From assembly GCA_018336015.1 (NCBI GenBank), contig JAGXQZ010000063.1, positions 1 through 64,000 on the forward strand: a stretch of 64,000 nt of DNA, given 5' to 3'. This DNA comes from Algoriphagus sp. (GTDB taxonomy: Bacteria > Bacteroidota > Bacteroidia > Cytophagales > Cyclobacteriaceae). A program made the position numbers and the translations under genes. Positions 1-64,000 of this stretch are shown in pieces (positions within the stretch are counted from its first letter, which is position 1; every line of letters begins with the position of its first letter). Under the pieces are notes generated by a model. That model was not told the origin of the DNA and did no database searches. It saw only the letters and a list, made by a program, of their open reading frames with translations.

Positions 1-480
1 AGCGGATCGGTTGACATCGTGATCAACAAAGCACCGACCGTTACCACGGTAACGATCAACGGCGGACCGTTTACTTACACTGGTTCGGCGATCACTCCGG
101 CCACGGTGACCGTAACCGGCGCGGGCGGCTTGAATCTGACACCTGCAGCCAGCTATGCAAACAACATCAATGCGGGTACGGCAACTGCCAGCTACAGCTA
201 CGAAGAGTCTGCGAACCATTTGGCCAGCAGCGACAGCAAGAACTTCACGATCGGAAAGGCAGATGCAACGATTGTGGTACAGGGCAAGACGGTAACCTAT
301 GACGGCACAGCACACGGAGCAACCGGCACTGCGAAAGGCGTGATGGGCGAAGACCTTGCAGGTCTAGACCTTGGTGCAACCTTCACCAACGTACCTGGCG
401 GAACAGCAGACTGGACTTTTACCGACGTAACCGGCAACTACAACAATGCAAGCGGATCGGTTGACATCGTGATCAACAAA
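1..480 (+). repeat. Tandem MBG-domain coding repeat, unit about 450 bp
   Basis: Bases 1-30 (start AGCGGATCGGTTGACATCG, end ATCAACAAA) are identical to 451-480 in the same reading frame. The segment between them is therefore one complete repeat unit of about 150 codons, and at least one more unit begins upstream of the window. Exact identity of the ends suggests recent duplication or gene conversion. Confidence 0.75.
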
Positions 481-2220
481 AGAGCAGCAAGCGTGAGCGC
501 TAATTCTGCAAGCAAATTCTGTGGTCAGGCCGATCCAATATTTGGAGGAACTTTAGAAGGGTTTATTGAATCTGATAATGTGACTGCGGTTTACAGTAGA
601 ACCTCCGGAGAGACTGTAGGATTGCTCTATATTATTAGTGCAGTCTTGAGCCCTGTGGCAGTTTTGAGCAACTATGATATAACTTACAACACGGCCAACT
701 TCACCATCAATGGTGTCACCATCGATGCCTCGGCTTCCAGTACTCCTGTTCCGATGGGAAGTCCGGCTACGTTGAGAGCATCGGTGACTCCAAATGTGGC
801 CGGTGTGAGTGTAAACTTCACGGTGACGAATGAAGCAAATGCTACAGTGTATACCACCACAGTATTGACAAATGGATCCGGTATAGCAACTGCCACAACG
901 GGTAACCTAAGCACTATAGGTGTACTCAAGGTGACTGCAGTGGCAGGTACAGGATGTGCTGAATCTGTGGCTTACATCCCGGTATTTGATGCCAGCGGAA
1001 GCTTTGTAACCGGTGGTGGCTGGATAGAATCTCCAGCTGGTGCAATGCCTGCTAATCAGGATGCAGTTGGTAAGGCTAACTTCGGTTTCGTATCACGTTA
1101 CAAGAAAGGAAGCACGCAGGTAGATGGAAATACCGAATTCCAGTTTAATGCCGGTGGACTTAACTTTAAGAGTACCCTACATGAATCAGGTTCTTTGGTA
1201 ATCTCGGGAAGCCGCGCTACCTATCGTGGTACTGGTACTGTGAACGGCGCAAGTGGATTCCGCTTTATGGTAGTGGCTATTGATGGTCAGTGGAACGGCG
1301 GTACCAACCCCGACCGCTTCCGAATCAAGATCACTGATAGTAACGGTCAGGTGGTTTATGATAATCAAATCGGTAAAGACGAAAACACTGCTGATGCTAC
1401 TGTATTAGGCAACAACGGTACTGGTGGTGGATCTATCGTTATCCACCAGGCTTCTAAAGGCAACAAACGCGTGAGCACTGAACTGGTCACCGTACCATGG
1501 AATACTCCAGTGGAAACTATCAAGCAAAAAGTAGATCAGATGAGCCTCACTTGGTTTGAAAGCAGAAAGCTGCCAATGACCTTGGATGCCAGCAACTACG
1601 ATCCGTTGACTCCTGGATTCTATGAGTTGAAAGCGGATCTGATCGATAATGAGTTCTTCGCTCTGGATGAGCCAATCTCTATTCAGGTGCTGGTTCAGGA
1701 TAAGCCAAAAGCTTTGGATATCCTTGTAGATAACAGCAAACTGACTACGGATCTCAAAGCCGGCGATGTGCTTGGAACCCTAAGAACGATCGATCCGGTG
1801 GATAATATCCATACCTATCAAATCGGAGAGAATTCTGATTTGATGCTGGATGGTGACAAGGTGATCTGGAAAGGAACTACTGTTCCGGCGCAGTTGAGAC
1901 TCACCGTCTTCAGCACAGACCGTGCAGGTCAGACGATCAGTAGAGAAATCAGCCTGAGCAGAGAATTGAAGCCGGGAGAATTCTTCCTGTATCCAAACCC
2001 TGCACAGCGCGAGACCAATGTGATGGTAGATCTGGATAGAGAAGCTACCGTGACGATCAGAATCTATGATGCAGTGGGCCGAATGGTGTTGGAAAATGAG
2101 TCATTCCGTGAGGGAAGCTTCACCCAGACCTTCAACTTGGACGGACTTGCCGCTGGCTTCTACACCGTTCAGGTGAAAGTAGGTGACATGGTGATGACCA
2201 AGCGACTGATCAAAAGGTAA
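1..2220 (+). CDS. Secreted MBG-repeat protein with T9SS sorting domain (5' partial)
   Basis: The reading frame is open from base 1, so the gene begins upstream of the window. The GTG at 19 is only an internal codon. The visible 739 residues start with Ig-like MBG repeats (motifs such as YDGTAHGATGTA). A middle segment follows with the FVTGGGWI motif found in secreted bacterial surface proteins, then a cadherin-like stretch. The last 80 or so residues form a Por secretion tail (FFLYPNPA near its start, GFYTVQV, then KRLIKR). Family knowledge: this tail directs export through the type IX system and anchoring at or release from the cell surface. The role of the passenger is unknown, but adhesion or matrix function is plausible. 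Bases 1-30 recur exactly at 451-480, which shows tandem duplication of about 450 bp. A terminator follows directly. Confidence 0.9.
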   Translation, partial: SGSVDIVINKAPTVTTVTINGGPFTYTGSAITPATVTVTGAGGLNLTPAASYANNINAGTATASYSYEESANHLASSDSKNFTIGKADATIVVQGKTVTYDGTAHGATGTAKGVMGEDLAGLDLGATFTNVPGGTADWTFTDVTGNYNNASGSVDIVINKRAASVSANSASKFCGQADPIFGGTLEGFIESDNVTAVYSRTSGETVGLLYIISAVLSPVAVLSNYDITYNTANFTINGVTIDASASSTPVPMGSPATLRASVTPNVAGVSVNFTVTNEANATVYTTTVLTNGSGIATATTGNLSTIGVLKVTAVAGTGCAESVAYIPVFDASGSFVTGGGWIESPAGAMPANQDAVGKANFGFVSRYKKGSTQVDGNTEFQFNAGGLNFKSTLHESGSLVISGSRATYRGTGTVNGASGFRFMVVAIDGQWNGGTNPDRFRIKITDSNGQVVYDNQIGKDENTADATVLGNNGTGGGSIVIHQASKGNKRVSTELVTVPWNTPVETIKQKVDQMSLTWFESRKLPMTLDASNYDPLTPGFYELKADLIDNEFFALDEPISIQVLVQDKPKALDILVDNSKLTTDLKAGDVLGTLRTIDPVDNIHTYQIGENSDLMLDGDKVIWKGTTVPAQLRLTVFSTDRAGQTISREISLSRELKPGEFFLYPNPAQRETNVMVDLDREATVTIRIYDAVGRMVLENESFREGSFTQTFNLDGLAAGFYTVQVKVGDMVMTKRLIKR

Positions 2221-2243
2221 TCACTGAGGTTGTTTGATAAAAT

Positions 2244-2277
2244 AAAAATCCCGCTTCATGTCGAAGCGGGATTTTTT
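2244..2277. terminator. Bidirectional intrinsic terminator
   Basis: The arms AAAAATCCCGCTTC and GAAGCGGGATTTTT flank a 5-base loop. There are T tracts on both strands, so it can end both the plus-strand secreted-protein gene and the convergent minus-strand GNAT gene. Confidence 0.9.
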
Positions 2278-2280
2278 GGT

Positions 2281-2826
2281 TTATAACTCTTTCTTCCAAA
2301 TCTCAATACCCCGGTACTCCGGGAAAATGAGATCAAAGTCTAAAACGTAATGAAACACTTTTCCGAAACCGCATTTTTCATAAAAACGCTTGGCTTGAGG
2401 TTGACATTCCATGACTTCCAACCAAATAGTGTCTATGTTGTTTTCTTTTGCCACTGCTTCACAATGAGACATAAGCAGCCGAGCAATACTTTTTCCATGA
2501 ACTTTAGGATGAAGGTAGAAACGGTGTATTTTCATCGCATTGGGAAGGTCGATTTCCCTGGGAGAAAAAGGAAAGTCATACTTCAAAATTCCCACTTTTT
2601 CACCTCCCAATTCCACAAAAAAGTAATGAGTAGTTTCCCTGGAAAGCTCCTTGAAGACCGTCTCGGGTTTATAGATCAACTCCACATACCAATCGCCTCC
2701 ATCATCCCAAATGTACCGATAGCTTGCTCGGTAAACTTCGTCCATGAGTATGTACAGGAGAGGCTGGTCTTCTGGCTGAATCGGATGTAGCTGTAGGTCT
2801 AAGGTTGGATTCAAGATAATCTTCAT
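2281..2826 (-). CDS. GNAT family N-acetyltransferase
   Basis: 181 residues, the usual size for a stand-alone Gcn5-related acetyltransferase. The acetyl-CoA binding region is seen at residues 101-120 (RFYLHPKVHGKSIARLLM, with the pyrophosphate loop HGKSIA), and the C-terminal GNAT helix is at 145-154 (AKRFYEKCGF). The substrate cannot be read from the sequence; small amines, amino acids or protein N-termini are all possible. It is a single gene ending at a shared terminator with the convergent upstream protein. Cytoplasmic, with no signal peptide. Confidence 0.88.
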   Translation of the reverse strand: MKIILNPTLDLQLHPIQPEDQPLLYILMDEVYRASYRYIWDDGGDWYVELIYKPETVFKELSRETTHYFFVELGGEKVGILKYDFPFSPREIDLPNAMKIHRFYLHPKVHGKSIARLLMSHCEAVAKENNIDTIWLEVMECQPQAKRFYEKCGFGKVFHYVLDFDLIFPEYRGIEIWKKEL

Positions 2827-2931
2827 GGCCTGAAATTAGGAATTGAAGGGGGATTTCTTGCTTGCTGTTTTGCTTTTTGAGGGGAGAGACCTTTGGGGTT
2901 TTCAAGAATCCCGAAGGGATGAGATTCATAG

Positions 2932-2969
2932 GGCAACCTTTGAGATTTTTGAAAATCTCAAAAGTTGCC
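2932..2969. repeat. REP-like hairpin repeat
   Basis: An 18-base left arm beginning GGCAACCTTTGAGATTTT pairs with AAAATCTCAAAAGTTGCC with one mismatch. It lies between the GNAT and transketolase genes, and its translation gives the FEIFENLK-like peptides seen in spurious frames. It shares its design with the elements at 3055, 15192 and 17104. Confidence 0.75.
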
Positions 2970-3010
2970 TTAGCCGTTGTCTCGCTTTTCCGAACGCAGG
3001 ACTGGTTGAA

Positions 3011-3041
3011 ATAAAAAATCCTGCTTCTGGAGAAGCAGGAT
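3011..3041 (-). terminator. Intrinsic terminator of the transketolase operon
   Basis: Read on the minus strand, ATCCTGCTTCT pairs with AGAAGCAGGAT around a 2-base loop, and a run of six T follows. It ends the minus-strand operon whose last gene is the transketolase C-terminal subunit. Confidence 0.85.
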
Positions 3042-3054
3042 AATATAAGTTCCA

Positions 3055-3085
3055 AACCTTAGAGGTTTGGAAAACCTCTAAGGTT
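3055..3085. repeat. REP-like perfect hairpin overlapping the tkt stop codon
   Basis: Arms AACCTTAGAGGTTT and AAACCTCTAAGGTT (14 bp, perfect) flank the loop GGA. The last bases cover the stop codon of the minus-strand transketolase subunit gene. Same architecture as the repeats at 2932, 15192 and 17104. Confidence 0.8.
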
Positions 3086-4046
3086 ATTTCCTCGCCAAAG
3101 CTCTTTTCGCGGCCTTCACGATATTTTCAGCATTCAGGCCATATTTTTCCAGCAGTTGAGTTGGGGTACCGGATTCGCCGAAGCTATCATTTACGCCCAC
3201 ATACTCAAGCGGAGAAGGATTGTGTCGGATCAGAGTTTGTGCAATGCTGTCTCCCAAGCCACCGTTGATCTGATGCTCTTCGGCAGAAACGGCGCAACCT
3301 GTCTTTTTCACGGATTCCAAGATTGCCTCTTCGTCCAAAGGTTTGATCGTGTGGATGTTGATGACTTCCGCATGGATGCCTTCTTCGCGAAGCATGGCTT
3401 CTGCTACTACGGCTTCCCATACGAGGTGCCCGGTAGCGAAAATGGTCACATCCTTGCCATCGATCATTTTCCAAGCCTTTCCGATTTCGAATTTCTGATC
3501 AGCAGGCGTGAAGATCGGCCAGCTAGGTCGACCAAATCTTAGGTACACTGGACCTTCGTACTCAGCTATCGCCAAAGTGGCTGCCTTGGTTTGATTGTAG
3601 TCGCAAGGGTTGATGACTGTCATGTGTGGGAGCATTTTCATCATGCCCAAGTCCTCCAAGATCTGATGCGTTGCGCCGTCTTCTCCAAGGGTCAAACCCG
3701 CATGGGAAGCACAGATTTTCACATTTTTGTCGGAATAGGCGACCGATTGACGGATTTGGTCATAGACTCTGCCGGTGGCAAAGTTGGCAAAAGTGCCTGC
3801 AAAAGGGATTTTACCTCCGATGGCCATACCAGCTGCCAAACCAATCATATTGGCTTCTGCAATCCCGGTCTGGAAAAAGCGATCAGGGAATTCCTTTTGG
3901 AAATCCCCCATTTTCAAGGAGCCAATCAAGTCAGCACAAAGGCCAACCACATTCGGATTTTTTCTTCCTGCCTCGAGGAAACCGTCACCGAAACCGGAAC
4001 GGGTGTCTTTTTTTTCTGTATAAGTAAATTTTAAGTCTAAGCTCAT
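3084..4046 (-). CDS. Transketolase, C-terminal (pyrimidine-binding) subunit
   Basis: 320 residues covering the Pyr and C-terminal domains of transketolase. The conserved catalytic glutamate that activates the thiamine diphosphate aminopyrimidine is at about residue 64 in GIAEANMIGLAAG. The partner carrying the diphosphate-binding domain lies 24 nt upstream, so the two chains are expected to assemble into one active enzyme of the non-oxidative pentose phosphate pathway, transferring two-carbon ketol units between sugar phosphates. Split transketolases of this kind are common in Bacteroidota, Firmicutes and archaea. The gene is last in an operon and ends at a terminator preceded by a hairpin repeat. 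Confidence 0.93.
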   Translation of the reverse strand: MSLDLKFTYTEKKDTRSGFGDGFLEAGRKNPNVVGLCADLIGSLKMGDFQKEFPDRFFQTGIAEANMIGLAAGMAIGGKIPFAGTFANFATGRVYDQIRQSVAYSDKNVKICASHAGLTLGEDGATHQILEDLGMMKMLPHMTVINPCDYNQTKAATLAIAEYEGPVYLRFGRPSWPIFTPADQKFEIGKAWKMIDGKDVTIFATGHLVWEAVVAEAMLREEGIHAEVINIHTIKPLDEEAILESVKKTGCAVSAEEHQINGGLGDSIAQTLIRHNPSPLEYVGVNDSFGESGTPTQLLEKYGLNAENIVKAAKRALARK

Positions 4047-4070
4047 CTTCGTGTCTTTTGGGATGGGAAA

Positions 4071-4922
4071 TCAATAATCACCGAGTGTCTCTTCCAATTG
4101 ACCCAAAGCCTTGGCCAATTGCTCGTCGTTTGGAGGGGAACCATGCCACTTGTGCGTGCCGACCATGAAGTCTACGCCGTAGCCCATTTCGGTGTAGAGC
4201 AAGTTCATTACCGGCTTTCCTTTACCGGTCAATGATTTCGCCAATTCCAAACCTTCGATCACTGATTTCAGGTCGTTTCCGTTTTTCGTCTCGATAACTT
4301 CCCAGCCAAAAGCTTCCCATTTGGCTTTCAGATTTTTTAGGTCCATCACTTTGGTCGTCGGACCATCGATCTGCTGACCATTGTAATCTACCGTGGCAAT
4401 CAAATTGTCCACTCCATAATGAGCAGCATACATGGCAGCTTCCCATACTTGACCTTCCTGTAACTCTCCGTCACCCATCAAAAGGTACACAAGCTTGTCA
4501 TCTCCATTGAGTTTTTTGGCTTGAGCTACTCCCAAGGCTACAGAAAGACCTTGACCCAACGAACCGGAAGCTACCCGAATACCTGGTAGGTGCTCATGGG
4601 TAGCAGGGTGACCTTGAAGTCTGGAGTTGAGCTTACGGAAGGTTTTCAATTCTTCTACAGGAAAATAGCCACTGCGTGCCAGGACTGAATACCAGCCAGC
4701 TGAGAGGTGTCCATTGGAAAGGAAGAAAAGGTCTTCTCCTTTACCATCCATGTTGAAGTCAGGATTGTGGTGAAGCTGGTCAAAGTACAGTGCGACGAAA
4801 AATTCAGCACAGCCCAGCGGTGCACCCGGGTGGCCGGACTGAACGGCATGGACCATTCTCAGCACATCTCTTCGCAGCTGTGTGCAGATGTTTTGGAGTT
4901 CTTCAATTGATTGTTTTTTCAT
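4071..4922 (-). CDS. Transketolase, N-terminal (ThDP diphosphate-binding) subunit
   Basis: 283 residues. The thiamine diphosphate and metal motif begins at residue 150 (GDGELQEGQVWEA) and ends with the Asn near 181 (DYNGQQ). SGHPGAPLGCAE (29-40), SNGHLSAGWY (69-78) and GSLGQGLSVA (120-129) are also typical of transketolase. It needs the subunit encoded 24 nt downstream for the catalytic glutamate. The start is only 9 nt after the stop of the peroxiredoxin gene, so transcription is coupled with it. Confidence 0.93.
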   Translation of the reverse strand: MKKQSIEELQNICTQLRRDVLRMVHAVQSGHPGAPLGCAEFFVALYFDQLHHNPDFNMDGKGEDLFFLSNGHLSAGWYSVLARSGYFPVEELKTFRKLNSRLQGHPATHEHLPGIRVASGSLGQGLSVALGVAQAKKLNGDDKLVYLLMGDGELQEGQVWEAAMYAAHYGVDNLIATVDYNGQQIDGPTTKVMDLKNLKAKWEAFGWEVIETKNGNDLKSVIEGLELAKSLTGKGKPVMNLLYTEMGYGVDFMVGTHKWHGSPPNDEQLAKALGQLEETLGDY

Positions 4923-4931
4923 TAGCTAGGT

Positions 4932-5381
4932 TTACTTTAGGATTTGAGCAGTATGGTTTTTGGTGTCGACTTTCTCGATCACCTCTGCAATTTTCCCTTC
5001 CTCATCGATTACAAAAGTGGTTCTGGCTGTACCCATGTACTTACGGCCATACATGGATTTTTCTACCCAGGTACCGTAAGCCTCGTGCACCTTTAGATCT
5101 GTATCTGCGATCAAGGGAAAGGGGAGAGATTGCTTTTCTATAAATTTCTTGTGTGATTTTTCATCATCTGAACTGATTCCGAGGACCACATAGCCCGCAC
5201 TAAGCAAGGCATCGTAATTGTCTCTCAGGTTGCAAGCTTGGGCAGTACACCCCGGAGTGGCGTCTTTGGGATAAAAGTAAAGCACCACCTTTTTACCTCT
5301 GTAATCGGATAGCTTGATAGCCGCTCCGGTTTCAATTTTTGCTTCGAATTCAGGTGCCAATTGGCCTACTTCTAGTGACAT
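4932..5381 (-). CDS. bcp: Thioredoxin-dependent thiol peroxidase (Bcp/PrxQ)
   Basis: 149 residues from the ATG at 5381, which gives the usual MSLEVGQLAPEF start; an in-frame ATG 27 nt upstream is less likely. The PrxQ signature is present: the peroxidatic Cys at residue 45 in TPGCTAQAC and a resolving Cys five residues later at 50, with Thr and Pro in TPGC. The enzyme reduces hydrogen peroxide and organic hydroperoxides with thioredoxin in the cytoplasm. It sits between an M23 peptidase gene (30 nt upstream) and the transketolase pair, all co-directional. Confidence 0.93.
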   Translation of the reverse strand: MSLEVGQLAPEFEAKIETGAAIKLSDYRGKKVVLYFYPKDATPGCTAQACNLRDNYDALLSAGYVVLGISSDDEKSHKKFIEKQSLPFPLIADTDLKVHEAYGTWVEKSMYGRKYMGTARTTFVIDEEGKIAEVIEKVDTKNHTAQILK

Positions 5382-5411
5382 GTTGTTGTTGATTTTAGAA
5401 TGGAACAAGAT

Positions 5412-7373
5412 TTAACTGATGGTACCCCGCCACTCGGCCACATTACCGGCCATGTCGGTTACCTTGAGTAAAACTGAACCTTTGAGCGGTTGTTCATTCA
5501 ATGTTTCGGACCAAATTACCGACTGCTTGTGCTCGTATCGCATCAAGACCCATTCACCGTTGATAAAAGCTTCAAAACTCTTGATGCCTGATAGGTTGTC
5601 TTTGATCGTAAATCTCATGCCTTGGGCATTGACCCGGATCGGAGCGATCGTGGGTTTTACATTGTCCTCAGCCAGAACAAAACTACCAAAATTTCTGGTT
5701 TTGAAGCGGATTTGACCTTCTACCCATTCACCGCCCACAAAACTTCTGGCTCCATTTCCAGCCCGTTGGTACACGTGGGTTTTACTTTTATCCCCTAGAT
5801 ACCCATTCACATTCCAAGTGACTTCGATCGGATTCCATAGGTATTCGGTAGGTTCCTGTAGCCTCAAAACCGGCGCACTTGCAGGTCCAGAATGGGAAAC
5901 TCTCAAGTAGAGATCTTCCAAAAGACTGTTTTCTTCAGTTCGGATTCTCAGCTTATCGGTTGCGTGAAGGTGTTCTTTTCCTACCGGAAAATGACCGATA
6001 ATCTCAGGAATGTAAATTTCTGAACAAAGGTCAATCTTGCTTGGGATACCAAATCTCAGATCCCAGAGGTAGGTTCGACTTTGGGCATCCTGATAGGCAG
6101 GTAAAATCTCATAAATCTGATTTCCAATAAAATACTGCGCTAATCCTCCTTTATCGCTCTGCTTGACCTTGATCTTCATGATGTTTTTGAAGAACGTCAC
6201 CTGAGGAGATACCGGTGCTGCACCGTCCGCTAAGGTAGAATCCAGATCTGCTCCGGTCAGCGTGAGATTGACTAATCTCGAATTGCTGTAGGCATCGAGG
6301 AGACGAATCTGCACATTTTTTTTCTGACCTGCTTCCACCTGAAAAGCACCTGTCCCAGGAGTATTGGGAGTAAAGAAATCGAATTTCAGATCAGGCTGGT
6401 GGTAAAGTCGGGTGAAACGGTTTTGATGGGTATGCAGCAGGAAATGTCGGGTGAAATTGAAATCCACTTTATTTACATGAAGGGTGTAGAGCAGCCCTTT
6501 TTCATCGGAGATTTCAAATTTTGGAAAGCCATTTTGATTTTCAGCTCCATCGAGCTTGTCATAGCTTTGGATTTCCAGCCCAACTTTTCCAGTCACGCGG
6601 ATCGTTTCCGGGATGCGGTAACTTGCCCCGCTGAGTACGGGAGTGAGCTCGATCCGTTGAAATTTGCCATTCACCCGACTGTCGATTTCCAAGGGGACAA
6701 TAGCGATTTTCTGTGGAGTAGGAGGGATGTTGTCCAGTATCTCTGAAAAGCCGGCCAAAAGTGGATCCATAGCTCTGTCCAAACTGTCGCGGATTTCAAA
6801 GTGAAGGTGAGGTCCACCCGAGCTCCCGGTATTGCCACCATTGGCGATCAATTCCCCTTTTTTAACCGGTAGTTCGCCTTTCTCAGGATATAATTCAAGT
6901 TCATTCAGTTTTGCCTCGTACATTTTTTTCTTCATCCAAGCATGGATCTTGGGATTGAAGTTTCTGAGATGCCCATATAGGGTGATATGCCCGCTCGGAT
7001 GCTTGAGGTAAATCACATTTCCATAGCCGAAAGATGAGATTTTGATCCGATGCACCCAGCCATCAGCCACAGCATAGATGGGTTCCCCCTCGACTCCTCC
7101 GAATTTGTAATCCAAACCCGTATGGAAGTGGTTGGGACGGAGTTCGGAAAAGTTGCCGGAAAGGTAATTTCTAGCCCCAGGTTTTACAGGTGAGCGGAAA
7201 TAGCCTTTTTGGATTTCCTGGGCGGAAATTTTCGGTATTGCAGCGATACCGATTACTAGTGCTAAAGCGAAAAGTTTACTCAACTTCCAAAAATCAGAGA
7301 TTGCTTCACTCCGTTCGCAATGACGAGAAGCCGAGCTAAGCTTATTTGACTTCAAAATCGAGCATTTTTTCAT
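5412..7373 (-). CDS. M23 family metallopeptidase, exported
   Basis: Up to 653 residues. A hydrophobic segment at 31-51 ends in ISAQE, a plausible signal peptidase I site. The LytM/M23 zinc site is complete: H84 and D88 in HFHTGLDY, and HLH at 189-191 in GGPHLHFEIR. The remaining 450 residues are beta-rich and probably help substrate or wall binding. M23 enzymes cut peptidoglycan cross-bridges or act as amidase activators in the periplasm. The start is uncertain: residues 17-26 (RHCERSEAIS) are encoded by an interspersed repeat, and the ATG at 7373 overlaps the upstream gene by 32 nt. A TTG at 7283 would give a clean signal peptide (MSKLFALALVIG). Confidence 0.88.
   Translation of the reverse strand: MKKCSILKSNKLSSASRHCERSEAISDFWKLSKLFALALVIGIAAIPKISAQEIQKGYFRSPVKPGARNYLSGNFSELRPNHFHTGLDYKFGGVEGEPIYAVADGWVHRIKISSFGYGNVIYLKHPSGHITLYGHLRNFNPKIHAWMKKKMYEAKLNELELYPEKGELPVKKGELIANGGNTGSSGGPHLHFEIRDSLDRAMDPLLAGFSEILDNIPPTPQKIAIVPLEIDSRVNGKFQRIELTPVLSGASYRIPETIRVTGKVGLEIQSYDKLDGAENQNGFPKFEISDEKGLLYTLHVNKVDFNFTRHFLLHTHQNRFTRLYHQPDLKFDFFTPNTPGTGAFQVEAGQKKNVQIRLLDAYSNSRLVNLTLTGADLDSTLADGAAPVSPQVTFFKNIMKIKVKQSDKGGLAQYFIGNQIYEILPAYQDAQSRTYLWDLRFGIPSKIDLCSEIYIPEIIGHFPVGKEHLHATDKLRIRTEENSLLEDLYLRVSHSGPASAPVLRLQEPTEYLWNPIEVTWNVNGYLGDKSKTHVYQRAGNGARSFVGGEWVEGQIRFKTRNFGSFVLAEDNVKPTIAPIRVNAQGMRFTIKDNLSGIKSFEAFINGEWVLMRYEHKQSVIWSETLNEQPLKGSVLLKVTDMAGNVAEWRGTIS
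7296..7326. repeat. Interspersed repeat of the CATTGCGAACGGAGTGAAGC type
   Basis: On the minus strand the sequence CGTCATTGCGAACGGAGTG followed by AAGCAATCTCT matches a short dispersed repeat seen in many Bacteroidota genomes and often mistranslated as RHCERSEAI. Here it falls inside the 5' end of the M23 peptidase frame without breaking it. Confidence 0.7.
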
Positions 7374-7953
7374 TTCCGATAAAACCTGTTAGGTGATCTC
7401 CGATTTTTACGGGACCAACGCCCGCCGGTGTTCCGGTATAGATCAAATCTCCTTTTTTCAGGGTGAAAAATTGGGAAACGTATGCGATGATGGTCGCAAA
7501 GTCAAACAGCATCAGGCTGGTATTTCCCTTTTGCTTGAGTTCGCCGTTGATTTCTAAGTGGAAGTCAATGTCTTTCAGGTCTGCAAAAGCAGTCACATGC
7601 TTGAAATCACCGATCGGTGCAGAACCGTTGAATGCCTTGGCGATTTCCCAAGGAAGACCTTTCGCCTTGCATTGATCTTGGAGATCGCGCGCAGTAAAGT
7701 CGATGCCTAGACCAATTTCATCAAAGTATCGGTGGGCAAATTGAGGTTGGATGTACTTTCCTTCTTTGCTGATTTTCAGGACAAGCTCGACCTCGTGGTG
7801 GATATTTTCGGAGAAATCCGGGTGAAAAAACGGAGCGCCGCCTTTCAACAAAGCGGTATCCGGCTTGAGGAATACGACTGGTTTTCCGGGTTTTTCGTTT
7901 TTGAGTTCTTCAATATGTGCGGCGTAGTTACGGCCGATGCAGATGATTTTCAT
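7342..7953 (-). CDS. Fumarylacetoacetate hydrolase family protein
   Basis: 203 residues, the short form of the FAH superfamily. The metal ligands are visible: E54 and E56 in HHEVELVLKI and D85 in GIDFTARD. The motifs IGRNYAAH at the N-terminus and IYTGTPAGVG near residue 170 are typical. Members act as acylpyruvate hydrolases, oxaloacetate decarboxylases or hydratases in aromatic and 2-oxoacid metabolism. The neighbours give no clue to the substrate. It appears to be the first gene of the operon that continues with the M23 peptidase, Bcp and transketolase. Confidence 0.9.
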   Translation of the reverse strand: MKIICIGRNYAAHIEELKNEKPGKPVVFLKPDTALLKGGAPFFHPDFSENIHHEVELVLKISKEGKYIQPQFAHRYFDEIGLGIDFTARDLQDQCKAKGLPWEIAKAFNGSAPIGDFKHVTAFADLKDIDFHLEINGELKQKGNTSLMLFDFATIIAYVSQFFTLKKGDLIYTGTPAGVGPVKIGDHLTGFIGNEKMLDFEVK

Positions 7954-8055
7954 AGGTTACTTATCAAAGAATGAAAAAGGTGTTCATTAGCCTTTGCGCT
8001 GTGAAAATAAGCATTCCAAACTTAGAATTGGTTCTGTCTATATAATTGAAGTAGA

Positions 8056-8748
8056 TCAAAACTCAATTTTTTTCACTTCCTCAATAAGCTTCTCTGTCCA
8101 TCGGGTATATACCAAACCTGAAGGGTGAAGCCTGTCTTCCGCCATCATTTCCGGCTGACCGCCTATGACTCTGTATTCTTGGGTGATGTCAATAAATGTG
8201 ACTTTGTACTTGTCGCAGATGGCTTTTTTGGCAGCATTGTAGGCATCGATTTCTGCCCCTACTTTCTTTTGATCGGTGTTGCGTGCTTTTGCAAATCCTG
8301 TCACAGCCCAATCGGGAATGGAGAGGACAACGACGCGATCATTTTTCCCTCTTGCAAAACCAATCGCTCGCTTGAGCATTGCCTCAAAGTCTTTTTCGTA
8401 ATCGGCAACCGGTCTTCCTCGGTATTGATTATTGACTCCGATGAGTAGCGTGACCAGGTCGTATCCTTTCGCAGAAGGTTGTCTTTCAGTGATTCCGGCG
8501 TCCAATTCATCGACGGTCCAGCCGGTCTTCGCGATAATTGTGGCCGGAAAAAATAACTGACCACCAATCGCGTTCAGTCGGTCGACGAGCTGATTGGGAT
8601 AGCGGTCCTTTTCATCCACACCTTCTCCGATGGTGTAGCTATCGCCTAGTGCGAGGTAATTGATTGTCTTTACAGGCATGGGTTCTTTAGGATTGCAAAG
8701 GGTAACCAAAAATAGGGAAGAGACAAATGAGATTAGGGAAATGAGCAT
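8056..8748 (-). CDS. SGNH/GDSL family hydrolase, exported
   Basis: 230 residues with a hydrophobic N-terminus (1-18) that looks like a signal peptide; a Cys at 18 might be lipidated, but the lipobox is poor. The SGNH blocks are complete: Ser37 in LALGDSYTIG, Asn106 in IGVNNQYRG, and Asp205 and His208 in DRLHPSG. These enzymes are esterases or carbohydrate acetylesterases acting outside the cytoplasm. The gene stands alone between the FAH operon and the LD-carboxypeptidase gene, in the same direction. Confidence 0.9.
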   Translation of the reverse strand: MLISLISFVSSLFLVTLCNPKEPMPVKTINYLALGDSYTIGEGVDEKDRYPNQLVDRLNAIGGQLFFPATIIAKTGWTVDELDAGITERQPSAKGYDLVTLLIGVNNQYRGRPVADYEKDFEAMLKRAIGFARGKNDRVVVLSIPDWAVTGFAKARNTDQKKVGAEIDAYNAAKKAICDKYKVTFIDITQEYRVIGGQPEMMAEDRLHPSGLVYTRWTEKLIEEVKKIEF

Positions 8749-8828
8749 CTTTCAATAAATAGGGTTCAGTATGCAGATAGAGTTTCTATACAAATTGTTT
8801 CAAAAAACTCATGATCCAGCCAGTAATT

Positions 8829-9866
8829 TTATCCAAATATGGGTTCGAGCATCACGAAGGTTCCGGTATCTGCATTCATACTCACTTTTGCCCCGACAGG
8901 TACGATAAACTGACGTGGAATGTGTCCGATCATGGCCCCGATGTAGGCCGGAATTCCCAAAGGAAGAACATATTGGTCCATGATCTGATCGATGGTAAAT
9001 GCACCATAGCCACCTCCCGGTTTGCAATCCGAACACTGACCAAAAATGAACCCCTTGATCTTAGACAAAGTACCGTTCAATTGGAGGGTGCTCATCATCC
9101 GATCGATACGGTAAGGATCTTCTCCCACATCTTCAATAAATAAAATAGCGTCTTGAAAATCAGGGTAATAAGGAGTACCTGATAAAGCACTTAACACGGT
9201 TAGATTTCCACCCAAAATCCTACCTGAGGCGGTTCCGCTTTTCAGAGTTTGAATACGGTTTCCTTTGGCTACCAAGTCATCGCCTTTGGTCACTTCATTC
9301 TGGAAAGTCATCAATTTTTTCTCGAAAAACAGTTGCTGAAACTGCTTGACATGGAAGCTATTCCAACTGCCCGAACCGTTGGGACCATGAAAAGTGGTCA
9401 GGCCCGTCTGACTCTGAATGGCGCAGTGCAGAGCCGTAATGTCCGAATAGCCCATCAGGGGCTTTGGGTTTTTGCGGATGGTTTCGTAATCAAGCATCGG
9501 AAGGATTCTCGCTGCACCCGAACCGCCGCGCAGGCAGATGACCGCTTTTACTTCCGGGTCTGCAAACATGGCATTCAGATCACCCGCCCGTTCTTCATCT
9601 GTTCCTGCAAGATGGCCAAACCGATTTTTGAAGTTTTCTCCCACTTTTACCTTAAATCCGAGTGCCTCCATCGCTTCTTTCGCATAGGTAAATTCCATGC
9701 GGTCGGCTGTGGCGGCTGAGGGAGAAATAATTCCTACCGTATCTCCTTTTTGAATGGCCTTGGGAAAAAGAGTGGCAGCAGGAGAATTACTTTTAAAATC
9801 AAAGCCTAGCAAGGATGCCGAAGCGGTGGCAAGGCCGAAAGATTTGAGAAAGGCGCGTTTGTTCAT
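8829..9866 (-). CDS. LD-carboxypeptidase (peptidase S66), exported
   Basis: 345 residues from the ATG at 9866 (MNKRAFLKSFGL), chosen because it begins an export signal; a longer frame starts 66 nt upstream with a sequence that is not signal-like. The S66 catalytic set is present: nucleophile S141 in GYSDITAL, E245 in FIEDVGEDPYRIDRMM, and H315 in MIGHIPRQF. Family role: removal of the terminal D-Ala from tetrapeptides during murein recycling. The signal sequence suggests periplasmic rather than cytoplasmic action here, or a related microcin-immunity-like role. Confidence 0.9.
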   Translation of the reverse strand: MNKRAFLKSFGLATASASLLGFDFKSNSPAATLFPKAIQKGDTVGIISPSAATADRMEFTYAKEAMEALGFKVKVGENFKNRFGHLAGTDEERAGDLNAMFADPEVKAVICLRGGSGAARILPMLDYETIRKNPKPLMGYSDITALHCAIQSQTGLTTFHGPNGSGSWNSFHVKQFQQLFFEKKLMTFQNEVTKGDDLVAKGNRIQTLKSGTASGRILGGNLTVLSALSGTPYYPDFQDAILFIEDVGEDPYRIDRMMSTLQLNGTLSKIKGFIFGQCSDCKPGGGYGAFTIDQIMDQYVLPLGIPAYIGAMIGHIPRQFIVPVGAKVSMNADTGTFVMLEPIFG

Positions 9867-10007
9867 AGAATTCAAATTGGAATTGAAATTACTTTCTTTT
9901 CCAACTAAAAGAAAAACCCTGCCAAAATGCATCGGCTGGTACCTTTAAATTTGAAATAGATCTTGGTAAGAACTGGGATTCTCTAGTTTACTGGGTTTTT
10001 ACTAACC

Positions 10008-10112
10008 ATTAAGGAAATTGAGAGAATTAAGGACTTTAACAAGATGATATTTTTAAAATTTCATTTCTTGGTTCGAAAACCCATCTTAATTGCCTTAATT
10101 CTCTTAATGTTT
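10008..10112. repeat. Inverted pair of period-9 ATTAAGG tracts
   Basis: TTAAGG-like words start at 10009, 10018 and 10027, exactly nine bases apart (units ATTAAGGAA, ATTGAGAGA, ATTAAGGAC). CTTAAT words at 10085, 10094 and 10103 give the same period on the other strand. About 50 bp separate the two tracts. Confidence 0.65.
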
Positions 10113-10147
10113 CAAATTCAAATGGTTATAAATGGAATTGGCGCAAA

Positions 10148-10261
10148 TTAGGCCTTCAATTCCAGCAACATTTTTTCTAGCTGTTCCATGATTGGCTTGA
10201 GGGTTTGATCATATTTTTTGATCCTTCTGCGGATGCTACTATGCATGACCGCAAACATCAT
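10148..10261 (-). CDS. Possible 37-residue peptide or gene remnant
   Basis: ATG to TAA gives MMFAVMHSSIRRRIKKYDQT followed by a charged amphipathic helix ending LLELKA. In-frame codons continue upstream for ten more residues before a stop. A short hydrophobic part followed by a basic patch and helix could be a small membrane-associated peptide or the end of a decayed gene. It lies between two repeat tracts and has no recognisable family, so it may not be expressed. Confidence 0.25.
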   Translation of the reverse strand: MMFAVMHSSIRRRIKKYDQTLKPIMEQLEKMLLELKA

Positions 10262-10299
10262 TACGGTAATCCCAAGATGGGAGCTAAGTCAGTATGGAT

Positions 10300-10379
10300 G
10301 TTGTCAGGTTGTCGAGTTGTCCTGTTGACCCATTCTCGAGTTTTCCGGTTGTCACGTTGTTGCGTTGTCATGTTGTCAA
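10300..10379 (+). repeat. Ten-unit period-8 GTTGTCnn tract
   Basis: Ten consecutive 8-base units start at 10300, 10308, 10316 and so on to 10372. Seven begin GTTGTC or GTTGTT, and three are degenerate. The last two bases of the unit vary freely (AG, GA, CT, AC, GC, AT, AA). Confidence 0.85.
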
Positions 10380-10449
10380 AGGCTCAGTGATTATTTGTAC
10401 GATAGAAAATTTGGCAACCAGATATCTGGACATCATTGTAAAATATAAC

Positions 10450-10481
10450 TCGACAACCCGATAACAAGACAACCTGACAAC
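10450..10481 (-). repeat. Inverted partner of the period-8 GTTGTCnn tract
   Basis: GACAAC or GATAAC words at 10452, 10460, 10468 and 10476 are the reverse complement of the GTTGTCnn unit with the same 8-bp period. This tract lies 70 bp from the main tract, just beyond the stop of the dacB-like gene. Confidence 0.8.
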
Positions 10482-10492
10482 TCAAAAAAACT

Positions 10493-11785
10493 CTAAAACC
10501 CATCCCGGACAATCACCATCACCTTTTCCACTTCTTTTCTCACGGTAGATGCAGGGTAGGGGAAGTTGGTATTCATAAAGGCGAAAGCATAATTTTTTCC
10601 GCTTTTGGTTTTGACTAGACCGACGAGGCTGTAATTGTTACTCATGCTTCCGGTCTTTGCAAAAATGTAGGGTTCTGCAGCTTGAAAGCTGTTTTTCAGC
10701 GTACCTGTTTTTCCGCCAATGGCTAGGTATTCATTCAGCTCAGCTTCTGGTAGCAGGCGGTAGAGCTTCTCAAAAAGCGTCACCATCGATCTCGGAGTAA
10801 ATAGATTGTGCCGGCTGAGTCCGCTGCCGTCTACCCATTTGGGTTGGTCTGGAAGGTCGTTGAGGTAGGTTTTGACCATGTACTCGATGGCCCGCTCAGT
10901 GTCCAAGGTCTGGAAAAGGCGGTCTGAAATCATGAAAAGCAGCTGTTCCGCCAGGAAATTGTCACTTTCCTGCATCATTTCTTTGAGGATCGGAGTGAGG
11001 GCTGAAGCTCTCCAAACAAGATGATCGGAGGGCAAAGGCTCGGGTTTGTAAATCCATCTCTTCCCAGTTTCGGCTTCAGCTAGTTGGACCAAGATCTCTG
11101 GCGTAGTCAAAAACGGGATAAAGCGCTCTCTACCTACATAGGTGGAAGGATTGTAATAGAACCAATTGCTGTGAAAGTCCCGCTCCAGTTCTTTGACAGG
11201 CTTGGTAGATGGGAACACCTGATTTTCGAAAAAGGAAGGACTGACCTGAACACGGCTACCAATCTTTTGAACCTGAACCAAATTCCCATAAATCGGAAGG
11301 GAACTACGCTCGGCGGAATAGTCATAGTAATAATCGTCCCATTGCCAGCCGTAGCCTAAGGAGGGAGAAACCTGATTGGCGTCGGAAAACTGAATGACGG
11401 AGTGATTGCCAAGAACCTTTTGAAAGTCCGGCTGAGCAAATTCTTTATACTTCCACGTAGGATCGCCGGATCCCCAGATTTTCAAGGTGTCTCCTGCAGA
11501 AACATATCGAAGCGTTTGAGTGCTGTCTTGAAGAATCACCAAGGAAGCAAATAGGGTAAACAGTTTGGTGGTCGAGGCAGGAAGAATGCGGATTTGGCTG
11601 TTTTTCTCAAATTCCACATGTTGGGAATCCAAATCATACAGCATAAACCCGGTCAAATGTCCGTTAAAAAAGCTTTCTGGTCCCAAAGCTTTTTCTAAAG
11701 CGAGGTAGTTGTCCTGCTTGATTTGGGCGGAAAGCTGTTGCTGAACCAGCAGGATCAAAAAAAGAAAAAAGCCTCTTTTTATCAT
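10493..11785 (-). CDS. dacB: D-alanyl-D-alanine carboxypeptidase/endopeptidase, PBP4 type (S13)
   Basis: 430 residues from the ATG at 11785, which gives a clean signal peptide (MIKRGFFLFLILL, cut after LSA). An in-frame ATG at 11794 would overlap the upstream gene by 8 nt. The penicillin-binding motifs are SxxK at 71-74 (ASTTK), SDN at 274-276, and KTG at 377-379 in IFAKTGS. Low-molecular-mass class C enzymes trim or open peptidoglycan cross-links in the periplasm. The gene is co-directional and almost contiguous with DUF423 and yggS. Confidence 0.9.
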   Translation of the reverse strand: MIKRGFFLFLILLVQQQLSAQIKQDNYLALEKALGPESFFNGHLTGFMLYDLDSQHVEFEKNSQIRILPASTTKLFTLFASLVILQDSTQTLRYVSAGDTLKIWGSGDPTWKYKEFAQPDFQKVLGNHSVIQFSDANQVSPSLGYGWQWDDYYYDYSAERSSLPIYGNLVQVQKIGSRVQVSPSFFENQVFPSTKPVKELERDFHSNWFYYNPSTYVGRERFIPFLTTPEILVQLAEAETGKRWIYKPEPLPSDHLVWRASALTPILKEMMQESDNFLAEQLLFMISDRLFQTLDTERAIEYMVKTYLNDLPDQPKWVDGSGLSRHNLFTPRSMVTLFEKLYRLLPEAELNEYLAIGGKTGTLKNSFQAAEPYIFAKTGSMSNNYSLVGLVKTKSGKNYAFAFMNTNFPYPASTVRKEVEKVMVIVRDGF

Positions 11786-11786
11786 A

Positions 11787-12167
11787 TCATGCATTTTTCA
11801 AAACAGCATAGGCCAAAGCCAACCAACCCAAAATAAACCCAACTCCTCCGATCGGGGTGATGGCACCAAGCCAGGTGATCCCAGTCAGGGAGAGAATGTA
11901 AAGCGAACCCGAGAAGATCAAAATTCCTAGTAACATACCCCAAGCAGCAAGACTCAATCCTTTCCACTCCGGCTTGATCATCGCCAAAATCCCCAATCCC
12001 AACAAGCCTAAGGTATGGTAAAAATGGTAGCTGACGGCAGTTTCGAAGGTGTCCAACCGTCCGTATTTAATCAAAATCGGTTCTAAGCCATGGGCTCCAA
12101 AAGCGCCAAGACCTACAGCTAAGGCACCGGATATCCCGGCGATAGTGAGTATGTTTTTCCCTGTCAT
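11787..12167 (-). CDS. DUF423 family membrane protein
   Basis: 126 residues, almost wholly hydrophobic, with four predicted membrane segments. The family signature at the N-terminus is clear (GALAVGLGAFGAHGLEP), as is the YHFYHTLGLL segment near residue 47. This is the YgdD/TMEM256-like family, whose biochemical function is not established. Its start overlaps the stop of the yggS homologue by 4 nt (ATGA), so the two are translationally coupled. Confidence 0.9.
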   Translation of the reverse strand: MTGKNILTIAGISGALAVGLGAFGAHGLEPILIKYGRLDTFETAVSYHFYHTLGLLGLGILAMIKPEWKGLSLAAWGMLLGILIFSGSLYILSLTGITWLGAITPIGGVGFILGWLALAYAVLKNA

Positions 12168-12844
12168 CCTTGTGAATAGTTTCTTGCTCCAAATATGGCC
12201 GAACCGATCCGCACCATCGTACTGCCTTCTTCCTGCGCGATCTGATAATCTCCACTCATGCCCATGGAGAGTTCGGTCATTTTCATAAAGTCAGGTAGAT
12301 TGCGGCTTTTCAGTTCATCGAAAAGCTGCTTCAATCCACGGAATTCTTGTCGGATTTGTTCCTGATTTTCGGTGAAGGTTGCCATGCCCATCAATCCTTC
12401 GATTTTCACATGAGTGAGGTCAGAGAACTCCGCCGAAGCCAGCATTTCTTCCAACTCCGCCAGGTCAAAACCGAATTTGCTTTCCTCTATCGCGATGTGC
12501 ATCTGAAGCAACACGGGAATCGCCCGATTGATTTTTTTTCCCACTTTGTCGATTTCCTTTAGCAGTTTGAAGGAGTCCACACCATGAATCAGGTGGACAA
12601 AGGGAGCGATGTATTTGATCTTGTTGCTTTGCAGGTGGCCGATCATGTGCCAGTGGGTATCCGCAGGCATCTCGGGTTGCTTGGCTTGGATTTCCTGCAC
12701 TTTATTCTCTCCAAAGTCACGGATGCCAGCTGCGTATGCTTCGCGAAGGTCTTCCAAGGGCTTGGTTTTGCTTACTGCGATGAGGGTACATGAGGGATTT
12801 GGAAACGATTTAATAACACTATCTAAATTGGACTTAATGCTCAT
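12164..12844 (-). CDS. YggS/PROSC family pyridoxal phosphate homeostasis protein
   Basis: 226 residues with a single alanine-racemase-like barrel. The PLP-binding lysine is K26 in LIAVSKTKP. Other family blocks are FGENKVQE, WHMIGHLQSNK, and the C-terminal LSMGMSGDYQIA and VRIGSAIFG. Family role: holding and delivering PLP rather than catalysing a reaction, with effects on amino acid and vitamin B6 balance. First gene of the yggS-DUF423-dacB run. A TATCTTTG box on the minus strand at 12886-12893 is a candidate -7 element. Confidence 0.93.
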   Translation of the reverse strand: MSIKSNLDSVIKSFPNPSCTLIAVSKTKPLEDLREAYAAGIRDFGENKVQEIQAKQPEMPADTHWHMIGHLQSNKIKYIAPFVHLIHGVDSFKLLKEIDKVGKKINRAIPVLLQMHIAIEESKFGFDLAELEEMLASAEFSDLTHVKIEGLMGMATFTENQEQIRQEFRGLKQLFDELKSRNLPDFMKMTELSMGMSGDYQIAQEEGSTMVRIGSAIFGARNYSQG

Positions 12845-12892
12845 TTGTGCAGTTTCCTTTGAAATTTGTTCAACTATTCGACAATCAAAGAT

Positions 12893-14443
12893 ATGGCAAT
12901 ACTCAGCAAATTGCTGAAAAAAGGCATTAGGCTAAGGGAAAGTTTGGAGCAGGAATTTTCAAATCCCATAGACTTGCAAAAGCAGCAACTCAGGAAATTG
13001 CTCTTAAAAGCTGAGCGAACTGAAATAGGGAAAAAGTACAAGTTTAATGCTGTGTTGAAAGCCTTCAGGGGTAACGCCGATTTGTTTTATGAGGTTTTTA
13101 AAACGCAGATTCCTATCTACGATTACAATTCGATCTATGAAGAGTTTTGGAAAAAGCTTCTAGACGGAAAAAAGAATGTGACTTGGTCTGGGACCGTCCA
13201 ATATTTTGCCATGAGTTCGGGGACATCGGGAGCTTCTTCTAAATACATACCTGTCACCAAATCGATGGTGAAAGCGATCAGGAGAACGGGGGTCAGACAA
13301 ATTTTGAGCCTTTCGAAGTATGACCTGCCTGACTCTCTTTTTACAAAAGGAATTCTGATGCTGGGTGGCAGTACCGATTTAGAGTTCAACGGAACCTATT
13401 TTTCAGGTGACCTGAGTGGAATTACGGCAAGCAAACTTCCCATTTGGTTTCAGCGATTTTATAAGCCTGGAAAAAAGATTTCCAGAAACAAGAATTGGGG
13501 AGAAAAACTGGATCAGATCGTAGTGCATGCCAAAGACTGGGACATCGGGATCATTGTGGGAGTACCCGCATGGCTTCAGATCTTGATCGAGAAAATCATC
13601 GATCGATACAAAGTCGACAACATCCATGACATCTGGCCAAACCTCAAAATTTTTGTTCATGGAGGTGTTGCTTTTGAGCCTTATCGAAAAGGGTTTGAAA
13701 GCCTATTGGGCAAGCCACTGATTTACATTGAAACTTACCTTGCGTCAGAGGGCTTTTTGGCTTATCAAGCTTTACCAAATCGGAAATCCATGCGATTGGT
13801 CTTGAATAATGGTATTTTTTACGAGTTTATCCCCTTTGAAGAGACCAATTTTGATGCGGATGGAAACGTCAAATCCACAGCTCAAACCCTTAAAATCGAC
13901 GATATTGAAGAGGGGACTGATTATGCTATTTTGATTACTACTTGCGCTGGTGCTTGGAGGTATTTGATCGGCGATGTGGTGAAGTTTATCTCCAAGGAAG
14001 ATTCAGAAATCATAATCACCGGTCGGACCAAGCATTTTTTGAGTTTATGCGGTGAACATCTTTCCGTAGATAACATGAACAAGGCAATTGAATTGGTCTC
14101 CGAAGAACTCAATATTCGAGTTCGTGAATTTACTGTCATGGGAATACCTCATCAGAATCTTTTTGGGCATCATTGGTATATAGGTTCGGAAGATCAGGTA
14201 GATGCAAAAAAATTGGCCAAGTCGCTGGACAAGCAGTTGATGAAGCTCAACGATGATTACGCTGTAGAAAGAAAACATGCCTTGAAAAAGATTAAGGTTG
14301 AGGTTTTAGCGCCAACTTTGTTTTACAATTGGATGAAGAAAGAAGGAAAAGAGGGTGGACAACATAAATTTCCGAGAGTTTTGAAAAACGAAAAGGCAAT
14401 ATCTTGGACTGAATTTCTAAAAGAGAGCAGAAAAGATGATTAA
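12893..14443 (+). CDS. GH3 auxin-responsive-promoter-like acyl-adenylate enzyme
   Basis: 516 residues from the ATG at 12893 (MAILSKLLKKGIR); an upstream in-frame start at 12866 lies in the divergent promoter region. The ANL-type phosphate loop is at 108-113 (SSGTSG, then SSKYIPVT), and later GH3 blocks include YLIGDVVKF and ITGRTKHFLSLCGEH. Plant GH3 proteins join amino acids to jasmonate or auxin. The bacterial homologues form acyl-adenylates of unknown acids. The next gene (LysE-like exporter) overlaps by 8 nt, so synthesis and export of an amide product is a possible link. Confidence 0.85.
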   Translation: MAILSKLLKKGIRLRESLEQEFSNPIDLQKQQLRKLLLKAERTEIGKKYKFNAVLKAFRGNADLFYEVFKTQIPIYDYNSIYEEFWKKLLDGKKNVTWSGTVQYFAMSSGTSGASSKYIPVTKSMVKAIRRTGVRQILSLSKYDLPDSLFTKGILMLGGSTDLEFNGTYFSGDLSGITASKLPIWFQRFYKPGKKISRNKNWGEKLDQIVVHAKDWDIGIIVGVPAWLQILIEKIIDRYKVDNIHDIWPNLKIFVHGGVAFEPYRKGFESLLGKPLIYIETYLASEGFLAYQALPNRKSMRLVLNNGIFYEFIPFEETNFDADGNVKSTAQTLKIDDIEEGTDYAILITTCAGAWRYLIGDVVKFISKEDSEIIITGRTKHFLSLCGEHLSVDNMNKAIELVSEELNIRVREFTVMGIPHQNLFGHHWYIGSEDQVDAKKLAKSLDKQLMKLNDDYAVERKHALKKIKVEVLAPTLFYNWMKKEGKEGGQHKFPRVLKNEKAISWTEFLKESRKDD

Positions 14444-15059
14444 TGCCTTTGGAGAAGGTTTGGTGATGGGCCTGCTATTATCCCTGATGGTAGGGCCTGT
14501 TTTTTTTATGCTGATCACGACCAGCATGGAACAAGGATTTCGAATCGCCGCTGTATTGGCCTTGGGGATTTTGGTCAGCGACCTGATTTACGTGTTGATT
14601 ACGTACTTTGGCGTGAGCTTTTTGACCCAATACCCTTTGATAGAAAAGGGCTTGGGTTATGTGGGGGGCTGTATTTTGGTTGGTTTTGGGATCAGTTTTT
14701 GGAGGAAAAAAGTCAGCGATCGGCCTAATTCCGGAGGACTGATTTCAGTAGAAGCCAAGAAGCGAACCGCCTTTGCCAAAGGATTTGGAGTAAATGGGGT
14801 CAATCCTTTTGTGATGTTGTTTTGGATTTCCATTGCCAGCTTGGTGTCTTCCAAAGCCGAATGGGAATCAGGAGATCGATTTTCTTACTATTTCGGACTA
14901 CTCTTGACGGTTTTTGGGATTGACTTGGGTAAGGCCTATTTGGCAGGAAGGCTCGCCCACTACATGACACCAAGGCTGAGAGGATTTTTGAATAAAGGCG
15001 TAGGAATCCTGATCTGCTATTTTGGGGTGAAGATGATTTGGGATACTTTGAAATTATAG
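14436..15059 (+). CDS. LysE/RhtB family translocator
   Basis: 207 residues with about six hydrophobic segments. The LysE fold is recognisable from the N-terminal GLLLSLMVGPVFFMLI and from NGVNPFVMLFW near residue 125. Family members export amino acids or their derivatives across the inner membrane. The start overlaps the GH3-like gene by 8 nt, which indicates coupled translation and a shared pathway. Confidence 0.88.
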   Translation: MINAFGEGLVMGLLLSLMVGPVFFMLITTSMEQGFRIAAVLALGILVSDLIYVLITYFGVSFLTQYPLIEKGLGYVGGCILVGFGISFWRKKVSDRPNSGGLISVEAKKRTAFAKGFGVNGVNPFVMLFWISIASLVSSKAEWESGDRFSYYFGLLLTVFGIDLGKAYLAGRLAHYMTPRLRGFLNKGVGILICYFGVKMIWDTLKL

Positions 15060-15060
15060 G

Positions 15061-15089
15061 GTCCGATGTCAGGTGTCTGATGTCCGATG
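15061..15089 (+). repeat. Period-7 GTCnGAT tract
   Basis: GTC starts at 15061, 15068, 15075 and 15082, giving the units GTCCGAT, GTCAGGT, GTCTGAT and GTCCGAT. The tract begins two bases after the lysE-like stop codon. Confidence 0.75.
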
Positions 15090-15191
15090 AAGCTGTCAGG
15101 CTAAGCACCTGAGAGCCGAGAGTCTCGAAGTCTAAGCACTTGTTCTTTAAAAGAGGGGAGACCGAAGACGGAAGGCTGGAGAAGAAAGCCT

Positions 15192-15226
15192 AAACTTTTC
15201 CAAAGTTCGAAACTTTGGAAAAGTTT
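15192..15226. repeat. REP-like perfect hairpin
   Basis: A 16-bp perfect inverted repeat, AAACTTTTCCAAAGTT and AACTTTGGAAAAGTTT, with loop CGA. Same design as the elements at 2932, 3055 and 17104, but with a different arm sequence. Confidence 0.8.
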
Positions 15227-15281
15227 GAACACCCTTCTTTTCTACAAACAATAATGAGTTATCGAGCTCTATATTAAAATA

Positions 15282-15406
15282 TCGAACGTCGAAAGTTGAA
15301 TATCGAATAGCGAAAAAGGCAACCTCGAACCTATGGAAGTTCAGGATGTGTTATCCAAGCCAAATACAAAATGTCGGATATCGAACGTAGAACAACGAAC
15401 GTCGAA
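15282..15406 (+). repeat. Two period-7 TCGAAnn tracts in direct orientation
   Basis: CGAA or TGAA words start at 15283, 15290, 15297, 15304 and 15311. The same words recur at 15375, 15382, 15389, 15396 and 15403. Both tracts keep an exact 7-bp period and are separated by about 60 bp. Confidence 0.8.
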
Positions 15407-15445
15407 CGATTAAAAACCAATCATAAAATTGTAGGTTTAAGAAAT

Positions 15446-16051
15446 ATGCAAACACCGACTCAACCTGCTCTTATATCAGCACTGATTTTATTTTTCTTTT
15501 TGGTTTCCATTCCATTGATGGCCCAGGAAATTCCCGCTCTGCAAGACTTCAACCAAACAAGGCTCGATTACAACCGAAGTGGAATGCTGATTTTGGGATC
15601 TTGGGCTCTCGGAAATATGGTGTGGGGCGGGATAGGAGCGAACCAAAGTACCGGTGAGGTCAAAGCTTTTCATCAAATGAATATGTATTGGAATGCAGTA
15701 AATCTTGCCATTGCAGGTTTTGGGTACTATCAAGCGACCAAGGAAGTTCCGGGTACTGATTTCTGGGCCACCCTAGAGGCACAGCAAAGCATAGAGAAAA
15801 TCCTTCTGGTCAATTCAGCTCTTGATGTAGCATATATGGCCGGAGGATTTTATTTGAAAGAAAGAGGACTAAGAACGGACAATACCAGATTGGTTGGATT
15901 TGGGAAATCGGTGATTTTGCAGGGGGCTTTTTTGATGGCTTTTGATGCGGTGATGTTCGGGTTTCATCAGACTCATGGAAAAGAAATTCCGGGTTTGATA
16001 CAAAATGTCAGTTTGGGTCTCTCAGGAGTCAATTTTAGATTGAATTTCTAA
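15446..16051 (+). CDS. Small multi-pass membrane protein of unknown function (DUF6992-like)
   Basis: 201 residues from the ATG at 15446 (MQTPTQPALISALILF). The longer frame starting at 15371 is rejected because its first 20 codons are a period-7 repeat. A signal peptide ending LMAQE at about residue 28 is followed by several hydrophobic segments, including GMLILGSWALGNMVWGG and VNLAIAGFGYY. I tentatively place it with DUF6992-type Bacteroidota membrane proteins. No catalytic residues are evident and no function can be assigned. Confidence 0.7.
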   Translation: MQTPTQPALISALILFFFLVSIPLMAQEIPALQDFNQTRLDYNRSGMLILGSWALGNMVWGGIGANQSTGEVKAFHQMNMYWNAVNLAIAGFGYYQATKEVPGTDFWATLEAQQSIEKILLVNSALDVAYMAGGFYLKERGLRTDNTRLVGFGKSVILQGAFLMAFDAVMFGFHQTHGKEIPGLIQNVSLGLSGVNFRLNF

Positions 16052-16123
16052 ATGGCAGGTTGATTTTAAACTAATTATTGAATAAATCGTATTTTTAGTC
16101 AATTGGTAAATAGACCTTGAAAT

Positions 16124-16657
16124 ATGAAGAACTTCTTTCCTTTACTCGCTCTGATTTTTGTTTTAGGTTCCTGCAAGGTTTCCGAAACCGTCACCGTTGA
16201 TTCCATTGCCAATGCAGAAATGCTGAAAGGATATCAAAACTTTAAACTAGTAGAGGAAGATTATGCAGATAAACGGAATGAACGAATCAAGCTTACCTTT
16301 AGGGACAAACTGCTCGAATATGGTTTTGAAGAATCTTCCGAAAATCCTGATTTTTTAATCCAGGGAGTCGTAGTTACCCGCAAATTCATCCAAGAACTTG
16401 GGCAGACTTCCTCTATTCCGGGCCCTTTTTACAGTGCAAATAATTCTAATAATAATAGCGGTGGTGGCACTAGTGGTGGTAGGAGTACCTTCGTAGTGAA
16501 TCGAGGAATGATAGGGAAAGTGATTTTTTTGATTCAGGATGCTAAAACGAATGAAATCGCATGGATGGGTGTCAGCACCGGAGTAATCTATGGAGGTGGT
16601 CTGTTAAATCCAGAGGATTTGGACCTTGCACTGCATGAATTGTTGGCCTCGCTTTAA
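16124..16657 (+). CDS. DUF4136-like lipoprotein
   Basis: 177 residues. A lipoprotein signal leads to Cys17 in FVLGSCKVS. The pattern of a charged strand (KRNERIKLTFRDKLLEYGFEE), a NPDFLI motif, and a C-terminal IGKVIFLIQDAKTNEIAWMG segment fits the DUF4136 outer-membrane lipoprotein family. A low-complexity Asn/Ser/Gly linker sits near residues 105-125. Function unknown. It is likely in the outer membrane, since there is no strong inner-membrane retention signal. Confidence 0.75.
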   Translation: MKNFFPLLALIFVLGSCKVSETVTVDSIANAEMLKGYQNFKLVEEDYADKRNERIKLTFRDKLLEYGFEESSENPDFLIQGVVVTRKFIQELGQTSSIPGPFYSANNSNNNSGGGTSGGRSTFVVNRGMIGKVIFLIQDAKTNEIAWMGVSTGVIYGGGLLNPEDLDLALHELLASL

Positions 16658-16756
16658 GAATAATTTTTTGCTCACCCGTGCGGTCATTATGGACTTAGCG
16701 GAGCTCACTGTAAGGGCAGCCAAAGGTTTGGTATAAATTATTTTTATCTTTGTCCT

Positions 16757-17098
16757 ATGGAAAATTTATCACTTTGTCCCAAATGTAAATCTGAGTACAC
16801 CTATGAGATGGATGGCCAAATGGTCTGTCCTGACTGTGGATTAGAGTGGAACCCCTCTGAAAGTGAAGAAGAAATCGAGACCGGATTGGTCGTGAAAGAT
16901 TCCAATGGGAATATTCTGGCGGATGGAGATTCGGTAGTCACCATCAAAGATCTTCCTGTAAAGGGTGCGCCAAAACCGATCAAAGCTGGCACTAAAGTGA
17001 AAAACATCCGATTGGTGGAAGGAGATCACAATATCGACTGCAAAATCGATGGATTTGGATCGATGGCTTTGAAGTCGGAGTTTGTAAGAAAGGCCTAG
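16757..17098 (+). CDS. yjdM: YjdM/PhnA family zinc-ribbon protein
   Basis: 113 residues. The N-terminal zinc ribbon has Cys7, Cys10, Cys24 and Cys27 (CPKC and CPDC). The C-terminal PhnA domain includes [16 protein letters not shown] and [15 protein letters not shown]. The name comes from its link to alkylphosphonate operons, but the protein is not required for phosphonate breakdown and its role is unclear. TATCTTTG at 16745-16752, four bases before the ATG, resembles a -7 box, so the transcript may be nearly leaderless. A hairpin repeat and a terminator follow. Confidence 0.93.
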
Positions 17099-17103
17099 GA
17101 AAC

Positions 17104-17132
17104 ACCTGCCAGGTTTTCAAAACCTAGCAGGT
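17104..17132. repeat. REP-like hairpin
   Basis: ACCTGCCAGGTTTT pairs with AAAACCTAGCAGGT with one mismatch and almost no loop. Related in architecture to the repeats at 2932, 3055 and 15192. Confidence 0.75.
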
Positions 17133-17141
17133 CTAGGCAAT

Positions 17142-17177
17142 AAAAAATCCCACTGAGTCTCTCCAGTGGGATTTTTT
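17142..17177. terminator. Bidirectional intrinsic terminator
   Basis: Perfect arms AAAAAATCCCACTG and CAGTGGGATTTTTT with an 8-base loop serve the convergent yjdM and ald genes. Confidence 0.92.
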
Positions 17178-17194
17178 ATAAAATGGATTAGTAA

Positions 17195-18310
17195 TTAAGC
17201 CAAGAAGTTTTCTACCGGAGTGTATGGCATATTAAATGCATCTGCAACCGCTTTGTAAACGATCTCTCCGTTGATCACATTTAGTCCAGGGACTAATTCC
17301 GCATTTTGCTGTGCTGCCTTTTTCCAGCCTTTATCTGCAAGTTGGATGGCGTAAGGAAGGGTAGCATTGGTCAAAGCAAGAGTAGAAGTGTATGGTACAG
17401 CTCCTGGCATGTTGGCTACGCAATAGTGAACGACATCGTCAATTACAAAAGTTGGATTTTCGTGCGTGGTAGGCTTACAGGTCTCGATACACCCTCCTTG
17501 ATCCACTGCAACGTCTACCAATACTGCACCTTTTTTCATGTCTTTGAGCATGTCTCGGGTGATCAAATGCGGAGCTTTTGCACCAGGAATCAATACCGCA
17601 CCTACGATCAGATCGGCATGCTTGATCATTTCGCGGATGTTGTACTCGTTGGACATCATGGTCTTGACATTTTTAGGCATCACGTCATCCAGGTATCTCA
17701 TTCTTGCAAGAGAAACATCCATAATCGTTACATCAGCACCCATTCCGGCAGCCATCCAAGCTGCTTGTGTACCTACGATTCCACCCCCTAGGATCAACAC
17801 CTTGGCAGGAAGAACTCCGGGAACTCCTCCAAGAAGGATACCTCTTCCACCCAATGGTTTTTCGAGGTAATTAGCTCCTTTTTGAATCGCCATTCTTCCG
17901 GCTACTTCTGACATAGGTACTAGAAGAGGAAGGCTGCGATCCGCTTTTTCAACCGTCTCATAAGCCAAACAAACCGCCTTGCTCGCTACCATCGCCTTGG
18001 TAAGTGGCTCATATGATGCAAAGTGAAAATAGGTGAATAAAAGTTGGTTTGCCTTAATCAGTTTATATTCTGATTCGATTGGCTCTTTCACCTTCATAAT
18101 CATTTCGGCGATTTCATAGGTCGCTTCGATGGTAGGCAAAATCGTAGCACCTGCTGCCTCATATTCTGAGTCGGCAAAACCACTTCCTACGCCGGCGGTA
18201 TGCTGTACATATACTGTATGGCCTCTCTTGATCAGTTCTTTGGCACCGGCCGGAGTAAGTGCGACGCGATTTTCATTGTTTTTGATTTCCTTAGGGACAC
18301 CTATAATCAT
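17195..18310 (-). CDS. ald: Alanine dehydrogenase
   Basis: 371 residues, full length for the family. Substrate-site residues R15 (NENRVALTP), K75 (KVKEP) and H96 (YFHFASYE) are present, as is the NAD-binding glycine motif LGGGIVGTQAA near residue 170. The enzyme interconverts L-alanine and pyruvate with ammonia and NAD(H) in the cytoplasm, linking amino acid use to central carbon metabolism. A minus-strand TATCTTTG at 18344-18351 is a candidate -7 box about 30 nt before the start. It converges on yjdM and diverges from the E1 fusion gene. Confidence 0.96.
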   Translation of the reverse strand: MIIGVPKEIKNNENRVALTPAGAKELIKRGHTVYVQHTAGVGSGFADSEYEAAGATILPTIEATYEIAEMIMKVKEPIESEYKLIKANQLLFTYFHFASYEPLTKAMVASKAVCLAYETVEKADRSLPLLVPMSEVAGRMAIQKGANYLEKPLGGRGILLGGVPGVLPAKVLILGGGIVGTQAAWMAAGMGADVTIMDVSLARMRYLDDVMPKNVKTMMSNEYNIREMIKHADLIVGAVLIPGAKAPHLITRDMLKDMKKGAVLVDVAVDQGGCIETCKPTTHENPTFVIDDVVHYCVANMPGAVPYTSTLALTNATLPYAIQLADKGWKKAAQQNAELVPGLNVINGEIVYKAVADAFNMPYTPVENFLA

Positions 18311-18656
18311 GGCTAAGTTTATTTGGATTTAAATGATTCGCCGCAAAGATAATAAGCTATAATTTTCAAAAACTCATTTAAAGAATTGTATTTGGATACC
18401 ATTTTGTTTTTATGTCAAAATCCAAATGATGTTTTTATTTATTTTAAAATCATTTATAAAATTTTGATTTTTCATTTTTTGAAAACGAAAATTTTGAAAA
18501 AAAATTTCAAAAAATTTATCCAATTTTCAATTTTAGGTTTCTTGGGATTCACCCATTAAAAGTCTGTCAATTTTCCTTATTCAATATAAAATTTTATCAA
18601 TTTGATAAATTAGCTAATTATGCCAAATAAATATTGGATAATGCCCTAATGGGGAA
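18311..18656. other. AT-rich divergent intergenic region
   Basis: This part of the gap between ald and the E1 fusion gene is very AT-rich, with long A and T runs between 18420 and 18540. Apart from a possible ald -7 box at 18344-18351, no gene, hairpin or repeat was found. Confidence 0.6.
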
Positions 18657-18687
18657 TTTGCACAAACGAGCATTTTGTCTATTTTTG
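18657..18687 (+). promoter_or_regulatory. Bacteroidota-type promoter of the E1 fusion gene
   Basis: TTTG (18657-18660), a 19-bp spacer and TATTTTTG (18680-18687) match the phylum's TTTG-N19-TAnnTTTG consensus. Transcription would start near 18694, which leaves about 43 nt before the ATG at 18737 and excludes the TTG at 18701 as a good start. Confidence 0.6.
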
Positions 18688-18736
18688 ATCGCACTAGTAA
18701 TTGCAAACCCAAAATAGCTTTAGTAAAATCGATTCT

Positions 18737-21148
18737 ATGGAAGTCAAAATTCACGCAAAGACCCAAGCCAATTCAGATCTCCAAAAGGAAGCAATATTGG
18801 ATGATTTTAGAGTTGCCGTCATGAGTAGACATGCTTCCCTCATGGGAAGGAAAGAAGTATTTATGGGGAAGGCCAAATTTGGGATTTTTGGTGATGGTAA
18901 AGAGCTCGCGCAGATCGCCATGGCCAGAGCTTTTAAAAAGGGAGATTTTCGATCAGGATACTATCGTGATCAGACCTTTATGATGGCTTTGGGCGAATTG
19001 ACCGTGAAGCAATATTTCGCTCAGTTATATGCTCATACCAATGTTGAGGCAGATCCTGCAAGTGCAGGAAGATTGATGAATGGGCATTTTGCCACGCGCT
19101 CAATCAATGAAGACGGTACTTGGAAGAATCTTACCAATCGATATAATTCAGCAGCAGATATTTCACCTACGGCTGCCCAAATGCCAAAGCTGCTAGGCTT
19201 GGCCTATGCTTCTAAACTTTTTAGAGAAAACAAAGGATTAAAGTCCCTGACCCAGTTTTCGGTCAATGGTAATGAAGTGGCTTGGGGAACAATTGGTAAT
19301 GCCTCCACTTCGGAAGGTATGTTTTTCGAATCCATTAATGCAGCCGGGGTACTTCAAGTTCCCATGGTAATTTCAATTTGGGATGATGGCTATGGCATTT
19401 CTGTTCCTCAGGAATTCCATACTACCAAAGGCAGTATTTCGGAAGCTTTGACAGGGTTTCAGCGAACAGAAAGTGAAAAAGGTTTTGAAATTCTCAGAGT
19501 AAAAGGTTGGGATTATGAAGCTCTGAATCAGGCATTTACTTATGCAGGTCACATTGCAAGATCTGAACATGTTCCTGTCTTGATTCATGTGGAGGAAATG
19601 ACACAGCCTCAAGGCCATTCTACTTCCGGTTCGCATGAACGCTACAAGTCAGCTGAGCGATTGAAGTGGGAAAAGGATTGGGATTGTATTGCAAAATTTA
19701 GAGACTACATCACTACCAACGGAATAGCAACTGCAGACCAGTTGGATGCAATAGATGCTGAAGCTAAAGCTGAAGTTAAAAAACAGAAAGAAGCAGCTTG
19801 GCAAGAGTTTTCAAAAGAGATTAAAGAAGAGCTGGAGACAGCTGTTCAATTGATCAAAGCTGCAGCTGAACTTTCATCCCGCAAGGTTATCCTACTTCAA
19901 ATGGCAGATGATCTTAAAAAGACCATCAATCCGATCCGAAAGGATGTGATCAGCACTGTTAGGAAAATATTGCTCATTCTTCGTGCGGAAAATGAATCTG
20001 TAAAAGGGGAGTTGAAGTCCTGGTATGAAAAGCAGGTAGAAAAAAATCACGACCGATACAGCAGTCATTTATACGTGGAAGATTCGTTTTCTTCTTTGAA
20101 AGTGAAGGAGGTTTTTCCAATGATCGACGAAAAGTCTGCACTGGTGGATGGACGTGAAGTATTGCAGGCATTTTTCGATTACACTTTGGAAAATGACCCC
20201 AGGTTTTTCGCTTTCGGAGAAGATGTAGGGAAAATTGGAGATGTGAATCAGGCCTTTGCAGGTTTGCAGGCTAAGCATGGCGAATGGAGAGTCACCGATA
20301 CCGGGATCAGAGAATGTACGATCATTGGTCAGGGAATTGGGACAGCCCTTAGGGGTTTGCGCCCGATGGCCGAGATTCAATACTTGGATTACCTTCTGTA
20401 TGGTTTACAGATGCTTTCAGATGATTTAGCTTCATTGCATTACCGTACTAAAGGAGGTCAAAAAGCACCCTTAATTGTTCGTACAAGAGGTCACAGACTA
20501 GAAGGCGTTTGGCATGCTGGTTCTCCAATGGGTATGATCCTTTCCAGTTTAAGAGGCATGATAGTGGCTGTGCCACGTGACATGACTCAGGCTGCGGGGA
20601 TATATGCTACCTTGCTTCAGTCTGATGATCCTGCGATAGTCATTGAGTGCCTAAATGGCTATCGACTGAAGGAAAAAATGCCTCATAATATTGGTAAATA
20701 TACAATTGCACTGGGTAAGCCTGAAATTCTCAGACAAGGCGAGGATGTCACGGTGGTTACGTATGGTAGCATGTGCAGAATTGTGATGGAAGCGGCTTTA
20801 GAGTTGGCTGAGATTGGGGTTTCAGTCGAGGTAATTGATGTTCAAACACTACTTCCATTTGATACCTATGGTATCATTGGAGAATCAATTCGAAAAACCA
20901 GCCGGGTCATTTTTGCGGATGAAGATGTCCCAGGAGGCGCCTCAGCATTTATGCTTCAGCAGGTGCTCGACCATCAGGATGTGTTTAGATTTTTGGATGC
21001 AGAGCCTCAGACTCTTCCTGCAAAAGCTCATCGTCCTGCTTATTCTTCAGATGGAGATTACTTCTCCAAGCCAAGTGTGGAAGATGTAGTCGAAAAAGTC
21101 TATCTCCTGATGCATGAGTCCAATCCTAAGAAATTCCCATCTCTTTAA
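18737..21148 (+). CDS. 2-oxoacid (branched-chain) dehydrogenase E1, alpha-beta fusion
   Basis: 803 residues from the ATG at 18737. Residues 20-390 form the E1 alpha half and about 455-803 the E1 beta half, joined by a charged helical linker. The protein decarboxylates branched-chain or related 2-oxoacids with thiamine diphosphate and passes the acyl group to the E2 lipoyl domain. The diphosphate-binding motif is unusual: GNASTSEG at 187-194 replaces the common GDG start, and DDGYGISVP at 216-224 replaces the common NN end. The E1 beta part has ECTIIGQGIGTALRGLRP and VEVIDVQTLLPFD. E2 and E3 are not in the window. A terminator follows. Confidence 0.9.
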   Translation: MEVKIHAKTQANSDLQKEAILDDFRVAVMSRHASLMGRKEVFMGKAKFGIFGDGKELAQIAMARAFKKGDFRSGYYRDQTFMMALGELTVKQYFAQLYAHTNVEADPASAGRLMNGHFATRSINEDGTWKNLTNRYNSAADISPTAAQMPKLLGLAYASKLFRENKGLKSLTQFSVNGNEVAWGTIGNASTSEGMFFESINAAGVLQVPMVISIWDDGYGISVPQEFHTTKGSISEALTGFQRTESEKGFEILRVKGWDYEALNQAFTYAGHIARSEHVPVLIHVEEMTQPQGHSTSGSHERYKSAERLKWEKDWDCIAKFRDYITTNGIATADQLDAIDAEAKAEVKKQKEAAWQEFSKEIKEELETAVQLIKAAAELSSRKVILLQMADDLKKTINPIRKDVISTVRKILLILRAENESVKGELKSWYEKQVEKNHDRYSSHLYVEDSFSSLKVKEVFPMIDEKSALVDGREVLQAFFDYTLENDPRFFAFGEDVGKIGDVNQAFAGLQAKHGEWRVTDTGIRECTIIGQGIGTALRGLRPMAEIQYLDYLLYGLQMLSDDLASLHYRTKGGQKAPLIVRTRGHRLEGVWHAGSPMGMILSSLRGMIVAVPRDMTQAAGIYATLLQSDDPAIVIECLNGYRLKEKMPHNIGKYTIALGKPEILRQGEDVTVVTYGSMCRIVMEAALELAEIGVSVEVIDVQTLLPFDTYGIIGESIRKTSRVIFADEDVPGGASAFMLQQVLDHQDVFRFLDAEPQTLPAKAHRPAYSSDGDYFSKPSVEDVVEKVYLLMHESNPKKFPSL

Positions 21149-21166
21149 TTTAAAAGTAACCTTTAA

Positions 21167-21205
21167 TGAAAAATGGCGCTTCAATTTACGAAGCGCCATT
21201 TTTCA
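21167..21205. terminator. Bidirectional intrinsic terminator
   Basis: Perfect 16-bp arms (TGAAAAATGGCGCTTC and its complement) with a 7-base loop and T runs on both strands, between the convergent E1 fusion and lipoprotein genes. Confidence 0.92.
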
Positions 21206-21877
21206 TTATTTCTTAGTGATTTGTCGCAATGTCACTTGAGGACTTGAGACTTCATTAGATCTGTTGAGTGCTCTATCTTGAATCTGTACGTCAATTCTCA
21301 AGGTATCATTTCTGAATATGGATTCCCATCCTGAGGAAAGCATCCGATAGGCGATACTTCCTTCTACCGGTTGACCTTCTTCTGTGGTCAAGACTCGAGG
21401 AAATCTCCCATTGAAGGTGGTGAAAAATGGCGGATCCTGCCATCTGAATTCTGTGAATCTACCATTTCGCTTAATGTAAAAACGAACGAAAATATTGTAT
21501 TGGTTTTCGTTTTTCTCAACCCAAACCGTATCTCGTACTGTTGTATTATTTACAATTGGATTGATCACCCAATCTACTGGATTGTAAGTTGGGGCGGTAC
21601 TGGGTCTACGGGAATACGTAATTAAATTGCCTGCGGCATCTCTCTTGTAATTCAATGGATTAAAAGGAGGATTGATATCTGTTGCAGATAATCCCAAATC
21701 ACCTTCTGCATCCTTAAACCTCAATGTCAAAATCAGTGAATCTTGACCTGAGGTAGGGGCGTATTCCAAACTTGAAAATTCAATTTCAGGTACACTTGGA
21801 AAATTTTCGGGTGGACTAATACAGGACGTGCCGAAAAGCAGCCCAAACAATATTCCCGAATAACTTTTGAATCGCAT
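21206..21877 (-). CDS. Lipoprotein of unknown function
   Basis: 223 residues. The signal peptide ends at Cys19 in FGLLFGTSCISPP. The mature part begins with an Ig-like strand pattern; the motif LTLRFKDAEGDLGL near residue 50 is common in Bacteroidota cell-surface lipoproteins, and the C-terminus ends DVQIQDRALNRSNEV. No enzyme motif is visible. It diverges from the LuxE-like gene and shares a terminator with the E1 gene. Confidence 0.75.
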   Translation of the reverse strand: MRFKSYSGILFGLLFGTSCISPPENFPSVPEIEFSSLEYAPTSGQDSLILTLRFKDAEGDLGLSATDINPPFNPLNYKRDAAGNLITYSRRPSTAPTYNPVDWVINPIVNNTTVRDTVWVEKNENQYNIFVRFYIKRNGRFTEFRWQDPPFFTTFNGRFPRVLTTEEGQPVEGSIAYRMLSSGWESIFRNDTLRIDVQIQDRALNRSNEVSSPQVTLRQITKK

Positions 21878-21947
21878 GCGATGGAGGTAAATTTGCTTTC
21901 TAAAATACAGGAAGTTTTCCCCTTTGAAAAACTCAAATTATAAAACG

Positions 21948-22943
21948 ATGTTGGAATTCAAAAGTTTTTCGGAAAGGGTGGATAAATTGACCTCCGACCA
22001 ATTTGAAGACTTTGCTTTAGAGTTGTTTCAATTTCAGTCACGTTCCAACCCGGTTTATGCATCCTATTTGAAAGCGAGAAGGATTAATCCTTCATCAATA
22101 AAAGAAATAACTTCAATTCCTTTTTTACCGATTCGTTTTTTTAAAGATAAGGAAGTGGTCAGCGGACCTTCCACTGCTTTTTTTAAGTTTTATTCAAGCA
22201 GTGGTACCACAGGTATGGTTACCAGTAAGCATTTGATTTGGTCAGAATCATGGTATTTGTCTCATTCAAAACGAATTTTTGAATCTTTCTATGGCGATCT
22301 GAGTGAATTTCATGTATTAGCACTTTTACCGGCATATCTTGAGCGCCCGGGTAGCAGCCTGGTTTCTATGGCCAAGTTTTTTATTGAAGAAAGTGGATCT
22401 CCCCATAGCGGCTTTTATTTATACAATCAAAAAGAGCTACTCAACAAACTCGCATTTCTATCTTCGGATGGAAAAAAAGTCTTATTGCTAGGGGTGACAT
22501 TTGCTCTGTTGGATTTGGCTGAATCAGGATTGGCATTTGAAAAAATGGATAATCTAATTGTGATGGAAACAGGAGGAATGAAGGGAAGAAGGCGAGAAAT
22601 GATTCGTGAAGAGGTTCATGACTCATTGAAATCCTTTTTTCAAGTGGATCGAATCCATTCTGAATATGGGATGACTGAATTAATGTCTCAGGCTTATTCT
22701 CAGGGTGAGGGGAGGTTTTCTTTACCTTTATCCCTGCGCATTTTTCTCCGGGATGTAAATGATCCTTACAGCCAAACTGTCAAAGTCCAAGGAGGAATCA
22801 ATGTAATAGATTTGGGAAATTTTCATTCCTGCGCATTTATCGAAACACAAGACCTTGGTAAAATCGATGACAAAGGAATGCTGGAGGTCTTAGGAAGATT
22901 TGATAATTCAGAATTGCGAGGCTGTAACTTGTTGGTTCAGTAA
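21948..22943 (+). CDS. LuxE-like acyl-protein synthetase
   Basis: 331 residues from the ATG at 21948; a TTG 24 nt upstream is less likely. The adenylate-forming loop is YSSSGTTGM at 82-90, and HSEYGMTELMSQAYS near residue 235 is characteristic. LuxE activates fatty acids as acyl-AMP and transfers them to a cysteine for reduction in bioluminescence, but there is no luxC or luxD here. The C-terminal LRGCNLLVQ carries a Cys close to the end, as in LuxE-type enzymes. Bacteroidota homologues are usually orphan, and their acid and acceptor are unknown. Confidence 0.8.
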   Translation: MLEFKSFSERVDKLTSDQFEDFALELFQFQSRSNPVYASYLKARRINPSSIKEITSIPFLPIRFFKDKEVVSGPSTAFFKFYSSSGTTGMVTSKHLIWSESWYLSHSKRIFESFYGDLSEFHVLALLPAYLERPGSSLVSMAKFFIEESGSPHSGFYLYNQKELLNKLAFLSSDGKKVLLLGVTFALLDLAESGLAFEKMDNLIVMETGGMKGRRREMIREEVHDSLKSFFQVDRIHSEYGMTELMSQAYSQGEGRFSLPLSLRIFLRDVNDPYSQTVKVQGGINVIDLGNFHSCAFIETQDLGKIDDKGMLEVLGRFDNSELRGCNLLVQ

Positions 22944-22994
22944 TTGCTATCTAAAAAATAATTGGACATATTTATCGAACTAAAACATAACCAA

Positions 22995-23114
22995 ATGAAA
23001 AGATTTGCCTCAATAGCACTTTTAATCGGGATATTGGCACTTGGAGCGTGTGCTTCCAGTAAGCCTTGTCCAGCCTATGCCAAAGCTCCTGTCTCCCAAA
23101 AAGCCAACAGTTAA
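22995..23114 (+). CDS. Small lipoprotein, 39 residues
   Basis: ATG to TAA encodes a 39-residue protein with a near-ideal lipoprotein signal: basic MKRF start, hydrophobic IALLIGILALG, then the lipobox GACASS with Cys at residue 19. The mature part is only about 21 residues and includes Pro-Cys-Pro. The ATG is 51 nt after the LuxE-like stop, and the stop touches a terminator, so it is probably a real tail gene of that transcript. Function unknown. Confidence 0.7.
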   Translation: MKRFASIALLIGILALGACASSKPCPAYAKAPVSQKANS

Positions 23115-23151
23115 AAAAAATATGCTGACCTCAATAGTCAGCATATTTTTT
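23115..23151. terminator. Bidirectional terminator overlapping the response-regulator 3' end
   Basis: Arms AAAAAATATGCTGAC and GTCAGCATATTTTTT are perfect. The right arm encodes the last residues (KKYADY) of the minus-strand response regulator, whose stop codon lies in the loop. Confidence 0.9.
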
Positions 23152-24288
23152 CACATCTTCTAGACTAATTGTCTGTTCTCCAAGAATGACCAGTCTTTCG
23201 ACCACGTTTCTCAGTTCCCGGATATTTCCAGTCCAGGGAAATTCCTGAAGTTTGGCCACTGCTTCTGCGGTAATTTTCTTTTTGGCATCTCCATTTTCCT
23301 GAGCGATATCTTCCAGGAATTTTTCAATTAGCAAAGGAATATCTTCTTTTCGGTCTTTTAAGGCAGGTACCTGAATCAAAATTACGCTTAGGCGATGGTA
23401 GAGATCTTCTCTGAATCTACCTGCTTCGATTTCTTTTTTCAAATCCTTATTGGTAGCAGCCAATACCCTTACATCCACCTTAATATCCTTATCACTTCCT
23501 ACCCGATTAATTAGGTTTTCCTGTAGTGCTCTCAGCACCTTTGATTGAGCAGAAAGCGACATATCACCGATTTCATCCAGAAACAAGGTGCCACCTTGTG
23601 CCTGTTCAAACTTTCCATTTCGTTGCTTATGAGCTGAAGTGAAGGCACCTTTCTCATGGCCAAACAATTCTGACTCGATCAATTCTGAAGGAATGGCGGC
23701 ACAATTGACCGCTACAAATGGTTCATCTTGCCGATTGCTTTTTTGATGTACCCAATGCGCTACCAGTTCTTTACCGGTTCCATTCGGGCCTGTGATCAAG
23801 ACCCTGGCATCCGTGGGCGCCACTTTTTCGATGGTGTCTTTTACCCGAGCGATGGCAGGAGATTCTCCTACCATGTCAAACTTTTTCGAAAGTTTTTTCT
23901 TGAGCACTTTGGTTTCAGTGACTAATTGTTTTTTGTCCAGGGCATTTCTCACTGTAAGCAAAAGCCGATTGAGATCCGGAGGTTTTGGAATAAAATCAAA
24001 TGCCCCTTTTTTAGTCGCTTCAACCGCTGTCTCTATACTGCCGTGGGCAGAAATCATGATAAACTGTGGGGATTTGTCCAGGGCTTTGGCTTGATCGAGT
24101 ACCTCGATTCCATCCATTTTGGGCATTTTCACGTCGCACAGTACCAAGTCAAAGTCTTCTTCCTTTATTTTTTGAAGTCCATCTTCTCCATCTTGGGCTT
24201 CGGTGACTTCAAATTTTTCATATTCAAGAATTTCCCTGAGGGATGCGCGAATAAACCGCTCGTCGTCGATGATCAGAATTTTTGGCAT
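23131..24288 (-). CDS. NtrC-type sigma-54 response regulator lacking a DNA-binding domain
   Basis: 385 residues. The receiver domain has acidic pocket D8-D9, phospho-acceptor D52 (LCDVKMP), S80 and K102. The AAA+ domain has Walker A at 167-174 (GPNGTGKE), the sigma-54 contact loop as GAFTSA at 214-219 instead of GAFTGA, and Walker B at 234-240 (LFLDEIG). The chain ends 20 residues after the AAA+ lid (NVVERLVILG) and has no Fis-type helix-turn-helix, so it must activate from solution or through a partner. No histidine kinase gene is nearby. The C-terminal codons lie in a terminator hairpin. Confidence 0.92.
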   Translation of the reverse strand: MPKILIIDDERFIRASLREILEYEKFEVTEAQDGEDGLQKIKEEDFDLVLCDVKMPKMDGIEVLDQAKALDKSPQFIMISAHGSIETAVEATKKGAFDFIPKPPDLNRLLLTVRNALDKKQLVTETKVLKKKLSKKFDMVGESPAIARVKDTIEKVAPTDARVLITGPNGTGKELVAHWVHQKSNRQDEPFVAVNCAAIPSELIESELFGHEKGAFTSAHKQRNGKFEQAQGGTLFLDEIGDMSLSAQSKVLRALQENLINRVGSDKDIKVDVRVLAATNKDLKKEIEAGRFREDLYHRLSVILIQVPALKDRKEDIPLLIEKFLEDIAQENGDAKKKITAEAVAKLQEFPWTGNIRELRNVVERLVILGEQTISLEDVKKYADY

Positions 24289-24308
24289 AATGTAAAGTAA
24301 ATAAAAAA

Positions 24309-24723
24309 GTGCAAGTCTGTAAGCCGGGTTCTGTCCCCTGATTTCTCAGGGCTCTTGTCATTTATCTCGATCTTGATTCGCACCAAGACTCTATCGATCT
24401 ACCCACCCCGGAATCTTCCCCGAAAGAGAAAGAATCGAACGAGCAGCTCTTTGCCCGAGGCCTATTTGATCTTTCAACCCATAAGGTTTGCCATGCCTCC
24501 TTCATCACTGTCGGAGCGGTGGGCTCTTACCCCACCTTTTCACCCTTTCCCTTCGTGCCGATAGCTATCGGCATCAGGGTGGTTTATTTTCTGTGGCACT
24601 TTCTGTCCCCTGACCGTCACCAGTCAAAGGCCTTCCTGTTAGGAAGTATGGCGCTCTATGTTGCCCGGACTTTCCTCCCTGTCCCGATACGTACCGGGAT
24701 CAAGGCGACAAGACGACTTGCAC
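24309..24723 (-). ncRNA. rnpB: RNase P RNA (class A)
   Basis: On the minus strand the 5' part has GGAGGAAAGTCCGGGC and the following AACATAGAGCGCC of the conserved P4 region. The middle has GAAAGTGCCACAGAAA and GGTGAAAAGGTGGGGTAAGA, and the 3' part has AGAACCCGGCTTACAGAC. The ends GTGCAAGTCGTC and GACTTGCAC pair as P1. A T run follows. A TACTTTG box five bases before the 5' end looks like a -7 element. The RNA is the catalytic part of RNase P, which trims tRNA 5' leaders. Ends are estimates within a few bases. Confidence 0.95.
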
Positions 24724-25062
24724 GATGCAAAGTACGGGATTTTAAAGGAAAGGATTTGGGAACTTGACGATTTTAAGATTCCTCGCTTTATCGGTTTCGT
24801 GCCTTTACTTGGTGAATAGAAATATTAATGGGCGAAAACGATTTTAGTCCTTCCAATTTGGTGCTGTCATGGCAATCAATTATCCGCAGTTTTACTGTTT
24901 CATTTTAAGCAATTTGCCGCATTAATGAATCCCAAAGCCAATGATCCATCACTTTTTTGAAAAAAAAATGACTTTTTTTTCATTGAAAGGAAAACTTTAT
25001 CGCAATAAGCCTGTTCTATCATTATAAAGGCTTAAAAAGCTTTTCTTCATAGTGCTGGGTTG

Positions 25063-25094
25063 AGCCGCTCCGAAAGGAGCGGTTCTTTTTTTTG
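25063..25094 (+). terminator. Orphan intrinsic terminator
   Basis: GCCGCTCC pairs with GGAGCGGT around a GAAA tetraloop and is followed by eight or more T. No plus-strand gene is visible upstream of it, since rnpB runs the other way. Confidence 0.85.
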
Positions 25095-25113
25095 CCTATC
25101 CGAAACTGGTTGG

Positions 25114-25141
25114 TTGGCCTCCTTGATATTGCTTACCTTTG
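25114..25141 (+). promoter_or_regulatory. Candidate promoter of the DUF3109 gene
   Basis: TTG at 25114-25116 and TACCTTTG at 25134-25141 are separated by 17 bp, a good fit to the Bacteroidota promoter type. The expected start site leaves a leader of only about 12 nt before the ATG at 25160. Confidence 0.5.
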
Positions 25142-25159
25142 GAAAAATTTGAATTGTGT

Positions 25160-25723
25160 ATGATTCTGGTAGGAAACGCGGTTTTGTCTGACGATATAAA
25201 AGAGAATTTTTTTGTCTGTGATTTAGAAGCCTGCAAAGGGGCCTGCTGTGTAGAAGGTGATGCCGGAGCGCCACTTGAGGACGAGGAAACCAAGATTCTT
25301 GAGGAAATTTATCCTATTGTCAAGAATTACATCACTGAAGAAGGAAGAAAAGCCATTGAAACACAGGGTACGTGGGTTTTTGATAAAGACGGAGATAAAG
25401 GAACCCCAACCATAGGGGAAAATCGTGAATGTGCTTACGCTTTGTATGATGATCGAGGGATTCTAAAATGCGGCATTGAGCAAGCTTACCTCGATGGAAA
25501 AATAGCTTGGAAAAAACCCATTTCCTGTCACCTCTATCCGATTCGTGTGACCAAGTACGATGAATTTGATGCGCTAAATTACGACCGGTGGCATATTTGT
25601 GATCCTGCGTGTCAACTTGGCAAAAGTCTTCAAGTTCCTCTATACAGATTCCTTAAGGAGGCCTTGGTAAGAAAATACGGAGAAGCTTGGTATGAAGAGC
25701 TCATTACCGAAATTGAAGGATAA
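25160..25723 (+). CDS. DUF3109 family cysteine-rich protein
   Basis: 187 residues from the ATG at 25160, chosen because the promoter box lies just upstream; a TTG 21 nt earlier is inside that box. Clustered cysteines ([11 protein letters not shown] near residue 20, then single Cys in [21 protein letters not shown] and ICDPACQLG) resemble the YkgJ/DUF3109 metal- or Fe-S-binding families. Function is not established. The protein is cytoplasmic. Confidence 0.88.
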
Positions 25724-25738
25724 AACCAGCCTTAAAGG

Positions 25739-26452
25739 CTAAATAAAACCTGCTCTTCGAATGCCATCTACAGCAAACTCTGCTATTTTTTGGTAGCCCA
25801 AATCCGATGGATGAATTTGGTCTTGCGAAAAAAAGTCCGGACTCAAATCCAGAGAAATAGGCTCAAAAATCAGGTTGGGATGTTCTCTTGATAGTTCAGT
25901 CATTTCTTTTTGCAGAAAATTTCGTTGTTCTTTCAAAAAGGACCTCATTCTGAAGGAAAAAGCAGGAAAAAGATGAACTGGTGGAATGTCTGCCAAATAA
26001 ATCCAATCAGGATGTAATTCAGAAGAAATTTGGTCAATCAAGCTTTTGAGTTGTTGGTGAAAAACAGAAGGGGCAGTAAGCTTGAAGCAATCATTTGCTC
26101 CTAAAAATAGGACTAAGCCGCTAATCTTCCCTGAAGGTAAATATTCTGAATTTTTATAGTATTCGTAGGCTGAGCCTGCTTTTAGGCCATTTTTGCCTAT
26201 GTTTTTTATTTCCCAAGAGGTCCCCAAAATTCGATGAAAATTACCTGCAAGTGTATTTTCTTGAGAACTAGCACCCACTCCTGAAGCGGTGGATTCTCCC
26301 AAAATCAAAAGAGTCGAAGTTCCAGATCCAAGAGATAGATTCTCAGCAATCGATGGGAGTTTGATTCCTTTACGGCGAATTCCGGATGCTTCATTAATTA
26401 AAAATGGGAGGTATGGTAGAAGCTTTAGCCTGAAAAACCAATACATGAACAA
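25739..26452 (-). CDS. SGNH/GDSL hydrolase, membrane-associated
   Basis: 237 residues. The catalytic blocks are GESTASG (LLILGESTASGVG near residue 50), LGANDCF and DQIHPSDLGY, giving Ser, Asn, Asp and His. The N-terminus (MFMYWFFRLKLLPYLPF) is hydrophobic and may anchor the protein. Typical activity is ester hydrolysis of lipids or acetylated sugars. Its start codon touches the stop of the yciH gene. It is not a close relative of the SGNH enzyme at 8056. Confidence 0.88.
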   Translation of the reverse strand: MFMYWFFRLKLLPYLPFLINEASGIRRKGIKLPSIAENLSLGSGTSTLLILGESTASGVGASSQENTLAGNFHRILGTSWEIKNIGKNGLKAGSAYEYYKNSEYLPSGKISGLVLFLGANDCFKLTAPSVFHQQLKSLIDQISSELHPDWIYLADIPPVHLFPAFSFRMRSFLKEQRNFLQKEMTELSREHPNLIFEPISLDLSPDFFSQDQIHPSDLGYQKIAEFAVDGIRRAGFI

Positions 26453-26806
26453 TCAGCCTCCGGCTTTTTTTGCCCCATATCCCGCCTGTAACAATACCTG
26501 CAAAACTTTGTCTCGGTGATCTCCCTGAATTAAAATCTCTCCATCTTTTGCCGAACCACCGACTCCGCATTTGTTTTTTAGCAGTTTTCCCAATTCTTTT
26601 AGGTCATCTTCTGTACCGATAAACCCTTCCACCAAAGTCACCTGCTTTCCTGCTCTGGCTTTTTTGTCCAAAAGGACTTTCAGTTTTTGTTGAGAAGGTG
26701 ATAAAGTCTCTGATTCGCTTTCTTCTCCAAAGTTGTATTCGAAACTATCCGAGGTGGAATAGACTACTCCATCTCTTTTTTTCCAGTCGTTACTTTTTTT
26801 GCTCAT
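26453..26806 (-). CDS. yciH: SUI1/YciH family translation factor
   Basis: 117 residues. The C-terminal SUI1 (eIF1-like) domain covers about 55-112, with VTLVEGF, DLKELGKLLKNKCGVGG, and DGEILIQGDHRDKVLQVL. In E. coli YciH contributes to discrimination against aberrant initiation; its exact role elsewhere is unsettled. Cytoplasmic. It is co-transcribed with the downstream SGNH hydrolase by direct abutment. Confidence 0.93.
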   Translation of the reverse strand: MSKKSNDWKKRDGVVYSTSDSFEYNFGEESESETLSPSQQKLKVLLDKKARAGKQVTLVEGFIGTEDDLKELGKLLKNKCGVGGSAKDGEILIQGDHRDKVLQVLLQAGYGAKKAGG

Positions 26807-26814
26807 GGGTTTTA

Positions 26815-26841
26815 TAAAAAAGCCTGTCTTTGGACAGGCTT
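26815..26841 (-). terminator. Intrinsic terminator of the uspA-like gene
   Basis: On the minus strand AGCCTGTC and GACAGGCT close a 4-base loop, followed by TTTTTTAT. Confidence 0.85.
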
Positions 26842-26860
26842 CAAAGTTAAGTATTTCAGT

Positions 26861-27715
26861 TTAGTTCGCTTTAAAGGTCCAGACAGGTCTTTTCGAATGA
26901 TTCACCACATCCTCAGCTATGCTGCCTGTGATCAAATGGAGAAGTCCAGTGCGACCATGAGTTGTCATGGCTATCAAATCCGCATCAATATCATCTGCAA
27001 ACTCAATTATGCCCGATTCCTCACTTAATGAATTGTAAACCTCTGCTTTGATATTTTCAAAGTTGTGCTTTTGGACAAAAGTTCGGATTCTGGACATCGA
27101 ATCTCTTGTCGATTCAAAATTTCCAGGAGTATTTACCACCACAAAGTAAAACTGAGCATTAAAGAGGTTTTGAATTCTTTTGATTCGGGAAGCAACTTCA
27201 TCTGCAGAGTCTCTAAAGTCTGAAGCAAACACGACCTTTTTCATCGTGCTTACGTCTGTCTCACTTTTGATGGTGATCACGGGACAGGGCGATGTTCGGA
27301 CGATTTTTTCAGTATTGCTGCCCACCATAATTTCTTCCAAGCCAGAAGTTCCTTTTGATCCCATTACTACCAAATCGGGTTTTGCTTCATGGATTGCATC
27401 CGAGATACCTTTAAATGCATTGCCAAGAATAATCTTAGTTCTCAGTGTGAAATCTGAATTTGCATATTCTTTTTCAAGCGCCTCAAGTTGTTTTTTTCTT
27501 AAATCTATCAACTCTTTGAAGAAGAGTTGATTCTCAAAATCAGGGATTGGATCCAGGCCACCACCCATGGTGCCAACTCCTGTGGACAGAGGAATTTCTA
27601 CCACGTGAAGAATCGTAATAGAAATTTTTGAGTAGTTGGTTGCCAGGCTTTTGGCAAAATTTAATGCATAAGTTGCCGTGGTTGAAAAGTCAAATGGCAC
27701 GAAAATACTGATCAT
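26861..27715 (-). CDS. Universal stress protein, tandem UspA domains
   Basis: 284 residues with two UspA domains. The first (1-150) ends with the ATP-binding pattern MGSKGTSGLEEIMVGSNTEK, and the second (160-284) with TTHGRTGLLHLITGSIAED. Both keep the G-x2-G-x9-G(S/T) type loop, so nucleotide binding is likely. Such proteins respond to starvation and envelope or oxidative stress in the cytoplasm. Single gene with its own terminator. Confidence 0.93.
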   Translation of the reverse strand: MISIFVPFDFSTTATYALNFAKSLATNYSKISITILHVVEIPLSTGVGTMGGGLDPIPDFENQLFFKELIDLRKKQLEALEKEYANSDFTLRTKIILGNAFKGISDAIHEAKPDLVVMGSKGTSGLEEIMVGSNTEKIVRTSPCPVITIKSETDVSTMKKVVFASDFRDSADEVASRIKRIQNLFNAQFYFVVVNTPGNFESTRDSMSRIRTFVQKHNFENIKAEVYNSLSEESGIIEFADDIDADLIAMTTHGRTGLLHLITGSIAEDVVNHSKRPVWTFKAN

Positions 27716-27785
27716 AGCTTTTGGGTTTTATTAATCCAAATTAGGGATTAAAAACTAGCAGAAAAGGACTTTTGTCAGCTTTTGA

Positions 27786-28694
27786 TCAAATCAACAAACC
27801 AATTCCAAAAAGTATGGTCCAAAGTAGAGTGCTGATCGCCATCTTTTTCAAATATGGATCAGTAGCCTCGGAGGATTGCGCATTGTGTACTCCCAAACCC
27901 ACTTTTAGCATCATAATTCCTGCAAGGACCGCCAATAGAGTGAAGTAATTATTGCTGGATAGTGAAAAAAGAATCAATGTCAAATAGCCTGTCCCGATCA
28001 AGGCCCAGTTGTAAAAAACAGCCTTTTTTCGGCCGATTCTTACAGGGATTGATTTTTTACCTGCTTTCCAGTCTGATTCGATATCTCTGATATTGTTGAT
28101 ATTGAGTACGGCAGTGCTAAATGATCCCAATGAAATGGCAATCAACACAGCCAAGGGTTCAAAACTCAAGGTGTGGAGAAAATAGGTGCCCAGCACTCCC
28201 GTCAATCCAAAAAAAACAAATACCGAAATATCACCCAAGCCAGCATATCCGTAAGGATTGCTTCCGGATGTATAGGTAATGGCAGACCAAATAGCTGCTA
28301 ATCCAATTCCCAAAAAAAGAAGAAACATTTTCCAATCTTCCAGTGCCAAATAGATCAAAAGTAGCCCTGAAATCAGCGAGAGCATACCAAAGAGATACAT
28401 GGCCTTCTTCATCTCTGCCAAAGAAATAATGCCGGATTGCACCGCTCTAATGGGGCCTTGACGATCGGCAGAATCCGCCCCATGCACCGTGTCGCCATAG
28501 TCATTGGAGAGGTTGGATAGGATCTGTAAGAAAATGGTGGTAAGAGAGGCCAAAAGCAAAATCTCCCACCGAAAGGCGTCTTTCCATTTAGCCAGAAAAG
28601 AACCTGCTAAAATGCTTGCTAAGGCTAAGGGTAAAGTACGAAGCCTGACTGCGTGCAGCCAGGCCTCTTTTTTGGTTGTAAATTCTTTTTTCAA
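27786..28694 (-). CDS. menA: 1,4-dihydroxy-2-naphthoate polyprenyltransferase
   Basis: 302 residues with eight or nine hydrophobic segments typical of UbiA-type prenyltransferases. The first Asp-rich motif is NDYGDTVHGADSADRQGP (near residue 64) and the second is DIESDWKAGKKS. The GADSADRQGP block is typical of MenA. It joins the polyprenyl tail to dihydroxynaphthoate in menaquinone synthesis at the inner membrane, in agreement with menaquinone as the quinone of aerobic Bacteroidota. Other men genes are not in the window. Confidence 0.92.
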   Translation of the reverse strand: MKKEFTTKKEAWLHAVRLRTLPLALASILAGSFLAKWKDAFRWEILLLASLTTIFLQILSNLSNDYGDTVHGADSADRQGPIRAVQSGIISLAEMKKAMYLFGMLSLISGLLLIYLALEDWKMFLLFLGIGLAAIWSAITYTSGSNPYGYAGLGDISVFVFFGLTGVLGTYFLHTLSFEPLAVLIAISLGSFSTAVLNINNIRDIESDWKAGKKSIPVRIGRKKAVFYNWALIGTGYLTLILFSLSSNNYFTLLAVLAGIMMLKVGLGVHNAQSSEATDPYLKKMAISTLLWTILFGIGLLI

Positions 28695-28709
28695 AGGAAT
28701 TCAGTCAAT

Positions 28710-29294
28710 TCAAGCTTCGATGAGTTTTAGAATCTGTTCGTCCAAAGGAGTCACAGAAGAAGGGAAAAACTTCACCAATTCACCTTTTTCATTGATGAAG
28801 TATTTGCAGAAGTTCCAGCTTGGCTCCTCATTATTCCAGCCGTTTTGTTTAGCATCAGATAGCCATCTGTAAAGCGGATGCTTGTCAAAACCCTTTACTG
28901 ATACTTTTTCAAACATAGGGAATGTCACCCCATATTCAGTGGAGCAAAACTCTTTGATCTCTTCGTTTGATCCGGGTTCTTGACCGCCAAAGTTATTGGC
29001 AGGAAAACCCAACACGATGATTTTATCACTGTGGTTCGCATAAAGCTCCTGAAGCTGAGCATACTGCTTGGTGTAGCCGCATTTAGATGCCACGTTGACA
29101 ATCAGAAGCTTTTTGCCTTTAAAAGAAGAGAAATCAACTTCTTTACCATTGATGTCTTTCATTTTAAAATTGTAAAAGGAACTTTCCATAGTTTGATCGT
29201 AGGATGGGTGGAAACTTGCTGCGTCAGTCGGACGCTGTAGGGTTTTGCCGCAGGCAAAAAGGAGTACCGATAGGGTGATTAAAAGGATCTTCAT
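28710..29294 (-). CDS. Glutathione peroxidase family protein, lipid-anchored
   Basis: 194 residues. The N-terminus (MKILLITLSVLLFACGKT) is a lipoprotein-like signal with Cys15. The peroxidase tetrad is visible: C72 in NVASKCGYT, Q105 in FGGQEPG, and W160-N161 in PSWNFCKYF. These enzymes usually use thioredoxin rather than glutathione. Location on the periplasmic side of a membrane suggests protection against lipid or external peroxides. Two nt separate it from argS upstream, so they are probably co-transcribed. Confidence 0.9.
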   Translation of the reverse strand: MKILLITLSVLLFACGKTLQRPTDAASFHPSYDQTMESSFYNFKMKDINGKEVDFSSFKGKKLLIVNVASKCGYTKQYAQLQELYANHSDKIIVLGFPANNFGGQEPGSNEEIKEFCSTEYGVTFPMFEKVSVKGFDKHPLYRWLSDAKQNGWNNEEPSWNFCKYFINEKGELVKFFPSSVTPLDEQILKLIEA

Positions 29295-29296
29295 AG

Positions 29297-31087
29297 TTAC
29301 ATTCGTTCTGGAACCTGTATACCGAGCAAACTCATTCCTCTTTTGATTGTTTTGGCTGTATGTGCAGAAAGTGCCACACGGAACGCCTGAATCGATAAAT
29401 CTTTTTCATGGAAAATCGGGAGGTCCGCGTAGAATCGGTTGTATTCTTTGGCCAAATCAAACAAATACTGCGCGATAATGGAAGGGGAATAATCATCAGC
29501 AGCCATTTTGATCTTGCGATCAAATTCATTCAATAGTTGGATCAAACCGGTTTCGGACTCGGCTAAATCTGATACTCCGGAAAAATCGGCAGCCTTGTAA
29601 TCCACACCGATTTGTTCTGCTTTTCTAAGGATTGCAGCGATTCTGGCGTGCGAATACTGGACAAACGGACCAGTGTATCCTTGGAACTCAATAGATTCCT
29701 GGGGATTGAAGAGCATTCGTTTTTTGGGATCCACTTTGAGCAAGAAATATTTCAAAGCTCCCAATCCCAAGATTTCATATAATTCATTAGCCTGCTCTTC
29801 GGTAAATCCTTCGATTTTGCCAAGTTCTTTCGTATGATGCTCGGCTGTTTCAATCATTTCCTGGATTAAATCATCTGCATCCACCACGGTGCCCTCTCGG
29901 GATTTCATCTTTCCGGTAGGCAAATCTACCATACCGTAAGATAAGTGGTATAGCCCAGAACCATAGGAACGGCCCAACTTTCGCATGATTTTAAACAAGA
30001 CGTCGAAGTGGTAGTCTTGCTCATTACCAACTACATAGACTGATTTGTCAATTTGAAAATCTTTGTATTTCAAATCGGCTGTTCCTAAGTCTTGGGTGAT
30101 GTAAACAGAAGTTCCATCTGCTCTTCGTACGAGCTTTTCATCCAAACCTTCGTCAGTCAGATCTACCCAAACTGATCCGTTTTCTTTTTTGAAAAACACA
30201 CCTTTGGCAAGGCCTTCTTCTACGATATCTTTTCCGAGTAAATAGGTGTCTGACTCGTAGTAAAACTTGTCGAAGTTGACCCCCATTTTACGGTAAGTCG
30301 CGTCAAATCCGGCATATACCCACCCATTCATTTGCTTCCAAAGGGAAACTACAGCTTCATCTCCTGCTTCCCATTTACGGAGCATTTCCTGCGCTTCAAG
30401 TAGGATAGGAGCATTTTTCTTGGCATCCTCTTCCGATTGGCCACCAGCAATGAGTTCTTTGATTTGGTTTTTGTATTCGATATCAAATTTGACGTAATAC
30501 TTTCCGGCTAAGTGGTCACCTTTCAAACCGGAGCTTTCAGGTGTTTCACCTTTGCCAAAGTGCTGATAGGCCACCATGGATTTGCAGATGTGAATTCCTC
30601 GGTCATTGACTAAGTTGGCTTTGATGACTTCGTATCCGTTTGCTTTGAGAATTTCTGCCACCGAATAGCCGAGGAAGTTATTTCTTAAATGTCCAAGGTG
30701 TAGTGGCTTATTGGTATTGGGTGAGGAGTACTCCACCATGACCTTTTGACCATTTGGGGGGAGTTGGCCTACGGCCGGATTGCTGTAGATTTTTTGGAAA
30801 AGATCCAGCCACACACGCTCGTTGAGCACCAGGTTCAGGAATCCTTTGACCACATTGAAGTCGCTTACCGCAGGCACATTGGCTTTGAGATATTCACCGA
30901 TGAGATTTCCGGTATTTTCAGGAGTCGTTTGGGAGATTTTCAAAAAGGGAAAAACTACAAACGTGTAACTGCCCTCAAATTCCTTTTTGGTAGGAGCAAG
31001 GCTGATTTGCTCCAAAGGAAGATCATGGTTGAATATATTCTGGAATGCGAGCTGAATGCCCTTAATAATGGATTCTTGAAAGTTCAT
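29297..31087 (-). CDS. argS: Arginyl-tRNA synthetase
   Basis: 596 residues, full length. The class I HIGH motif is HLGHLRNN near residue 135, the family signature KSREGTVVDADDLI is near 395, and the C-terminal DALR anticodon domain ends SLLGIQVPERM. There is an N-terminal Add-1 domain. The protein charges tRNA-Arg. Its start is 14 nt from the edge of an inverted repeat that bounds the GxxExxY gene upstream. Confidence 0.97.
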   Translation of the reverse strand: MNFQESIIKGIQLAFQNIFNHDLPLEQISLAPTKKEFEGSYTFVVFPFLKISQTTPENTGNLIGEYLKANVPAVSDFNVVKGFLNLVLNERVWLDLFQKIYSNPAVGQLPPNGQKVMVEYSSPNTNKPLHLGHLRNNFLGYSVAEILKANGYEVIKANLVNDRGIHICKSMVAYQHFGKGETPESSGLKGDHLAGKYYVKFDIEYKNQIKELIAGGQSEEDAKKNAPILLEAQEMLRKWEAGDEAVVSLWKQMNGWVYAGFDATYRKMGVNFDKFYYESDTYLLGKDIVEEGLAKGVFFKKENGSVWVDLTDEGLDEKLVRRADGTSVYITQDLGTADLKYKDFQIDKSVYVVGNEQDYHFDVLFKIMRKLGRSYGSGLYHLSYGMVDLPTGKMKSREGTVVDADDLIQEMIETAEHHTKELGKIEGFTEEQANELYEILGLGALKYFLLKVDPKKRMLFNPQESIEFQGYTGPFVQYSHARIAAILRKAEQIGVDYKAADFSGVSDLAESETGLIQLLNEFDRKIKMAADDYSPSIIAQYLFDLAKEYNRFYADLPIFHEKDLSIQAFRVALSAHTAKTIKRGMSLLGIQVPERM

Positions 31088-31102
31088 TTGACTGAAGTAT
31101 TA

Positions 31103-31133
31103 ACCGCAAAGAACGCGAAGGTACACAAAGAAA
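31103..31133 (+). repeat. Left inverted repeat of the GxxExxY cassette
   Basis: Three AAAG-ended words (CCGCAAAG, CGCGAAG, CACAAAG) are spaced 9-10 bp apart. The tract is an imperfect inverted copy of 31550-31581 on the other side of the GxxExxY gene. Confidence 0.75.
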
Positions 31134-31138
31134 ATCAA

Positions 31139-31549
31139 TCAAAAGGACCTAGGACCTTCTGTTAGAATGACTCGTTTGATGCCTGACTTTAATTGATAAA
31201 CATTGAAATTTAAGATTAGACCTAATTTGAATTTGCCCAGTTTTAAATAGTTAATTATTTGTGCAACATGTACGTTAGATATTTCTTTGACTGATTTTAA
31301 TTCTAATACTAGCTTATTTTCTACCAAAAGATCGATTTTGTAACCTAGATCTAAAGTGAAATCATCCAATTGAATAGGCATATTTTTTTCCATTTCTACA
31401 AAAAGCCCTGCTTTGGTTAGTTTATGAAACAACGCTTGTTTGTAGACATTTTCCAAAAGTCCAGGCCCAAGTTGAGAGTGGATGTCAATCGCAATACCCA
31501 AAACAATGTTACTTAATTCATCCTCGCTTAAGAGGTTAAATGTTTCCAT
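31139..31549 (-). CDS. GxxExxY family protein (PD-(D/E)xK-like)
   Basis: 136 residues. The eponymous motif is G30-x-x-E33-x-x-Y36 in GPGLLENVYKQAL. Downstream D73 (KIDLLVEN) and E83-x-K85 (LELKSV) make a PD-(D/E)xK nuclease-like core. The family is widespread in Bacteroidota, Planctomycetes and cyanobacteria, often in many scattered copies, and its function is unproven. The gene lies between arginase and argS on the same strand and is bounded almost exactly by an inverted pair of AAAG-word repeats, which suggests a mobile cassette. Confidence 0.9.
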   Translation of the reverse strand: METFNLLSEDELSNIVLGIAIDIHSQLGPGLLENVYKQALFHKLTKAGLFVEMEKNMPIQLDDFTLDLGYKIDLLVENKLVLELKSVKEISNVHVAQIINYLKLGKFKLGLILNFNVYQLKSGIKRVILTEGPRSF

Positions 31550-31581
31550 TTCTTTGTGTTTCTTAGTGTTCTTTGTGGCAA
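31550..31581 (-). repeat. Right inverted repeat of the GxxExxY cassette
   Basis: CTTTG, CTTAG and CTTTG words at 31552, 31562 and 31571 read on the minus strand as CACAAAG, CTAAG and CACAAAG. This is the inverted counterpart of 31103-31133. It begins at the base next to the GxxExxY start codon and ends at the arginase stop. Confidence 0.75.
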
Positions 31582-31583
31582 AA

Positions 31584-32534
31584 TTAGAAATTATCTACCA
31601 GCGACTTGGTAGTGATTTCCAAAACATCAAAAGCGATTTCGGCCATGGTGTTTTCGGTGTCGAGGGTTGGATTCACTTCTACGATTTCCCAGCAGCAGAC
31701 ACGTTTGTCCTTGATCAATTCTGCATTGAGCTGGATCGCTTCTTCCACAGTCAGGCCATTGGGTACAGGAGTGCCTGTTCCTACAGAAATGGAACTGTCC
31801 AAGCTATCCACATCGAAGGAAATGTAAAGCTGATCACAGTCCTTCAAGATGTGGAGTGCTTCTTGGGCTACTTTTGAAATCCCCAATTCCCTGACCTCAG
31901 CAGTACTGAAGTTTTTGATTCCATAGTGTTTGATCAAAAAGTCCTCAGGTTCTTCGGTGTCACGCACGGAGATAAATACAATATTTTTTGGTTCTATTTT
32001 GGGAGTATCGCCTCCGATTTTCTTGATTTTTTCCCAATAGGAGAGGGTTTCCGTACTGGGTTGGTTGATTTTGCAGTCAAGATTATCCAACTGTGCTACC
32101 ATAGGCAGAGGCATCCCGTGCATATTCCCTGAGGGGGTAGTGTAAGGGGTGTGCAGATCAGCGTGAGCATCGATCCAGATCACTCCTAGGCGCTTTTCTG
32201 GATGGGCTGCTTTGATCCCCATGATCGTGCCTGCCGCGGTGCTATGATCTCCTGCCAAAACGATGGGGAATTTCTTTTCCAAGCGGAGAGACTCTATCGT
32301 GGAATAGACGTTTTTCAAAACCTGATACACTCCATCGATGTATTTAGCATGAGGATACTTGTTTCCTCTCCAAAGGAAATTATTGGCATCTGGTACATTG
32401 ATTGGATCGAATTGGGTGAAAAAATTCGACTTTTTGTCTAAGCTAGCGATCTTGACAGCATCTACTCCAAGACTCGCGCCTCTTGTTCCAGCTGCAATTT
32501 CTGAGCGTACCTCTACTAGTTTAATTTTTCTCAT
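31584..32534 (-). CDS. Arginase/agmatinase family ureohydrolase, probably arginase
   Basis: 316 residues. The two-manganese site is complete: H97 in GDHS, D122-H124-D126 in DAHAD, and D241-D243 in SFDVDSLD. The GTGTPVPNGLT block favours arginase over agmatinase. The enzyme splits arginine into ornithine and urea in the cytoplasm. argS and an arginine decarboxylase are neighbours, so the stretch handles several fates of arginine. A TAGTTTTG box (32575-32582, minus strand) and a palindrome at 32583-32611 lie upstream. Confidence 0.92.
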   Translation of the reverse strand: MRKIKLVEVRSEIAAGTRGASLGVDAVKIASLDKKSNFFTQFDPINVPDANNFLWRGNKYPHAKYIDGVYQVLKNVYSTIESLRLEKKFPIVLAGDHSTAAGTIMGIKAAHPEKRLGVIWIDAHADLHTPYTTPSGNMHGMPLPMVAQLDNLDCKINQPSTETLSYWEKIKKIGGDTPKIEPKNIVFISVRDTEEPEDFLIKHYGIKNFSTAEVRELGISKVAQEALHILKDCDQLYISFDVDSLDSSISVGTGTPVPNGLTVEEAIQLNAELIKDKRVCCWEIVEVNPTLDTENTMAEIAFDVLEITTKSLVDNF

Positions 32535-32582
32535 TAGGTTAAAATTTGGGTTTTGTGCTTTTAAAAGTATGAAACAAAACTA

Positions 32583-32611
32583 CTCAAATGCCCCAATTTA
32601 TCGCATTTGAG
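32583..32611. promoter_or_regulatory. Palindrome upstream of arginase, putative operator
   Basis: CTCAAATGC and GCATTTGAG are perfect 9-bp arms with an 11-bp spacer. They start one base after the minus-strand -7-like box TAGTTTTG, so they sit in the promoter spacer of the arginase gene. A regulator binding here could control arginine breakdown. Confidence 0.45.
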
Positions 32612-32719
32612 CAGGATTGAATAATTTTTTCACTAAATAACCTATAAAAATTATAGGGAATATAGGTTTATAAATTTTTCTACTTACTTTTGAGCTCTTA
32701 CAAATAAACACTAGTTCTT

Positions 32720-33163
32720 ATGAGCCTAGCCTTACCCATCAGCAATTTGGAAATCGCATCACCTGCATGGACTGTAACTTCTACACCGGAGTTAATCAGA
32801 TTTAATCTTGGTCAGCAGGAAATCCTCAAGATTTTTTCTCAACCGATTGCCAACAAAATGCAGGGTATGTGTCGTTTTGAACGAGGTTTTGAAAAGTTGC
32901 TTCCTCTATTTAGAGGGTTGATTCTGCTCGGTAAGCCATCCTCCTTGAGCTTGATTTATGATTTTGATCGAGCTCAAGCGTTTTTCACTTTTTCTCAATC
33001 AGAATCCCAAGAAGTGGAAAGGTTCTTCAACAGTGTCATCGAACTGCTGAAAAAAGAAGTCAAGTTTAAGCAGATTCTAGAAAAAGTGATTGAAAACAAT
33101 CGAAGATTTCAGGCCGAACAAGCCCTGCTTCAGGCTTCGCTTCATCGTGTGACTTGGGATTGA
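32720..33163 (+). CDS. Hypothetical protein, 147 residues
   Basis: No family recognised. It is a soluble protein with mixed strand and helix. The C-terminal 60 residues are strongly helical (ESQEVERFFNSVIELLKKEV and following), possibly coiled coil. It diverges from arginase and is followed by its own terminator. TACTTTTG at 32685-32692 is a candidate -7 box, with nested TATAGG inverted repeats upstream at 32639-32668. Clear gene boundaries and a terminator support a real gene. Confidence 0.7.
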   Translation: MSLALPISNLEIASPAWTVTSTPELIRFNLGQQEILKIFSQPIANKMQGMCRFERGFEKLLPLFRGLILLGKPSSLSLIYDFDRAQAFFTFSQSESQEVERFFNSVIELLKKEVKFKQILEKVIENNRRFQAEQALLQASLHRVTWD

Positions 33164-33185
33164 TACTCAAACAAGTAATTGAATT

Positions 33186-33219
33186 AAGGACAGATCTACG
33201 GTAGACCTGTCCTTTTTTA
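33186..33219 (+). terminator. Intrinsic terminator
   Basis: AAGGACAGATCTAC pairs with GTAGACCTGTCCTT with one mismatch and is followed by T residues. It ends the hypothetical gene at 32720. Confidence 0.85.
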
Positions 33220-33370
33220 TTTTCCGCGGTTGTTTTTTCCAGATTATCCTCAATCGAAACTCGTTTGGATTTGTTATCGCTCTGTGAAGTTTTCACTATT
33301 GCATTTGATATACCCCAATAAAAGAGCAATTTTTGCACCCTTAAATTTCCGTAGTAAATCCCCTTGGTAA

Positions 33371-34759
33371 ATGAATAGATACATTGACTTGATTCAGCAG
33401 ACATTTGACTTCCCTACCAAAGAGTTTCATGTTGAGAACAATGAGCTTTTTTTCAACGGAGTCAATCTGATGGAAATCATCGAAACCTACGGTACGCCAC
33501 TCAAGCTGACCTATTTGCCTAAAATCTCGGAAAACATCCAAAATGCGAAACGGTATTTTGGTAATGCCATGGCGGCACACAATTACCAGGGCAATTACAC
33601 CTATTGCTACTGTACCAAGTCTTCCCATTTCAGCTTTGTCCTTGACGAAGCTTTGAAAAACGATATCCATATCGAGACTTCTTCGACTTTTGACATACCG
33701 TTGGTTCGCAGTCTATATGCTAAAGGCAAAATCACCAAAGACACCTACATCGTCTGCAATGGATTCAAGAGGGAGAAATACAAGGAATACATCTCCGAAC
33801 TTCTGAATGACGGGTTTAAGAACTGTATTCCGATTTTGGACAACCTTACTGAGATCGATTATTACCTCGAGCATGTGAAGGTGCCTTTTCAAGTGGGGAT
33901 TCGAATTGCTTCAGACGAGGAGCCGAAGTTTGGGTTTTACACCTCCAGATTAGGCGTGCGCTATAATGACATCATTAGCTTGTACGAGGAGAAAATCAAA
34001 AACAATCCTCAAGTCAGCCTGAAGATGCTTCATTTCTTTATCAATTCAGGGATTAAGGATACGGCATATTACTGGTCCGAATTGACCCGATTTATCCAGA
34101 AGTATGTGGATTTGAAAAAAGTTGCCCCAAGCCTGGATACCATGGATATCGGTGGGGGTTGGCCGATCAAGACCAATGTGTTTTTTGACTACGATTACCA
34201 ATACATGGCAGATCAGATCGTCAAAAACATCAAGTGGATGTGTGCTAAAAACAACACCACCGAGCCCAATATATTCACCGAGTTTGGAAGCTACACCGTA
34301 GGGGAGAGTGGGGCAGTGCTCTATTCCGTGCTGGAAGAAAAACTGCAAAACGACAAGGAGCTTTGGTACATGATCGACGGGTCGTTTATTACCCAGCTTC
34401 CGGACAGCTGGGGTCTCAATCAGAAATACATCATGCTTGCGGTCAATAATTGGGATGAAACCTACCAGGGTATTTCCCTAGGTGGGCTCACCTGCGACAG
34501 CATGGATTACTACAACTCAGAAGCTCACCAATTCAATATTTACCTTCCCAAAATCCAGGAATCAAAGAAGCAGTACATCGGCTTTTTCCATACCGGCGCC
34601 TATCAAGAATCACTTGGGGGCTATGGAGGCATTCAGCACTGCCTGATCCCTGCACCTAAGCATGTGCTGATCGATCGGGACGAAAGCGGTGAAATCAAGC
34701 ATTGGCTTTTTGCCAAAGATCAGACTGAGGAGAGCATGTTAAAGACTTTGGGATATTAG
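33371..34759 (+). CDS. speA: Biosynthetic arginine decarboxylase, fold III type
   Basis: 462 residues, the compact Bacteroidota form of the alanine-racemase-fold decarboxylases. The PLP lysine is K83 in YCYCTKSSH. DIGGGWP near residue 258 and TEFGSYTVGESG near 303 bind the phosphate and substrate, and CDSMDY near 378 contributes the active-site Cys from the partner chain. Arginine is converted to agmatine for polyamine synthesis in the cytoplasm. The substrate call rests on overall similarity and the arginine-related neighbourhood; a related diamino-acid substrate cannot be excluded. Confidence 0.85.
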   Translation: MNRYIDLIQQTFDFPTKEFHVENNELFFNGVNLMEIIETYGTPLKLTYLPKISENIQNAKRYFGNAMAAHNYQGNYTYCYCTKSSHFSFVLDEALKNDIHIETSSTFDIPLVRSLYAKGKITKDTYIVCNGFKREKYKEYISELLNDGFKNCIPILDNLTEIDYYLEHVKVPFQVGIRIASDEEPKFGFYTSRLGVRYNDIISLYEEKIKNNPQVSLKMLHFFINSGIKDTAYYWSELTRFIQKYVDLKKVAPSLDTMDIGGGWPIKTNVFFDYDYQYMADQIVKNIKWMCAKNNTTEPNIFTEFGSYTVGESGAVLYSVLEEKLQNDKELWYMIDGSFITQLPDSWGLNQKYIMLAVNNWDETYQGISLGGLTCDSMDYYNSEAHQFNIYLPKIQESKKQYIGFFHTGAYQESLGGYGGIQHCLIPAPKHVLIDRDESGEIKHWLFAKDQTEESMLKTLGY

Positions 34760-34769
34760 AAGAGGGAAG

Positions 34770-34912
34770 ACAGGAGACGGATACTTCGACTTCGCTCAGT
34801 GCTGGCGACAGAAGAAAAAAAGACCGCTGAAAAGGCGGTCTTTTCGGTTTTTTAGAGGGTATTCGTTCAGTTGGCTTTTATACCATCATCCGCTTTGTCT
34901 GTCGACCGTTGA
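34770..34912 (+). repeat. Degenerate repeat words flanking a terminator
   Basis: CTTCGACTTCGCTCAGTGC (around 34786-34804) resembles a dispersed Bacteroidota repeat, and CTGTCGACCGTTGACTAA (34899-34916) has spaced GAC/GTT words of the period-7 type. Between them lies the speA terminator. Confidence 0.4.
34814..34845. terminator. Intrinsic terminator after speA
   Basis: AAAAGACCGC pairs with GCGGTCTTTT around a 7-base loop, with A and T runs on both sides. The stem is nearly the same as the one at 35706. Confidence 0.88.
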
Positions 34913-34917
34913 CTAAT

Positions 34918-35637
34918 TCACCTCACTGTCACATGATAGCAGCTTTGTCTTCGCTCCTTGATGACGTATATTTTTCCAGTTTGCTGGAAGTGATTAAGTA
35001 CCTTTTCCAAGTTTTGTTGTGCTTTTCCATCCCACTCTCTGATGCCATTAAATCGGATGTAAGATATATCGAAGGAAATCCCATAAGAATGAGAGCTATT
35101 GCCGTCTGTCGCATTTCGATTTCTTCGCTTGAGTGCTTTTTGCTGAGACTCGGTCCGCGTGGCAGAAGATACCGTAAAGAAATTCCCTTCCCCTGCTAAG
35201 GCTTCGTAGGCTTTGCCAAGCTCTTCAAGTACCGCTTTTGAATCAGGAGTGATGAATGGAAAACTGTGGGTCAAAGAATCCACTCTGTATCCACGTCCCT
35301 GGCTGACATCTACCAAGGTACTGTCATGAATTTTTTGATAAAGTTGGTATTCGTCCTGAATGAGTCGAAGGCCCTTGAGTTCTGCGGCAGTCAAATGCTC
35401 TTCATAGGTGTCTTTTTTTAGCCTTCCTGAAAAAGAAACCAATTCATTTGGATCAAATTCTTTCTCAGTGACCACTGGCAGTGTTGACAGTTTGACTTCT
35501 TTTTGAGGTGAAAAAAGGCCCTCATAAATACTGATGAATTCATTTTTGATCTCAGGCTGAAAATGTAAAAGGGCCAGAAGCCCAAGTGTAAATAATATCA
35601 GAAAGGTGGTGACAAATAGAAGGGTGGAGGACTTCAT
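34918..35637 (-). CDS. DUF5715 family protein, M15 peptidase-like, membrane-anchored
   Basis: 239 residues from the ATG at 35637 (MKSSTLLFVTTFLILF), an N-terminal membrane anchor; an ATG 33 nt upstream would add a poorly fitting prefix. The C-terminal domain (about 130-239) has R161 in SSATRTESQQ, H183 and D190 in SSHSYGISFDISY, and H235 in CYHVTVR. These are the zinc and substrate positions of D-Ala-D-Ala carboxypeptidase-type M15 enzymes. A role in peptidoglycan trimming is inferred. Single gene, convergent with speA. Confidence 0.75.
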   Translation of the reverse strand: MKSSTLLFVTTFLILFTLGLLALLHFQPEIKNEFISIYEGLFSPQKEVKLSTLPVVTEKEFDPNELVSFSGRLKKDTYEEHLTAAELKGLRLIQDEYQLYQKIHDSTLVDVSQGRGYRVDSLTHSFPFITPDSKAVLEELGKAYEALAGEGNFFTVSSATRTESQQKALKRRNRNATDGNSSHSYGISFDISYIRFNGIREWDGKAQQNLEKVLNHFQQTGKIYVIKERRQSCYHVTVR

Positions 35638-35705
35638 AAAGCAATTAACTGAGATCAGGTTGACTTTCAAGTCATTTTTGATCTCAGCGGTAAAATAGAT
35701 TGAAA

Positions 35706-35735
35706 TGAAAAAGACCGCTTGGAGGCGGTCTTTTG
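35706..35735 (-). terminator. Intrinsic terminator of the UXS gene
   Basis: AAAAGACCGC and GCGGTCTTTT-type arms close a short TTGGAG loop. Read on the minus strand it is followed by TTTTTCATTT. Confidence 0.88.
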
Positions 35736-35739
35736 AAGT

Positions 35740-36678
35740 TTATTCGCTCAGAATCGAATCAAAATAAGCGATAGTCTTGACCAAGCCTTCTCTAAGTGGA
35801 ACTTTGGGTTCCCATCCTAGCTCCGATTTGGCCAAGTCGATGACTGGTTTTCGTTGCATGGGGTCATCCTGGGGCAGTGGCATAAACACCAGTTTACTTT
35901 TACTATTAGTCAATTCAAGCACCAATTGAGCCAATTCCAACATGGTAAATTCTCCCGGATTACCAATATTCACAGGGCCGGTAAATCCGTCTTTTGAATT
36001 CATCAATCGGTACATGCCGTCGATGTTGTCATCTACATAGCAGAAAGAGCGAGTTTGATTTCCTTCGCCGTAAATGGTAATGTCTTGGCCTTTCAGTGCC
36101 TGCACGATGAAGTTGGAAACTACTCGACCGTCATTGGGATGCATCCTTGGACCATAGGTGTTGAAAATACGCATCACCTTGATGGCTACCCCATGCTGAC
36201 GATGGTAGTCAAAGAAAAGGGTCTCTGCACATCTTTTACCCTCGTCATAGCAAGCTCGAGGTCCAATTGTATTGACATTTCCCCAATAGGATTCTGGTTG
36301 CGGATGCACATGTGGATCGCCGTAAATCTCTGACGTGGAAGCCTGAAGGATTTTTATTTTGAGTCTTTTGGCCAGTCCCAACATATTCATCGCACCAATT
36401 ACAGATGTTTTGGTGGTTTGAACCGGGTCAAACTGGTAATGGATAGGGGATGCTGGACAGGCTAAGTTGTATATTTCATCAACCTCCACATACAAAGGAT
36501 GCGTAATGTCATGGCGAAGGAGCTCGAAATTTTTATTATCCAAAAGATGATGAATATTCCTTCGATTTCCGGTGAAAAAGTTGTCCACGCATAGTACTTC
36601 ATTCCCTTCACTGAGGAGCTTGTCGCAGAGATGGCTGCCCAAAAAGCCACCACCACCGCTTACTAAAATTCTTTTCAT
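35740..36678 (-). CDS. UDP-glucuronic acid decarboxylase (UXS)
   Basis: 312 residues of an extended SDR. NAD binding is by [11 protein letters not shown] at 7-17. The catalytic residues are TSE at 115-117, and Y144 and K148 in the UXS signature RACYDEGKR. The enzyme oxidises and decarboxylates UDP-glucuronate to UDP-xylose for surface polysaccharide. It is not part of the catabolic glucuronate cluster 2 kb away, because it acts on the nucleotide sugar. Single gene with its own terminator. Confidence 0.93.
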
Positions 36679-36811
36679 TGATTATTTCTTAGGTGAAACA
36701 AGTTGGCCAAAATTAATTAAATGTGAATGAATTCAAATTTTAATACCCCTTGCATTTTGTAGATAATCTGTATTCTTTTTTGGGTGGTATAGGGATGGAT
36801 TACTATTTCAT

Positions 36812-38593
36812 TTAAAACCAATCGCTTTGCATTTTCACGGTTGGAAAAGAAGTGGAATGAAATCTTGAGATCAATCCCTGAATTTTGACCAATTCATATT
36901 CCATGTAATAGGTGGCCGTTTCAATTTTCCCGAAGTAAAAACCCTGATCACTTGCTCCTTGGCTGAGGGCTTTTTGGGCCGAAACAGCTTGCCGAAGCCA
37001 CATCCATCCGATACATAGTATGCCTGTAGCTTCCAAAAACAGACTGGCATCTGCCATGAATTTTTCAGGATCCAGATTTCGTTTGAAGAGCAATCCACTG
37101 GCGGCATGACCAAATCTTTTCACCACACTTTCAAAATCTTCTGTGATTTGATTTAGCTCTTCTTCCTGCTTGGCTTGTATGATGGTTTGTTCGATATGGG
37201 CCTGTAATTTTTTCCAGCCCAATCCTTCGTGCATCCAGATTTTCCTGCCCAACAGATCCAAACCATGGATTCCGGTGGTGCCCTCATGAATCGGATGAAT
37301 TCGGGACTCTCTAAAATATTGCTCTACCGGGAAATCTGTTGTGTAACCTGCACCGCCAAGTACCTGTACCGCCATGGAAGTACTCAGCACACCCATTTCG
37401 GATGGGTAGCTTTTGGCGATAGGGGTAAGTAAATCCAATAAGGCCTCCAGTTCAAGTTTTTCTCCTACAGATGCCATTTGTGAAATTTTATCGGAAAGGA
37501 TTCCGCAAAATACCAGCAAGGCTAACGCTCCTTCGGTTACGCTTTTTTGGAAAAGTAACATGCGCTTGACATCCGCATGCTCAATGATTGGAACTTGGGG
37601 CCTGTTGAGGTCTTTCTCGGATATTTTTCTTCCTTGTGGTCGCTCTTTTGAATATGCTAAAGATGCCTGAAATGCAGCAGAAGCAATCGCAACGGCATTC
37701 ATCCCCACACCTAGGCGGGCCTCGTTCATCATTTGAAACATGTATTTGAGGCCTTGATTTGGCTCCCCTACCAAATACCCTTCACATCCCTCAGTTGAAC
37801 CAATCATCAAATGGGCAATAGGAGCACCCTTGTAGCCCATTTTATGGTAGATACCTTGCGTCAATACATCGTTTGGAGTACCGTCCAATCGGATTTTTGG
37901 AACCACAAAAAGGGAAATTCCTTTAGTGCCTGAGGGAGCTCCGTCGATGCGGGCGAGCATCAAATGAATGATGTTTTCACAGGCATCATGATCCCCTGCA
38001 GAGATGTAGATTTTTTGTCCTTTGATTTTAAAAATTCCGGCAGTGGAAGTTGGATAAGCAGTGGTGGTCAGATCGGAGAGCGAACTTCCAGCATCTGGTT
38101 CTGTCAGGGCCATAGTGCCTTGCCATTTGCCAGCGTACATAGCTGGGGTAAATTTTTCTTTCAGCTCAGACGAACCAAACGTCCGAATCAGATTTGCAGC
38201 ACCTGTGGTCAAAAAAGGAAAAACACTAGCAGAGTAATTGGCGGCTTGAAAAATAAATCCTGCAGCCATGTGGAGTGTCCAAGGCAATTGTTGTCCTCCT
38301 TCTTCGTATGAGAATATGGCATTGATCCATCCGTCATCTCCAAACTTTTGAATGATGGATTTCAAGCCTTGATGAACCTTAATTTGGCCATTTACCAATT
38401 GAGGCTCTTTCCGATCCATTTCCTTGAAAATGGGATAAAGTGATTTTTCAGCAATCTGCTCTGCTGCATCAAGCACAAGGGTAAAGGTCTCTTTATTGTG
38501 ATCAGAGAAATAAGGGATTTGGGTCAGTTCGAGACAGTTTTGGTTTTCAAAAAGCTGAAAATAAAGGTCTCTTTTTGAGTAAAAGGAAGGCAT
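36812..38593 (-). CDS. Acyl-CoA dehydrogenase, long form
   Basis: 593 residues from the ATG at 38593 (MPSFYSKRDLYFQLF); a frame 111 nt longer runs into AT-rich upstream DNA. It contains the N-terminal segment of the DmdC/FadE-like long acyl-CoA dehydrogenases, the flavin block TMALTEPDAGSSLSDL near 155, and the C-terminal YFRESRIHPIHEGTTGIHGLD near 445. FAD-dependent alpha,beta-dehydrogenation of an acyl-CoA is expected. Long forms act on methylthiopropionyl-CoA, aryl or fatty acyl-CoAs, and the substrate here is unknown. No other beta-oxidation genes are adjacent. Confidence 0.9.
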   Translation of the reverse strand: MPSFYSKRDLYFQLFENQNCLELTQIPYFSDHNKETFTLVLDAAEQIAEKSLYPIFKEMDRKEPQLVNGQIKVHQGLKSIIQKFGDDGWINAIFSYEEGGQQLPWTLHMAAGFIFQAANYSASVFPFLTTGAANLIRTFGSSELKEKFTPAMYAGKWQGTMALTEPDAGSSLSDLTTTAYPTSTAGIFKIKGQKIYISAGDHDACENIIHLMLARIDGAPSGTKGISLFVVPKIRLDGTPNDVLTQGIYHKMGYKGAPIAHLMIGSTEGCEGYLVGEPNQGLKYMFQMMNEARLGVGMNAVAIASAAFQASLAYSKERPQGRKISEKDLNRPQVPIIEHADVKRMLLFQKSVTEGALALLVFCGILSDKISQMASVGEKLELEALLDLLTPIAKSYPSEMGVLSTSMAVQVLGGAGYTTDFPVEQYFRESRIHPIHEGTTGIHGLDLLGRKIWMHEGLGWKKLQAHIEQTIIQAKQEEELNQITEDFESVVKRFGHAASGLLFKRNLDPEKFMADASLFLEATGILCIGWMWLRQAVSAQKALSQGASDQGFYFGKIETATYYMEYELVKIQGLISRFHSTSFPTVKMQSDWF

Positions 38594-38689
38594 AAGGGCG
38601 TCTTTTGGGCTTGTGCGGGAAGTTACTGGAAAACTCACCAATGCGTTGAATTTTTCCAAATTTTCAACCTTGGGAAAAGTTGAATGAAA

Positions 38690-38722
38690 AAAAATCCCCG
38701 ACAAAAAACATTGCCGGGGATA
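38690..38722 (-). terminator. Terminator of the uronate catabolic operon
   Basis: On the minus strand ATCCCCG pairs with CGGGGAT around a loop containing TTTTTT, and a T8 run follows, just after the uxuA stop. Confidence 0.8.
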
Positions 38723-38744
38723 GATTAGGGGGTATTTGATACCG

Positions 38745-39926
38745 TTATTTCTTGTTTTTTACCCAAAGTAAGGCTTCTTCTACACCTCGGATTTCAGCGA
38801 GTCCTTTGAGTCGTCCGATCGCTGTGTAGCCAGGATTTGCGGTTTTTTTATTCAAATCGTCCAGCATTTGATGACCGTGGTCAGGTCTCATCGGGAGACT
38901 CTTGCCTCGTTTTTCCTGCCACTTTAGGATCTCATCGATCACATCGACCATGGGTACATTTCCCTCCAGGTGGTTGTCCTCGTAGAAGTTACCTTCGGCA
39001 TCACGTTTGGTACTTCGGAGGTGGATAAAATGGATTCGATCTCCAAATTCTCTTACCATCGCAGGCAGGTCGTTGTCAGCTCTTACTCCATAGCTTCCTG
39101 TACAGAAAGTCAATCCATTGTGATGACTCGGGGTTTGGCTGAGGATTCTGCGTGCATCAGCTGCTGTACTTACGACTCGAGGAAGTCCATAAAGTGAGAA
39201 TGGAGGATCATCAGGGTGGATGCACAGGTAAACCCCAACTTCTTCGGCTACAGGTGTGATCGCATCAAGGAAAAGACGAAGGTGATCTGCCAGTTTTGGT
39301 GCGTCGATTCCTTCGTAGGTTTTGAGCATCGCACGAAACTCGTCCATGGTATAGCCAATTTCCGAACCAGGCAATCCTTTTAGGATATTGTCAATGATGA
39401 GTTGTTTGGCTTCAGGAGAAAGCCCTTCGTAATACGCACGGGTAGCTTCTATTTCTTCAGGGGAATGTTCCTGAAAAGCTCCAGGTCTCTGAAGAATGAA
39501 CAAATCAAAGGCTACTACAGCTTTTTTCTCATAGAGAAGCGCTTTAGCACCATTGGGAAGTTCGTATTCCAGATTAGTACGAGTCCAGTCCAGAATAGGC
39601 ATGAAATTATAGCAAACGGTGAAAACTCCCTCTGCAGCCAGATTTCTCAAGGTCTGTTTGTAATTTTCGATCAACTGAAGGTAATCACCAGTCCTGGTTT
39701 TGATTCGTTCGTGTACAGGAACTGATTCTACCACAGACCAAGTAAGTCCGGCTGCTTCAATGATATTTTTTCGCGTTTTGATTTCTTCTCTGGACCAAAC
39801 CTCACCGTTGGGGATGTGATGTAATGCAGAGACAATTCCGGTAGCCCCCGATTGCCTGATATCTCTAAGGCTTACCGGGTCTTTGGGTCCATACCAGCGC
39901 ATGGTTTGCTCCATTCTATAGCTCAT
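38745..39926 (-). CDS. uxuA: Mannonate dehydratase
   Basis: 393 residues, full length. Family blocks include [12 protein letters not shown] at the N-terminus, [18 protein letters not shown] near 235, FCTGSYGVR, and [14 protein letters not shown] near 300, with the metal-binding His, Cys, Asp and His residues conserved. It dehydrates D-mannonate to 2-keto-3-deoxygluconate, the last step of this three-gene set. It is separated from the SDR gene by 152 bp of repeat-like DNA and may still be read from the uxaC promoter. Confidence 0.96.
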
Positions 39927-40078
39927 GGAAATGGTGTTTTAGTTATTGAGTTGTTAGTTAATCGTAATAGAGTAATTCGTAATTGGCTTTCTGGAAGGTA
40001 AAGGTTAAACGATATGTGTTAAAAGTTAAATCGTCATGCTATTGACGAAAAACTAGTAACCATAAACTCTTAACCATT
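39927..40078. repeat. Degenerate repeat words between uxuA and the SDR gene
   Basis: 152 bp with repeated GTTAAA-type and CGTAAT-type words (for example GGTTAAACGAT, AAAGTTAAATCG, AACCATAAACTCTTAACC). No promoter or hairpin was clear. It resembles a decayed short-period tract. Confidence 0.4.
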
Positions 40079-40900
40079 TTACACTCCTGAATAGGCGCTG
40101 AATCCTCCGTCCACCGCCACAATGGTACCTGTGACAAAGGCGGAAGCATCACTGCAAAGCCATTGCAAGGCGCCTAATAAATCTTCAGGCTTTCCGAATC
40201 GGTTCATTGGGGTATGTGTGATGATTTGGTTGCCGCGTTGGGTCAGACTTCCGTCTGACTCGGTAAGTAGCGTTCGGTTTTGTTCGGTCAGGAAGAATCC
40301 CGGCGCGATGGCGTTGACACGGAAAGTTGGTCCATGCTTATGCGCCAACTCTACCGAAAGCCATTTGGTCAGGTTGTCAATTGCAGCCTTAGCTGATGCA
40401 TAGCCCATTACCCGGGTCATGGGCCGAGTTGCGGCCATGGAAGAAATATTGAGAATATTTCCTTGGCCATTTTTCAGCATCAGCGGGAGCAAGGCTTTAA
40501 TTGGCAATACGGTACCCAGGTAATTCAGATCAATCACTTTCTTTAATGAAGCGGTATCCAAATCAAGGAAGTTTTGATCAGGTCTGATGACAGCACCAGG
40601 CATATTTCCGCCTGCGGAATTGATCAGGGTGTCTATTCTGCCATGTTGGGCTTCAATGACTTCTGCCATTTTCTTTAGAGAATCCTCATCGGTGACATCC
40701 GCATAGTAGCCCCAAGCTTTTCCTCCTTTGGAATTGATCTCGCTGACCAAATCACTGACTTTTTCGGGGCTTCGTCCAAGAATTAGTACTTCTGCGCCTT
40801 CTTGTGCCAGATGAAGTGCCATCGTATGACCGAGTACGCCAGTGGCTCCGGAGAACGCGATTTTTTTACCTTGGAGAGAAAATATAGTCGAAGAATTCAT
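40079..40900 (-). CDS. uxuB: SDR family oxidoreductase, probable D-mannonate (fructuronate) oxidoreductase
   Basis: 273 residues from the ATG at 40900, two bases after the uxaC stop; an upstream in-frame start lies deep in uxaC and is rejected. Classical SDR residues: SGATGVLG at 17-24 for the cofactor, S154, and Y167-x3-K171. With uronate isomerase upstream and mannonate dehydratase downstream, the missing step is reduction of D-fructuronate to D-mannonate. SDR-type UxuB enzymes exist in Bacillus (YjmF), whereas the enterobacterial UxuB is of another family. The assignment rests on context. Confidence 0.85.
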   Translation of the reverse strand: MNSSTIFSLQGKKIAFSGATGVLGHTMALHLAQEGAEVLILGRSPEKVSDLVSEINSKGGKAWGYYADVTDEDSLKKMAEVIEAQHGRIDTLINSAGGNMPGAVIRPDQNFLDLDTASLKKVIDLNYLGTVLPIKALLPLMLKNGQGNILNISSMAATRPMTRVMGYASAKAAIDNLTKWLSVELAHKHGPTFRVNAIAPGFFLTEQNRTLLTESDGSLTQRGNQIITHTPMNRFGKPEDLLGALQWLCSDASAFVTGTIVAVDGGFSAYSGV

Positions 40901-40902
40901 TC

Positions 40903-42342
40903 TTATAAGTTGAAATTGTCTCGGGAAAAGTTGAAGTAATTTTTGGCATTGTGGTAGCAGATGTCTGAAACTAGTTTTCCAAGCCATTTTTCATCCCAAG
41001 GCAATTCTTCATTTTCTACATCCTGACCGAAAAGGTTACATAGAATCCGTCTGAAGTATTCATGTCTTGGGAAGGACAGAAAGCTTCTTGAGTCTGTCAG
41101 CATTCCAATGAAACAGCTGATCAATCCCATGTTGGACAGGGTATTCATCTGCTTTTCCATACCGTCTTTTTGATCAAGGTACCACCAACCGGAGCCAAAC
41201 TGTACTTTTCCCTTAATCGATCCGTCGTTAAAGTTACCGATCATCGTAGCAAAAACTTCGTTGTCTCGAGGATTTAGATTGTAGATGACAGTTTGCGAAA
41301 GCTGATCTGTGGAATCCAGTTCATTGAGGAATTTGGACAAAGTCATCGCCTGACTGAAATCTCCGATGGAATCAAATCCTGTATCCGGTCCAAGCACCGA
41401 AAGCATTCGGGTATTTGTATTTCTCAGTGCTCCCAAATGAAACTGCTGCACCCAACCTTTGGAATGGTAGAGCTTGCAGAGTTTTTTAAGCACTTTGAAT
41501 TTAAAGTATTCGATTTCCTCAGAATTAGGGAGATTTCCGCGAAGCACTTTTTGCAAAATACCATCAGCAGAAAGTCTGGAATCGGTGGAGTAGTACAAAT
41601 TTTCCAAGCCATGATCGGACAGTCTGCAACCTCGGGAATGGAAAAAGTCCACTCTCTTGGCGAGCGCTTCGATTAACGTATCAAAGGAACTGATCTCTAT
41701 CCCTGCAGCAATTCCAAGTTTTTGGAGATAGGATTTATAAGCTTCTGGATTTTCTATGGCAAATGACTTATCTGGCCTAAATGCAGGATACATACCTACT
41801 TGTTGATTCTGGCTTAGGTAAGCCGTATGATGCTCAAGGGAATCTACCGGATCGTCTGTAGTGCAGACTACTTCCACGTTCATTTGTTCCAATAAACCCC
41901 TAGCCCGAAAATCTTCCTCTTGGAGAATGGAGGTAGTCTTCATGTATATATCATTTGCATTGGATGTGGTCAGTAAATCGTCTATTCCAAAATATCTACT
42001 GAGCTCCATTTGACTCCAATGATAGAGTGGATTGCGCATGGTATAGGGCAAAGTGAAGGCCCATTTTTCAAACTTTTCCAGATCTGAGGCATTTCCCGTG
42101 ATAAATCGCTCATCGACGCCAAGGGTTCGCATGGCTCTCCATTTGTAGTGGTCACCTGCCAGCCAGATTTTACTGATGTTTTCAAACTTCCTGTTTTGGG
42201 CAATTTCGGCAGGAGGGAGGTGGTTGTGGTAATCTATGATGGGCAGGTGTTTGGCGTAATCGTGGTAAAGGATTTTTGCAAAGTCATTCTTCAACAAAAA
42301 GTCCTCTGAAAGAAAGGTCTTTTGGGTTTGCTCAGTGATCAT
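40903..42342 (-). CDS. uxaC: Uronate isomerase (glucuronate isomerase)
   Basis: 479 residues, full length for the amidohydrolase-fold uronate isomerases. The N-terminal metal motif is DYHNHLPPAEIA near residue 36, a second block is HLGALRNTNTRM near 303, and the C-terminus has FSRDNFNL. It converts D-glucuronate to D-fructuronate (and D-galacturonate to D-tagaturonate). First gene of the uxaC-SDR-uxuA operon. A LacI-type operator at 42423-42434 lies 81 bp upstream of its start, in the region shared with the divergent lacI gene. Confidence 0.96.
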   Translation of the reverse strand: MITEQTQKTFLSEDFLLKNDFAKILYHDYAKHLPIIDYHNHLPPAEIAQNRKFENISKIWLAGDHYKWRAMRTLGVDERFITGNASDLEKFEKWAFTLPYTMRNPLYHWSQMELSRYFGIDDLLTTSNANDIYMKTTSILQEEDFRARGLLEQMNVEVVCTTDDPVDSLEHHTAYLSQNQQVGMYPAFRPDKSFAIENPEAYKSYLQKLGIAAGIEISSFDTLIEALAKRVDFFHSRGCRLSDHGLENLYYSTDSRLSADGILQKVLRGNLPNSEEIEYFKFKVLKKLCKLYHSKGWVQQFHLGALRNTNTRMLSVLGPDTGFDSIGDFSQAMTLSKFLNELDSTDQLSQTVIYNLNPRDNEVFATMIGNFNDGSIKGKVQFGSGWWYLDQKDGMEKQMNTLSNMGLISCFIGMLTDSRSFLSFPRHEYFRRILCNLFGQDVENEELPWDEKWLGKLVSDICYHNAKNYFNFSRDNFNL

Positions 42343-42422
42343 ATTCCTGGATTAGTGGACAGGGTGTAGAGGTTACAAGGATAAATTTATTCTTTCTGAG
42401 CGGCTAATATTTTTTAAAATAC

Positions 42423-42434
42423 GGAAACGATTGC
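42423..42434. promoter_or_regulatory. LacI-type operator between uxaC and lacI
   Basis: GGAAACGATTGC fits GNAANCGNTTNC, the core shape of LacI/CcpA-type sites with a central CG. It lies in the 180-bp divergent region and could control both directions. The same core recurs upstream of susC (48624) and of the DUF1080 gene (51764). Confidence 0.65.
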
Positions 42435-42522
42435 AAGCATTATTTTTTAAGTAAGTGAAAAACAATTTTGATTTAGCTAAAAAAAATATGCATCTTTTTA
42501 GAACAATTAACCCAAAACAATC

Positions 42523-43548
42523 ATGAGTGCCGGAGTAAATTTAAAAGAACTGGCTGCAGAGCTTAAGCTTTCGCCTTCTACGGTGTCCCGAGCGTTGAAT
42601 GATAGCTACGAGATCAGTGAGGCCACCAAAAAAAAGGTGATCAGCATGGCTGAAAAGCTCAACTACCAGCCTAATCCTTTTGCCAGAAGTCTGAGAGAAA
42701 ATAAAAGCAAAACCATTGCAGTGGTTATCCCTGAGCGGATCAGTAGTTTTTTCTCAAAAGTGGTTGACGGAATAGAAGAAATTACTCAGCAATATGGCTA
42801 TCATCTCCTAGTCTACAGTACTCATGAAGACGTAGACCGAGAGAAAAAAATTGTAAATCTCTTGATGAATGGTCGGGCTGATGCCATTATTATGTCGGTG
42901 TCCAGTCAGACAAGTGATATTTCTCACTTGACCCGATTGCATGAAAGAGGATTTCCATTGGTATTTTTTGACAGGATATGTGCAGACATTCCTACGACCA
43001 AGTTTATCACCAATGACTATGAAAGTGGATTCGAAGGTACTAAGCACCTAATTCAGCAAGGATGTCGAAAAATTGCCTTTTTGATGCTTTCCAAGGAGCT
43101 TTCTATTACCAAAGATCGATACAGAGGGTATCTGGATGCATTGAAGCAGGCCGGGCTTTCACCTGAGCCCCAACTTAACATTACCTGCTACCAAGAGGAG
43201 GAGCAAAATGTGGAGGCTATCCGTCAATTGCTTATTTCTCCCAATCGGCCAGATGGAATTTTATCTTCAGTAGAAAAGCTTGCGCTCGCAACCTATCATG
43301 CGGTAAAGCGTACAGACTTACGAATACCGGATGATTTGAAAATTATCAGCTTCTTTTCCAATCTGAGTATTGCCAGTTTGCTTAATCCTTCTTTGACCAC
43401 GATTACCCAGCCGGCATTTTCGATCGGAGAGGAGTGTGCCAAACTGCTGATGAAAAAATTGACCAAGCCAAGACAACCAGACTTGCCCAATCAGACCATC
43501 AGTATTCCTTCTAAAATCACAATTAGATCTTCAACGATCGTCACATAA
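42523..43548 (+). CDS. LacI family transcriptional regulator of uronate use
   Basis: 341 residues. The helix-turn-helix is at 6-26 (LKELAAELKLSPSTVSRALN), the hinge is near 45-60 (LNYQPNPFARSLRENKS), and a periplasmic-binding-protein-like effector domain follows. It is divergent from uxaC and upstream of the SusCD genes, so a sugar-acid or glucuronide effector is inferred. Sites of the LacI type are found before uxaC/lacI, susC and the DUF1080 operon. A strong terminator follows. Confidence 0.92.
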   Translation: MSAGVNLKELAAELKLSPSTVSRALNDSYEISEATKKKVISMAEKLNYQPNPFARSLRENKSKTIAVVIPERISSFFSKVVDGIEEITQQYGYHLLVYSTHEDVDREKKIVNLLMNGRADAIIMSVSSQTSDISHLTRLHERGFPLVFFDRICADIPTTKFITNDYESGFEGTKHLIQQGCRKIAFLMLSKELSITKDRYRGYLDALKQAGLSPEPQLNITCYQEEEQNVEAIRQLLISPNRPDGILSSVEKLALATYHAVKRTDLRIPDDLKIISFFSNLSIASLLNPSLTTITQPAFSIGEECAKLLMKKLTKPRQPDLPNQTISIPSKITIRSSTIVT

Positions 43549-43574
43549 CTTGTTATTGGTTTTTTTAATTATGA

Positions 43575-43608
43575 AAAAGGCCCTGAGATTTCAGGGCCTC
43601 TTTTTTTC
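43575..43608 (+). terminator. Intrinsic terminator of lacI
   Basis: AGGCCCTGA pairs with TCAGGGCCT around a 4-base loop and is followed by a T-rich run. Confidence 0.9.
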
Positions 43609-43713
43609 TTTGCTTTAACGGTTGATTATTTACTTTGAAAAATTAATTCACCTTTTTTCCATTTGGTCTAAAGGAGATTGGTAAAATGAAGTTGTTCTGG
43701 AAAAATAATGGGT

Positions 43714-43749
43714 AAAAAAAAGGTCCTGAAAATCTTCAGGACCTTTTTA
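43714..43749. terminator. Terminator of the susCD operon
   Basis: AGGTCCTGAA pairs with TTCAGGACCT, with A and T runs on both sides. On the minus strand it ends susD. Confidence 0.9.
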
Positions 43750-43766
43750 ACACTCAATACAGATGA

Positions 43767-45452
43767 TTAATAACCAGGATTCTGAGGGAATGCATTGGCG
43801 CCACCTTCAGCTCGGTCGATCTGATTTTGAGGAATTGGTCTCAATACATGGAATTCCTTAATGTTTGGAGCTCCTTGTGGATTGTAAAGTTTTACTCTCT
43901 CAATCAAATTACCCCAACGCTTAAGATCTAACCATCTGAACTGTTCACCTGTCAATTCTCTTGCTCTTTCTTCCATTAAGAAATCAAATGTCATTTGATT
44001 GGCAGTAATTTCCATAGCTGCTTCTTTTCCTGGCCAAGCTGCTCTTCTTCTTACGATATTGATGGTTGCAGTAGCATCAGCTATTTTGCCTTGGCGGAAT
44101 TGAGCTTCTGCAAGCAGAAGATAGGTCTCGGCTAATCTCATGGCGATAAAGTCTCTTCCTCCTTCGAATTGAGTCAAATCTGCTCTTCCTGGATCAATGT
44201 GCTTGGACAAAGAAGGGAACAGTTTTTCATCATATCGACTTGGTACAAGAACTTGGTATTTCTTTTTAGCTCTTTCCGCAAGTGGGACTTCAACTCCAGG
44301 TAAATACATAGTGGTATCACCCTGTGCAAAAGTCAAAGTTGTTTTGCTATTGTCAAAACTTGCATTGAATGTCCCTGGGCGATTAGATCTGTACGTATCC
44401 TTAAATGACTTTTTGTATCTGCTGTCATTTTCGCGGTTTTGAAAAACCGTTTCCATGGCATATACAGTTGGTCTGTATCTTTTGAAAGGACGGCCATTTT
44501 CAGTATCTCTACGCATCCCCGGTTGAGTATCGTATTCCATCAAATAGAACACGTGAGAGTTGTTCCCTCCACCATTGGTCAACTGGACTCTTGTGTATTG
44601 TACTGACCAGATTACCTCATCATTAATTTCATTTCCAAAAGCGTGTACAAGACCGAAATCAGGAAGAAGCTTCAATCCATAGCTTGCAATTACATTCTTG
44701 AATAAGGGTTCCGCTTTGGCAAAATCATCTGCTGCTTTAGCAGAAGATGTTCCTTTGGTTACATAAACCTTTCCCAAAAGGTGTTCAGCTGCTGCTCTTG
44801 TTGCTCTTCCATACTGAGTGGCTGCTTTTTTAGCTTCCAAGCCTGGAATCGCCTCGGTCAAGTCCTTGATAATTGCCGCATAGATTTCAGATTCAGGATT
44901 ACGCTTAACCACTTTGGTCGGAACTTTTGTCTCTTCCAATCTTAATTCAACCGGGCCGAATAATTGGACCAGGATGAAGTAATGGTGAGCTCTGATAAAC
45001 TTGGCCTCTGCGATACGCTGGGTTTTGACTGCGTCAGAAACACCTGTAATGTTTGGGGCACGCTCAATCACTGCGTTGCAGGTATTGATTCCTCTATAGA
45101 AATCATCCCAAAGTTCCCTTACCTGACCATTTTGAGAGTCAAATTGGTTGGTGTAGGTGTTCATGAATTTCCAAGAACCATCTGCACCGTTAGTGTAGAT
45201 ATCGGTACCAAATTCTGTCAAATTATGACCTCTCTCCGTACCATACCAAGATCTCATTGAACTATAAGCGGCACTGACCGCATCATCAAGGCCTTTTGGA
45301 GTATTCAGATACTCTGCACCAATTTGAGAAATAACATCCTCCTGAAGAGCGTCTTGGCAGGCTTGAGTAAATGTTAAGCCTAATACCAATGACCCTGAAA
45401 GCAAGAGGGATTTAAATTGATTTTTTATTGTCAGATTTTTCATTGTCTTCAT
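43767..45452 (-). CDS. susD: SusD/RagB family outer-membrane glycan-binding lipoprotein
   Basis: Up to 561 residues; an alternative ATG at 45443 gives MKNLTIKN. The signal ends in FTQACQD with the probable lipid-anchored Cys32. SusD features include early ISQIGAEYLNTPKGLDDAVSAAY, the TPR-like middle, and the C-terminal DFLMEERARELTGEQFRWLDLKRWGNL and VLRPIPQNQIDRAEGGA. It binds oligosaccharide on the cell surface and closes over the SusC pore. It follows susC by 8 nt. Location next to uronate catabolic genes suggests a uronic-acid-containing ligand. Confidence 0.96.
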   Translation of the reverse strand: MKTMKNLTIKNQFKSLLLSGSLVLGLTFTQACQDALQEDVISQIGAEYLNTPKGLDDAVSAAYSSMRSWYGTERGHNLTEFGTDIYTNGADGSWKFMNTYTNQFDSQNGQVRELWDDFYRGINTCNAVIERAPNITGVSDAVKTQRIAEAKFIRAHHYFILVQLFGPVELRLEETKVPTKVVKRNPESEIYAAIIKDLTEAIPGLEAKKAATQYGRATRAAAEHLLGKVYVTKGTSSAKAADDFAKAEPLFKNVIASYGLKLLPDFGLVHAFGNEINDEVIWSVQYTRVQLTNGGGNNSHVFYLMEYDTQPGMRRDTENGRPFKRYRPTVYAMETVFQNRENDSRYKKSFKDTYRSNRPGTFNASFDNSKTTLTFAQGDTTMYLPGVEVPLAERAKKKYQVLVPSRYDEKLFPSLSKHIDPGRADLTQFEGGRDFIAMRLAETYLLLAEAQFRQGKIADATATINIVRRRAAWPGKEAAMEITANQMTFDFLMEERARELTGEQFRWLDLKRWGNLIERVKLYNPQGAPNIKEFHVLRPIPQNQIDRAEGGANAFPQNPGY

Positions 45453-45460
45453 GCTTAGGA

Positions 45461-48400
45461 TTAAAATTTAGCATTAATACCAAAGGTGTATTGAACTACA
45501 GGAGGAGCAATGTTGGCGTTGATCACACCGCCTTCTACGCCTTGTTCACCGTCGATAAAGGTCTCCGGATCGATGCCTTTGTGCACTTTTCTGTATTCAG
45601 AGAAAATGAATGGATTTTGGATACTTGAATAGAGTCTCAAGCTGGTCAATCCAATCTTCTTGGCAATGTCAGAGCTGAAGTTGTAGCCAAAGTTGATGTT
45701 TCTCACTTTCACGAATGTTCCATCAAATAGTGACATGGAGGAATTGTATTTAGGGAATTCCTGGTTCTGATTTGGTCTTGGATAAGCGTTGGTTGGATTG
45801 GATGGTGTCCAATAATCCACAGCAAGGTTGTTGTATCGACCAAAGAGAGAGTTAAAGCTTTGGTGGAACTGGCTTCGGATCATCGAACCGAATCTTCCAA
45901 ACAAGAAGAAGGATACATCAAAACCTTTGTAAGTGAATCTGTTAGTCATACCCAAAGCAAAATCTGCAACTGCTGAACCCAAGATTACACGGTCCAAAGA
46001 GTTAATTCTTCCGTCACCATTGGTGTCTTGGATTTTTATTTCACCTACTTTATCTCCGAAGCTGGCAGCTAAGTCTTTTTCTGAGGTTTGCCAGATACCG
46101 ATCTTCTTCAAATCATAGAATACGGTCAAAGGCTGTCCAATAAATCTACCAGCAGCAATGTCGTCTCCGTTAGGAAGAGAAACGATCTTTTCTCGGTTTC
46201 TGGTGAAAATCACATCAGTTGACCAGCTGAAGTCACCCTTTTCAATATTCAAAGTAGAAAGTGACATTTCAATACCTCTATTTTGGGTCTCACCGATGTT
46301 GGTGGTGAATCCGCCAAAGCCAGTAGAGTTTGGAAGAGGCTGAGGAGCCAAAAGGTCAGAAGTATTGGTGACGTAATATTCAATCGAACCGAATACTCTG
46401 TTTTTGAAGATAGAGAAGTCAAAACCAGTATTAAATGTAGTGGAAGTTTCCCATCTCAAATCAGGGTTTCCAATCGTGTTTGGCCAATATCCAAAAGCAG
46501 CCGTGTTGTCCCATGAGTAAGAAGTTCTGGCCAAAAGAGCTTGTGTTTGGTATGGCGTAATCGCTTGGTTACCGATGGAACCGTAGCTTACTCTGAATTT
46601 CAATTGATCTACAAATGAGGAATTTTTCAAAAACTCTTCTTGGTGCATGTTCCAACCGAAAGCTGCAGAAGGGAAGAAACCAAACTTGTTGTTTTCGCCG
46701 AATCTTGAGCTACCATCGGCACGTGCAGACGCAGTCAATAGATATTTGCCTTTGTAATCGTAGTTCACACGACCCATGTAAGAAAGTAATGCCCACTCTA
46801 CCAAATTGGTACTTGCACCTGTAATCTGAGAAGCATCTCCCAATCTATGATATAACTGAGAAGGAGCTGGAATACCCAACACGCTAATAGAAGATTGCTC
46901 AAAACGGTCTCTTTGGAAAGACTGAAGGGCTGTGAAATTCAAATTGTGAACTGAATTGAATGTCTTCGTATAGTTCAGAATGTTTTCCAAAGTATAGTTG
47001 AACTGGAATCTGTCATCCACACTGCCGGTAGGATCAGCACCTCGACGGGAATTGGTTTGAGCACCTGTAAATCTTCCGTTTCTTCTTACGGTGTAGTCAG
47101 GGCCGAAATTTACTCGATAAGTCAAGCCTTTGGTTATTTCCCAATTCACATACAAGCTGTTGAAAATTCTGGTTCTGTAGGTTTCATCTACCTGAGCACC
47201 TGGTACAACTTCAGCAAATGGGTTGGTTCTCAAACCATCAGAAGTAGGAAGGAAAATCAAATTTCCTTCGTCATCATAAGGTTTTCCTAGCGGATTTTCT
47301 TGTAGTGCTCCACCGATTGGGTTGAAGTTTTCACCATTTCTTTCACTCATTGTAAATAGAGTGGAAGTACCAATGCTTACATTTTTGGTGATTTTATGAT
47401 CCAGGTTGATTCTAAAAGTATAGCGGGTAAAATCCTGATTGATAATCACACCCAAATCTTTGAAGTAGTTTCCAGATACGAAAAAAGTGGTTTTGTCATT
47501 TCCGCCAGAAACTCCCACCTGATGGCTTTGGATGTTTCCTTGTCTCATCAATCCTGCCACATAATCTGTGCTTCTGCCCAATGCGATACTTTCCAATTCT
47601 ACAGGCTCAAATATCTTTTTGTCGGCTTCTTCTGTTGCTGGACCTTCAGGGTAAGCTCCAGTAGCTCTTCTTGATTCTCTTTTATATTCGGCGAATGCAG
47701 GTCCATCGAATACTTCGATTCTTCCCAATTCATTAGCCACACCATAATAAGAGTCCAAGGAAACTACAGTTTTTCCGGCACCACCACGTTTGGTTGTAAT
47801 CAAAACAACTCCATTGGAACCTCTAGAACCATAGATCGCTGTAGCAGAGGCATCTTTCAACACTTCCATGGAAGTGATATCCTGAGGGTTGATGTCTTCC
47901 AGTCCACCCACAGTTGGGATACCGTCAATTACATAGAGGGGCTCATTGGAAGCGTTGAACGAACGACGACCACGGATACGAACTTGTGGCGCAGAACCGG
48001 GCTTAGAACCGGGCTGAACCACGTCCACACCTGCAGCACGACCCTGAAGGGCTTGACGAGCATCTGTAATTGGAAGTTCCTGGATTTCTTTATTGCCTAC
48101 TGAAGATATCGCACCCGTCAGCTGGCTTTTCTTTTGAGTGCCGTAACCGACTACTACCACTTCTTCTAAGTTGGATACATCCGGATTTAGAGAAACGTCA
48201 ATCTTGGTTCTACTTCCAATAGTTTCTTCAATATTATTGTATCCAATAAAGGAGAAAACCAATACTCCGGAAGCTGGAGCGGCGATGGAATACTTTCCAT
48301 CCAAATCGGTTGTGGTGCCACGGGTGGTACCTTTTAGAAGAATCGAGACACCTGGCAAAGGCATGCCCGTTTCATCCAATACGGTCCCACTCACTTGCAC

Positions 48401-48478
48401 ATCTTGAGCTTGCACAAATCCTGCGCTAAGCATAAGCATGAACACCACCGAGAGGTAAGTGTAAAACTTTTTACGCAT
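45461..48478 (-). CDS. susC: SusC/RagA family TonB-dependent receptor
   Basis: 1005 residues, full length. A signal peptide (to FVQAQ) is followed by the carboxypeptidase-like regulatory domain (about 28-105), the TonB box and plug (VVVGYGTQKKSQLTGAISSV near 112, LYVIDGIPTVGG near 190, SATAIYGSRGSNGVVLITT near 220) and a C-terminal 22-strand barrel ending QYTFGINAKF. There is no STN domain, so no direct sigma/anti-sigma link. It imports the SusD ligand across the outer membrane. Confidence 0.97.
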   Translation of the reverse strand: MRKKFYTYLSVVFMLMLSAGFVQAQDVQVSGTVLDETGMPLPGVSILLKGTTRGTTTDLDGKYSIAAPASGVLVFSFIGYNNIEETIGSRTKIDVSLNPDVSNLEEVVVVGYGTQKKSQLTGAISSVGNKEIQELPITDARQALQGRAAGVDVVQPGSKPGSAPQVRIRGRRSFNASNEPLYVIDGIPTVGGLEDINPQDITSMEVLKDASATAIYGSRGSNGVVLITTKRGGAGKTVVSLDSYYGVANELGRIEVFDGPAFAEYKRESRRATGAYPEGPATEEADKKIFEPVELESIALGRSTDYVAGLMRQGNIQSHQVGVSGGNDKTTFFVSGNYFKDLGVIINQDFTRYTFRINLDHKITKNVSIGTSTLFTMSERNGENFNPIGGALQENPLGKPYDDEGNLIFLPTSDGLRTNPFAEVVPGAQVDETYRTRIFNSLYVNWEITKGLTYRVNFGPDYTVRRNGRFTGAQTNSRRGADPTGSVDDRFQFNYTLENILNYTKTFNSVHNLNFTALQSFQRDRFEQSSISVLGIPAPSQLYHRLGDASQITGASTNLVEWALLSYMGRVNYDYKGKYLLTASARADGSSRFGENNKFGFFPSAAFGWNMHQEEFLKNSSFVDQLKFRVSYGSIGNQAITPYQTQALLARTSYSWDNTAAFGYWPNTIGNPDLRWETSTTFNTGFDFSIFKNRVFGSIEYYVTNTSDLLAPQPLPNSTGFGGFTTNIGETQNRGIEMSLSTLNIEKGDFSWSTDVIFTRNREKIVSLPNGDDIAAGRFIGQPLTVFYDLKKIGIWQTSEKDLAASFGDKVGEIKIQDTNGDGRINSLDRVILGSAVADFALGMTNRFTYKGFDVSFFLFGRFGSMIRSQFHQSFNSLFGRYNNLAVDYWTPSNPTNAYPRPNQNQEFPKYNSSMSLFDGTFVKVRNINFGYNFSSDIAKKIGLTSLRLYSSIQNPFIFSEYRKVHKGIDPETFIDGEQGVEGGVINANIAPPVVQYTFGINAKF

Positions 48479-48571
48479 AGTAATTAGGGGTTATTGTTAT
48501 AGATAAATTGGTTACTTGTATGGAGAAGTCCGATTGTGGACAAGTGGACAAAAACCGAACTTTTCGATACT

Positions 48572-48603
48572 AAAAGGTAGATAGAAGGAAAGGTATGATC
48601 AAA
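48572..48603 (-). promoter_or_regulatory. Candidate susC promoter
   Basis: On the minus strand TTTG (48600-48603), a 20-bp spacer and TACCTTTT (48572-48579) approach the Bacteroidota consensus with one mismatch in the -7 box. The LacI-type operator begins about 15 bp upstream of the -33 element. Confidence 0.4.
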
Positions 48604-48617
48604 TTATCAAACCCCGG

Positions 48618-48652
48618 AATTACGGAATCGATTGCGAAACAATTCCGTAATT
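48618..48652. promoter_or_regulatory. LacI-type operator and 11-bp palindrome upstream of susC
   Basis: The core GGAATCGATTGC (48624-48635) fits GNAANCGNTTNC. Around and beyond it, AATTACGGAAT (48618-48628) and ATTCCGTAATT (48642-48652) form perfect 11-bp arms with a 13-bp spacer. The core thus sits across the left arm and the spacer. Confidence 0.65.
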
Positions 48653-48866
48653 TCGAATAAGTTACCTGTGATTTTTATTTTTTACCAAACAATATTTGGA
48701 ATAGCTAAATCTGTTTATTTCCTATTAGAAACCGTCTAATTTTTATCTTTTTCAAATCAAAAAATCATAATAAAAAATTATAAATAACATTAAAGGTTAT
48801 ATGCTATTTCTTTTGATTACTTCTAATCAAAAGCTTAAGTATAATGCTTGGTTTACCCCAGCAGAC

Positions 48867-48901
48867 AAAAAAACACCAGGCCTTGAATCAAAGCCGGGTG
48901 A
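48867..48901 (-). terminator. Terminator of the DUF1080-Gfo/Idh operon
   Basis: On the minus strand CACCCGGC pairs with GCCTGGTG (one mismatch) and is followed by a T7 run. Confidence 0.75.
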
Positions 48902-48946
48902 GTGTAATTAAGAAAACCAATCAAACGAATTACCTGATGAGTATTT

Positions 48947-50296
48947 TTAGATTTTGGGAGGTTCCCAGCCTTTTTCATATTCTCTTGACCAGAGTGCCAT
49001 TGCTTTTGGAGAATTGGTGATGTGCCCATTTTTCGGATCACAAACCAGTTTTTCGCCAGTTCGGCTACTGATATTGGCCAAGTGACAAAGCAGAGTAGAA
49101 ACCGCGCCTTCCTCGATGTTGGAGTTTTGTTTTTCCTTGCCTCTTACCGCATTAAAGAAATTAACCACATGAGTGGTACTCATATCGCCTCCGCCGCCGA
49201 GCACAGTTCCTCCTTCGTTGTTACTGGCTAGGTTTGACTTTATTTCTTTGCCTGTTCGGTCAAATTGCTTGTAGCCACCGCGATCAACATACACCGAGCC
49301 TTCGGTTCCGTAAATGATTGTTCCTCTATCCGAACCATAGGTTTTGTAGTTGTTTCGGCTTTTTCCTTCCCATTGGATGATTCCACCATTTGCAAACTTG
49401 AACGTAGCATCCATGGTATCATACATGGTCCAACCGTCCTCGGGGTAATGCATTTTTCCTGACACCACCATCACCTCACTTGGATAATCCACCTGTAATG
49501 CCCACCGAGCCACATCCAGCTCATGGGTTGCATTATTTCCGGTCTCTGCTGTACCATAATCCCAACCGTACCAATGCCAGTTGTAATCCCAAGTATCGTG
49601 CATGTAAGGCTTGCGAGGGGCAGGGCCTTGGAAAAGATCCCAATCCAAGCCTGCAGGTGGTGCCTGCTGAATTGGATTAGGAACAGCACCTCGGTTGTTG
49701 CTATAGAAGGCCTTTGCCATGTACACTTTTCCGATTGCACCATTGTGAATTGCGGAAATGATTTCGCGGCTTTCCGGTGCGGAGCGCTGTTGGTTGCCCA
49801 TTTGGACTACTTTGTTGTACTTTTTTTGAAGTGCAATCAGCAATTCACCTTCACGAGGATTGTGTGAGCAAGGCTTTTCTACATAGACATGTTTGCCCCG
49901 ATCCAAGGCAAGCCAAGTACCCGGCGCATGCCAATGGTCAGGTGTGGCATTGATCAATACATCAACTTCCTTGTCATCCAGTACTTTAAAGATGTTTTGC
50001 TCTTGCTTCGGTTTGTAATCAATCCACTTTTCAAAGTTTTTAGCGGCCTTGGGCATCTGGGACTGCATGGCGTCGCACAAGTAAAGGAGATTGACATTGC
50101 TGCTTTTCAGACCAATGGGCTCATAGAACGCTCCCAATCTTCTTCCCAAACCAGCAATGGCCACATTCAAGCGGTCATTGGCTCCTAGGATTTTAGCATA
50201 GGATTTTGGGGAAAATCCCACTGCTCCAAGTGCGGATAGTCCCAGCGTAGCGGCAGCACTTTTTTTTATAAATTCTCTTCTGTTGGATTTGCTCAT
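48947..50296 (-). CDS. Gfo/Idh/MocA family oxidoreductase, Tat-exported
   Basis: 449 residues. The twin-arginine signal is SNRREFIKK at 4-12, followed by a hydrophobic Ala/Gly-rich stretch. The Rossmann motif is VAIAGLGRR near 47, and the family EKP block is YVEKPCSHNPREGE near 140. Members oxidise or reduce sugars with tightly bound NAD(P). Export by Tat suggests folding with cofactor before secretion. It follows a double-DUF1080 gene by 23 nt; such pairs carry out 3-oxidation and cleavage of glycosides. Here the substrate may be a glucuronide, inferred from the neighbours. Confidence 0.93.
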   Translation of the reverse strand: MSKSNRREFIKKSAAATLGLSALGAVGFSPKSYAKILGANDRLNVAIAGLGRRLGAFYEPIGLKSSNVNLLYLCDAMQSQMPKAAKNFEKWIDYKPKQEQNIFKVLDDKEVDVLINATPDHWHAPGTWLALDRGKHVYVEKPCSHNPREGELLIALQKKYNKVVQMGNQQRSAPESREIISAIHNGAIGKVYMAKAFYSNNRGAVPNPIQQAPPAGLDWDLFQGPAPRKPYMHDTWDYNWHWYGWDYGTAETGNNATHELDVARWALQVDYPSEVMVVSGKMHYPEDGWTMYDTMDATFKFANGGIIQWEGKSRNNYKTYGSDRGTIIYGTEGSVYVDRGGYKQFDRTGKEIKSNLASNNEGGTVLGGGGDMSTTHVVNFFNAVRGKEKQNSNIEEGAVSTLLCHLANISSRTGEKLVCDPKNGHITNSPKAMALWSREYEKGWEPPKI

Positions 50297-50319
50297 GATT
50301 CAATAGGTTTTACTACCAA

Positions 50320-51687
50320 TTATTTCAATGGCTTGATTTTGATGTTTTTATAGCTCACTTCATCTCCATGGTCCTGTAGGAGGATTCTGCCTTCTTTGGC
50401 TTCTCCGAAGTTTGGCCAAATCTTGTATTTGCTTATTGCCACGAGGTCACGGTATTCTTTAGATCCTCTGACATATTCTACCACTTTGACACCATTGATG
50501 TAATGCTCCACTCGATTGTCAGGATAAACTACGACTCTGCCTTGGTTCCATTCTCCTGGTTTTCTGACAAAACGAGGCTGTTTGTTGGCTTTGATCAGGT
50601 CGTATAGAGATGCCAAAGTTCTATTTCCGTCTATACCTTGCTTGGCGTCAGGATGGTTGACATCGTCCAAAATTTGGTATTCCAAACCAATTGCAGAGCC
50701 TTTGTTTCCTTCGGAAAGGGTTACAAAATACTTCACTCCACTATTTGCACCTTCAGTGATTTTGAAATCAAAGGCCAAATCAAAGGCGCTGTACATCTCG
50801 GTAGTCACAATATCCCCAAAGGAATTGGATTCGCTGCCGTCTGACTTTTGAATGGTCAAAATTCCATCTTTGATATTCCAACCTTTTTCAGGGAAAGTGT
50901 TTTTATAGGCACCTACCCAGCCATTGCTGGTTTTTCCATCAAAAAGCAGCTTCCAACCGTTTTTCTTTTCAAGGTCAGTGAGTTCATTTTTTAGTGTGCT
51001 TACCACAAATACATCGCCTTTGAAGGGAATTGGCTTCAAGTTTTCAGTTTGGATTCTGACATTTCTGAAATAAGTCTTTCTTCCTTCGTCTTCTTTTTTC
51101 TGGATGCTGTGTACTTGTAATCCAATAAAACCTTTGGCATCCATGTCATCTACGAAGTAGGCTACTTCCTGACCATTTACCCAAGTTTTGATGGTGTTTC
51201 CGATGGCTTCGATGCGATAGGTATTCCATTCACCCATTTTGAAAGCAGATTTGGCAGCAGGGTTGAGATCTAGGGTGTAAAACCACCCTCTTCTTGCTTC
51301 ATCGTATACGCCTCCAGACCAAGCACGAGGTGTAGGATCTGCTTCGATCTGATAGCCAAATACCAAGCCTTCGCCATTTCTTGCTGCCGGGTCAAATTGA
51401 CCTCTTGCCATGATCCCGCTATTGGAAGATATGTGGTTGATTTTGAGGTCGACTTCCAGAATAAAATCTGTGTACATTTCTTCGCTGACAAGGAAGGTAT
51501 TACCTGTACCATGTACTGCTGTACCCTCGATGACTCCGTCTTTTACTTCAAAGGTTGCCTTTCCGGCAATAGCTTTCCAACCGCTCAGGTCTTTGCCATT
51601 AAAGAGGTTTTTCCAGTTGCCGTTTTGTGCTTGAGCCGCCATCGTAAACAGGGTCAAGACGGCTAAGCATGCGATTCTTAGTTTCAT
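50320..51687 (-). CDS. Tandem DUF1080 (3-keto-disaccharide hydrolase) protein
   Basis: 455 residues. A signal peptide (MKLRIACLAVLTLFTMAAQA) is followed by two concanavalin-like DUF1080 domains. The first starts WKNLFNGKDLSGWKA near residue 26, and the second WKLLFDGKTSNGWVG near 240. Some characterised DUF1080 proteins hydrolyse or eliminate 3-keto-glycosides made by Gfo/Idh enzymes. The partner oxidoreductase is the next gene, so periplasmic oxidative cleavage of a glycoside is inferred. A LacI-type operator lies 77-88 bp upstream of the start. Confidence 0.9.
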   Translation of the reverse strand: MKLRIACLAVLTLFTMAAQAQNGNWKNLFNGKDLSGWKAIAGKATFEVKDGVIEGTAVHGTGNTFLVSEEMYTDFILEVDLKINHISSNSGIMARGQFDPAARNGEGLVFGYQIEADPTPRAWSGGVYDEARRGWFYTLDLNPAAKSAFKMGEWNTYRIEAIGNTIKTWVNGQEVAYFVDDMDAKGFIGLQVHSIQKKEDEGRKTYFRNVRIQTENLKPIPFKGDVFVVSTLKNELTDLEKKNGWKLLFDGKTSNGWVGAYKNTFPEKGWNIKDGILTIQKSDGSESNSFGDIVTTEMYSAFDLAFDFKITEGANSGVKYFVTLSEGNKGSAIGLEYQILDDVNHPDAKQGIDGNRTLASLYDLIKANKQPRFVRKPGEWNQGRVVVYPDNRVEHYINGVKVVEYVRGSKEYRDLVAISKYKIWPNFGEAKEGRILLQDHGDEVSYKNIKIKPLK

Positions 51688-51760
51688 AGGGTTTTTCGTA
51701 TTTGAATTAGCTAAAATTGACCAAATCGAGGGGGAGGGACAATATTAGATGGATTCAATT

Positions 51761-51787
51761 TACGAAAACGATTGCGAGTTTTTCGTA
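51761..51787. promoter_or_regulatory. LacI-type operator upstream of the DUF1080 operon
   Basis: The core GAAAACGATTGC (51764-51775) fits GNAANCGNTTNC. An outer inverted repeat TACGAAAA (51761-51768) and TTTTCGTA (51780-51787) resembles the arrangement upstream of susC. Confidence 0.65.
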
Positions 51788-51859
51788 TGAAAAGGGGATA
51801 GGCGGTCAGGTATTTTTTGGAGTTCTGAGGTTTGAGCGATCTGTTTAGTACTTTTGCGC

Positions 51860-53020
51860 ATGCTTGATTTTAATCAAAAAGGAAAAGTATTCATTACCTG
51901 CAAAGACCGTTCGGTCATGTATCTTGAGCAGGAAGTTCGGGAGTTAGGATTTGTACCCAAAGAAGTAACTCGGACAGGCATAGAGCTGATCGCTTCGATG
52001 GAGGATTGCATGGACCTCAATCTTCACCTCCGCACGGCTTCCCATGTGCTTTATGAGATCAAATCTTTTTACCTCCGAGGGGCAGAGGATATTTACCGAC
52101 GATTCAAAGCCATTCCTTGGGAAGACTATCTCGATGTGGATGGGTATTTTTCAGTGAATTCGGTGGTGGAAAATGAATCCGTAACCACGCCGCTGATCGT
52201 GAATGTCAAGGTGAAGGATGCCATTGTGGACCGTTTCCGAGAGTTGAAAGGTAGAAGACCGGATTCGGGCTCGGATTTTATTGGCATGGTTTTTCAAGTT
52301 TTTTGGAAAGAAACGCAAGCCTCGGTTTACATCAATACCTCAGGTGAAACGCTGGCCAAGCACGGTTACCGCAAGATCCCCGGAAAAGCACCCATGATGG
52401 AAGCTCTTGCAGCTGCAACAATTTATGCAACTGAGTGGAACACCCGAGTACCCTTTATCAATCCCATGTGCGGTTCGGGTACCTTGGCGATTGAGGCGGC
52501 CTTGATGGCGTCCAAGCGCTATCCGGGTTTGTATCGAACTGAATATGCCTTTCAGCATATCCTCGGCTACGATCCGCAGGCTTTTTTGGCTAAAAAGAAA
52601 AAGCTGGAAAATAAAGTCATCCATGATCCTGGTGTGGTCATTGTTGCTTCTGATATTTCACTACAGGCTATTTCTTTTGCCCAAGAAAATGCGGCCTTCG
52701 CCGGAGTGGAGCACATGATTGATTTTCAAGTGTGTGATTTTGCGGAAACCGAAATTCCGGAACGACCTCGAGGTGTGATCATGTTTAATCCTGAGTACGG
52801 AGAGCGATTGGGTGAAAACGATGAACTCGAAGTGACCTACAAACGAATGGGGGATTTTATGAAGCAAAAATGTGCCGGATACAGGGGTTATATTTTCACC
52901 GGAAATCTTGAACTAGCCAAGAAAGTAGGACTAAAGGCGAGCCGAAGGATTGAATTTTGGAATGGGACGATTGACTGCCGATTGCTCAAATATGAAATGT
53001 ACGAGGGGAAGAGGGAGTAG
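51860..53020 (+). CDS. THUMP-domain class I RNA methyltransferase (RlmL-type)
   Basis: 386 residues from the ATG at 51860. The N-terminal THUMP region (about 1-160) is followed by a SAM-binding methyltransferase domain with NPMCGSGTLAIEAAL near 200 and the catalytic-type loop FNPEYGERLGE near 315, where the usual NPPY is NPEY. E. coli RlmL makes m2G2445 in 23S rRNA, and the same guanine N2 activity is expected. A TACTTTTG box ends only three bases before the ATG, so the transcript may be leaderless. Single gene. Confidence 0.9.
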   Translation: MLDFNQKGKVFITCKDRSVMYLEQEVRELGFVPKEVTRTGIELIASMEDCMDLNLHLRTASHVLYEIKSFYLRGAEDIYRRFKAIPWEDYLDVDGYFSVNSVVENESVTTPLIVNVKVKDAIVDRFRELKGRRPDSGSDFIGMVFQVFWKETQASVYINTSGETLAKHGYRKIPGKAPMMEALAAATIYATEWNTRVPFINPMCGSGTLAIEAALMASKRYPGLYRTEYAFQHILGYDPQAFLAKKKKLENKVIHDPGVVIVASDISLQAISFAQENAAFAGVEHMIDFQVCDFAETEIPERPRGVIMFNPEYGERLGENDELEVTYKRMGDFMKQKCAGYRGYIFTGNLELAKKVGLKASRRIEFWNGTIDCRLLKYEMYEGKRE

Positions 53021-53047
53021 GTAGCAGGCAGTGGTCAGTCTCAGTAA
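53014..53047 (+). repeat. Degenerate period-7 CAGT tract
   Basis: Words GTAGCAGG, CAGTGGT, CAGTCT and CAGTAAG follow at about 7-bp steps directly after the methyltransferase stop. It resembles the other short-period tracts of the window. Confidence 0.45.
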
Positions 53048-53130
53048 GTTTAGAAGTATGAAGTGAGAAAGCTGAATCAGTGGTCGTGTTTACAATTCAA
53101 TAGACCTTTTTCAGTATTAAGTTTTGAAGT

Positions 53131-53322
53131 TTATTTCATACCTACCAACCGAAAGGGAAGCATAAAGAGATTTCTGACTAGGTCAAAGCTTAAGTTGACC
53201 GCAAATCCTAAAAGCCGGAAGGGTAGAAGCAAAAGCCAAATGATCGGATATAGGATCAAGGCAGCGATAGCTAATGGCCAACAAACGATAAAAAGGAAAA
53301 TCCAAAGTAGAAAGGTAAGCAT
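53131..53322 (-). CDS. Small membrane protein, 63 residues
   Basis: From the ATG at 53322 the protein is almost all hydrophobic, with two likely membrane helices (LTFLLWIFLFIVCWPLAIA and ALILYPIIWLLLLPF) and an amphipathic end containing two FRL-G motifs (PFRLLGF and PFRLVGMK). A 21-residue longer frame has no support. The duplicated PFRL motif and regular helix lengths argue for a real gene. Function unknown. No terminator seen. Confidence 0.55.
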   Translation of the reverse strand: MLTFLLWIFLFIVCWPLAIAALILYPIIWLLLLPFRLLGFAVNLSFDLVRNLFMLPFRLVGMK

Positions 53323-53585
53323 TGAGTTCAGGTTTGGTTGCTTGGTGTCAAATTGCATTCCAAGATAAAAAAGATGCCTTCCCATTTCAGAAACATGATA
53401 TTTACCATCAAGCTTGTTTAAAAATCGGACAGTTTTCTGCGGACACTTTTTGTAAAGAGACAGAAAGGCGCGAAGTCTCGAAGAAAGGCTATTCGGATAA
53501 GCAAAAAGATGGGTGCAAAGGCTGTAATGGGGGAAATTAGCTTATATTCGAGAGTTAGGTAACTAATTGTCCCCCCGTGATTTTC
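53323..53585. other. Intergenic region with an uncertain Cys-rich frame
   Basis: An open plus-strand frame without a good start codon runs to a stop at 53540 and ends KKGYSDKQKDGCKGCNGGN. Its composition looks coding, but it has no ATG and no known family, so it may be a decayed gene. Nothing else was identified here. Confidence 0.25.
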
Positions 53586-56342
53586 ATGCGCCTGTTTCTT
53601 TTGCTATTGTTTTGTATGGGAAATGGATTCTGTTTTTCCCAATCCATTTCCGGTACGGTGCGAGAAAAAAACTCGGGTTTGCCGCTTCCGTTTGCCAATG
53701 TGTTTGTCAACAATACGACCTTAGGATCTTCAACTGATGCAGCGGGTCGGTTTCAGATCAGCGGAAATTTTACCAATGGGATTGAGTTGGTGGCCTCTTT
53801 TGTAGGCTATGCGACCGAGGTAAAGACGATTTCATTTCGAAACAAAAAAGATGTACAAGTCGACTTTGTCCTGGCTTTCAACGAGGGTAATCTTACCGAG
53901 ATTGAGCTCAAAGCCAAGCGTGATAAGTCCTGGGAGCGGGAATTACGCCGATTCAAAGAAGTCTTTTTGGCTCTGCCAGACGATCCCTACAGATCGCAAA
54001 TCGAACTTGAGAACCCGTGGGTGGTAGAATTCGAAAAAGTCAAACCCGAAAATGGTCCGAATTACCTTCAGGCTTCTGCTCAAGAGCCCTTGAAAATTAC
54101 CAATAAGGCCTTAGGATATAGGATCGATTATTACCTCGAGGATTTTCGGGTATTGCGAAATGGGTCAAGGTTTTATGGCCAGGTTTTTTATTCCCCCATA
54201 GATTCTTCCGACGAAAAAGAGATCAAAAAATGGGAAGAGGCAAGAGAATCCAATTTTCACAGCTCACTCCGTCATTTGAATCAAATTCTTCTCTTGAATA
54301 GTTCTGATTCTGTTTATTTCAAAGTTTACCATGCTTTGCCTGAACAGATGGATCGTCGACGAACCAATGATTTTCAGGAAGAATTGGGTGAATCGATCGT
54401 GTTGGTTTCCAAGGACTCAATCCTAAGAAGGCCCTTGGGAGACGGGAATTTTCGAATTTTTCTACCGGGTAGGATGGAAATTCACCACTTGGACAAGCCT
54501 TGGCGAAATGACTATTACACCAACATTTATCACGCGATCAGTTGGATTCAAGCTCCAGATGGTTACTACGATGTGGATCGAAAAGGTGTCCTGCTCAACC
54601 CGACCCAACTCGTTCTTTCCGGCTATTTAGGCCGGCAGCGGATGGCCAGAATCCTTCCGCTCGATTTTGAGCCGGGGGGGAAATTTGTAACCAAAGAAGC
54701 CCAGCAGGAAGTGATGATAAGTCCCGCCATCCGCTTCAACCGACTTCGTGAAAAGGCTTGGCTTAAGACCAATAAACCTTACTTCTATCCTGGTGAGATA
54801 GCTTGGGTTGGAGGCCGGATGCTGTATCAGGAACCGACTATGGCCGATTCCCTCAGTCGGGTGCTCTACGTGGACTTGATCAATTCCAAGTCGGAAATCA
54901 TTCAGTCGGCGACATTTCCGATTGAGCAGGGGAAAATTGAAGGAGGATTAGCTTTGTCAGCGGATTTAGCTCCTGGAGATTACGTGATGCGAGGATATAC
55001 CCATTGGAATCAGAATTTTGGGGAGCTCGATCAGTTTGTAGCTCCGTTTCTGGTAATAGAGCCAGGGTTTCAGCCCAAAGTAGAGGCTATCGAATCAGAA
55101 TCCGTACAGGGAGAGATCACCGTAAAGCCTGATTTTTCGCTTAGCGATTCGCTGAGTTACCGGGTGCTGGATCTGAGGCTGGAATTTTTGGATGAGTTTC
55201 AAAATCCGATTGACGGAGAATTTATTCTATCCCTGACCGATGGGGAAACGGTGGTGGAATTAGGCCAAGCCAATTCTCTGGAAAAGGAGTTGAACTGGCT
55301 GGACAAAAAACTTCCGGATGACTTTGACTCTCCGCTTTCTTATCCAATCGAGTACGGGATTTCGGTTCAGGGGAAGTTTACAGCTGACAACAAACGTCGT
55401 CCGGCGATCAATCCGATCACGGTGGTTCGTGGAGATTTGGACGATTATGGTCAGGTGATGACGGATTCTTTGGGGAATTTTTGGGCGACCGGATTGTATT
55501 TTCAGGATACAGCGAAGATTGCTGTTGCTGCTTTGGATGAGAAGCTGAGACCTTATGGATCAGTAGAGATCTTCCCGCGAAAATCTCCTTTAGTTTCGCA
55601 AACCTTCCCTCGTAATTCTTACACCAAAGAACAAATAAAAGACGAAAACAAACTGCTGGATTTGTCTGGGGATTATATTCTCTTGGAGGAGTTTGTGAAG
55701 GAAGAAGTAAAAGTTCGAGAGACGATGGCTCAACGGAATTATGGCTATGGTGAACCAACACTGCAGGTGGGGCAGGAAGATTTAGAGAGGTTGCCATGGG
55801 AACAGATCTATGGAAAATTGTCCAAAGGAGGGAAACTATTTGGGAACTATAATTATGGGGAGAAAGTAGGTTCTCCATTGATAATTTTAGATGGTAAAAA
55901 TTATCCATTTCTCACGGGTGATCAAATTGGAGAATTATTGGGAGTTTTAGAACCTTCTCAATTGGAGTCAATCAAAGTGTATTCAAGCCCATCCGATAAA
56001 GCCATTTTTGGTATGGCTGGTTATGCAGGTGTGATTATGATTGAGACCAAAAAAGGGTTTAGAACAGGCCCTGAATCCGATCAGAAATTCAATTCTGAAG
56101 GTTTCCAAATCTTTCCAGTACCTGGATTTACAGATTTCGAAAAATTCCCCAAAAACCCGCCTTCTGACCAATACCTAAAGAGAAAACCCACAGTTTATTG
56201 GGAACCAAAGGCTGAAACCACAGATGGTCTGTATAAAACCAAGGTGAAAGTGCCTTATGGTGTGAAATCGGTCCAAATCCGGATGGAAGGCAGAACTGCG
56301 GATGGAGAGGCTTTTTCAAAAATGCTGAAGATTGAACTTTAG
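53586..56342 (+). CDS. TonB-receptor-like plug protein with MG2 domain, no barrel
   Basis: 918 residues from the ATG at 53586; a GTG nine bases upstream is possible. A signal peptide ending FCFSQ is followed by a carboxypeptidase-like regulatory domain (ISGTVREKNSGLPLPFANVF near 20). An MG2-like macroglobulin segment follows (KPYFYPGEIAWVGGRML and DLAPGDYVMRGYTHWN), then a TonB-type plug near 740-825 (PLIILDGKNYPF, IFGMAGYAGVIMIETKKG). No 22-strand barrel follows, and the protein ends about 95 residues later. Surface location is likely and function unknown. Its stop overlaps the convergent mntA by 4 nt. Confidence 0.85.
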   Translation: MRLFLLLLFCMGNGFCFSQSISGTVREKNSGLPLPFANVFVNNTTLGSSTDAAGRFQISGNFTNGIELVASFVGYATEVKTISFRNKKDVQVDFVLAFNEGNLTEIELKAKRDKSWERELRRFKEVFLALPDDPYRSQIELENPWVVEFEKVKPENGPNYLQASAQEPLKITNKALGYRIDYYLEDFRVLRNGSRFYGQVFYSPIDSSDEKEIKKWEEARESNFHSSLRHLNQILLLNSSDSVYFKVYHALPEQMDRRRTNDFQEELGESIVLVSKDSILRRPLGDGNFRIFLPGRMEIHHLDKPWRNDYYTNIYHAISWIQAPDGYYDVDRKGVLLNPTQLVLSGYLGRQRMARILPLDFEPGGKFVTKEAQQEVMISPAIRFNRLREKAWLKTNKPYFYPGEIAWVGGRMLYQEPTMADSLSRVLYVDLINSKSEIIQSATFPIEQGKIEGGLALSADLAPGDYVMRGYTHWNQNFGELDQFVAPFLVIEPGFQPKVEAIESESVQGEITVKPDFSLSDSLSYRVLDLRLEFLDEFQNPIDGEFILSLTDGETVVELGQANSLEKELNWLDKKLPDDFDSPLSYPIEYGISVQGKFTADNKRRPAINPITVVRGDLDDYGQVMTDSLGNFWATGLYFQDTAKIAVAALDEKLRPYGSVEIFPRKSPLVSQTFPRNSYTKEQIKDENKLLDLSGDYILLEEFVKEEVKVRETMAQRNYGYGEPTLQVGQEDLERLPWEQIYGKLSKGGKLFGNYNYGEKVGSPLIILDGKNYPFLTGDQIGELLGVLEPSQLESIKVYSSPSDKAIFGMAGYAGVIMIETKKGFRTGPESDQKFNSEGFQIFPVPGFTDFEKFPKNPPSDQYLKRKPTVYWEPKAETTDGLYKTKVKVPYGVKSVQIRMEGRTADGEAFSKMLKIEL

Positions 56343-56680
56343 CGTCCTCTTTGGTAGATGGCCTTCCCCACTCGCTGAATATGTTCCAAGAGGGAATCGT
56401 TCTGAATCTGGTGTAATATTGCCACATCAAAAAAGTAAGGCTGATAGCTATCGTCCAGATCGTTCCAAAAGGCGAGTTGATCGGATAGTTTGAGATCTTT
56501 TCCTACCAACACCAAATCCACATCACTACCGGGTCTATAGTTTCCTTTTGCTCGGGAACCATACACCACGATCTTTTCGATCGAAGGGTATTTTCTGGCA
56601 AATGCCCTGATTTCCTCCAATTGGGAGTCTTTCAGACCCAATTCGGATGCTAAAATCTCATTTGCTAAGGATAAATTCAT
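56339..56680 (-). CDS. mntA: MntA-type nucleotidyltransferase antitoxin
   Basis: 113 residues of the minimal nucleotidyltransferase family. The signature GSx10DxD is exact: G41-S42, then ten residues, D53 and D55 (YGSRAKGNYRPGSDVDLVL). In characterised pairs MntA transfers AMP units to a tyrosine of HepT and so silences the toxin. The start overlaps the hepT stop by 4 nt (ATGA), giving the usual toxin-antitoxin coupling. Confidence 0.9.
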   Translation of the reverse strand: MNLSLANEILASELGLKDSQLEEIRAFARKYPSIEKIVVYGSRAKGNYRPGSDVDLVLVGKDLKLSDQLAFWNDLDDSYQPYFFDVAILHQIQNDSLLEHIQRVGKAIYQRGR

Positions 56681-57078
56681 TCTTTGGTTTCAAGATTATC
56701 GAGCAATTGCTTTATCAACGGGTAATACGTAGTGATTACGTCTTCCTCTATAGATTCGGCAGTATCTTGATTATAAGTGTGTGAGGTGAGATTTCTACTT
56801 TTTACCATTTCCATCCAACTATCTCCATCGGAGATCAATCCTAATTGAAAGGCTTGACGAAAGGTGTCCTTTGATCCCATAAGTTCGGTATAGCCCATTT
56901 CTATCAGGTAATCTTTTAAAGTAGTCCAAGCTAGTTCATAGGTGAATTCAAAGGCTTTTATCAAACCTTGCCTTTCTAATTCATTAAGATCAGGAGTTTT
57001 TACAGCTTTTTCCAGTTGAATAAAAGCCCTCTTAAAATTTTGAAGTCTCTGCTTCCATCGGACATCCATGTTTTCCAT
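56677..57078 (-). CDS. hepT: HepT-type HEPN ribonuclease toxin
   Basis: 133 residues, all-helical HEPN fold of the nucleotidyltransferase-substrate-binding (HI0074) group. The active-site motif Rx4HxY is exact: R95, H100 and Y102 in SRNLTSHTYN. The Tyr is the residue AMPylated by MntA in the known systems, and Arg and His are needed for RNA cleavage. It is the first gene of a two-gene unit with mntA. Confidence 0.88.
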   Translation of the reverse strand: MENMDVRWKQRLQNFKRAFIQLEKAVKTPDLNELERQGLIKAFEFTYELAWTTLKDYLIEMGYTELMGSKDTFRQAFQLGLISDGDSWMEMVKSRNLTSHTYNQDTAESIEEDVITTYYPLIKQLLDNLETKE

Positions 57079-57106
57079 GATTCCAATTTAATCACATCCA
57101 AGGGAC

Positions 57107-57147
57107 AAAAAAAACCGCGAAAATCTCTCTCCGCGGTTTCTTTTTTC
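57107..57147. terminator. Bidirectional-looking terminator after the M28 gene
   Basis: AAACCGCG pairs with CGCGGTTT around a 12-base loop, with A and T runs outside. On the minus strand it ends the M28 peptidase gene just before hepT. Confidence 0.82.
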
Positions 57148-57153
57148 TGCTGG

Positions 57154-59250
57154 TTAATTGAGTTGACTCGTAAGCTTATCAATCTTTTTGCTCAGGTTTA
57201 AAATTGCCTTAGCATAACGGGTGTCCCATTCCTCCAGTCTGCTTGTGTTCTTGATGGCAACCTCATATTGGATTCCCGGGAGGATCCAGGAAGCATAGCC
57301 TGAGAAAGGGTCATTGCATACATAAAGTGATTTGTACCACTCTCCATAATACATGCCCTTTGGATCGATCCAGCTTTTTTCCAGACCGATCAGCCCTTTG
57401 TTGATTTTATGAAGGGATTTAGCGGAAAGCTTTCCGTTGGAAAGTCCGCTTTCTAAAGCTGTTTGATAAGCTGCAGAACTTGCCTCCAAAGCTCCCAAGG
57501 CTGTGTCAACCTGGTCAAAGCCTGTAAAATTAGTGTCAATGGTTTTTACATTTTTTACTGCCTGCTCAAAGTGTCCTTTCAAATCTTTGGCATATCGTGG
57601 CACATCGTAAGGAATCACCGCAGCATTCGCCTGACGAATCGCTACCAATCCAAACAACTGGGCTACTGCTCCTCCCATTTTGAAACTTGGGTCAGAAAAC
57701 TTCGAGTAGTAGTGGAAATTATCATAGTTGGAATGATAAGCTGTAGGTCCGCCTGAACCACCGCTGAGGGATGGAATGCCCACATGCATGTAGAAGGCGA
57801 TGTGATCTGAGCCACCACCTAAATTCCCAATTCCGGGCTCGGGATTTTTTCCTGCCCAGATTTCAAACACAGTTTTGGCTGAATCTGGATAGGTGACCTC
57901 TTTCGAAGCGTCGATGATGAGTTTTTTCAAGGTTGGCGCAGCAGAAGCACCGAAGTTTCTTCCTGATACACCACCGTCAAAGTTCATGTACGAAATGGTT
58001 TTGGCTCCTAGTTCTTTTTTCAGGTGCTCCACCCATTCGGTCGAACCAATGACTCCTTGCTCTTCCGCATCCCAGTGTCCGATCAAAATAGATCTGGAAG
58101 GCTTTTGACCGTTTTTATACAACTCTCCCAAAGCTTCTGCAAAAGTCAGCAACATGGCGGTACCCGAATTAGGATCTGTCGCACCAAAAGACCAAGCATC
58201 GTAGTGGCTTCCCATGATAATCCACTCATCAGGAAAATCTTTCCCCACAAACGTACCCACCACGTTATTTGCCCGGATGAAATCAGGCTTTTGATCTACC
58301 ATCACACGGACTTTTAACTCAGGTCCACCTGTGATTCGGTACTTGAAAGGCAAACCACCCTGCCAGGCTTCAGGCGCTTCCGAACCGGTCATTCGGCTCA
58401 GGATTTCTTTGGCAGCTCCGTATCCGATCGGTGTGACTGGTATAGTATGGAAATCCACATCAGCCGGATCATCCCTCTTGATTTTCTTTGTTCCATCCAA
58501 AGGAAGAGCAGGTCGATTGGGCGTCAGAGGATCACCTGTGAAATCCAAGGTCAACATCGATCCTCTCTGGATGGTAGTTTCATTGAAGAAGGGACCTTTT
58601 GGATATACTTCACCTCGAGTAAAACCAGAATCCTTTGGATCGGTATACACCACCAATCCAATCATTCCGTATTGTTCCGCGTATTTCGCTTTATAGCCTC
58701 GGAAATTGCCTCCATAGCGTGCCACGGCCACTTTTCCAGCCAAGGGAACACCCATTTCGGCAAGCTTCATAAAGTCTTCTCGTGTGCCATAATTGACATA
58801 TACCACCTCTGCAGTGACATCTCCGCTTCCTGAAAAGGCATTGAATCCCAAATGCAGTCTAGGATCTGCAGAAAATGGGTCGTCGGGTAAGGCACCTTCT
58901 TTCTGAGACAGCGTCATCTGAACAGGCGAGATGATCTGCAATTCAGATTTCCCGGGGTGATTGGGTAGGTACACGTCATAAGGCCAAACTTTGACAGCCA
59001 TGCCTGCATCAGCCATGGTTTTGACCATGTAGTCTTTGACGAGTTCATTTTCCGGAGTACCGGCGATATGCGGGTTCTTGGTGAGTTCGGAAAGATGAAC
59101 TTTAAATCTGTCGAAGTTGACAGCTTTTAGGAAGTCCCCTTCAAACTTCTTTTGTTCTGCCAGTTGGGAAGGAAGAAAACCATCCTGCTGAGCCAAAGCC
59201 TGAAAGGAAAGGAGGGAAGCCGCGGTGAGAGCGAATAATCGTTGTTTCAT
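57154..59250 (-). CDS. M28 family metallopeptidase, glutamate carboxypeptidase II-like
   Basis: 698 residues. A signal peptide (to ALAQQ) is followed by an N-terminal segment with a PA domain (about 110-330), the zinc peptidase domain, and a C-terminal dimerisation domain. Ligand motifs are GSHYDAW (His), TDPNSGTA (bridging Asp), DAEEQG (catalytic and ligand Glu), FDGG, and YHSNYDNFHY (His). The order and length match plasma glutamate carboxypeptidase and PSMA-like M28B enzymes. Exported exopeptidase, probably used in peptide scavenging together with the amidohydrolase-like proteins upstream. Own terminator downstream. Confidence 0.94.
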   Translation of the reverse strand: MKQRLFALTAASLLSFQALAQQDGFLPSQLAEQKKFEGDFLKAVNFDRFKVHLSELTKNPHIAGTPENELVKDYMVKTMADAGMAVKVWPYDVYLPNHPGKSELQIISPVQMTLSQKEGALPDDPFSADPRLHLGFNAFSGSGDVTAEVVYVNYGTREDFMKLAEMGVPLAGKVAVARYGGNFRGYKAKYAEQYGMIGLVVYTDPKDSGFTRGEVYPKGPFFNETTIQRGSMLTLDFTGDPLTPNRPALPLDGTKKIKRDDPADVDFHTIPVTPIGYGAAKEILSRMTGSEAPEAWQGGLPFKYRITGGPELKVRVMVDQKPDFIRANNVVGTFVGKDFPDEWIIMGSHYDAWSFGATDPNSGTAMLLTFAEALGELYKNGQKPSRSILIGHWDAEEQGVIGSTEWVEHLKKELGAKTISYMNFDGGVSGRNFGASAAPTLKKLIIDASKEVTYPDSAKTVFEIWAGKNPEPGIGNLGGGSDHIAFYMHVGIPSLSGGSGGPTAYHSNYDNFHYYSKFSDPSFKMGGAVAQLFGLVAIRQANAAVIPYDVPRYAKDLKGHFEQAVKNVKTIDTNFTGFDQVDTALGALEASSAAYQTALESGLSNGKLSAKSLHKINKGLIGLEKSWIDPKGMYYGEWYKSLYVCNDPFSGYASWILPGIQYEVAIKNTSRLEEWDTRYAKAILNLSKKIDKLTSQLN

Positions 59251-59265
59251 GGTGCTGAATGTAAT

Positions 59266-59345
59266 ATTTCAAAATTGGAAGATGGCAAAACTGAGATTTG
59301 AGTCAATTTGTGAATTGAAATTTTCCAATTTTCCGATTTTCAATT
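59266..59345. repeat. Inverted short words between the M28 gene and the amidohydrolase operon
   Basis: CAAAATTGGAAGATGG near the left and CCAATTTTCCGATTTTC near the right form a loose inverted pair of TTGGAA-like words, similar in style to the tracts at 10 kb. Confidence 0.35.
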
Positions 59346-59350
59346 AATAG

Positions 59351-59384
59351 TAAAAAAAGCCACAAGAATAAATCTCATGGCTTA
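59351..59384 (-). terminator. Terminator of the amidohydrolase operon
   Basis: On the minus strand AAGCCATGAG pairs with CTTGTGGCTT, including two G-U pairs, and is followed by T7. Confidence 0.65.
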
Positions 59385-59393
59385 TTGGAAGGA

Positions 59394-60695
59394 TTATTTC
59401 GATTTTAATCCAGGAGATCTTTCGAGGAATTCCTGATATAATCGGATGTGTCTGTTTGACATCGGGATTCGGTATCCGTCAATGAAGACATGGATGATTT
59501 GGCTGCGAGTCTCAAAAGGGTCACCTGTCGAGACGATCAGATTAGCTCTCTTTCCAGCTTCGACAGATCCATATTGATCGGCGATGCCAAAGATCTCAGC
59601 AGGATTGATGGTGACTGCTTTAAGTGCTTCTTCTTTTCCAAGTCCATAAGCCGCCGCGAACGCCGCGTGGAAAGGTAAGTTTCTTACATTTTCCTCCTCA
59701 TCTGTTCTCAAGGCAACTTTTACTCCTGCTTTGGCTAGCTTACCTGCGTTGGTATATGCTGCATCGTATCGGTCAGACTGACGAGTTGGGAGTTCCTGCA
59801 CAGGACCTGTAACTACTGGAATACCGGCTTTCGCAATTTCCTCAGCTACTCTCCATCCCTCGGCTACTCCAGTGAAGATCACTTTGATATTTTTTCCCTG
59901 CACCCATTTGATGGCATTCTGTATATCAGAGGCAGCATTGACTTCGATTAGAAGCGGAAGCTCTCCGGAGATTACCTTAGCCAGCTGATCCATTTCTGGA
60001 TAGTAAGATAGCTGAGCGCCTGACTTTTTCAGTTCGAGGTAGCTTTTGGCATTGTCCCAGATATCATTGGCATCTTTCAAGGCTTTGTCAGAGTCTTTTT
60101 TGATGTCTTCTTCCGATCTGCGATCGAATCGACCACGTCGGCCTGAACTTGGGAAGGTCATTGCAACTGCTTTGAATCCTCCGTACATCTGATCAGGTGT
60201 GTAGCCATTCAAGTTGATCAAGGCAGCTGTACCTGGAAACAATCCTCCGGAAGGAACTGTCAATACTGTAGTCACTCCGGAAACCCGGGTTACTCCGATG
60301 GCTTCAGAATTAGGATTGACTGTCGTCAAAGCCTGCATGTTTGGAGTAACATTTCCATTTTCTGCATAATCCACGGTCTCAGGTACAGAACTTACTTCAA
60401 CCAAGCCAAGGCGTGTGCCGCCATCAATCATTCCCGGATAGATAAACATTCCGGTACAGTCGATAACTTCTGCATCAGAGGCATTTATATTGGTTCCCAC
60501 TTGGGAGATTTTACCGTTTTCCAACAGGACAGAAGCGTTGTTCAAGGTTCCTTTGGTCACGGTGACTACGGTAGCATTTTTCAGGAGAAATTTACCGGTG
60601 CGAGGTTTTACAAATTCCCCGTCGATCTGGGCCATTGCCACCACGGGAAGCAGGGCAAGAATAGAGGCGCAAAAGGTTTTTAAAATTCGGTTCAT
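59394..60695 (-). CDS. Amidohydrolase-like exported protein lacking the metal HxH (third of three)
   Basis: 433 residues. The signal peptide ends near VVAMAQ. The composite-domain start (FLLKNATVVTVTKGTL) and end (VTINPAEIFGIADQYGSVEAGKRANLIVSTGDP) are those of the amidohydrolase superfamily. However, the strand-1 motif is YPGMIDGGTRLGL (85-97) instead of DxHxH, and no replacement His ligands are obvious in the barrel. It is therefore probably not a standard metal-dependent hydrolase. It follows the intact paralogue by 24 nt. Confidence 0.85.
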   Translation of the reverse strand: MNRILKTFCASILALLPVVAMAQIDGEFVKPRTGKFLLKNATVVTVTKGTLNNASVLLENGKISQVGTNINASDAEVIDCTGMFIYPGMIDGGTRLGLVEVSSVPETVDYAENGNVTPNMQALTTVNPNSEAIGVTRVSGVTTVLTVPSGGLFPGTAALINLNGYTPDQMYGGFKAVAMTFPSSGRRGRFDRRSEEDIKKDSDKALKDANDIWDNAKSYLELKKSGAQLSYYPEMDQLAKVISGELPLLIEVNAASDIQNAIKWVQGKNIKVIFTGVAEGWRVAEEIAKAGIPVVTGPVQELPTRQSDRYDAAYTNAGKLAKAGVKVALRTDEEENVRNLPFHAAFAAAYGLGKEEALKAVTINPAEIFGIADQYGSVEAGKRANLIVSTGDPFETRSQIIHVFIDGYRIPMSNRHIRLYQEFLERSPGLKSK

Positions 60696-60719
60696 GTGAT
60701 TCTTGAATTTTCGGGGTGA

Positions 60720-62111
60720 TTAGTGTTTTTCGTGGTAGAAAGCTCCTTGGAAGGCTTCAAAGTAAGCATCTACATCTTGCATGCAGCGATGTGCTTCTTC
60801 ATTGGCTCTCAGGAAAATCGGTTCCACCATTTCTGTAGCGGCCACCAACTGACGCTGGTCATCCTTGTCCGCTTTGATGTCGAAGTATTTCACACCATCC
60901 ACAAAGGTCATTTGTGGTACTGCATAAGAAGAAAGCGGATGGGTATCGAAAATCACGATATCCGCCTGCTTACCCACTTCGATAGAACCCACTTTATCAT
61001 CTATTCCCAACTGCTTGGCAGGGTTGATCGTGATCATGGCCAAAGCTTCATCGTCTGTCAAACCTCCGTAACGCTGAGTTTTGGCAGCCTCATGATAAAG
61101 GTGACGAATTAGTTCAGCAGAGTCAGAGTTGATTGAGGTAATTGCTCCGTTACGCTGAAGGATGGCTGCGTTGTAGGCTGTGGAATAATAAACTTCCATT
61201 TTATATGCCCACCAGTCTGCAAAGACCGACGCCCCCATGGTGTATTCGGCAATTTCAGGAGCTACTTTGAAGCCTTCGTTGGTATGCTGGAAAACGAGCT
61301 TCTTGATGTTGAAATCCTTTGCTACATTGATTAGCATGTAGATTTCATCTGCACGATAGGAGTGGCAATGGATGATGATTTTGCCATCCAGAATATCCGC
61401 CAACGTTTGTAGACGCTCACTGTAAGCAGGAGGGGTAAGGGTGTTTCCCTTGGTTGCTTTCGCAGCATGGTAAGTTTCCCATGCTTTTTTGTATTGGAGT
61501 GCTTCGCTAAAACCATTTCTCAACACTGCTTCCACACCCATTCGGGTACGAGGCTGAATTCCGTTTCCACGTCCGTGTACTCGGGTGGGGTTTTCACCCA
61601 AGGCAAACTTGATGGTACGTGGAGCATCCTGCATGATGATGTCTGCAGGGTCTTTGGCGCCCCATCGGTGTTTCAAGGTTGCGTTTTGTCCACCTACTAC
61701 GTTGGCTGATCCGTGCATGGCATGAGAAATAGTCACCCCACCTGCCAAGGCACGGTAGATTCCGATTTCAAAAGGATTGACCACATCTTTCATTCGGACT
61801 TCTGAGGTGATCGGTGCGGAGGCTTCGTTGACTACATCCAATGCGACGTGTGAGTGTGCGTCGATGATTCCAGGCATCACGTATTTGCCTGTGGCATCAA
61901 TGGTCTGAACACCGGCAGGTGCTGCGATATTTTTGCCGATTTGCTTGATGATTCCGTCTTGAACCAGTACATCCGAGTTTTCCAGATTTCCTTTGGTGAC
62001 GGTTAATACAGTTGCGTTTTTAATCAAAACACTTCCTTTGGGAGCTTGTGCCTGAGCGGTACTCAAACCTAGGCCCAAGAAAGCAGCAAGTATAAAATTG
62101 AGCTTTTTCAT
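60720..62111 (-). CDS. Amidohydrolase family protein, exported, metal site intact (second of three)
   Basis: 463 residues. A signal peptide (to AQAQ) is followed by the amidohydrolase core: H86-x-H88 in GIIDAHSHVA, later His in IIHCHSYRADE and VFQHTNEGF, and the Asp in SINSDSAEL. These are the metal ligands of the imidazolonepropionase/prolidase-like exported amidohydrolases. A peptidase or cyclic-amide hydrolase activity in the periplasm is likely. It is the only one of the three that has the full site, so it may be the active subunit. Four nt separate it from the first gene. Confidence 0.92.
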   Translation of the reverse strand: MKKLNFILAAFLGLGLSTAQAQAPKGSVLIKNATVLTVTKGNLENSDVLVQDGIIKQIGKNIAAPAGVQTIDATGKYVMPGIIDAHSHVALDVVNEASAPITSEVRMKDVVNPFEIGIYRALAGGVTISHAMHGSANVVGGQNATLKHRWGAKDPADIIMQDAPRTIKFALGENPTRVHGRGNGIQPRTRMGVEAVLRNGFSEALQYKKAWETYHAAKATKGNTLTPPAYSERLQTLADILDGKIIIHCHSYRADEIYMLINVAKDFNIKKLVFQHTNEGFKVAPEIAEYTMGASVFADWWAYKMEVYYSTAYNAAILQRNGAITSINSDSAELIRHLYHEAAKTQRYGGLTDDEALAMITINPAKQLGIDDKVGSIEVGKQADIVIFDTHPLSSYAVPQMTFVDGVKYFDIKADKDDQRQLVAATEMVEPIFLRANEEAHRCMQDVDAYFEAFQGAFYHEKH

Positions 62112-62115
62112 CTGT

Positions 62116-63813
62116 TTAGTTGCTTAGGCTTGGTGAAGAAAGAGTGGCTTTAACTGGGAAAGAACCCATTTGAGGAACAGAGAGAGAACCTTCCATGGTA
62201 TTGCCGTTGATTTCCCCGGTGACCGTGACGTTGAGACTCATTCCTCCGGCAGATACTGCAAATTCAAAGCTTAATGTTTTTCCATTGAGTGTAGCATTTT
62301 TGATCGGAGAGGTGACTTTACCTGATCCGGCAGGATCGTCATAGCTGATGGTACCACCCAAAACACCGTTTTCTCTTTTCAAAACGATTTCACCACCAGA
62401 GCTTCCTGCAGGTGTTTCAGAGGTATATTCCCAAACGCCCTCTACCGAAGTGCCAGCCGCTCCAGTTGATTTTTGTTCTTCTTTGGCAGCTTTCTTTTTT
62501 ACTTCGTAGGTGAAAATATTTCCATCTACAACCACATGCTTGATTTGAGCATCTTCATGGAATACTGCGTCCGTCGATACAATTAGATTAGCCATTTTAC
62601 CTTTTTCAATAGAACCGGCTACTCTTGAAATTCCTAAAATGGAGGCAGGATTGGTAGTAAGGGCTGCAAAGGCAGCTTTTTCGCTCAGACCGTTTTTGAT
62701 CATCGTTTGAATGGCCTTCATGGCATCGCCTGGCTTGGCGTCAGCCGTAGAAAATGCAAATGGAATCCCCGCCTTTTCAAGCATTGAAGCTTGCTTAAGC
62801 GCTTTTTCATAGGATTCTTTCACACGCTGGTATTGGGCTTTTGTAGCATCTGTTACCCCTTCAGTTTTCTGTGATTTTACAGCCTTATCGTCCGGCACTT
62901 GTAATTTGATCAGCACCGGAGTGCCTGAGGCTTTGATTTGATCGATTACGGTTTCGTAATTTTCAAGTCCGGTTAAGACCAGTTTAAATCCCAGCTCCTT
63001 TTGCAATGCTAATGCTCTTCTGATTTCAAGATCTGATGAAGCAGTGAACAGCACAGGAATCTGCTTTTGAACAGCAGCTGCCATAGCAGCTTGAGTGGGA
63101 GTAGTCTGAGGTCTTTTCACCCCGGCAGTGGAAGCATACATTTTTTCATGCTCAAGGGCTAAGGTGGTATTCTGATAGACATCTCTGAACTTTGCCATAA
63201 CCCCTGCTAAAGTTGCAGGATACATGTTTCTAGAACCACGAAAATTTGCAGCTAGACTGGAGTTAACCTGAATAAGGTTTGTAGCATTTCCGTCACCCAA
63301 AACCATGATAGCGGCCTTTCCAGGGAGCATGCCTCCATCAGGGAGAATTTGGCTGATGGTAAAACCAGTCTTTCTCCAATCATCCACTTGATTTCCGCTG
63401 ATCGCAAATTGATCTACGGCAGATCTCCATGGAGTTATTCCAGCAAATTCATCAGGTGGATTAGAGGACACGAGGTCTTTGGGTCTTTCTGCCTCTTTGG
63501 GTCTGGTGATTCCCATAGAACCAGCACCATCTATAAATCCAGGATAAACAAATAAGGAGTCCCCTGAAATGATTTTAGCTTCTTTAGGTATCTGGAGTCC
63601 AGATCCTACACCCAAAATCACTCCATCTTTGAATATAACGGTTGCTTTGGTGCCAGCTTGTCCAGGAGCTGTGATGACCGTTGCATTGGTGATAGCGTAG
63701 GTTGAGGTAACCCGCCTTTTGCCGGTAGGGTCACTTTGACCCCATACAGTTTGGCTGAGTATCCCCATCACCAAGCATCCAAGCATGCTTGCTTTCAGAA
63801 ATAGTTTTTTCAT
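62116..63813 (-). CDS. Amidohydrolase-like exported protein lacking the metal HxH, with extra beta domain (first of three)
   Basis: 565 residues. A signal peptide (to TVWGQ) is followed by an amidohydrolase-like body in which the strand-1 motif reads YPGFIDGAGSMG (90-101), with no HxH. The end of the composite domain is clear (TNPASILGISRVAGSIEKGKMANLIVSTD near 410). The last 100 residues form a separate beta-rich domain (VWEYTSETPAG, then GEINGNTMEGSLSVPQMG), of a type often seen as a C-terminal add-on. First gene of the operon. It probably lacks hydrolase activity itself. Confidence 0.85.
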   Translation of the reverse strand: MKKLFLKASMLGCLVMGILSQTVWGQSDPTGKRRVTSTYAITNATVITAPGQAGTKATVIFKDGVILGVGSGLQIPKEAKIISGDSLFVYPGFIDGAGSMGITRPKEAERPKDLVSSNPPDEFAGITPWRSAVDQFAISGNQVDDWRKTGFTISQILPDGGMLPGKAAIMVLGDGNATNLIQVNSSLAANFRGSRNMYPATLAGVMAKFRDVYQNTTLALEHEKMYASTAGVKRPQTTPTQAAMAAAVQKQIPVLFTASSDLEIRRALALQKELGFKLVLTGLENYETVIDQIKASGTPVLIKLQVPDDKAVKSQKTEGVTDATKAQYQRVKESYEKALKQASMLEKAGIPFAFSTADAKPGDAMKAIQTMIKNGLSEKAAFAALTTNPASILGISRVAGSIEKGKMANLIVSTDAVFHEDAQIKHVVVDGNIFTYEVKKKAAKEEQKSTGAAGTSVEGVWEYTSETPAGSSGGEIVLKRENGVLGGTISYDDPAGSGKVTSPIKNATLNGKTLSFEFAVSAGGMSLNVTVTGEINGNTMEGSLSVPQMGSFPVKATLSSPSLSN

Positions 63814-64000
63814 TCGTTTGATGGTTATTCTTTAGTCAGCAAGCTAATAAATGCCCTTTGACTATTTAGGAAGATTTTTTTTTTGAAACTTTTTTTTTGA
63901 CAAATGGCTCTGAAAGAAGGCTAAAATGCGAATAAGTGCATTTGATTTTCATCCTATATAAATTCTCCTTATTTGAATGGTATAAGCTGCTAGATAATAG
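63814..64000. other. Upstream region of the amidohydrolase operon
   Basis: 187 bp up to the window edge, rich in A and T runs. No clear TAnnTTTG box or operator was found in the minus-strand direction. Confidence 0.4.

Follow-up and report, generated by a model that had tools for sequence, protein, structure and literature searches.

The described systems closest to the locus analysed here are those of Bacteroides thetaiotaomicron (BT2156-BT2159) and the Alistipes AL enzymes, in which a Gfo/Idh/MocA glucoside-3-dehydrogenase (BT2158, AL3) is likewise paired with a DUF1080 3-keto-2-hydroxy-glucal hydratase (BT2157, AL2). In the Agrobacterium AtOGE/AtHYD/Gfo system and with Rhizobium GlycDH, the substrate is reported to be oxidised, eliminated, hydrated and reduced, with a Gfo oxidoreductase reducing 3-keto-glucose, and the role of the hydratase in the Agrobacterium route is called preliminary (PMC10628242). 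The NAD-dependent sulfoquinovosidase SqgA of family GH188, which has a Gfo/Idh-like fold and is found in catabolic clusters without a classical glycosidase, frees a hexose that is anionic at C6 by transient oxidation at C3, and was reported to be inactive on pNP-beta-glucuronic acid (PMC10755693). The 3-keto-glycoside chemistry of Gfo/Idh and DUF1080 proteins is already known, and a uronate-linked form of it would be new.

The window, by which we mean the whole stretch of 64,000 nucleotides of Algoriphagus DNA that was analysed, contains all eight genes named in the original prediction, each in its predicted place and each matching family models. The glucuronate genes lie on the minus strand: uxaC for glucuronate/galacturonate isomerase (40903..42342; PF02614; NF002794, 607 bits against a cut-off of 387), a gene for an SDR fructuronate reductase with UxuB function (40079..40900; NF006132 D-mannonate oxidoreductase, 358 bits against 281), and uxuA for mannonate dehydratase (38745..39926; PF03786 and TIGR00695 above cut-off, with 531.5 bits against 199.55 for the latter). 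The longest open reading frame of the SDR spans 40079-40987; residue 34 is the first covered by the NF006132 match, and translation more probably starts from the ATG at 40900. Since three curated cut-offs were exceeded, the assignment of the route from glucuronate to 2-keto-3-deoxygluconate (KDG) to these genes holds. As in the UxaC/UxuB/UxuA route, an isomerase, a fructuronate reductase and UxuA are encoded in one operon, but here the reductase is an SDR and the operator of the operon is common to susCD and the DUF1080-Gfo/Idh pair. The route within the locus ends at KDG, and no inner-membrane transporter is encoded in the regulon; another contig (C61) groups a KDG-kinase-like gene, a KDPG aldolase gene, a TRAP transporter, UxaA and a mannitol-dehydrogenase-type (UxaB-like) gene. 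Because the regulon in the window holds the mannonate arm only, UxaA sits on that other contig, and UxaE was looked for and not found, the uronate is most likely glucuronate.

The remaining genes encode a LacI-family regulator (42523..43548, plus strand; PF00356, PF13377) and, on the minus strand, a SusD-like lipoprotein (43767..45452; PF07980, PF14322), a SusC-like TonB-dependent outer-membrane importer (45461..48478; TIGR04056, 887.7 bits), a Gfo/Idh/MocA oxidoreductase with a Tat signal (48947..50296; PF01408, PF22725) and a two-domain DUF1080 protein (50320..51687; PF06439). The SusC/SusD pair expected of a polysaccharide utilisation locus is present, and a family-model scan of the ten proteins of 36812-53020 found no glycoside hydrolase or polysaccharide lyase, which such a locus would also be expected to encode, in agreement with the predicted lack of such genes in the 13 kb; there was no match in 19 further open reading frames either, so that the scan covered 29 of the 43 open reading frames of at least 180 amino acids in the window.

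The consensus TACGNAAWCGWTTNCR is a LacI-type operator with three perfect matches in the 4.46-Mb genome, one before each of three units, namely uxaC-SDR-uxuA/lacI, susCD, and DUF1080-Gfo/Idh. The first (TACGGAAACGATTGCAAG, 42420..42437) lies between uxaC and lacI, 78 bp before the former and 86 bp before the latter, the second (TACGGAATCGATTGCGAA, 48621..48638) lies 143 bp before susC, and the third (TACGAAAACGATTGCGAG, 51761..51778) lies 74 bp before the DUF1080 gene. With up to one mismatch, four matches were found in the window, one of them the susC site read in reverse, against a mean of 0.15 in shuffled sequences; genome-wide, one-mismatch sites of the 16-mer were at the control level (20 vs 18). 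The palindromic site common to all three units points to a LacI regulon, with the lacI product probably acting as the repressor. Among relatives, the core site was found before uxaC in 29 of 29 loci and before DUF1080 in 26 of 28 loci in which LacI was seen, and before susC in 35 of 35, while none was found before the inner genes (0 of 82 for Gfo/Idh, 0 of 43 for the SDR, 0 of 42 for uxuA and 0 of 35 for susD). Nor was it found in any of the 11 compact loci, whose retrieved stretches contain no LacI gene. With one operator shared by susCD, DUF1080-Gfo/Idh and uxaC-SDR-uxuA, a single repressor very likely governs uptake through the outer membrane, a two-enzyme step in the periplasm and the glucuronate route in the cytoplasm. 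The operator and its recurrence in relatives support the earlier grouping of these genes as one regulon, and this operator-based regulation is what is new beyond the gene list on which that grouping rested. We regard the co-regulation of the pair with uronate use, and a functional link between them, as almost certain.

The conserved co-occurrence that the original prediction proposed to look for in related genomes was found. Uronate genes accompany the Gfo/Idh gene in 56 of 80 orthologous loci, and in 11 loci the two form one run with a gap of 90-122 bp between the Gfo/Idh gene and uxaC. In the family, uxaC is present in all 38 genomes with a Gfo/Idh protein of at least 65% identity, and in 63 of 68 genomes with a relative at E <= 1e-120 compared with 43 of 80 without one. 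Of the 80 loci, 16 that span at least 17 kb contained no uronate gene; there is an explanation for L037, which stops inside the cluster, and for L062, whose uronate genes are on another contig, and none for the other 14. On the tree, the uronate link needs five changes, of which at least four are forced. In the neighbourhoods of distant homologues, uronate genes were found near Gfo/Idh in 6 of 18, in differing gene orders, and were absent from the other 12.

Both proteins of the pair resemble known 3-keto-glycoside enzymes, as had been proposed, and the BT and AL enzymes are among the best structural matches of both. The DUF1080 protein matches PF06439 in two stretches (298.4 bits against a gathering cut-off of 26.8), and its closest solved structures are BT3469, BT2157, AL2 (3-keto-2-hydroxy-glucal hydratase) and 8rr2/9fbe (3-keto-glycoside eliminase/hydratase). 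It shares the two-domain layout of BT3469 (PDB 4jqt), with 53% identity over the full length, and its C-terminal domain has 35-38% identity to BT2157, AL2 and 8rr2/9fbe (Foldseek). This domain was aligned with BT2157 and AL2, and the HPDAK (at 345) and GNR (at 354) motifs are conserved in 57 of 57 locus copies longer than 400 amino acids. The DUF1080 protein is therefore probably a 3-keto-glycoside eliminase/hydratase. For the modelled structure of the Gfo/Idh protein, the closest folds are DgpA1 and the glucoside-3-dehydrogenase AL3 (TM 0.69-0.71 for AL3). Lys141 (in EKP) and His258, which we take to be catalytic, align with AL3 and are invariant in 30 aligned sequences, as are the arginines of the Tat signal (RR6-7). 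By these likenesses, the Gfo/Idh protein is probably a glycoside (glucuronide) 3-dehydrogenase; that no residue was shown to bind a carboxylate counts against the glucuronide reading. Unlike the BT and AL systems, the pair lies within a glucuronate regulon, and the DUF1080 protein is of the two-domain BT3469 type. Because the Gfo/Idh protein scores only 153.9 bits (residues 5-282) against the 750-bit cut-off of NF058561 (the BT_2158 glycoside 3-dehydrogenase), it represents, by its sequence, a subfamily distinct from BT_2158.

We infer the substrate and the chemistry of the pair as follows. In an Algoriphagus-like host, a water bacterium, SusCD would take up small glucuronides, such as aldobiouronic acids or plant glucuronides. 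The Gfo/Idh protein, having reached the periplasm folded through the Tat system with its NAD tightly held, would oxidise C3 of the glucuronosyl residue, and the 3-ketone would permit departure of the aglycone by beta-elimination. The elimination product would be hydrated and then reduced back to free glucuronate, which would be imported, perhaps through the TRAP system of contig C61, and converted by UxaC, the SDR and UxuA to KDG. The same four steps are reported for the Agrobacterium route, which differs in that its eliminase is a TIM barrel rather than a DUF1080 protein and its substrates are glucosides rather than glucuronides (PMC10628242). The 3-keto product must be reduced because UxaC needs glucuronate, and the earlier suggestion that oxidation takes the place of hydrolysis thus gives way to transient oxidation with net hydrolysis as the expected chemistry. 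Such a mechanism need not be selective for alpha or beta linkages and could therefore act on glucuronides beyond the reach of the organism's glycosidases.

Hemicelluloses, algal and bacterial polysaccharides, and conjugated drugs and plant metabolites commonly contain glucuronic acid, and to our knowledge annotation predicts its release from known hydrolases and lyases only. The operator common to the glucuronate genes and the exported pair suggests a possible oxidative way of freeing it. If real, this release would account for uronate clusters that have no glucuronidase, much as GH188 accounted for the sulfoquinovose clusters in which a classical glycosidase is missing. The operator and the fixed gene set make the idea cheaply testable in Algoriphagus and other culturable species. 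The reading as a three-unit LacI regulon for glucuronides, taken as a whole chain with this substrate, is tentative, and we give it slightly less than an even chance. The broader proposal is held just as tentatively: a uronide-specific branch of oxidative deglycosylation, with a Tat-exported glucuronide 3-dehydrogenase and a two-domain DUF1080 3-keto-glucuronide eliminase/hydratase feeding the Uxa/Uxu steps across Bacteroidota in several gene orders. In some groups, this branch might perhaps supply galacturonate too.

The same chemistry could instead be directed at another bond of an acidic oligosaccharide, such as that of a neutral residue on a uronate, or at a galacturonide or pectic fragment, glucuronate being a co-product used by the same regulon. 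Related proteins have been connected with the cutting of neutral disaccharides and of glucosinolates (PMC9007349; PMC12385236, a review), the distant homologues adjoin GH28, pectinesterase, GH106, GH127 or UxaE genes in galacturonate/pectin-type loci that would suit galacturonides or other pectic parts, and in Echinicola a UxaA-DUF1080-Gfo/Idh arrangement has a GH95 gene about 3 kb further. However, the restriction of the regulon to the mannonate arm argues against such a target, no neutral-sugar gene is found in the operator-marked units, and we consider this explanation unlikely. Very unlikely, in our view, is that the Gfo/Idh protein works by itself, like GH109 or GH188, as an all-in-one NAD-dependent glucuronidase with DUF1080 as a helper or binding protein, as might be thought from the six loci (L060, L067, L069, L070, L091 and L094) with Gfo/Idh beside uronate genes and without DUF1080, and from a conserved glycine loop (GGGG at 367-370) that recalls the GGHGG loop, reportedly the acid-base loop of GH109. 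Membership of GH109 was rejected: none of the 83 locus copies or the 18 distant copies contains GGHGG, and GH109 chains match the Gfo/Idh profile in the N-terminal Rossmann part only (E 2e-5 and 2.5e-4). Moreover, DUF1080 directly precedes Gfo/Idh in 60 of 80 loci. GH188 and GH109 are both Gfo/Idh-type folds that use transient C3 oxidation (PMC10755693), but SqgA is a single all-in-one enzyme and matches the Gfo/Idh protein in fold only, at 15-18% identity; kinship in sequence was rejected, as no SqgA chain was found among the best 60 of 78 matches (to E 7e-4) or in a second set of 34. That the pair is co-regulated for another step, for instance the epimerisation, oxidation or detoxification of sugars found together with glucuronides, is hardly probable at all: glucose-fructose and aldose-aldose oxidoreductases, which act in this manner, are among the matches of the Gfo/Idh profile, but AL3 and DgpA are better in both sequence and fold, and the partner is akin to 3-keto-glycoside eliminase/hydratases.

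Ordinary hydrolases, either a GH67 alpha-glucuronidase encoded on contig C12 of this genome or enzymes of neighbouring organisms, could also release glucuronate, with the pair acting ahead of UxaC to modify uronic acids that are free or decorated, such as 4-O-methylglucuronate. A degenerate operator-like site (TACGCAGTCGATTCC, minus strand; a 15-mer with one mismatch) lies 61 bp before the likely GH67 start, while Markov-shuffled copies of the 19.9-kb GH67 stretch contained 0.12 such sites on average (60 draws), and GH43 and GH67 genes lie next to the cluster in Indibacter, Arthrospiribacter and Mongoliibacter. On the other hand, one-mismatch sites do not exceed the control level genome-wide, the GH67 site carries a further mismatch in the 16-mer of that count, and no such site precedes GH67 in three relatives with GH67 in the locus. 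In this genome no uronate gene adjoins GH67, GH115 was not found, and GH88/105 was not above cut-off; furthermore, by chemical reasoning, a C3 ketone alone does not labilise a C4 ether. We regard this explanation as decidedly unlikely. In relatives, hydrolase genes do occur at the locus: in Rhodonellum, Gfo/Idh and susC are separated by a GH3 gene that has an operator of its own, GH2 genes lie across the operator-bearing divergent region from DUF1080 in seven relatives (L062, L068, L071, L072, L074, L080 and L087), and GH43-LacI-GH67 is found downstream of uxuA in L073, L074 and L087. Because of the degenerate GH67 site and the GH2 genes at the operator, our confidence in the glucuronide chain was lowered from an even chance to just below it. 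These GH67, GH2 and GH3 genes, together with the pectin-linked distant homologues, count against exclusivity of the oxidative route. The single regulon, the co-occurrence and the kinship of the pair to 3-keto-glycoside enzymes thus stand from the original prediction, whereas oxidation replacing hydrolysis does not, and the absence of hydrolases from the 13 kb, itself correct, is weak evidence.

In the literature searched, no function was found for BT3469, which is named by one paper, on an endo-levanase structure. PF06439 at present bears the name 3-keto-disaccharide hydrolase, and the structure 8tda ('BT2') appears to be BT2157, judging from its near-equal scores with 3osd (BT2157).

All eight genes that the original prediction assigned to a uronate regulon at 38745..51787 of the window lie where it placed them and match curated family models, the SDR being a D-mannonate oxidoreductase (fructuronate reductase) by an NCBIfam model above its cut-off. 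PF06439 matches two stretches of the DUF1080 protein, whose N-terminus looks Sec-type by eye; that of the Gfo/Idh protein carries a twin-arginine signal (RR at 6-7). The reported absence of glycoside hydrolases and lyases was borne out: none of the ten proteins encoded between 36812 and 53020 matched a hydrolase or lyase model. Among the matches listed, the closest relative is Algoriphagus aquaeductus, of the family Cyclobacteriaceae, with 95% identity in Gfo/Idh.

When the intergenic DNA was read, a LacI-type palindrome was found upstream of each of the three units, at 42420 (between uxaC and the divergent lacI), 48621 (before susC) and 51761 (before the DUF1080 gene). Perfect matches to TACGNAAWCGWTTNCR occur three times in the genome (4.46 Mb, 107 contigs), exactly at these operators, and the stricter 12-mer GRAAWCGATTGC has four genome-wide matches, three of them at the operators, compared with 0 for the control; the fourth, C10:80519, is within an unrelated 268-aa ORF and was taken as chance. 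With one mismatch or less, the 15-mer operator has four matches in the window, one of which is the susC site in reverse, versus a shuffle mean of 0.15. On sequence grounds, then, the operators make the adjacent units a single predicted regulon, a stronger finding than the earlier reader, who had adjacency to go by, could know. Allowing one mismatch to TACGNAAWCGWTTNCR across the genome added 17 sites (one of them again the susC operator in reverse), for a total of 20 versus 18 for the control pattern. As a class these sites are noise at chance level and were not counted as regulon; those left out include a site about 90 bp upstream of a PEPCK gene (locus L126, G000:C49:47100) and one overlapping the 5' end of another SusC ORF.

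The operator was followed in 80 orthologous loci, the best 80 of at least 443 confirmed Gfo/Idh relatives, by scoring the core site GNAAWCGWTTNC within 300 bp upstream of each ORF. In these best 80, the site precedes SusC in 35/35 cases and uxaC in all 29 ORFs of loci where a LacI gene was seen in the fetched stretch, versus none of 12 uxaC ORFs in 11 compact loci where none was seen. For DUF1080 the corresponding counts are 26/28 and 0/11 (40/56 over all loci); the two misses with LacI are L019, an over-long ORF call that does have the site, and L028, which is without it. The site is absent before Gfo/Idh (0/82), SDR (0/43), uxuA (0/42) and SusD (0/35), and it precedes 35 of 645 other ORFs, some of them sharing a divergent promoter. 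The joint loss of site and regulator is as expected if the LacI of the cluster, its predicted binder, recognizes it. Further perfect matches were found in A. terrigena (L035), A. oliviformis (L036) and A. aquimarinus (L063), none of them before a glycosidase recognised in the comparison. One kind is within an ORF resembling aspartokinase by eye; in A. terrigena, another (L198:6918) lies 95 bp before a Gfo/Idh gene of protein cluster c51, 63% identical to the L068 copy, which is perhaps an additional regulon member there; and in L202 a perfect operator is flanked by a further LacI gene and an aldolase-like gene.

Conserved co-occurrence in relatives had been proposed as a check, and the uronate genes do accompany Gfo/Idh in 56 of the best 80 loci. 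At least one of uxaC, SDR and uxuA is present in 46/80, or 49/80 counting UxaA, and seven more became linked after sequence extension. In these seven Algoriphagus loci (L032, L035, L036, L038, L039, L042 and L063) the apparent lack of uronate genes was a range artefact, as a second SusCD pair is followed by lacI-uxaC-SDR-uxuA. Eleven of the 80 loci have DUF1080, Gfo/Idh, uxaC, SDR and uxuA in one run, with a gap of 90-122 bp between Gfo/Idh and uxaC. The 24 unlinked loci comprise 16 with at least 17 kb of sequence and eight contigs shorter than 17 kb. The L037 stretch stops within the cluster, and in Rhodonellum (L062) lacI-uxaC-SDR-uxuA, along with an operator, are located on a different contig. 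The other 14 of the 16 long unlinked loci are unexplained, 11 of them from Larkinella, Spirosoma, Siphonobacter, Arundinibacter and Rudanella, four of which have, adjoining Gfo/Idh, a homologue of a Tat-type AP_endonuc_2 TIM-barrel protein.

The association was also seen in a sample of 148 genomes of the family (cut-offs of E <= 1e-120 for Gfo/Idh and E <= 1e-60 for uxaC), where uxaC is present in 63/68 genomes with Gfo/Idh versus 43/80 without it (Fisher p 1.2e-7, relatedness ignored) and in 38/38 genomes whose Gfo/Idh has at least 65% identity; the two genes are at most 20 kb apart in 22/68. Across the phylum sample, a match at E <= 1e-150 was obtained in 22 of 395 genomes, our own genome and its genus accounting for four. 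Of the 18 distant neighbourhoods that remain, six contain uronate-gene homologues in other gene orders and 12 have none. For instance, L183 and L186 have the order TRAP-UxaE-SDR-aldolase-KdgK-uxaC ... uxuA, Gfo/Idh-DUF1080-LacI, L187 has KdgK-aldolase-UxaA close to Gfo/Idh and DUF1080, and L188 has KdgK-aldolase only. On a tree of 60 sequences, including three distant paralogues, the label "uronate-linked" requires five changes, of which well supported branches force at least four, with L066 marked as unlinked though its locus has a UxaA homologue and L062 as linked though its genes are on another contig. Therefore, the uronate link has been gained or lost repeatedly.

The family assignments of the pair are, like the common operator, read from sequence. 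The DUF1080 model (pLDDT 89.4) aligns end to end with BT3469 (4jqt) at 53% identity, and its second domain is 35-38% identical to BT2157 (3osd), B. thetaiotaomicron 'BT2' (8tda), Alistipes AL2 (8v31) and 8rr2/9fbe; the structure titles name 8tda and 8v31 as 3-keto-2-hydroxy-glucal hydratase and 8rr2/9fbe as 3-keto-glycoside eliminase/hydratase. The HPDAK and GNR motifs are present in 57/57 DUF1080 copies of more than 400 aa in the best 80 loci. The Gfo/Idh model (pLDDT 82.6) has its best fold matches in DgpA1 (TM to query 0.60) and the glucoside-3-dehydrogenase AL3 (0.69-0.71), the latter also being its first sequence relative. Lys141 and His258, which are presumably catalytic as in the family, align with AL3 and are invariant across 30 sequences. 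Since the score is far under the BT_2158 family cut-off, Gfo/Idh represents a separate, uncharacterised subfamily. Membership of GH109 and GH188 was rejected by sequence, fold and motif comparisons, the GH109 GGHGG loop being absent from Gfo/Idh.

Several precedents bear on what such a pair could do. Excerpts of PMC10628242 describe for Agrobacterium a route from 3-keto-glucoside to glucose through an eliminase, a hydratase (termed preliminary) and a Gfo oxidoreductase, and in vitro glucosinolate conversion requires BT2158 plus BT2156 or BT2157, according to a passage of the review PMC12385236. Portions of other papers name DUF1080 proteins as 3-ketotrehalose hydrolase and proposed 3'-ketolactose hydrolase (PMC9007349), propose them for the backbone of xanthan, another glucuronate-containing glycan (PMC5673643), and report that GH188 frees a C6-anionic sugar by transient C3 oxidation, in clusters without a classical glycosidase (PMC10755693). 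Among the papers listed by the literature search, none joins DUF1080 or this Gfo/Idh type to uronate operons, a weak absence given that few subscription journals were covered, and the part of PMC5306329 consulted, on a Gramella pectin locus, holds nothing bearing on such a link. We infer the substrate, the oxidation position, what each of the two DUF1080 domains does and how the redox cycle is closed. Most parsimoniously, a glucuronosyl residue would be oxidised at C3, followed by elimination and then hydration, and re-reduction would yield glucuronate, as required by UxaC. Cleavage by oxidation and elimination was reportedly described in a 2024 Nature paper. The uronate is probably glucuronate, not galacturonate, because the mannonate arm is the only one in the regulon, a search for UxaE came up empty, and a separate cluster on contig C61 houses UxaA together with a mannitol-dehydrogenase-type reductase, a KDG-kinase-like gene, KDPG aldolase and a TRAP transporter.

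Alternatively, glucuronate could be freed by ordinary hydrolases such as GH67, with the pair modifying uronic acids before UxaC. A GH67 alpha-glucuronidase gene is present on contig C12 of our genome, and 61 bp upstream of its likely start is a degenerate operator (differing from the 15-mer at one position and from the 16-mer TACGNAAWCGWTTNCR at two), spaced similarly to the three perfect operators; shuffling the stretch gave a mean of 0.12 such sites, with a maximum of 2 in 60 draws. GH67 may thus be a fourth, weaker regulon member. An operator precedes GH67 in 0/3 of the relatives whose GH67 falls in the fetched locus, and in our genome GH115 was not found and GH88/105 gave nothing above cut-off. 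In the Rhodonellum cluster, Gfo/Idh and susC are separated by a GH3 gene that carries an operator of its own, so that for this species the observation named by the original prediction as evidence against itself, a hydrolase sharing the regulon, is in spirit made. Seven non-Algoriphagus relatives (L062, L068, L071, L072, L074, L080 and L087) have a GH2-type gene divergent from DUF1080 across the operator-bearing region; in these relatives this gene may be part of the regulon. Of c23 and c61, the protein clusters found beyond the DUF1080 promoter region, one member each is matched by GH2 models. An RlmL-type RNA methyltransferase gene occupies the position across that promoter in Algoriphagus-type loci (40 ORFs). 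GH43, another LacI and GH67 genes follow uxuA in three genera, and distant homologues co-occur with pectin or rhamnosidase genes. The GH67 site and the GH2 neighbours lead us to consider release by ordinary hydrolases slightly less improbable than before, and still unlikely. For the same reasons, the whole chain of oxidative release with a glucuronide as substrate, formerly evenly balanced, is now a reasoned prediction to which we give a little under even credence, and ordinary hydrolases may work beside the pair.

Other arrangements were observed around these genes. Six loci have Gfo/Idh and uronate genes without DUF1080, five of them with a nearby DUF6807-cluster gene: in L067, L069, L070, L091 and L094 Gfo/Idh adjoins UxaA-SDR-uxuA, the DUF6807-cluster gene is downstream and DUF1080 is absent, and L067, L069 and L070 contain a second Gfo/Idh copy. 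Downstream of DUF1080-Gfo/Idh in Marinilabilia (L086 and L076) are genes for an ApbE flavin transferase and a further Tat-type protein (by Pfam in L086 only), an arrangement that hints at a flavin electron partner. A distinct palindrome, TGNGCAATCGATTGCNCA, probably the site of another LacI-type regulator, is found near UxaA and divergent KDG-kinase/TRAP genes in L060, L061, L064, L067, L069, L070, L091 and L094. Two Algoriphagus species have an ORF within the regulon that separates SusD from LacI: L043:16443-18392 (649 aa), with 0 Pfam matches, and L044:9401-11332 (643 aa).

Elsewhere in the window, three amidohydrolase-family genes lie in a row at 59394-63813 (minus strand), and downstream of them is an M28 peptidase gene (57154-59250). 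The plus-strand gene at 12866-14443 encodes a bacterial member of the plant-auxin-type GH3 acyl-adenylase family (PF03321), which is no glycosidase, and that at 19-2220 (plus strand) an MBG_2-domain protein with a Por secretion tail, probably exported via the type IX system.
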